DNA from: Bolinopsis microptera
Taxonomy: Eukaryota > Ctenophora > Tentaculata > Lobata > Bolinopsidae
Assembly (NCBI RefSeq): GCF_026151205.1
Contig: NC_087083.1
Coordinates: forward strand, 14,320,944-14,384,943
Direction: 5' to 3'
DNA length: 64,000 nt
The notes below the pieces were generated by a model. The model made no database searches. It had not been told where the DNA came from and worked only from the letters and a program-made list of their open reading frames with translations. Both the position numbers and the translations under genes were made by a program. Shown in pieces: positions 1 through 64,000 of the stretch. The stretch's first letter is position 1. Every line of letters starts with the position of its first letter.

Positions 1-3000
1 CTAACGTGTACAATTGTCCGGCAGGTTCTCAGTGCCACTATTCCACCCTAACCTGTACAATTGTCCGGCAGGTTCTCAGTGCCACTATTCCACCCTAACC
101 TGTACAATTGTCCGGCAGGTTCTCAGTGCCACTATTCCACCCTAACGTGTACAATTGTCCGGCAGGTTCTCAGTGCCACTATTCCACCCTAACGTGTACT
201 ATTGTTCGGCAGGTTCTCAGTGCCACTATTCCACCCTAACGTGTACAATTGTCCGGCAGGTTCTCAGTGCCACTATTCCACCCTAACGTGTACAATTGTC
301 CGGCAGGTTCTCAGTGCCACTATTCCACCCTAACGTGTACTATTGTTCGGCAGGTTCTCAGTGCCACTATTCCACCCTAACGTGTACAATTGTCCGGCAG
401 GTTCTCAGTGCCACTATTCCACCCTAACGTGTACAATTGTCCGGCAGGTTCTCAGTGCCACTATTCCACCCTAACGTGTACAATTGTCCGGCAGGTTCTC
501 AGTGCCACTATTCCACCCTAACGTGTACAATTGTCCGGCAGGTTCTCAGTGCCACTATTCCACCCTAACGTGTACAATTGTCCGGCAGGTTCTCAGTGCC
601 ACTATTCCACCCTAACGTGTACAATTGTCCGGCAGGTTCTCAGTGCCACTATTCCACCCTAACGTGTACTATTGTCCGGCAGGTTCTCAGTGCCACTATT
701 CCACCCTAACGTGTACAATTGTCCGGCAGGTTCTCAGTGCCACTATTCCACCCTAACGTGTACAATTGTCCGGCAGGTTCTCAGTGCCACTATTCCACCC
801 TAACGTGTACAATTGTCCGGCAGGTTCTCAGTGCCACTATTCCACCCTAACGTGTACAATTGTCCGGCAGGTTCTCAGTGCCACTATTCCACCCTAACGT
901 GTACAATTGTCCGGCAGGTTCTCAGTGCCACTATTCCACCCTAACGTGTACAATTGTCCGGCAGGTTCTCAGTGCCACTATTCCACCCTAACGTGTACAA
1001 TTGTCCGGCAGGTTCTCAGTGCCACTATTCCACCCTAACGTGTACAATTGTCCGGCAGGTTCTCAGTGCCACTATTCCACCCTAACGTGTACAATTGTCC
1101 GGCAGGTTCTCAGTGCCACTATTCCACCCTAACGTGTACAATTGTCCGGCAGGTTCTCAGTGCCACTATTCCACCCTAACGTGTACAATTGTCCGGCAGG
1201 TTCTCAGTGCCACTATTCCACCCTAACGTGTACAATTGTCCGGCAGGTTCTCAGTGCCACTATTCCACCCTAACGTGTACAATTGTCCGGCAGGTTCTCA
1301 GTGCCACTATTCCACCCTAACGTGTACAATTGTCCGGCAGGTTCTCAGTGCCACTATTCCACCCTAACGTGTACAATTGTCCGGCAGGTTCTCAGTGCCA
1401 CTATTCCACCCTAACGTGTACAATTGTCCGGCAGGTTCTCAGTGCCACTATTCCACCCTAACGTGTACAATTGTCCGGCAGGTTCTCAGTGCCACTATTC
1501 CACCCTAACGTGTACAATTGTCCGGCAGGTTCTCAGTGCCACTATTCCACCCTAACGTGTACACTTGTCCGGCAGGTTCTCAGTGCCACTATTCCACCCT
1601 AACGTGTACAATTGTCCGGCAGGTTCTCAGTGCCACTATTCCACCCTAACGTGTACAATTGTCCGGCAGGTTCTCGGTGCCACTATTCCACCCTAACGTG
1701 TACAATTGTCCGGCAGGTTCTCAGTGCCACTATTCCACCCTAACGTGTACAATTGTCCGGCAGGTTCTCAGTGCCACTATTCCACCCTAACGTGTACAAT
1801 TGTCCGGCAGGTTCTCAGTGCCACTATTCCACCCTAACGTGTACAATTGTCCGGCAGGTTCTCAGTGCCACTATTCCACCCTAACGTGTACAATTGTCCG
1901 GCAGGTTCTCAGTGCCACTATTCCACCCTAACGTGTACAATTGTCCGGCAGGTTCTCAGTGCCACTATTCCACCCTAACGTGTACAATTGTCCGGCAGGT
2001 TCTCAGTGCCACTATTCCACCCTAACGTGTACAATTGTCCGGCAGGTTCTCAGTGCCACTATTCCACCCTAACGTGTACAATTGTCCGGCAGGTTCTCAG
2101 TGCCACTATTCCACCCTAACGTGTACAATTGTCCGGCAGGTTCTCAGTGCCACTATTCCACCCTAACGTGTACAATTGTCCGGCAGGTTCTCAGTGCCAC
2201 TATTCCACCCTAACGTGTACAATTGTCCGGCAGGTTCTCAGTGCCACTATTCCACCCTAACGTGTACAATTGTCCGGCAGGTTCTCAGTGCCACTATTCC
2301 ACCCTAACGTGTACAATTGTCCGGCAGGTTCTCAGTGCCACTATTCCACCCTAACGTGTACAATTGTCCGGCAGGTTCTCAGTGCCACTATTCCACCCTA
2401 ACGTGTACAATTGTCCGGCAGGTTCTCAGTGCCACTATTCCACCCTAACGTGTACAATTGTCCGGCAGGTTCTCAGTGCCACTATTCCACCCTAACGTGT
2501 ACAATTGTCCGGCAGGTTCTCAGTGCCACTATTCCACCCTAACGTGTACAATTGTCCGGCAGGTTCTCAGTGCCACTATTCCACCCTAACGTGTACAATT
2601 GTCCGGCAGGTTCTCAGTGCCACTATTCCACCCTAACGTGTACAATTGTCCGGCAGGTTCTCAGTGCCACTATTCCACCCTAACGTGTACAATTGTCCGG
2701 CAGGTTCTCAGTGCCACTATTCCACCCTAACGTGTACAATTGTCCGGCAGGTTCTCAGTGCCACTATTTCACCCTAACGTGTACAATTGTCCGGCAGGTT
2801 CTCAGTGCCACTATTCCACCCTAACGTGTACAATTGTCCGGCAGGTTCTCAGTGCCACTATTCCACCCTAACGTGTACAATTGTCCGGCAGGTTCTCAGT
2901 GCCACTATTCCACCCTAACGTGTACAATTGTCCGGCAGGTTCTCAGTGCCACTATTCCACCCTAACGTGTACAATTGTCCGGCAGGTTCTCAGTGCCACT

Positions 3001-3110
3001 ATTCCACCCTAACGTGTACAATTGTCCGGCAGGTTCTCAGTGCCACTATTCCACCCTAACGTGTACAATTGTCCGGCAGGTTCTCAGTGCCACTATTCCA
3101 CCCTAACGTG
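1..3110 (+). repeat. 47-bp minisatellite spanning the UBE2G2 3' splice site
   Basis: About 66 near-identical 47-bp units run from the window edge into the coding exon at 3080. Each unit holds 13 bp of intron end (TTGTCCGGCAG and two bases) and the first 34 bp of the exon, which would read [11 protein letters not shown]. The array is therefore a tandem duplication of the intron-exon boundary. CCTAAC inside each unit also resembles a branch point. Variants are rare (CTGTAC in the first copies, TATTGTTCGG in a few). The unit is not a multiple of three, so using an upstream acceptor would shift the frame. Confidence 0.95.
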
Positions 3111-3656
3111 TACTCGTGCGGTAAGGTGTGTATCAGTATCCTACACCCACCTGGAGACGACCCCCTGGGCTACGAGCACTCTTCAGAGAGGTGGTCTCCT
3201 GTACAGAGTGTGGAGAAGATACTCCTCTCTGTTATCAGCATGTTGGGTTAGTACTTAGTTCCCTCAATATGATTTTAAATGTACTGTTCAATGCACTGTT
3301 CAATGTACTGTTCAATGTACTGTTCAATGTACTGTTAAATATATGCTATTTAATGTACTATTCAATGTACTGTTCAATGTACTAGAGTCAATGGATCCTG
3401 TAATGTGAACTGAATACAAGTTCTGATTTGTTCTGCTTTTTATGGATTGTAGTATTTGAGGTGTTACTGTTTAGGATTCACTGTAAGTAACCCGATTGTA
3501 CTAAATCTCCCACACTCTGATAATACCTCCCTATTTTCAGCTGAGCCGAACCCGGAAAGTGGGGCTAATGTTGACGCTTGTAAGATGTGGCGAGACAACA
3601 GGGACGGGTTCCTGAGGGAAGCTGATAAAGCTGTCAGACGTACTCTGGGACTCTGA
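3080..3656 (+). CDS. UBE2G2: UBE2G2-like ubiquitin-conjugating enzyme E2, last two exons
   Basis: E2 enzyme of the ER-associated degradation pathway, which in other animals transfers ubiquitin with gp78/HRD1-type E3 ligases. Exon A is 3080-3246 (acceptor CGGCAG|G, donor G|GTTAGT) and exon B is 3541-3656 (acceptor TTTTCAG|CT, stop TGA 3654-3656); phases agree. Exon A reads [17 protein letters not shown], with the HPN motif and the catalytic cysteine codon at 3129-3131, followed by the acidic-loop region [10 protein letters not shown] and [19 protein letters not shown]. Exon B reads [18 protein letters not shown] and ends TLGL. These motifs fit UBE2G2 better than UBE2G1 or CDC34. The N-terminal exons lie upstream of the window. 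Confidence 0.93.
3276..3385 (+). repeat. 12-bp tandem repeat in UBE2G2 last intron
   Basis: About eight degenerate copies of AATGTACTGTTC start 30 bp after the donor at 3247. Unlike the larger arrays, the unit does not contain the splice site. Confidence 0.85.
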
Positions 3657-3752
3657 AGTTAGAAGTAGTACACGTGCAAACTGCGCCGCGCACAGACGTA
3701 CTCTTGGACTCTGAAGTTAGAAGTAGTACACGTGCAAACTGCGCCGCGCACA
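3637..3752 (+). repeat. 58-bp tandem duplication across the UBE2G2 stop codon
   Basis: Two copies (3637-3694 and 3695-3752) contain the last seven codons, the TGA and 38 bp of 3' UTR. The first copy is used as the real C terminus; the second differs by about one base (CTCTTGG for CTCTGGG) and is untranslated. Confidence 0.92.
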
Positions 3753-4619
3753 ATGTCGCGTGTATTGTATGATTTCGTGCCAGTTTTGAGGAGGAGAAGA
3801 ATTCAAGAAAGATCGGATATGTGAGAAAACATCCCTCTTATCTGTGAACTACAAACATGATTATTAAATCACTGACATCGATTGGGCTTCATTTAAATGA
3901 CTTCGTTTAAGATACCTATTAAATTGTACAATTATATTGATTCGATAAGTAGCCATTACTATAAGATAAGCTGTAGAATTACGGAAATTATGTAGTTTTA
4001 AGCCACTAATTATCTTGTATGCGCTGGTTACTCATTTACTGATGTATTAGTGTAAAGTGTTGATTTAATGAATTACTGTGCTGTAGTCCGAATTTTCTTT
4101 GCTGCTAATTGAGTTTTCCTTAAATCTTATAATTTTCAAGTTGTGGTGCAAATTTATAATTCAAATCGGACTTGGTGTGTCATTAACTTTAGTCCAAATA
4201 TTATTGCGTGTTTTTGGTTCAGTTGTGGTTATCAAACTTTAGAACTCTGAATTTGAGTTCTCCAATCTCCATGTAAGTAATGTTAGTTATTGTCCGCGCT
4301 AACCTTCTTACCAACCCTAGGTATGGTTATATGATGAAGCCTCACTTATCAGGCGTTATTCACTGGAACTTCACACTGCTCAACTGAGAAACATTCCAAC
4401 TTTAAAGAATCGCTCCACCATTTCAGTGTCACTTGTATTTCAACTGAGAAATTCTCATTTTAGAAACTGAATAAAGACTATAACTTTGAATCAAATTGGT
4501 GTGGTCATTGGTGGTAAAGCATCTGTTTTGAGCGGAAGTTGTATACTAAAAAGAGAGGCTCGCCCAACATTTCATGTAAAAGATATCAGGCAGGGAAGTT
4601 GTCCAGTAACGTGTAAGAG
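3753..4619. other. Intergenic: UBE2G2 3' UTR and upstream region of RMDN
   Basis: No reading frame is supported here. ATTAAA near 3864 and AATAAA near 4469 are possible polyadenylation signals. The RMDN promoter must lie here, but I see no clear core element. Confidence 0.5.
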
Positions 4620-4727
4620 ATGGGCCTGATAAGTACAACACGGACTATAATGTACTGTATGGCAGCTGTTGTAACTACGGGGTGTGTCGGATTCACTGTT
4701 AACGCTTATATCCTCTACTTACTCAGG
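4620..4727 (+). CDS. RMDN: RMDN exon 1: N-terminal membrane anchor
   Basis: ATG at 4620 opens 36 codons starting MGLISTTRT, followed by a hydrophobic stretch of about 20 residues ending in YLLR. The donor is AGG|GTAACA in phase 0, matching the phase-0 acceptor at 5294. This start was chosen because it gives the anchor expected for the family and the correct phase. Confidence 0.75.
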
Positions 4728-7700
4728 GTAACATAATAAGGACCAGTTAATTAAGTTAAGTGCTCCATATTCCGAACATGTATTTCTCAGTGTTCATAAT
4801 GTATGCGATGAACAAGCAGAAAAAGAACCGGATGATAAAATCCGTTTGAGGTTAACCTGTAATTGCTAGTAAAACTTTAAACGGGTTTAACTTCCTTTCG
4901 GTTCCTTATATTAGTGTAAATTTAGCAACTTTTTTACACTTTTTGGAAAGGTTGACCTGATGATTCCAAGGAACCACTGTACCAAACCTCAAGATCAGGA
5001 AGTGGCTGGTTTTCTCAACTAAGAAACCGAAAAATTTAACAATTTAGACCTGTTCCAGCTTTGTTAGTACTGACAGGTAAACCTCAAACTTTGGCGAGGA
5101 CCATCTCAGGAACGCAAGGCCAGATTTGAACCGGTTCTACTTGTTCGACTCCAGCAGCTGTTTCATATATAATATATGAAAACTGAAAATTTACGTTTTT
5201 GGTCTAGATAAGATAATAGTCTGGATAAAATCATTTTTATTATCAGAGACTCAAATTAAAAACCTCTCCTCCACCTCATCAACACCCCTTCAGGAGAATG
5301 TGAAACGACTAGAATTGGAGATAACCGCACTGAGACGTGAACTCACGCAGGTTGATGGTGACGTCACACGGTCATCACGTGACGTCACACGGTCATCACG
5401 TGACGTCACACGTGACAGAGCCTCTGATAGTGAGAGTGAGGATGAATTTCAGCTAGCTCTCGAGAGCATACCTTCACAAAGGTACCCAGCTTTGTTCATA
5501 GGTCCTGATATCTAAATTCCGCGATACATTCTATGATTTTAGCGTGTTTCTTTAATAAAACTATAATGTAAATAGTTTTCAGTTATTTTACTGCATCCAA
5601 TTTTCAGTATTATAGCCCAAGGAACGGACAGCCTGTGTACAGACAGACAGTGCGAGAGTGGCTTGTTAACACTGTGTCAGAGTATTGATAAGGATCACGA
5701 TACTCTCAAGTTAACGGAGCAAGGCTGTGAGCAAGGTCTTACTACACTCACACAACTTAATGATCAGGTAGGATACAGTGTTCCTTACACTCACACAACT
5801 AAATAACCAGGTAGGATACAGTGTTCCCTACACTCACACAACTAAATAACCAGGTAGGATACAGTATTCCCTATACACTCACACAACTTAATAACCAGGT
5901 AGGATACAGTGTTCCTTACACTCACACAACTAAATAACCAGGTAGGATACAGTGTTCCCTACACTCACACAACTAAATAACCAGGTAGAATACAGTGTTC
6001 CCTACACTCACACAACTTAATGATCAGGTAGGATACAGTGTTCCTTACACTCACACAACTAAATAACCAGGTAGAATACAGTGTTCCCTACACTCACACA
6101 ACTTAATGATCAGGTAGGATACAGTGTTCCCTACACTCACACAACTAAATAACCAGGTAGAATACAGTGTTCCCTACACTCACACAACTTAATGATCAGG
6201 TAGGATACAGTGTTCCCTACACTCACACAACTTAATGACCAGGTAGGATACAGTGTTCCTTACACTCACTCAACTTAATGACCAGGTAGGATACAGTGTT
6301 CCTTACACTCACTCAACTAAATAACCAGGTAGGATACAGTGTTCCTTACACTCACACAACTAAATAACCAGGTAGGATACAGTGTTCCTTACACTCACAC
6401 AACTTAATGATCAGGTAGGATACAGTGTTCCCTACACTCACACAACTTAATAACCAGGTAGGATACAGTGTTCCCTACACTCACACAACTAAATAACCAG
6501 GTAGGATACAGTGTTCCTTACACTCACACAACTAAATAACCAGGTAGGATACAGTGTTCCTTACACTCACACAACTTAATGATCAGGTAGGATACAGTGT
6601 TCCCTACACTCACACAACTTAATGATCAGGTAAGATACAGTGTTCCTTACACTCACTCAACTTAATGATCAGGTAGGATACAGTGTTCCCTACACTCACA
6701 CAACTTAATGATCAGGTAGGATACAGTGTTCCTTACACTCACACAACTTAATGATCAGGTAGGATACAGTGTTCCCTACACTCACACAACTTAATGATCA
6801 GGTAGGATACAGTGTTCCCTACACTCACACAACTTAATAACCAGGTAGGATACAGTGTTCCTTACACTCACTCAACTTAATGATCAGGTAGGATACAGTG
6901 TTCCTTACACTCACTCAACTTGATGACCAGGTAAGATACAGTGTTCCTTACACTCACTCAACTTAATGACCAGGTAAGATACAGTGTTCCTTACACTCAC
7001 ACAACTAAATAACCAGGTAGGATACAGTGTTCCTTACACTCACACAACTTAATGATCAGGTAGGATACAGTGTTCCCTACACTCACACAACTAAATAACC
7101 AGGTAGGATACAGTGTTCCCTACACTCACACAACTAAATAACCAGGTAGGATACAGTGTTCCCTACACTCACACAACTAAATAACCAGGTAGGATACAGT
7201 GTTCCTTACACTCACACAACTTAATGATCAGGTAGGATACAGTGTTCCCTACACTCACACAACTAAATAACCAGGTAGGATACAGTGTTCCTTACACTCA
7301 CACAACTAAATAACCAGGTAGGATACAGTGTTCCCTACACTCACACAACTTAATAACCAGGTAGGATACAGTGTTCCCTACACTCACACAACTTAATGAC
7401 CAGGTAGGATACAGTGTTCCCATATTATTTATTAAGGAAATGTTTGAAGTTTTATTACTAAACTAATTAATTTGAATCAGTAACCAGTAGTCACTTATTA
7501 ACCAGGAGTCACAAAGTAAGCATGAATCACTAAGTAACCAGGAGTCACTAAGTAACCAGTAGCTCAGGTCACTAAGTAACCAGTGGGGGGGGTACCAATG
7601 GCATAAATGGCATAATGGAGAATTGGCCAAGCAAAATTTCCATTTATGCCATGAAATTTCTATGCCATTTGACGATTTTTATGCCATTTGACGATTTTTA

Positions 7701-10700
7701 TGCCATTTGTCTCCATTTTATGCCATTCGAAATATGAAATTTTAAAACTTTGAACTGAGAATTTAATAACGAATAGTCTGCACTACACTAGTACTGTCCA
7801 CCTTTATCTCTATTTATTGTACTAGTACAACATTTATTTTCACCCATTAAATTCCTCAAAATATCCCTAGCAATGGGCATTATTGATTATAATGACGTTC
7901 AATTATGTATATCAATATGATATGAGAATTTGGTTGATAGTGGACAAGTGACCGGGCAGTATGGCATAGTACACGCTACACACCATATAACAGAGAGGAC
8001 AGTCGACTGAATGCTCCGAGTCAATCGAATATCCAAATTAACAGTGGAAAACTGTAACAGAGAGGCTGGGCCTGGTTGGCCCACGAGAGGATAGCATATG
8101 GATGCTTTGCCTACCTCTGGGGTATGACAGTCCTGTGGGAGTTTGCCAGTGGAATCAAGATGTTTAATCAAGGATGATGGTAAGTGTTGTGGGGTGTGTC
8201 ATAGATAAACGCTTAAGTGGTGGTTGAGTGTGGAAGAGAGAGGCGGAATAAGACGGCGTTAAAGTAGTCGCTATGTTACACCTGTCTGGTCCAACTCCTC
8301 CGGCACCACTAAGCGTTTAGTGTGGTTTGTAAAGTTGACAATGGTGGAGATGTGTTGGTTGTCGAATATGTCATTGACAGAGAGGTAGTAGTCCCGGAAA
8401 TATTGACCTCTTATTTGTGCAATAGCCGGGCACTGTCCGAGAAAGTGTGAGACAGTCTCCTCTCCGTCGCCGCATTAAGGACAAGCACTTGTGTCTGATT
8501 TGCGAATGGTGTGTAGGTGTTTGTTGAGGCCACAATGTCCCGTGATGAGGTGCACTGCAGTTCTGTAATTTTGTCTGTTGTTACCGAGTGTAGTGTTGAG
8601 ATTTTTGATGATGTTGATGTTTTTATGTCCAAGTGTCAGTTTAGTGTGTCTGGGACCATCAGTAATCCATGATTCTTGATTAAGTTTTGTGACTTTGTCG
8701 TTGATCAGGCGTTTGATGTAAGATTGTGGTATTGGGCAATTCAAAGTGGATTCACTGGTTGTGCCTTTTTTGGCCAGCTCGTCTGCTTTTTCATTACCCC
8801 ACAATCCGATGTGTGCTGCTATCCATCTGATTTCTAAGGTGTTAGTGGATCCGAGTGTATTGAGGGTGTCGTAACAGTCTCTAGTAGTTCTACTCCTCGT
8901 TGAAGGTGAGGATATAGCTTGAATAGAGGAGAGACTGTCCATATGATGATATGTGTGTTTTTGTAAGTTGATAGATATTTACAAGCTTCGATGATGGCAG
9001 TGAGTTCTGTTTGATAAACGGTGCAATAATCGGGAAGCTTGAATGATCTTTCATCTAGTGTAGTGTTGTTGTTGTCTGTGGTGATAATATAACCAGCCCC
9101 GCTACCTGAGTCTGTGCTTGACCCGTCTGTGTAGCAGGTGATGGTTTCACTGGGGATGTTGTCGATGGTGTTTTGGAGTGAGCCTCTATATTCGATGTTG
9201 TCAGCTCCAGGAGTGGTGACCGTGAAGCGTCGTTCAAGCATCTTGGTTGGTATAGATAGGTCTCTCTCTGCTTTGGGTGGTATGTTGAGGTCTACCATGA
9301 ATTGTTTGTTGATAGTGGTGTGAGTTGTGATGGTACCTTTTCTGGGGGCGATAGTTTCGAGGGTTAGGCTTTCGTAGGCTTGAAGCCTGGCTGTGCCCTT
9401 GCTGCCTCACCTCTCAGGAAAAGTATGATATCTGGAGTGTTAGTGAGGTGGTTCAGTGCGATGAAGGGAGTACTAGGCATGGCACCAGACATCATTCTCA
9501 ATGCCAATGCCTGAACTCGTTTGAACTTCCTCGCGTTGGTGTCTGTTTGGGTTGCCCTAATCCATATACTACAGCAGTATGATAGAATAGGTCTGATGAC
9601 AGCGGTGTACATCCATTTGCATGTTTTAGGGCTCATACCCCAAGTGGGGCCGACAGCTCTTCTACATTGCATAAGGGATGCCGTAGCTTTTTTGGTGGTA
9701 TTGGTGATATGTTCATTGAAATTGAGCTTGCTGTCGAGGGTCACTCCTAGGAATTTGGCAGATCTGGATAGACCTATAGTGGTGTTACCCACCACCACAG
9801 GTCTAAGTGTCCATTTCTTATTCCAGGTAAACATGACTATTTGTGTTTTGAGTGCGCTTATGGATAGATCTTTGGTTTGGCACCATTTTTCTATTGTGTT
9901 GATGGTTTTGCGTGTTCTGTTCCAGATGATATCTAAATCATTCCCCTCCGCTAGAGAAAGCAGATCATCTGCAAAAGCTTGCAGATAACCTGGTATGTCT
10001 CTTGCGGTGTAGGCCAGGAGATCATCGACTACCAGGTTCCAAAGGAAAGGGGAAAGGATGCCACCTTGGGGGCACCCGCTCCGGATCCGAACCCTTTTCG
10101 ACTTATCCTTATGATTTAATGTGATGAATCTGTTAGTTACCATGTTGATAATCCATTTTGCTGTGGCCGGATCCACTTTCGTGGTCTTGATAGCGTCAGA
10201 AATAGCCTTGAAAGAGACATTATCAAAAGCTCCCTCTATATCTAGAAAGACTCCTAAGACATATCCCTTCTTAGCTATCCTGCGCTCGATGGTGTGAGTA
10301 ACTTTATGAAGGGCTGCTTCGGGTGAACATCCCTTCTTAAAGCCAAATTGTCGTTTGTTGATGTCTTTAGCGTGTTGCATATGCCACAGTATCGCCTTCT
10401 CCTGTAGTTTTAATATCACAGGAGAAAGGGTGATAGTGCGAAATGATTTCGGTTGGTTGTAGTCAGTTTTTCCAGGCTTTGGGAGAAAGATTCCAAGGGA
10501 TTCTTTCCACAAAGTTGGAATGTGTCGGGTTTCATGATTTTTTGTCATAATGGTTCTGGTGATGTCTTTGATGTGTGTCCAAGCTTTCTGTATGATGATA
10601 GGTTTGAGGGTGTCGGGTCCAGCAGCTTTCAACGGATCAAAGGATTTAAGAGCCTCCTCGATTCTGTCTGGGCTGTAGATGGTATTGAGTAAGGTGGTGG

Positions 10701-13700
10701 TGATTGGTAGAGGTCCAGGTGGAGGCACTGGCGGGTCAGTGACACTATTCTTGAAGTGGGTTTGTGTCATGACCTCCAGTGTCTCCTCTGCATTTTTGGT
10801 GATGTCTCCGTTTGGTTTGTAAACGGCTTCTAGTGTGTGCTTGTTGTCGTTGCAGGATTTCAGAATCTTGTTCATCCTTCCGGAACCGTGTCGGGACCGT
10901 GTTCATGTTGAAGCTTTTAAAATTTAAACATTTTCATAAGATTGATAATGATCTGTAAACATGTTTCGAATGGGTAGCCTCTTAAAAATAATATTCATTG
11001 ATATCTCGATGAACCTGTATATAAGTATTACATAACAGTTCACCAAATGACCTGAAATACTTGCTTCCTATTATACAAAATGATGATGACATAATATATT
11101 GCTTAAATAACGCTGGACAGGGCGTCGAGGGACTGCATTTGAGAAGGGAAAAGAAATAATTTCCCTGTGTTCGCCGCAGTCGCAGATCCCGAAGAACAGA
11201 GTGGGAAGCCAATCGTCCATGGCCAAGTACTTTCTTGGGAAGCTGTAGATGATGAAGCTGGATGCCTCGAGGATGAGGACGACTTAGCTTATGAGGTAGA
11301 ACCTGGAGTTGATGATTGTGATGTTGGAGAAACGATATCAACAGATAAATATGGAACACTTTCCTTCCGGTCTTTTGAGACACTCACGCTCAATGGAGGA
11401 AGAAGCACTTTATCAACAAAATCTCGTCTTTCAAGATTCAAGGGGAACGCGTTTGGAGTGTCTTCTGATGTTCGCATATACAATCAACCTGAATGCGGAT
11501 GTTCAACAGTTTTGAAAGCTGGCAGTACAGAAACTCTTAAAGTCTTCAAATCTCAGCAGGACTTTGCAACAGGAGTGGTTAGATTTATTTCTTATAAGTC
11601 ATGCCCGATGAAGTACTACTGCCAGGAACATAGCCTAATCAATGGATCTCCTAATGTTTGGCTACTCGTCGAAGACAAATACATCAGATGCATTGTTCCT
11701 TGATGACATTCAAAATCGTTGTGTTGTCAATGTTTGTATTCTGTACATTTTGAACATCTCACAATTTGCTTTTCTTGAATAGTGAAATGTTTGGTATATA
11801 TTTGATATAATACATTTCTATTTTCTTTATTTAGTTATTTGTCATATGAATCTTTGACTTTAACGATCATTCCAAGCGTTATAAAGCATGAAACATGTCT
11901 CTTATTCAAGTACTAATAATATTTGCGAATCTAAAGTCATCCTAAAGGTCAAATATGAAGACCTAAATTCATGGCATAAATTGGCATAAATGGAGAATTG
12001 GCCAAGCTAAATTTCCATTTATGCCATGAAATTTCTATGCCATTTGACGATTTTTATGCCATTTGTCTCCATTTTATGCCATTGGTACCCCCCCTAACCA
12101 GTGCAGGAGTCACTAAGTAACCAGGAGTCGCTAAGTAACCAGGAGTCACTAAGTAACCAGGAGTCACTTAGTAACCAGTAGTTCAGGTCACTAAGTAACC
12201 AGGAGTCACTAAGTAACCAGAGGTCACTAAGTAACCATGAGTCACAAAGACGTAACCATGAGTCACTAAGTAACCATGAGTCACTAAGTAACCATGAGTC
12301 ACTAAGTAACCATGAGTCACTAAGTAACCAGGAGTCACTAAGTAACCAGGAGTCACTAAGTAACCAGAGGTCACTAAGTAACCACGAGTCACTAAGTAAC
12401 CATGAGTCACTAAGTAACCATGAGTCACTAAGTAACCGTATCTCCCCCAGACACCAGACACCCCACAACTAATGTGGAGGCTCGCTAGAATAATGTACGA
12501 GAAAGCAAAACACAACACTAAAGCGGGAGTAAACGCCCAGAAAGGACTGTTAGAGGCACTCGCTATTGCAAAGAAAGTAAATCATATTAATTTGCTTTTT
12601 TGCTCATCCTGATTTTCTTATTTGATTTTTGTTTGGGTCTGTGATCTTGAACTGAATATGTACCAGTAGCAAACGACACAAATGTTGGTAGTTTCAACTT
12701 ATAACAATATACAATTTGTATTTACTGTTAAATGTAATATTATGTTGAGCAATGGCAGGGTGAAGAGTTGAGTGAAGGGAACTCTAAGAGCCACCTGTGG
12801 TACGCTATCCTACTGGGTGACACGTGTAAATATGACGATACGCGCGTTAAACTGACCAAGGGTTTAGAATTTGAGAAGCAGGTGAAACTCTCGCTGGATA
12901 TTGATCCCTACAATTCTACTGCGCTGCATCTGATCGGGAGATACTGTTTCGAGGTGACATTCTGTAATTTCTTTTCTTTCTTCTTTTCAATAAAGCATTT
13001 TTAAATTATTATAATTTGCGCACTCATGTTATTGTACCTAATACAATAATACATTCGTTTCTTCGGGCTACGCGTGATAATTCCTGACAGCTTGCTGGAG
13101 GGAATTTTCGGTCTGAAGTAATACCTTCGGTTCCGGTTCCTTGCGGGAAAAATCTGCAAATTATCAGCTCTCAGTGTTGACGAGTTTTAGTGCATATAAT
13201 TCCCGGAAATAGTTATAACCCTTTACTGTCAGGTATCAGGTATAAAACCCTTTACTGTCAGGTATCAGGTATAAAACCCTTTACTTTCAGGTATCAGGTA
13301 TAAAACCCTTTACTGTCAGGTATCAGGTATAAAACCCTTTACTGTCAGGTATCAGGTATAAAACCCTTTACTGTCAAGTATCAGGTATAAAACCCTTTAC
13401 TGTCAGGTATCAGGTATAAAACCCTTTACTGTCAGGTATCAGGTATAAAACCCTTTACTGTCAGGTATCAGGTATAAAACCCTTTACTGTCAGGTATCAG
13501 GTATAAAACCCTTTACTGTCAAGTATCAGGTATAAAACCCTTTACTGTCAAGTATCAGGTATAAAACCCTTTACTGTCAGGTATCAGGTATAAAACCCTT
13601 TACTGTCAGGTATCAGGTATAAAACCCTTTACTGTCAGGTATCAGGTATAAAACCCTTTACTGTCAGGTATCAGGTATAAAACCCTTTACTGTCAGGTTT

Positions 13701-14765
13701 CAGGTATAAAACCCTTTACTGTCAGGTATCAGGTATAAAACCCTTTACTGTCAAGTATCAGGTATAAAACCCTTTACTGTCAGGTATCAGGTATAAAACC
13801 CTTTACTGTCAGGTATCAGGTATAAAACCCTTTACTGTCAGGTATCAGGTATAAAACCCTTTACTGTCAGGTATCAGGTATAAAACCCTTTACTGTCAGG
13901 TATCAGGTATAAAACCCTTTACTGTCAGGTATCAGGTATAAAACCCTTTACTGTCAGGTATCAGGTATAAAGTGGTGGGAAGCTAAGATAGCAGCTACTT
14001 TGTTCGGGTGTGTACCTCAGTCTACCTATGATGAGGCCCTGCAATACTTCCTCCGTGCTGATGAGATTAATAGTGAGTGGATGGAGAACTCTCTCTTCAT
14101 TGCTAAGGTAACTTATATTGGGTTAATTATTTATTTAGTTGATTGGTTACTTAATTCAGTAACTGAATACTCAGTTAATTGTTTAGTAGGGTAATTGTCA
14201 TTGAAACTTCTCCATTCTACTTTAAAACCATTTAAATTTCTGTGAGGAATTTATTTCGTAATTTTTGTTCAAGAAAATTTGTTCCGCGAAATTGATTGCT
14301 CGTGACTTGATTCTTCGTTGAATCATTTAAATTTTGAATTTGCGAAAATTTAAACCGCGAGGAAGATAAAATGTCCGCGGTAAAATTGGTTTTACAGTAT
14401 CATGTACTTCTTTCTTGATATATTGATAGTAATATACGACATACGTGACATCTTGAGAAAAATACGTATCTCCTACGTTGATAGAAGATTACGTTTTACG
14501 TGAAACATTTCAATTTCCAGTGTTTGATTGCCCTGAAAAGGAATGAAGAAGCTAAATCTTGGTTGGATAGAGTTGATTTGAAACAGGTAATTTTAAGCAA
14601 AATCAATTGTCATCAGTTGTACTGAATCTACAATATTGGAATCTAAGATATCAGATATTTAAAGCTCGAACAGTTGTTTTAACTTTACAGTGATAATTAA
14701 ATCGTTGTCAGGGGGCAGAACACGAACTTCAAGCTCAAATAACAGACTTGAAAAAGAAGTTGTAA
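4620..14765 (+). CDS. RMDN: RMDN family protein (regulator of microtubule dynamics), 8 exons
   Basis: Predicted 348-residue TPR-like protein. Exons: 4620-4727, 5294-5481, 5608-5767, 12451-12576, 12759-12953, 13958-14107, 14521-14586, 14712-14765; all phases agree and the total is 349 codons with the stop. Exon 1 encodes an N-terminal hydrophobic anchor; exon 2 a charged helical stretch and an acidic SDSESEDEF segment; exons 4-7 the helical-repeat core with [47 protein letters not shown] and [20 protein letters not shown]. These match the RMDN1/2/3 (FAM82) core, whose vertebrate members sit on mitochondria, ER contacts or microtubules. An anchor plus coiled segment resembles RMDN2/3, while the length is nearer RMDN1, so no paralogue is assigned. 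Introns carry three minisatellites and a 4.5-kb transposon. Confidence 0.9.
5294..5481 (+). CDS. RMDN: RMDN exon 2: helical and acidic linker
   Basis: Acceptor CTTCAG|GAGAAT, donor AAAG|GTACCC. It encodes [19 protein letters not shown] (heptad-like), a DVTRSSR heptapeptide repeat and an acidic serine-rich stretch. Confidence 0.8.
5360..5415 (+). repeat. 21-bp in-frame coding repeat containing TGACGTCA
   Basis: 2.6 copies of a 21-bp unit lie inside RMDN exon 2 and encode DVTRSSR repeats. Each unit carries the palindromes TGACGTCA (CRE consensus) and CACGTG (E-box). Confidence 0.9.
5608..5767 (+). CDS. RMDN: RMDN exon 3
   Basis: Acceptor TTTTCAG|T, donor GATCAG|GTAGGA. It ends [11 protein letters not shown]. 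The last ~24 bases and the donor are repeated downstream as the 43-bp array. Confidence 0.85.
5748..7418 (+). repeat. 43-bp minisatellite spanning the RMDN exon 3 donor
   Basis: About 39 copies. The unit holds the last ~24 exonic bases (ACTCACACAACTTAATGATC plus AG) followed by the donor GTAGGATACAGTGTTCC. The first copy is the real exon end (5748-5767). Main variants are TAAATAACCAG against TTAATGATCAG, and CTCACT against CTCACA. All copies keep AG|GTAGGA or AG|GTAAGA or AG|GTAGAA, so each retains a donor. Confidence 0.96.
7474..7585 (+). repeat. 18-bp minisatellite, left part (split by transposon)
   Basis: Degenerate copies of AGTCACTAAGTAACCAGG. The array continues at 12095 after the inserted 4.5-kb element, so both blocks were one array in the intron before RMDN exon 4. 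The last nine bases, TAACCAGTG, recur at 12095-12103 as a target-site duplication. Confidence 0.85.
7590..7736 (+). repeat. Left terminal module of the 4.5-kb element
   Basis: AT-rich module with ATGGCATAAATGG at its start and four TTTATGCCATTT motifs. It is copied in the same orientation at 11970-12094, a direct-repeat arrangement on top of the inverted tips. Confidence 0.85.
7900..10900 (-). mobile_element. 5'-truncated LINE (RT plus RNase H), inserted in the 4.5-kb element
   Basis: The minus-strand LINE starts abruptly near 10900 without an endonuclease domain. Its 3' UTR seems to run to about 7900, the end being estimated only. It sits wholly inside the inverted-repeat element and so is younger than it or was carried with it. 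Confidence 0.7.
8271..10875 (-). pseudogene. LINE ORF2: reverse transcriptase, RNase H, C-terminal zinc knuckle, broken
   Basis: The RT domain (9364-10875) has PKPGK, the D motif in [26 protein letters not shown] and the catalytic FADD (near 9965-9977), then the thumb. A frameshift near 9385 leads to an RNase H domain with YTDGSS, QTELTAI and, after a second frameshift near 8943, DSLSS and [11 protein letters not shown]. The tail has [19 protein letters not shown], with a TAA between the two halves, and ends at the stop at 8271. At least three disruptions make it inactive. C-terminal RNase H plus a zinc knuckle suggests the I/R1/LOA-type LINE group; the clade is not certain. Confidence 0.85.
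11167..11703 (+). CDS. Unidentified 178-codon reading frame inside the 4.5-kb element
   Basis: The open frame begins at a GTG (the true start is unclear; CGCCGCAG at 11174-11181 could be an acceptor) and ends at TGA 11701-11703. The product would be acidic in its first third ([16 protein letters not shown]) and cysteine-containing later ([21 protein letters not shown]). I recognise no transposase motif. It could be an exon of transposon cargo, a captured host exon, or a chance frame; its size, and composition unlike the AT-rich surroundings, favour real or recently real coding sequence. Confidence 0.35.
   Translation: MFAAVADPEEQSGKPIVHGQVLSWEAVDDEAGCLEDEDDLAYEVEPGVDDCDVGETISTDKYGTLSFRSFETLTLNGGRSTLSTKSRLSRFKGNAFGVSSDVRIYNQPECGCSTVLKAGSTETLKVFKSQQDFATGVVRFISYKSCPMKYYCQEHSLINGSPNVWLLVEDKYIRCIVP
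11970..12094 (+). repeat. Right terminal module of the 4.5-kb element
   Basis: Direct-orientation copy of the left module, ending TTTATGCCATTGGTACC and seven C residues, the inverse of the left tip. Confidence 0.85.
12095..12438 (+). repeat. 18-bp minisatellite, right part, before RMDN exon 4
   Basis: About 18 copies of AGTCACTAAGTAACCATG with CCAGG, CAGAGG and CACG variants, ending 12 bp before the acceptor at 12450. It abuts the junction without including it. Confidence 0.9.
12451..12576 (+). CDS. RMDN: RMDN exon 4
   Basis: Acceptor CCCCCAG|ACACCA, donor AAGAAA|GTAAAT. It encodes the conserved LMWRLAR helix and ends ALAIAKK. Confidence 0.88.
12759..12953 (+). CDS. RMDN: RMDN exon 5
   Basis: Acceptor ATGGCAG|GGTGAA, donor TTCGAG|GTGACA, 65 codons in phase 0. 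It carries [11 protein letters not shown] and the TPR-like [17 protein letters not shown]. Confidence 0.9.
13215..13970 (+). repeat. 29-bp minisatellite spanning the RMDN exon 6 acceptor
   Basis: About 26 copies of a unit with ACCCTTTACTGTCAG (pyrimidine-rich acceptor) followed by GTATCAGGTATAAA, the first 14 bases of exon 6. The last copy at 13943-13970 is the real junction. Every copy therefore offers CAG|GT. Confidence 0.96.
13958..14107 (+). CDS. RMDN: RMDN exon 6
   Basis: The acceptor CTGTCAG|GTATCAG was chosen because it is in phase and gives [19 protein letters not shown], as in the family. Later AGs at 13963-13964 and 13971-13972 are alternatives. Donor GCTAAG|GTAACT. Confidence 0.85.
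14521..14586 (+). CDS. RMDN: RMDN exon 7
   Basis: Acceptor TTTCCAG|TGTTTG, donor AAACAG|GTAATT, 22 codons: [20 protein letters not shown] then KQ. Confidence 0.88.
14712..14765 (+). CDS. RMDN: RMDN exon 8, C terminus
   Basis: Acceptor GTTGTCAG|GGGGCA. It encodes [17 protein letters not shown] and the stop TAA 14763-14765. Confidence 0.85.
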   Translation, partial: GAEHELQAQITDLKKKL

Positions 14766-15678
14766 CTGAAGAAGCAATCTTGAAAATAGTGTGTACTGAC
14801 TGTAAAAACAGTGGATATCAGACTGGCGAAGATAATTGGATAAAGCATAGGGAATGTTTTACTTAATTCTTTATCTAGCAAAAAGATGGTTTATATCACT
14901 ATTTATGTGTAAAGAAACAGCGAAGTTGAGTTCCCCATGTAATATTTTTAATTATGTACTAGCTATAATAGTGATCGTTTGTAATTTATCTGCAGATATG
15001 GACAAAGTTAGTCTCTTAATAGCCGATATTTATTCGTATTACACTGAAGTTATTTATAGCATATTGAATAAATTAAACCAAGTAATGTTTGTATATTACT
15101 CTCCAAATATTATAATAAACAACTTTGCAATTCATGCTTCGGAATCCAAAAAATACCTGGGCAAAACTCAGGAACCCGTTCATTCAGCATGCCTATTTTC
15201 AGACTTCCTTCATCATAAGAATACATGATACATATGGAGCTGCTGTAGAACTAGAGTCCATGTAACCCATCAACTGCCCCACTTGGCCCCTTGTAGGTTT
15301 ATAACCTACCAAGACGTGCGCCGATTTAAACTCGTTGACGGATGATACCGAACGTGCTAAATCACTTTACAGTCGATAGATTGGAGATTTTTCTAAAACA
15401 TGAAAGTTGAAACATCTCTGACATCTGAACTTCTGAATCGATGTATTTTCGAATGCTGATTATCGGTATCCAATCAATCATGATCAGGTTGTCATCTCCT
15501 CAGTAGCGCCTTACTTGATGAGATTGAGTGGCCGGATCACTGATTAAGTGCAGAGATCACGTATCCGATGGATTTTGAAATGGTCATAACTCCGCCAAAT
15601 TTTGAACAATGAACTTGAAACTTTGGAAAAGGTTTTAAATTATCAAGCCAAATGTGTGCAACATTTTGAGTTCCTAGC
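14766..15678. other. RMDN 3' UTR and convergent intergenic DNA
   Basis: Separates the RMDN stop from the convergent BTB-like gene. The AT-rich 124-codon frame at 14854-15228 has no domain and is probably UTR. Nothing else is recognised. Confidence 0.6.
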
Positions 15679-17016
15679 TTAAAGCGTTCTCATTTTATGA
15701 AGACAATAATGAAAAAAAGGGAGTGTTACCAGGTTCTGTACACTGTGATATATAATTGCCGGGTGTTTAAAAGAAAAGTGATAATTGTAAACAGTGCCTG
15801 ATGGTAAACTTTCATCTCTGTTGAAGAAATGTTTCAATGAACTGATTACTTTCTTTCCAATACCTGGAGAATCGGTAATCTCCTTATCTGCATTTAGGAT
15901 AACATTCTCATGATAACTAGAAAGCTGATTGTTATTGATTATTTCATTTAACACTGAAATAAGCTCAAATCTCTGCGATAAAGGAGAGTAGTTTAAGGTA
16001 TGTATCATCATATCCACGTACTGCTTTGGGACCTTTTGGATGTGTTTGTCTCTGCAGCTTGTTTCCAAGATTTTAATAAATGTTTCTGTTTCTTCCGTGG
16101 TTGGAGGATTTTGGTAGAAAACTCCAACCAGCGTATCAACAACTTTAAACATGGATGTGATGATGTTCCTTGCAATCAAATCTGTCAAACTGTTCATTGT
16201 TTCACACCTGTTCCACAAATCAATGTTTTTATCACTGTTGTACACCTGATCTGTAGTCCTTTCCTTTGTGTTCGTGCTACGGGAACTAGCTGATTTAATT
16301 GCCTCCGTAGTCAGTTTAAACGCATATTTCATATCCTCTGCTGAAATATTCAACAAATCTTGTATCTTCTCGCACATCTCTAAAAACTGATCTTTATTTT
16401 GCTTCCAGCAAAGTGTGAGATCCATTCGGCTTAGAAGATACTTACTGTTTTTATCCAGGATTTTACTGTTTTCCAAGTTCATTAAAACTATTCGAAGGAA
16501 AAGTTTAGTATTACATCCTCCAAGAACCAACATGAGATCAATCTGAACAACGTCTAATTTACCCAACTCTGTCATGTACTGCAACACGAATGAATTGTTG
16601 TCCCTACCAGAAAACCTGCACATAAAACCGTTCATTAAATCATGCTGCTCCCACTTGTTCCTTATATAGAGGGACTCCTCAAAAGCAAATAACTTCTCCT
16701 CATCCGTCACAGCTTTCTCCATCCTGCATTCCAGCCATTCCTTTAGTTCCTTCACCAGCCACACCACCTCGAACACGTGACCTAACTTGTGTTGCTCCCT
16801 GAACTGAGCGGTCTCCAAATCTCCCACACTCTTATCGTCCAATAATGTAACAAATAATGTTACACTCACAGGGTTGAAGTCTTCCAGGTCTAGCTCATCG
16901 TAATTCAGTTCCTCTATCAGGTAGCGGAACATTCGGCTGTCTTCCGTTAATCTCTGTTTGGAGACATTCAGCGGGTCTCCGTCCTTCAGCTTTATGATTA
17001 TTGTTTCTTCGTTCAT
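15679..17016 (-). CDS. BTB-like domain protein, intronless, 445 aa
   Basis: The ATG at 17014-17016 opens a single uninterrupted frame. Residues ~1-95 resemble a BTB/POZ fold: MNEETIIIKLKDGDPLNVSK, then DSRMFRYLIEEL and LEDFNPVSVTLFVTLLDD, followed by a helical region with VFEVVWLVKELKEWLECRM, like the segment after BTB domains. The remaining ~300 residues are helical with no domain I can name, ending near FKHPAIIYHS. BTB proteins usually dimerise or act as cullin-3 adaptors; that role here is inference only. The last ~25 residues after FKHP look less family-like, so the 3' end may be frameshifted or truncated. Intronless structure beside intron-rich genes suggests a retrogene or a member of an expanded family. 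Confidence 0.75.
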   Translation of the reverse strand: MNEETIIIKLKDGDPLNVSKQRLTEDSRMFRYLIEELNYDELDLEDFNPVSVTLFVTLLDDKSVGDLETAQFREQHKLGHVFEVVWLVKELKEWLECRMEKAVTDEEKLFAFEESLYIRNKWEQHDLMNGFMCRFSGRDNNSFVLQYMTELGKLDVVQIDLMLVLGGCNTKLFLRIVLMNLENSKILDKNSKYLLSRMDLTLCWKQNKDQFLEMCEKIQDLLNISAEDMKYAFKLTTEAIKSASSRSTNTKERTTDQVYNSDKNIDLWNRCETMNSLTDLIARNIITSMFKVVDTLVGVFYQNPPTTEETETFIKILETSCRDKHIQKVPKQYVDMMIHTLNYSPLSQRFELISVLNEIINNNQLSSYHENVILNADKEITDSPGIGKKVISSLKHFFNRDESLPSGTVYNYHFSFKHPAIIYHSVQNLVTLPFFHYCLHKMRTL

Positions 17017-17810
17017 TTTAATGTTGATCTAAAAGAAAATGTAATATCATGTTTAAATTGGCTTTATCATGTTCATTGTTATGTTCACTCTAGCATATAC
17101 AATATACCCTGGTAATACCAACGTACCAACGATATAAAACATTCGTGCGGTATGTAAATGTAATATAGAAGGCTTGTTGGAGATACTGTAAGTGTATTAT
17201 TCAATTGCAGTTCAATTTCACATATATTAAAATTGGAAAAAATCGTTTAGAAACTTTTACCCGGAACAGTACTACGTCTTGAAGCGAGCCAAGAGCCTAG
17301 AATTAAGTATCAGGTAACAGCACAAATTGTAAGATCAACGCGGAGAGAAACAAAGGTATGTGAAGATAAACCAACTGAAACTCAAAGCTCTGAGTCTGTG
17401 CGATGATCTCACAGAATGTAACGGTGGGTTAGTCACATTGGTTGGTCACTGGTCACGTGCGTGTTATATGATACTGTACCATCGCTCTACCTTCAGCTAT
17501 TCACGGATAAGATCCAAATAAGATTTGTTTTATCTGCGGCGCGGCTCCCTTTTTCGTCCTGTTAGATAACTTTTAAATGAAATCATCGTTAAACCTAATT
17601 TATTATCTCTGTTCGCGTGGTAAGAATAATTTACAATTTTATCAGAGTATGCAGTATGGCGCTGGCATACACTTTTGAAGGCATACTATACTGGCTGGCA
17701 GCCCCCTTTGAAATTCCAATCTTACATCGAAATCGAAACAATATAATAGGAATGACTTGAAAACTATTGGAGATGAAGATTCCGAATATATAATGAACAG
17801 TTGAACAGAG
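17017..17810. other. Intergenic, upstream of the BTB-like gene
   Basis: Divergent space between the BTB-like start and a small plus-strand frame. No promoter element or repeat is clear. Confidence 0.5.
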
Positions 17811-17972
17811 ATGACCGACGACATCTGCAATATGTACTCCACCGCCATAAGGGGTGCTATTGCCAACAGTGATACCTTCACCAACGTTAAGGCCGATTGT
17901 GGGGATTTCAACGGGGCTTCTGGATTCGGCTTCAGTGCTCTTCTGGTGACGATCATGTGCATCTTGTACTAA
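17811..17972 (+). CDS. Small plus-strand frame, possible terminal exon with hydrophobic tail
   Basis: 53 codons from ATG 17811 to TAA 17970-17972. GAACAG|AGATG just upstream could be an acceptor, which would make this a last exon. The polypeptide has two cysteines and ends GASGFGFSALLVTIMCILY, a short hydrophobic tail after small residues that looks like a GPI-anchor signal. No upstream exon is visible, so it may be a gene fragment. Confidence 0.3.
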   Translation: MTDDICNMYSTAIRGAIANSDTFTNVKADCGDFNGASGFGFSALLVTIMCILY

Positions 17973-18076
17973 GCTCTAAGAAGGAACATTCGAAATGCTT
18001 AGGCCGACACTAATTAATTATGCTATTAAGGGAATAAGGAGTATAAGTATAACTCCACTTTTGACCTATTCGACGG

Positions 18077-18439
18077 GGCTCTTACTAATTCGCTCGCCCA
18101 AAAATTTCACGTGACTTTGGTTTTTATGGTTTTGCAGCCGTACAAAACGGTTTTACATAAACCCTAATCCTAACCATAACCCCGAAGCTAACCATAACCC
18201 TTACCACAACCCTAACCCTAACCCGGGCCCTAAACAATCGAATTCGTATTTTACTAGCCTGTCACGTGACCAAAACGGTTTTTTGCCCATAACTCTCCAG
18301 GGAAGCATTTTAACCCTACGTCATGGGGGGTGATTCGGAATCAGCGTCCAAAAATACACCGATCCAGATCACTTTCATGCCCAAAGGGCCTTTTCACAAG
18401 AATTTTCTTAAAATTTGGGCGAGCGATTTAGTAGGAGCG
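18077..18439. mobile_element. 363-bp MITE with 9-bp target-site duplication
   Basis: The ends GGCTCTTACTAATTCGCTCG and (reverse complement of right end) CGCTCCTACTAAATCGCTCG form an imperfect inverted repeat of ~30 bp. The flanks are ATTCGACGG at 18068-18076 and 18440-18448. The interior at 18160-18235 is a degenerate CCCTAA telomere-like stretch. No coding capacity. Confidence 0.8.
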
Positions 18440-18448
18440 ATTCGACGG

Positions 18449-19344
18449 CCACTTATTACATATTAATACTGCATGTTTTACAATTTTTTTTGCTAGCCTT
18501 AGTAGATTTCCATACTGATGCCGTTTGAGGTTCTGATGACCACGCCCTTCGGTGACCACGCCCAACTCAAGATTGGTAAATCGTAGAAAATTCGAAGAAC
18601 CATATTTATGTGTTTGGGGGACTTCGCCGCTTCGACTCGTCGCGCAAACTAGCATTCTTGCTTCGCAGAGCAACGATCCCGATGGGTTGACACCGTCAAA
18701 TTCAATCAATTATGTGTTTGATGATCTTAGATTTGATCTATTTGTAACCATTTATTAATTTTAACATGTAAGATGATTAAAGTTGCTGAATTTATTGAAT
18801 AAGATTGAAAATGTATAGCTATAACATCAAACAACATGGATCACATAATACCTCCAATAAATACACCTACAACTCTGTAAAGAAGAAATATTGCCCATCA
18901 CAATTAAGCGCGCAGTGTGTTTTGTATATTTTAGTTGTCATATTGTTGTATATAGTAGTATACACTTTGTATGTAGTTCAACTTCAAGCAACTTCCTCGA
19001 CTGATGCCCTTTACAAAATAATAAATATACTCATTTTATCATAAAAATAGTATTAAAATCAGCTAAGCAACTAATAGGAGATTGAAAGGCTGTAAGTCAG
19101 TTAGAAGACGATATTTGGTGACTACAAGTTGTGGATTCTCTGTTTATTATATTAATTAATACCACTATTATACACTATTATACAATTACTCAGGAATGAG
19201 GAAGTAAACCTACACGTAGCTAGAGAAAATATCATTTTATAGTATCGACTATAAATAATCGAACGTCTTCTAACTGACTTTTCAACTAAAATTTCAATCG
19301 ACCGATGAAGACACAATACGTACCACGTAACATGTATAAATGTA
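18449..19344. other. Intergenic AT-rich DNA
   Basis: No supported gene. A 79-codon frame at 18805-19044 has a hydrophobic centre but no homology I know. A short GC-richer block at 18621-18690, with CATTCTTGCTTCGCAGA, resembles one at 31052-31115 and may be the end of a dispersed element. Confidence 0.5.
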
Positions 19345-19543
19345 TTCCTGTCACCAAGATGTAATCAGATCGAACGCATAAATTAGATCGAACCGGTTTG
19401 ATCTAGGAATTAGATCGAACGCTGGCGCGAGATACATATACAAATACATTGAAAGCCGCGCCGCGCGTTCGATCTAATTACTAGATCGAACCGGTTCGAT
19501 CTAATTTCTGCGTTCGATCTAATTACATCTTGGTGACAGGAAC
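19345..19543. mobile_element. ~200-bp foldback element with GATCGAAC motifs
   Basis: The termini TTCCTGTCACCAAGATGTAA and reverse complement face each other. The interior has at least six copies of TTAGATCGAAC in both orientations around GC-rich GCGCGCC. A second, left-deleted copy lies at 50055-50153. Confidence 0.85.
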
Positions 19544-19984
19544 TGACACCAAGATATTATAAACATAATGTACAATGTATATGAAGCACTGAAGCAGCAT
19601 GGCAAATGTGGAGGACTGTCTGTTAACATGAAATAAGTTTCATCTGGGGAGCCTATCTGTAATCTGTAGGTTTAAATTGTTATAAGTTAAATAACTCTGG
19701 GATATGTCTATAAGGTTTCATACAATAATTCATAAAAAAGGGTCGCTACTAAAATCTGTATCCAATCATTAACAGTTTCTTAATTGGAAATCTGCAGTGG
19801 GGTCACAGGACTTTAGATTTCCATACTGATGCCTCGCAAAACTGTCATACTATCAACTAAACGCACTATTATTTAACTAGTTCAGCCTTATAACTATACC
19901 TAAAATCATAACCTAGTATTTAACGGAACTTAAAGCAGTAACACAAAGTACAAATAAATATATTTCAGTGGATTACTGACACGA
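19544..19984. other. ABCC 3' UTR and downstream region
   Basis: Lies 3' of the ABCC stop (minus strand). AT-rich; TTTATT at 19955-19960 is the reverse complement of AATAAA and could be its polyadenylation signal. Nothing else is recognised. Confidence 0.45.
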
Positions 19985-61316
<41,332 letters not shown>

Positions 61317-61321
61317 CTATA

Positions 61322-61824
61322 GTTCCATATTATTAGTTACATATTATTAGTTACATATTATTAGTTACATATTATTAGTTACATATTATTAGTTACATAT
61401 TATTAGTTCCATATTATTAGTTACATATTATTAGTTCCATATTATTAGTTACATATTATTAGTTACATATTATTAGTTACATATTATTAGTTACATATTA
61501 TTAGTTACATATTATTAGTTACATATTATTAGTTACATATCATTAGTTACATATTATTAGTTCCATATTATTAGTTCCATATTATTAGTTACATATTATT
61601 AGTTACATATTATTAGTTCCATATTATTAGTTCCATATTATTAGTTACATATTATTAGTTACATATTATTAGTTACATATTATTAGTTCCATATTATTAG
61701 TTACATATTATTAGTTACATATTATTAGTTCCATATTATTAGTTCCATATTATTAGTTCCATATTATTAGTTACATATTATTAGTTACATATTATTAGTT
61801 ACATATTATTAGTTACATATTATT
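61322..61824 (-). repeat. 14-bp minisatellite abutting an ABCC acceptor
   Basis: About 36 copies of GGAACTAATAATAT or GTAACTAATAATAT (gene sense), ending against the acceptor GGAACTATAG|GAACATAT. The unit resembles the junction but does not clearly include it. Confidence 0.93.
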
Positions 61825-61914
61825 ATAAACAATATAATCTCAACATGGAGAACGTGTGCTGTGATATAACATTACGCTTACTCATATCACCTGTGTTCCT
61901 ATTCTGAAAGCCAG

Positions 61915-64000
61915 TATAAACTACTTTATAGTTTTAGTATAAACTACTATTTCAACTTTATAGATTTAGTATAAACTACTATTTCAACTTTATAGTTTTA
62001 GTATAAACTACAATAACTTTATAGATTTAGTATAAACTACTATAACTTTATAGTTTTAGTATAAACTACAATAACTTTATAGATTTAGTATAAACTACAA
62101 TAACTTTATAGATTTAGTATAAACTACTATAACTTTATAGTTTTAGTATAAACTACTATAACTTTATAGTTTTAGTATAAACTACAATAACTTTATAGAT
62201 TTAGTATAAACTACAATAACTTTATAGATTTAGTATAAACTACTATAACTTTATAGTTTTAGTATAAACTACTATAACTTTATAGTTTTAGTATAAACTA
62301 CAATAACTTTATAGTTTTAGTATAAACTACTATAACTTTATAGATTTAGTATAAACTACTATAACTTTATAGTTTTAGTATAAACTACTATAACTTTATA
62401 GTTTTAGTATAAACTACAATAACTTTATAGATTTAGTATAAACTACAATAACTTTATAGATTTAGTATAAACTACTATAACTTTATAGTTTTAGTATAAA
62501 CTACTATAACTTTATAGTTTTAGTATAAACTACAATAACTTTATAGTTTTAGTATAAACTACAATAACTTTATAGATTTAGTATAAACTACTATAACTTT
62601 ATAGTTTTAGTATAAACTACTATAACTTTATAGTTTTAGTATAAACTACAATAACTTTATAGATTTAGTATAAACTACTATAACTTTATAGTTTTAGTAT
62701 AAACTACTATAACTTTATAGTTTTAGTATAAACTACAATAACTTTATAGTTTTAGTATAAACTACTATAACTTTATAGTTTTAGTATAAACTACTATTTC
62801 AACTTTATAGTTTTAGTATAAACTACAATAACTTTATAGATTTAGTATAAACTACTATAACTTTATAGTTTTAGTATAAACTACAATAACTTTATAGATT
62901 TAGTATAAACTACAATAACTTTATAGATTTAGTATAAACTACTATAACTTTATAGTTTTAGTATAAACTCCTATAACTTTATAGTTTTAGTATAAACTAC
63001 AATAACTTTATAGATTTAGTATAAACTACTATAACTTTATAGATTTAGTATAAACTACAATAACTTTATAGATTTAGTATAAACTACAATAACTTTATAG
63101 ATTTAGTATAAACTACAATAACTTTATAGATTTAGTATAAACTACAATAACTTTATAGATTTAGTATAAACTACTATAACTTTATAGTTTTAGTATAAAC
63201 TACAATAACTTTATAGATTTAGTATAAACTACTATAACTTTATAGTTTTAGTATAAACTACAATAACTTTATAGATTTAGTATAAACTACAATAACTTTA
63301 TAGATTTAGTATAAACTACAATAACTTTATAGATTTAGTATAAACTACTATAACTTTATAGTTTTAGTATAAACTACTATAACTTTATAGTTTTAGTATA
63401 AACTACTATTTCAACTTTATAGATTTAGTATAAACTACTATTTCAACTTTATAGTTTTAGTATAAACTACAATAACTTTATAGATTTAGTATAAACTACT
63501 ATAACTTTATAGTTTTAGTATAAACTACAATAACTTTATAGATTTAGTATAAACTACAATAACTTTATAGATTTAGTATAAACTACTATAACTTTATAGT
63601 TTTAGTATAAACTACTATAACTTTATAGTTTTAGTATAAACTACAATAACTTTATAGATTTAGTATAAACTACAATAACTTTATAGATTTAGTATAAACT
63701 ACTATAACTTTATAGTTTTAGTATAAACTACTATAACTTTATAGTTTTAGTATAAACTACAATAACTTTATAGTTTTAGTATAAACTACTATAACTTTAT
63801 AGATTTAGTATAAACTACTATAACTTTATAGTTTTAGTATAAACTACTATAACTTTATAGTTTTAGTATAAACTACAATAACTTTATAGATTTAGTATAA
63901 ACTACAATAACTTTATAGATTTAGTATAAACTACTATAACTTTATAGTTTTAGTATAAACTACTATAACTTTATAGTTTTAGTATAAACTACAATAACTT
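61915..64000. repeat. 29-bp AT-rich minisatellite running off the window
   Basis: About 72 copies of TATAACTTTATAGTTTTAGT plus ATAAACTAC, with A/T variants and an occasional TTTCAAC. In gene sense its end merges into CTGGCTTTCAG|AATAGGAACACAG|GTGATA (61880-61908), which could be a 13-bp microexon joining in phase to the GTYNDL exon. The junction cannot be confirmed here. Confidence 0.93.

Follow-up and report, generated by a model that had tools for sequence, protein, structure and literature searches.

Minisatellites that span exon-intron boundaries, called mirages, have been described in amphioxus in Adh3 and in the globin genes BflGb6 and BflGb9 (PMC3087553; Canestro et al. 2002 as cited there). 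According to the available part of that report, their units measure 10-72 bp in Adh3, where they lie at donors and acceptors, and 150-160 bp in BflGb6; they are reported not to disturb splicing and to be somatically unstable. Minisatellites with 30-bp units and about 4 copies on average are also found at exon-intron boundaries of human segmental-duplication genes, as given in the accessible text of PMC2812944. Here we describe arrays of this type in Bolinopsis microptera, a member of the ctenophores, which have been argued to be the sister lineage to other animals (PMC10232365, available portion). Like amphioxus mirages, the ctenophore arrays are tandem repeats lying over 5' and 3' exon-intron boundaries with splice signals in their units, and in both systems concerted evolution is seen and length differs between copies or haplotypes. 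Exon-end bases and the splice site were contained in the unit at 10/10 listed junctions, unit length was 20-63 bp, and the two units searched genome-wide (42 bp and 20 bp) were locus-specific, indicating that the ctenophore arrays are mirage-type. They differ from what the available text reports of amphioxus in phylum, in affecting many junctions per gene, in a position bias linked to copy number, and in reaching up to ~232 copies, compared with BflGb6 haplotypes of 3 and 6 units. The human repeats are likewise of minisatellite size and vary between copies; in contrast to the ctenophore junctions, across which the protein frame looks conserved, they can alter splicing and form novel introns (PMC2812944, accessible text). 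The available excerpts on repeats of PMC12783039 (an earthworm gene) and of the two ctenophore papers PMC12221973 and PMC11797021 contain nothing of this kind, and among the matches listed in the open-access literature we found no ctenophore report of such arrays. New are therefore the phylum, the density, the scale (~232 copies, 9.5 kb) and the dependence on copy number.

The window, i.e. the whole stretch of 64,000 nucleotides analysed, comprises bases 14,320,944-14,384,943 of the 15.2-Mb contig C12 and lies ~0.8 Mb from the end of this contig. TRF returned 48 rows for the window, and arrays with a unit of at least 10 bp and at least 4 copies made up 25.8 of its 64 kb, all lengths being those of the assembled sequence. 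Position was tested in the window plus three adjoining 10-kb stretches, a 94-kb region picked for being striking that carries four genes (TXNL1, UBE2G2, RMDN and ABCC) with 45 introns and 90 junctions, while genome-wide searches used an assembly of 264.65 Mb in 232 contigs. Exon positions were set from splice dinucleotides and the conservation of peptides. A small codon model trained on ABC-transporter exons proved too weak for the ab initio detection of short exons and served only in the search for neighbours. Exon edges are approximate for TXNL1 exon 8 and for ABCC introns 1 and 7. In the test scripts the UBE2G2 acceptor was off by 1 and the donor and acceptor of the 41-bp-array intron by 6 and 2, respectively, and exon 18 begins at 53984 rather than at 53958, so that the interior 21-bp array lies 36, not 62, bp from its acceptor; correcting these edges left the class of every array unchanged.

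The UBE2G2 acceptor GGCAG/GTTCTC is spanned by a 47-bp array (1..3113, plus strand; TRF and spliced protein) that starts outside the window at L029:9635 and counts 74 copies including the part in L029. Its unit joins 14 intron bases, ending in GGCAG, to 33 exon bases, and AG was kept in 74/74 full copies. Native intron lies upstream of the first copy, the last copy enters the UBE2G2 coding exon at 3080, and the spliced protein aligned with human UBE2G2 over residues 1-165 with no gap. A 12-bp array of 8.7 copies (3278..3383, plus strand; TRF) departs from the pattern: it lies inside a UBE2G2 intron, 31 bp away from the donor. In TXNL1, a 10-bp ACTAACTAAC array of 30 copies with 70% matches (L029:5079-5395), which forms a series of branch-point-like motifs, stops 10 bp before an acceptor. 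A 23-bp array (L029:7863-8612) starts a few bases past the TXNL1 stop codon, so that the end of a coding sequence may be a further place where arrays occur.

Two RMDN junctions are spanned on the plus strand, as mapped by TRF and protein alignment: the donor CAG/GTAGG at 5767/5768 by a 43-bp array of 39 copies (5742..7421), and the acceptor CTGTCAG/GTATCAG at 13957/13958 by a 29-bp array of 26 copies (13217..13971) whose unit includes 13 exon bases. Joining the RMDN exons at these sites gave an open reading, and the query aligned with RMDN3 over residues 37-228 of 250 with no gap at the 43-bp or the 29-bp junction; the first ~25 residues of the query were in the wrong frame, which does not affect the matched 37-228. 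An 18-bp array (7479..12437, plus strand; TRF) consists of two parts, 7479-7559 and 12104-12437, and ends 13 bp upstream of the RMDN exon at 12451. Between the two parts, at 7560-12103, lies a retroelement with a 503-aa reverse-transcriptase ORF recognised by eye.

ABCC, an MRP-like gene of which 29 exons were placed, carries the arrays described next, which lie on the minus strand. Exons 16-23 joined at the sites given below were open throughout; alignment with ABCC2 extended over residues 6-232 of 232 and covered the 42-, 51-, 34- and 35-bp junctions, and the C-terminal query aligned with ABCC3 over residues 3-451 of 453, covering the 35-, 63- and 41-bp junctions. The largest array, with a 41-bp unit including 26 exon bases, spans the donor CTCAG/GTAAGT (20547..30384; TRF, ABCC3 alignment), counts ~232 copies in 20871-30384 (9.5 kb) with 2.7 more past a 214-bp insertion, and occupies almost the whole intron, which otherwise measures ~59 bp; a database protein (P0001, 83% identical) is continuous across this junction. 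The donor ATAG/GTATG is spanned by a 63-bp array (37381..43531; TRF, ABCC3 alignment) split by a retroelement at ~38485-42294 with a 1100-aa ORF at 38900-42202 (reverse transcriptase, by eye). As retroelements split both the 18-bp and the 63-bp array in two, the arrays are older and the elements came later. TRF together with the ABCC2 alignment placed three arrays over acceptors: an irregular 35-bp array over TTTTGTAG/AAACTG (43594..43760; 3.1 copies by TRF at 43594-43702, plus diverged copies), a 34-bp array of 12 copies over TTTCAG/GACATG (44127..44537), and a 42-bp array of 80 copies over CCGCAG/ATATCG (54466..57813). The donor AAAAG/GTATG is spanned by a 20-bp array of 59 copies (58178..59356; TRF). 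At the donor CACAG/GTAATA lies a two-copy 51-bp duplication with a perfect 42-nt repeat (53254..53346; ABCC2 alignment), the only named array that TRF did not list; it was shown by direct sequence comparison and represents an incipient case. Nearby, outside the window, ABCC acceptors are spanned by arrays of 59 bp and 40 bp and an ABCC donor by a 36-bp array of 3.1 copies.

Other ABCC arrays lie beside a junction. A 14-bp array ends 3 bp short of the acceptor TATAG/GAAC (61320..61825; TRF), and a 29-bp array of ~172 copies (61923..64000, continuing to L030:2932; TRF) starts 7 bp past a donor lying outside the window. A second 14-bp array, of 14 copies, is interior by its position relative to the placed exons, 117 bp from the donor (60917..61112), and is the sole exception to junction contact among arrays of at least 10 copies in the 94-kb set. 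A telomere-like 6-bp array starts 1 bp inside the donor CAG/GTACCC (30650..30855; TRF); other telomere-like AACCCT/GGTTAG arrays in or near genes were seen at 18160-18224 of the window and at L029:861-1008. Separately, a piece of ~175 bp (53432-53606) occurs on at least 12 contigs at 90-95% identity and is a short dispersed element ending beside an ABCC exon.

The sequence-only reading had listed ten junction arrays containing exon-end bases and the splice site, and all ten are present, nine of them backed by protein alignment. At the tenth, the 20-bp array is present and its junction was placed by frame and splice consensus only. Two others, the 51-bp array and the one it had placed at 43591, do span their junctions, with two copies and ~3 irregular copies, respectively. 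Its claim that the units are unrelated and no element is spreading was also supported: the units differ, and of the two searched genome-wide the 42-bp unit was found at the window locus and at one segmental paralog only, while the 20-bp unit matched the same two loci and, weakly at 75-76%, C11 and C10. Its statement that no genome with this habit had been described gives way to the amphioxus mirages in PMC3087553.

Within the spanning arrays unit copies are 91-99% alike (TRF), and the splice dinucleotide was kept in 573/583 full copies of ten spanning arrays. Core splice bases were not significantly less variable than the rest, either by polymorphic columns (2/20 versus 4.8 expected, P = 0.054) or by rate (P = 0.32); a value of P = 0.012 was reached only after post hoc removal of one array, and constraint is not claimed. 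Divergence by thirds along the arrays showed no consistent direction. A CTAAC branch-point-like motif starts 24 bases before each junction in the UBE2G2 unit and 14 bases before it in a copine unit described below, and the other spanning units have a weaker motif or none. Introns with spanning arrays retain 59-509 bp of non-repeated sequence.

To evaluate position, each unit was placed randomly at any position touching its own array-free, transposon-free intron. High-copy arrays were those with a unit of at least 10 bp and at least 10 copies, and abutting meant within 13 bp of a junction, a cut-off set after inspection of the data, with other cut-offs also computed. The second halves of split arrays (7479-7559, 37381-38484 and 20547-20656) were excluded from the counts, and a guessed transposon content of 8.1 and 4.2 kb was subtracted from the lengths of introns I20 and I25, respectively. 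The 94 kb hold 18 high-copy arrays: 10 lie across a junction, 7 are abutting and 1 is interior. Junction contact in 17/18 arrays thus compares with 8.0 expected (P = 1.4e-6), while spanning alone, 10/18 versus 5.3 expected, was weakly above expectation (P = 0.013). With insertions retained in the introns, 5.6 contacts were expected (P = 4e-12). Contact cut-offs of 3, 5 and 7 bp gave P = 0.0025, 0.0047 and 3e-5, those of 10, 13, 20 and 30 bp gave P = 8e-6, 1.4e-6, 2e-5 and 5e-4, and copy cut-offs from 4 to 30 gave P from 1.2e-4 to 1.4e-6. Array-free introns have a median length of just 190 bp, which makes chance contacts common; those with high-copy arrays tend to be somewhat shorter (129 bp versus 210 bp in the rest, P = 0.06). 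The junction habit is real, yet about half of the contacts follow from short introns.

The bias depended on copy number. Among arrays of 3-10 copies (n = 8), 2 span, 1 abuts and 5 are interior, with 2.1 contacts expected; those of fewer than 3 copies (n = 20) include no spanning array, 2 abutting and 17 interior ones, and a coding repeat (21 bp x 1.9, 74779-74819) that was assigned to none of the three classes, with 4.3 contacts expected. The two-copy 51-bp duplication, absent from the TRF list, stands outside these 20. High- and low-copy arrays differed in contact with Fisher P = 2e-7, and with P = 2e-6 when the 51-bp duplication and the coding repeat were counted as touching. A separate search for two-copy repeats, in which introns I20 and I25 were left out, found contact in 1/9 and no junction preference, one of the nine being a piece of the 41-bp array. 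The seven arrays with units shorter than 10 bp comprised 4 abutting and 3 interior ones. Over 45 arrays, copy number fell with distance to the nearest junction (Spearman -0.67, P = 4e-7). The birth of duplications looks indifferent to junctions, and their growth or persistence does not; that only expanded arrays show the junction bias points to differences in growth or survival. As regards the earlier reading, the repeated junction habit that it inferred exceeds chance, with half of the contacts attributable to short introns, whereas the seeding at junctions by nicks, R-loops or slippage that it proposed is not supported, given the 2/20 and 1/9 contacts; its other proposal, selective tolerance, fits better than seeding and is unproven.

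A part of ABCC, around exons 15-20, is repeated 0.5 Mb away (C12:14.880-14.896 Mb, 80-89% identical). Probes from exons 21-22, 23-24 and 26-27 detected no second gene copy, where the matches of the latter two probes include dispersed repeats and 40/752 candidates were scored for exons 26-27. In the paralog the 42-bp array (C12:14881902-14887771) has ~140 copies versus 80 in the window and the 20-bp array (C12:14889005-14893251) ~212 versus 59, both adjoining sequence that matches the same exons. Being common to both copies, these arrays are older than the duplication and have changed in length since. Two interior seeds have expanded there as judged by match spacing, a 15-bp seed from 2.6 copies in the window to ~60-70 and a ~21-bp seed from 2.5 to 12-16, and growth of interior arrays is therefore possible.

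A wider sample, small but chosen independently of arrays, consisted of 17 stretches of 10 kb (170 kb) at fixed positions of contig C1, the satellite stretch L042 being left out. It held 10 high-copy arrays, of which 3 span a junction. In L034 a 46-bp array spans the acceptor of a copine gene (Pfam Copine over the exons), and in L041 a ~29-bp array lies at a donor and a 12-bp array at an acceptor of one gene, which we take to be receptor-like and for which a Pfam search returned no match. One 11-bp array lies ~19 bp from a donor, and for the remaining six high-copy arrays of this sample no clear coding neighbour was seen. Minisatellites of other animals are concentrated near chromosome ends; here the C12 window and two C1 stretches, those at 1.0 and 2.5 Mb, had a high array density, and most other C1 stretches (L032-L048) had a lower one, the satellite stretch excepted. 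The latter (L042, C1:14.5 Mb) consists over its entire 10 kb of a 434-bp satellite in 22.9 copies, possibly centromeric. L034:1161-2415 is occupied by 4.5 copies of a 277-bp tandem repeat that begins like a tRNA and has a hammerhead-like core (CTGATGAGTCC..GGACGAAAC); by eye it appears retrozyme- or SINE-like. In L047 (C1:22.0 Mb) seven photoprotein genes of almost the same sequence follow one another at a spacing of 999 bp, and their best solved-structure matches are berovin and mnemiopsin, at 323 and 319 bits, respectively.

We tentatively favour, as a quite possible account, that these mirage-type arrays are born blind to junctions and expand or survive mainly at junctions through splice-neutrality. 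Small duplications would arise across genes irrespective of splice sites, as the class of 2-3 copies supports, and those that include an exon-intron boundary would enlarge by ordinary unequal exchange or slippage, a few reaching tens or hundreds of copies; that these are homogenised is shown by the 91-99% likeness of units in the spanning arrays. A duplicated junction would be neutral to splicing, as use of the outermost site, whether this is the first donor or the last acceptor, would still yield the correct mRNA and everything in between would be intron, and expanded arrays would survive at or beside a splice site because the outermost site is still usable. Growth of an array inside a short intron, on the other hand, would move the donor away from the branch point and acceptor. 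Units with AG/GT at a donor may have an extra buffer, since mis-splicing between copies would restore the site and permit re-splicing. Recursive splicing would thus be compatible with donor arrays and not with several acceptor arrays: those without GT directly after AG (34, 42, 40 and 35 bp) cannot correct themselves by re-splicing. Splice-site redundancy is not the direct explanation of the 7/17 touching arrays that lie beside a junction and show no visible copy of it in their units, although the opening units of some of them, at donors (29 bp, 17 bp), look by eye like a diverged splice site. A bolder version, which we regard as doubtful, would make ctenophore junctions privileged sites of unlimited array growth: arrays that bear a junction, removable and self-correcting through splicing, would expand to kilobases and be a main route of intron lengthening here, with growth elsewhere in short introns restrained.

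It is unlikely that junctions are instead mutational hotspots at which damage linked to transcription or splicing (R-loops, nicks, polymerase pausing) seeds arrays and keeps enlarging them. The contact of nearly all high-copy arrays (17/18) despite differing units, and the two-copy 51-bp duplication that spans a donor, speak for such a hotspot, but low-copy duplications lack junction enrichment, no motif common to the units was seen by eye, and the paralog shows growth of two interior arrays; a hotspot acting on expansion alone is untouched by the low-copy objection. Rather improbable, too, is that no special process is at work and that arrays which escape coding selection and grow neutrally anywhere in short ctenophore introns touch junctions frequently. 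The 190-bp median intron and a null expectation that, of 18 arrays, already reaches 8.0 for contact and 5.3 for spanning lend this some weight, but the observed 17 contacts exceed it, also with both interior arrays of the paralog included (17/20, P = 7e-6), and low-copy duplications in the same introns match the null while high-copy arrays do not. The Rogers model of intron gain (as cited in the available part of PMC3087553) resembles the ctenophore arrays in invoking tandem duplication that includes a splice signal, and would make the arrays young introns born from duplicated exonic AGGT. Some introns are indeed almost all array, such as that of the 41-bp array, and mirages were proposed to lead to new introns (PMC3087553, same part); however, the model takes both intron ends from the unit, whereas each ctenophore unit carries just one of the two ends of an existing intron, of which 59-509 bp remain unrepeated in the introns with spanning arrays, making this reading very improbable. 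Least probable of all is that the arrays are carried and spread by a mobile element or are assembly artefacts: retroelements do lie within two arrays, but they interrupt rather than carry them, and in place of the one sequence family in many introns expected of introners or dispersed elements the units differ, the two searched are locus-specific, and the 42-bp unit has no more than two locations, one of them in the gene duplicate.

In the literature searched, mirages have so far come from few amphioxus genes, and their dense occurrence in a ctenophore suggests a recurrent and general process. The dependence on copy number turns the question of why arrays sit at junctions into a testable contrast between array birth and array growth. 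The arrays also bear on how introns lengthen and on how the spliceosome handles dozens to hundreds of identical successive splice sites.
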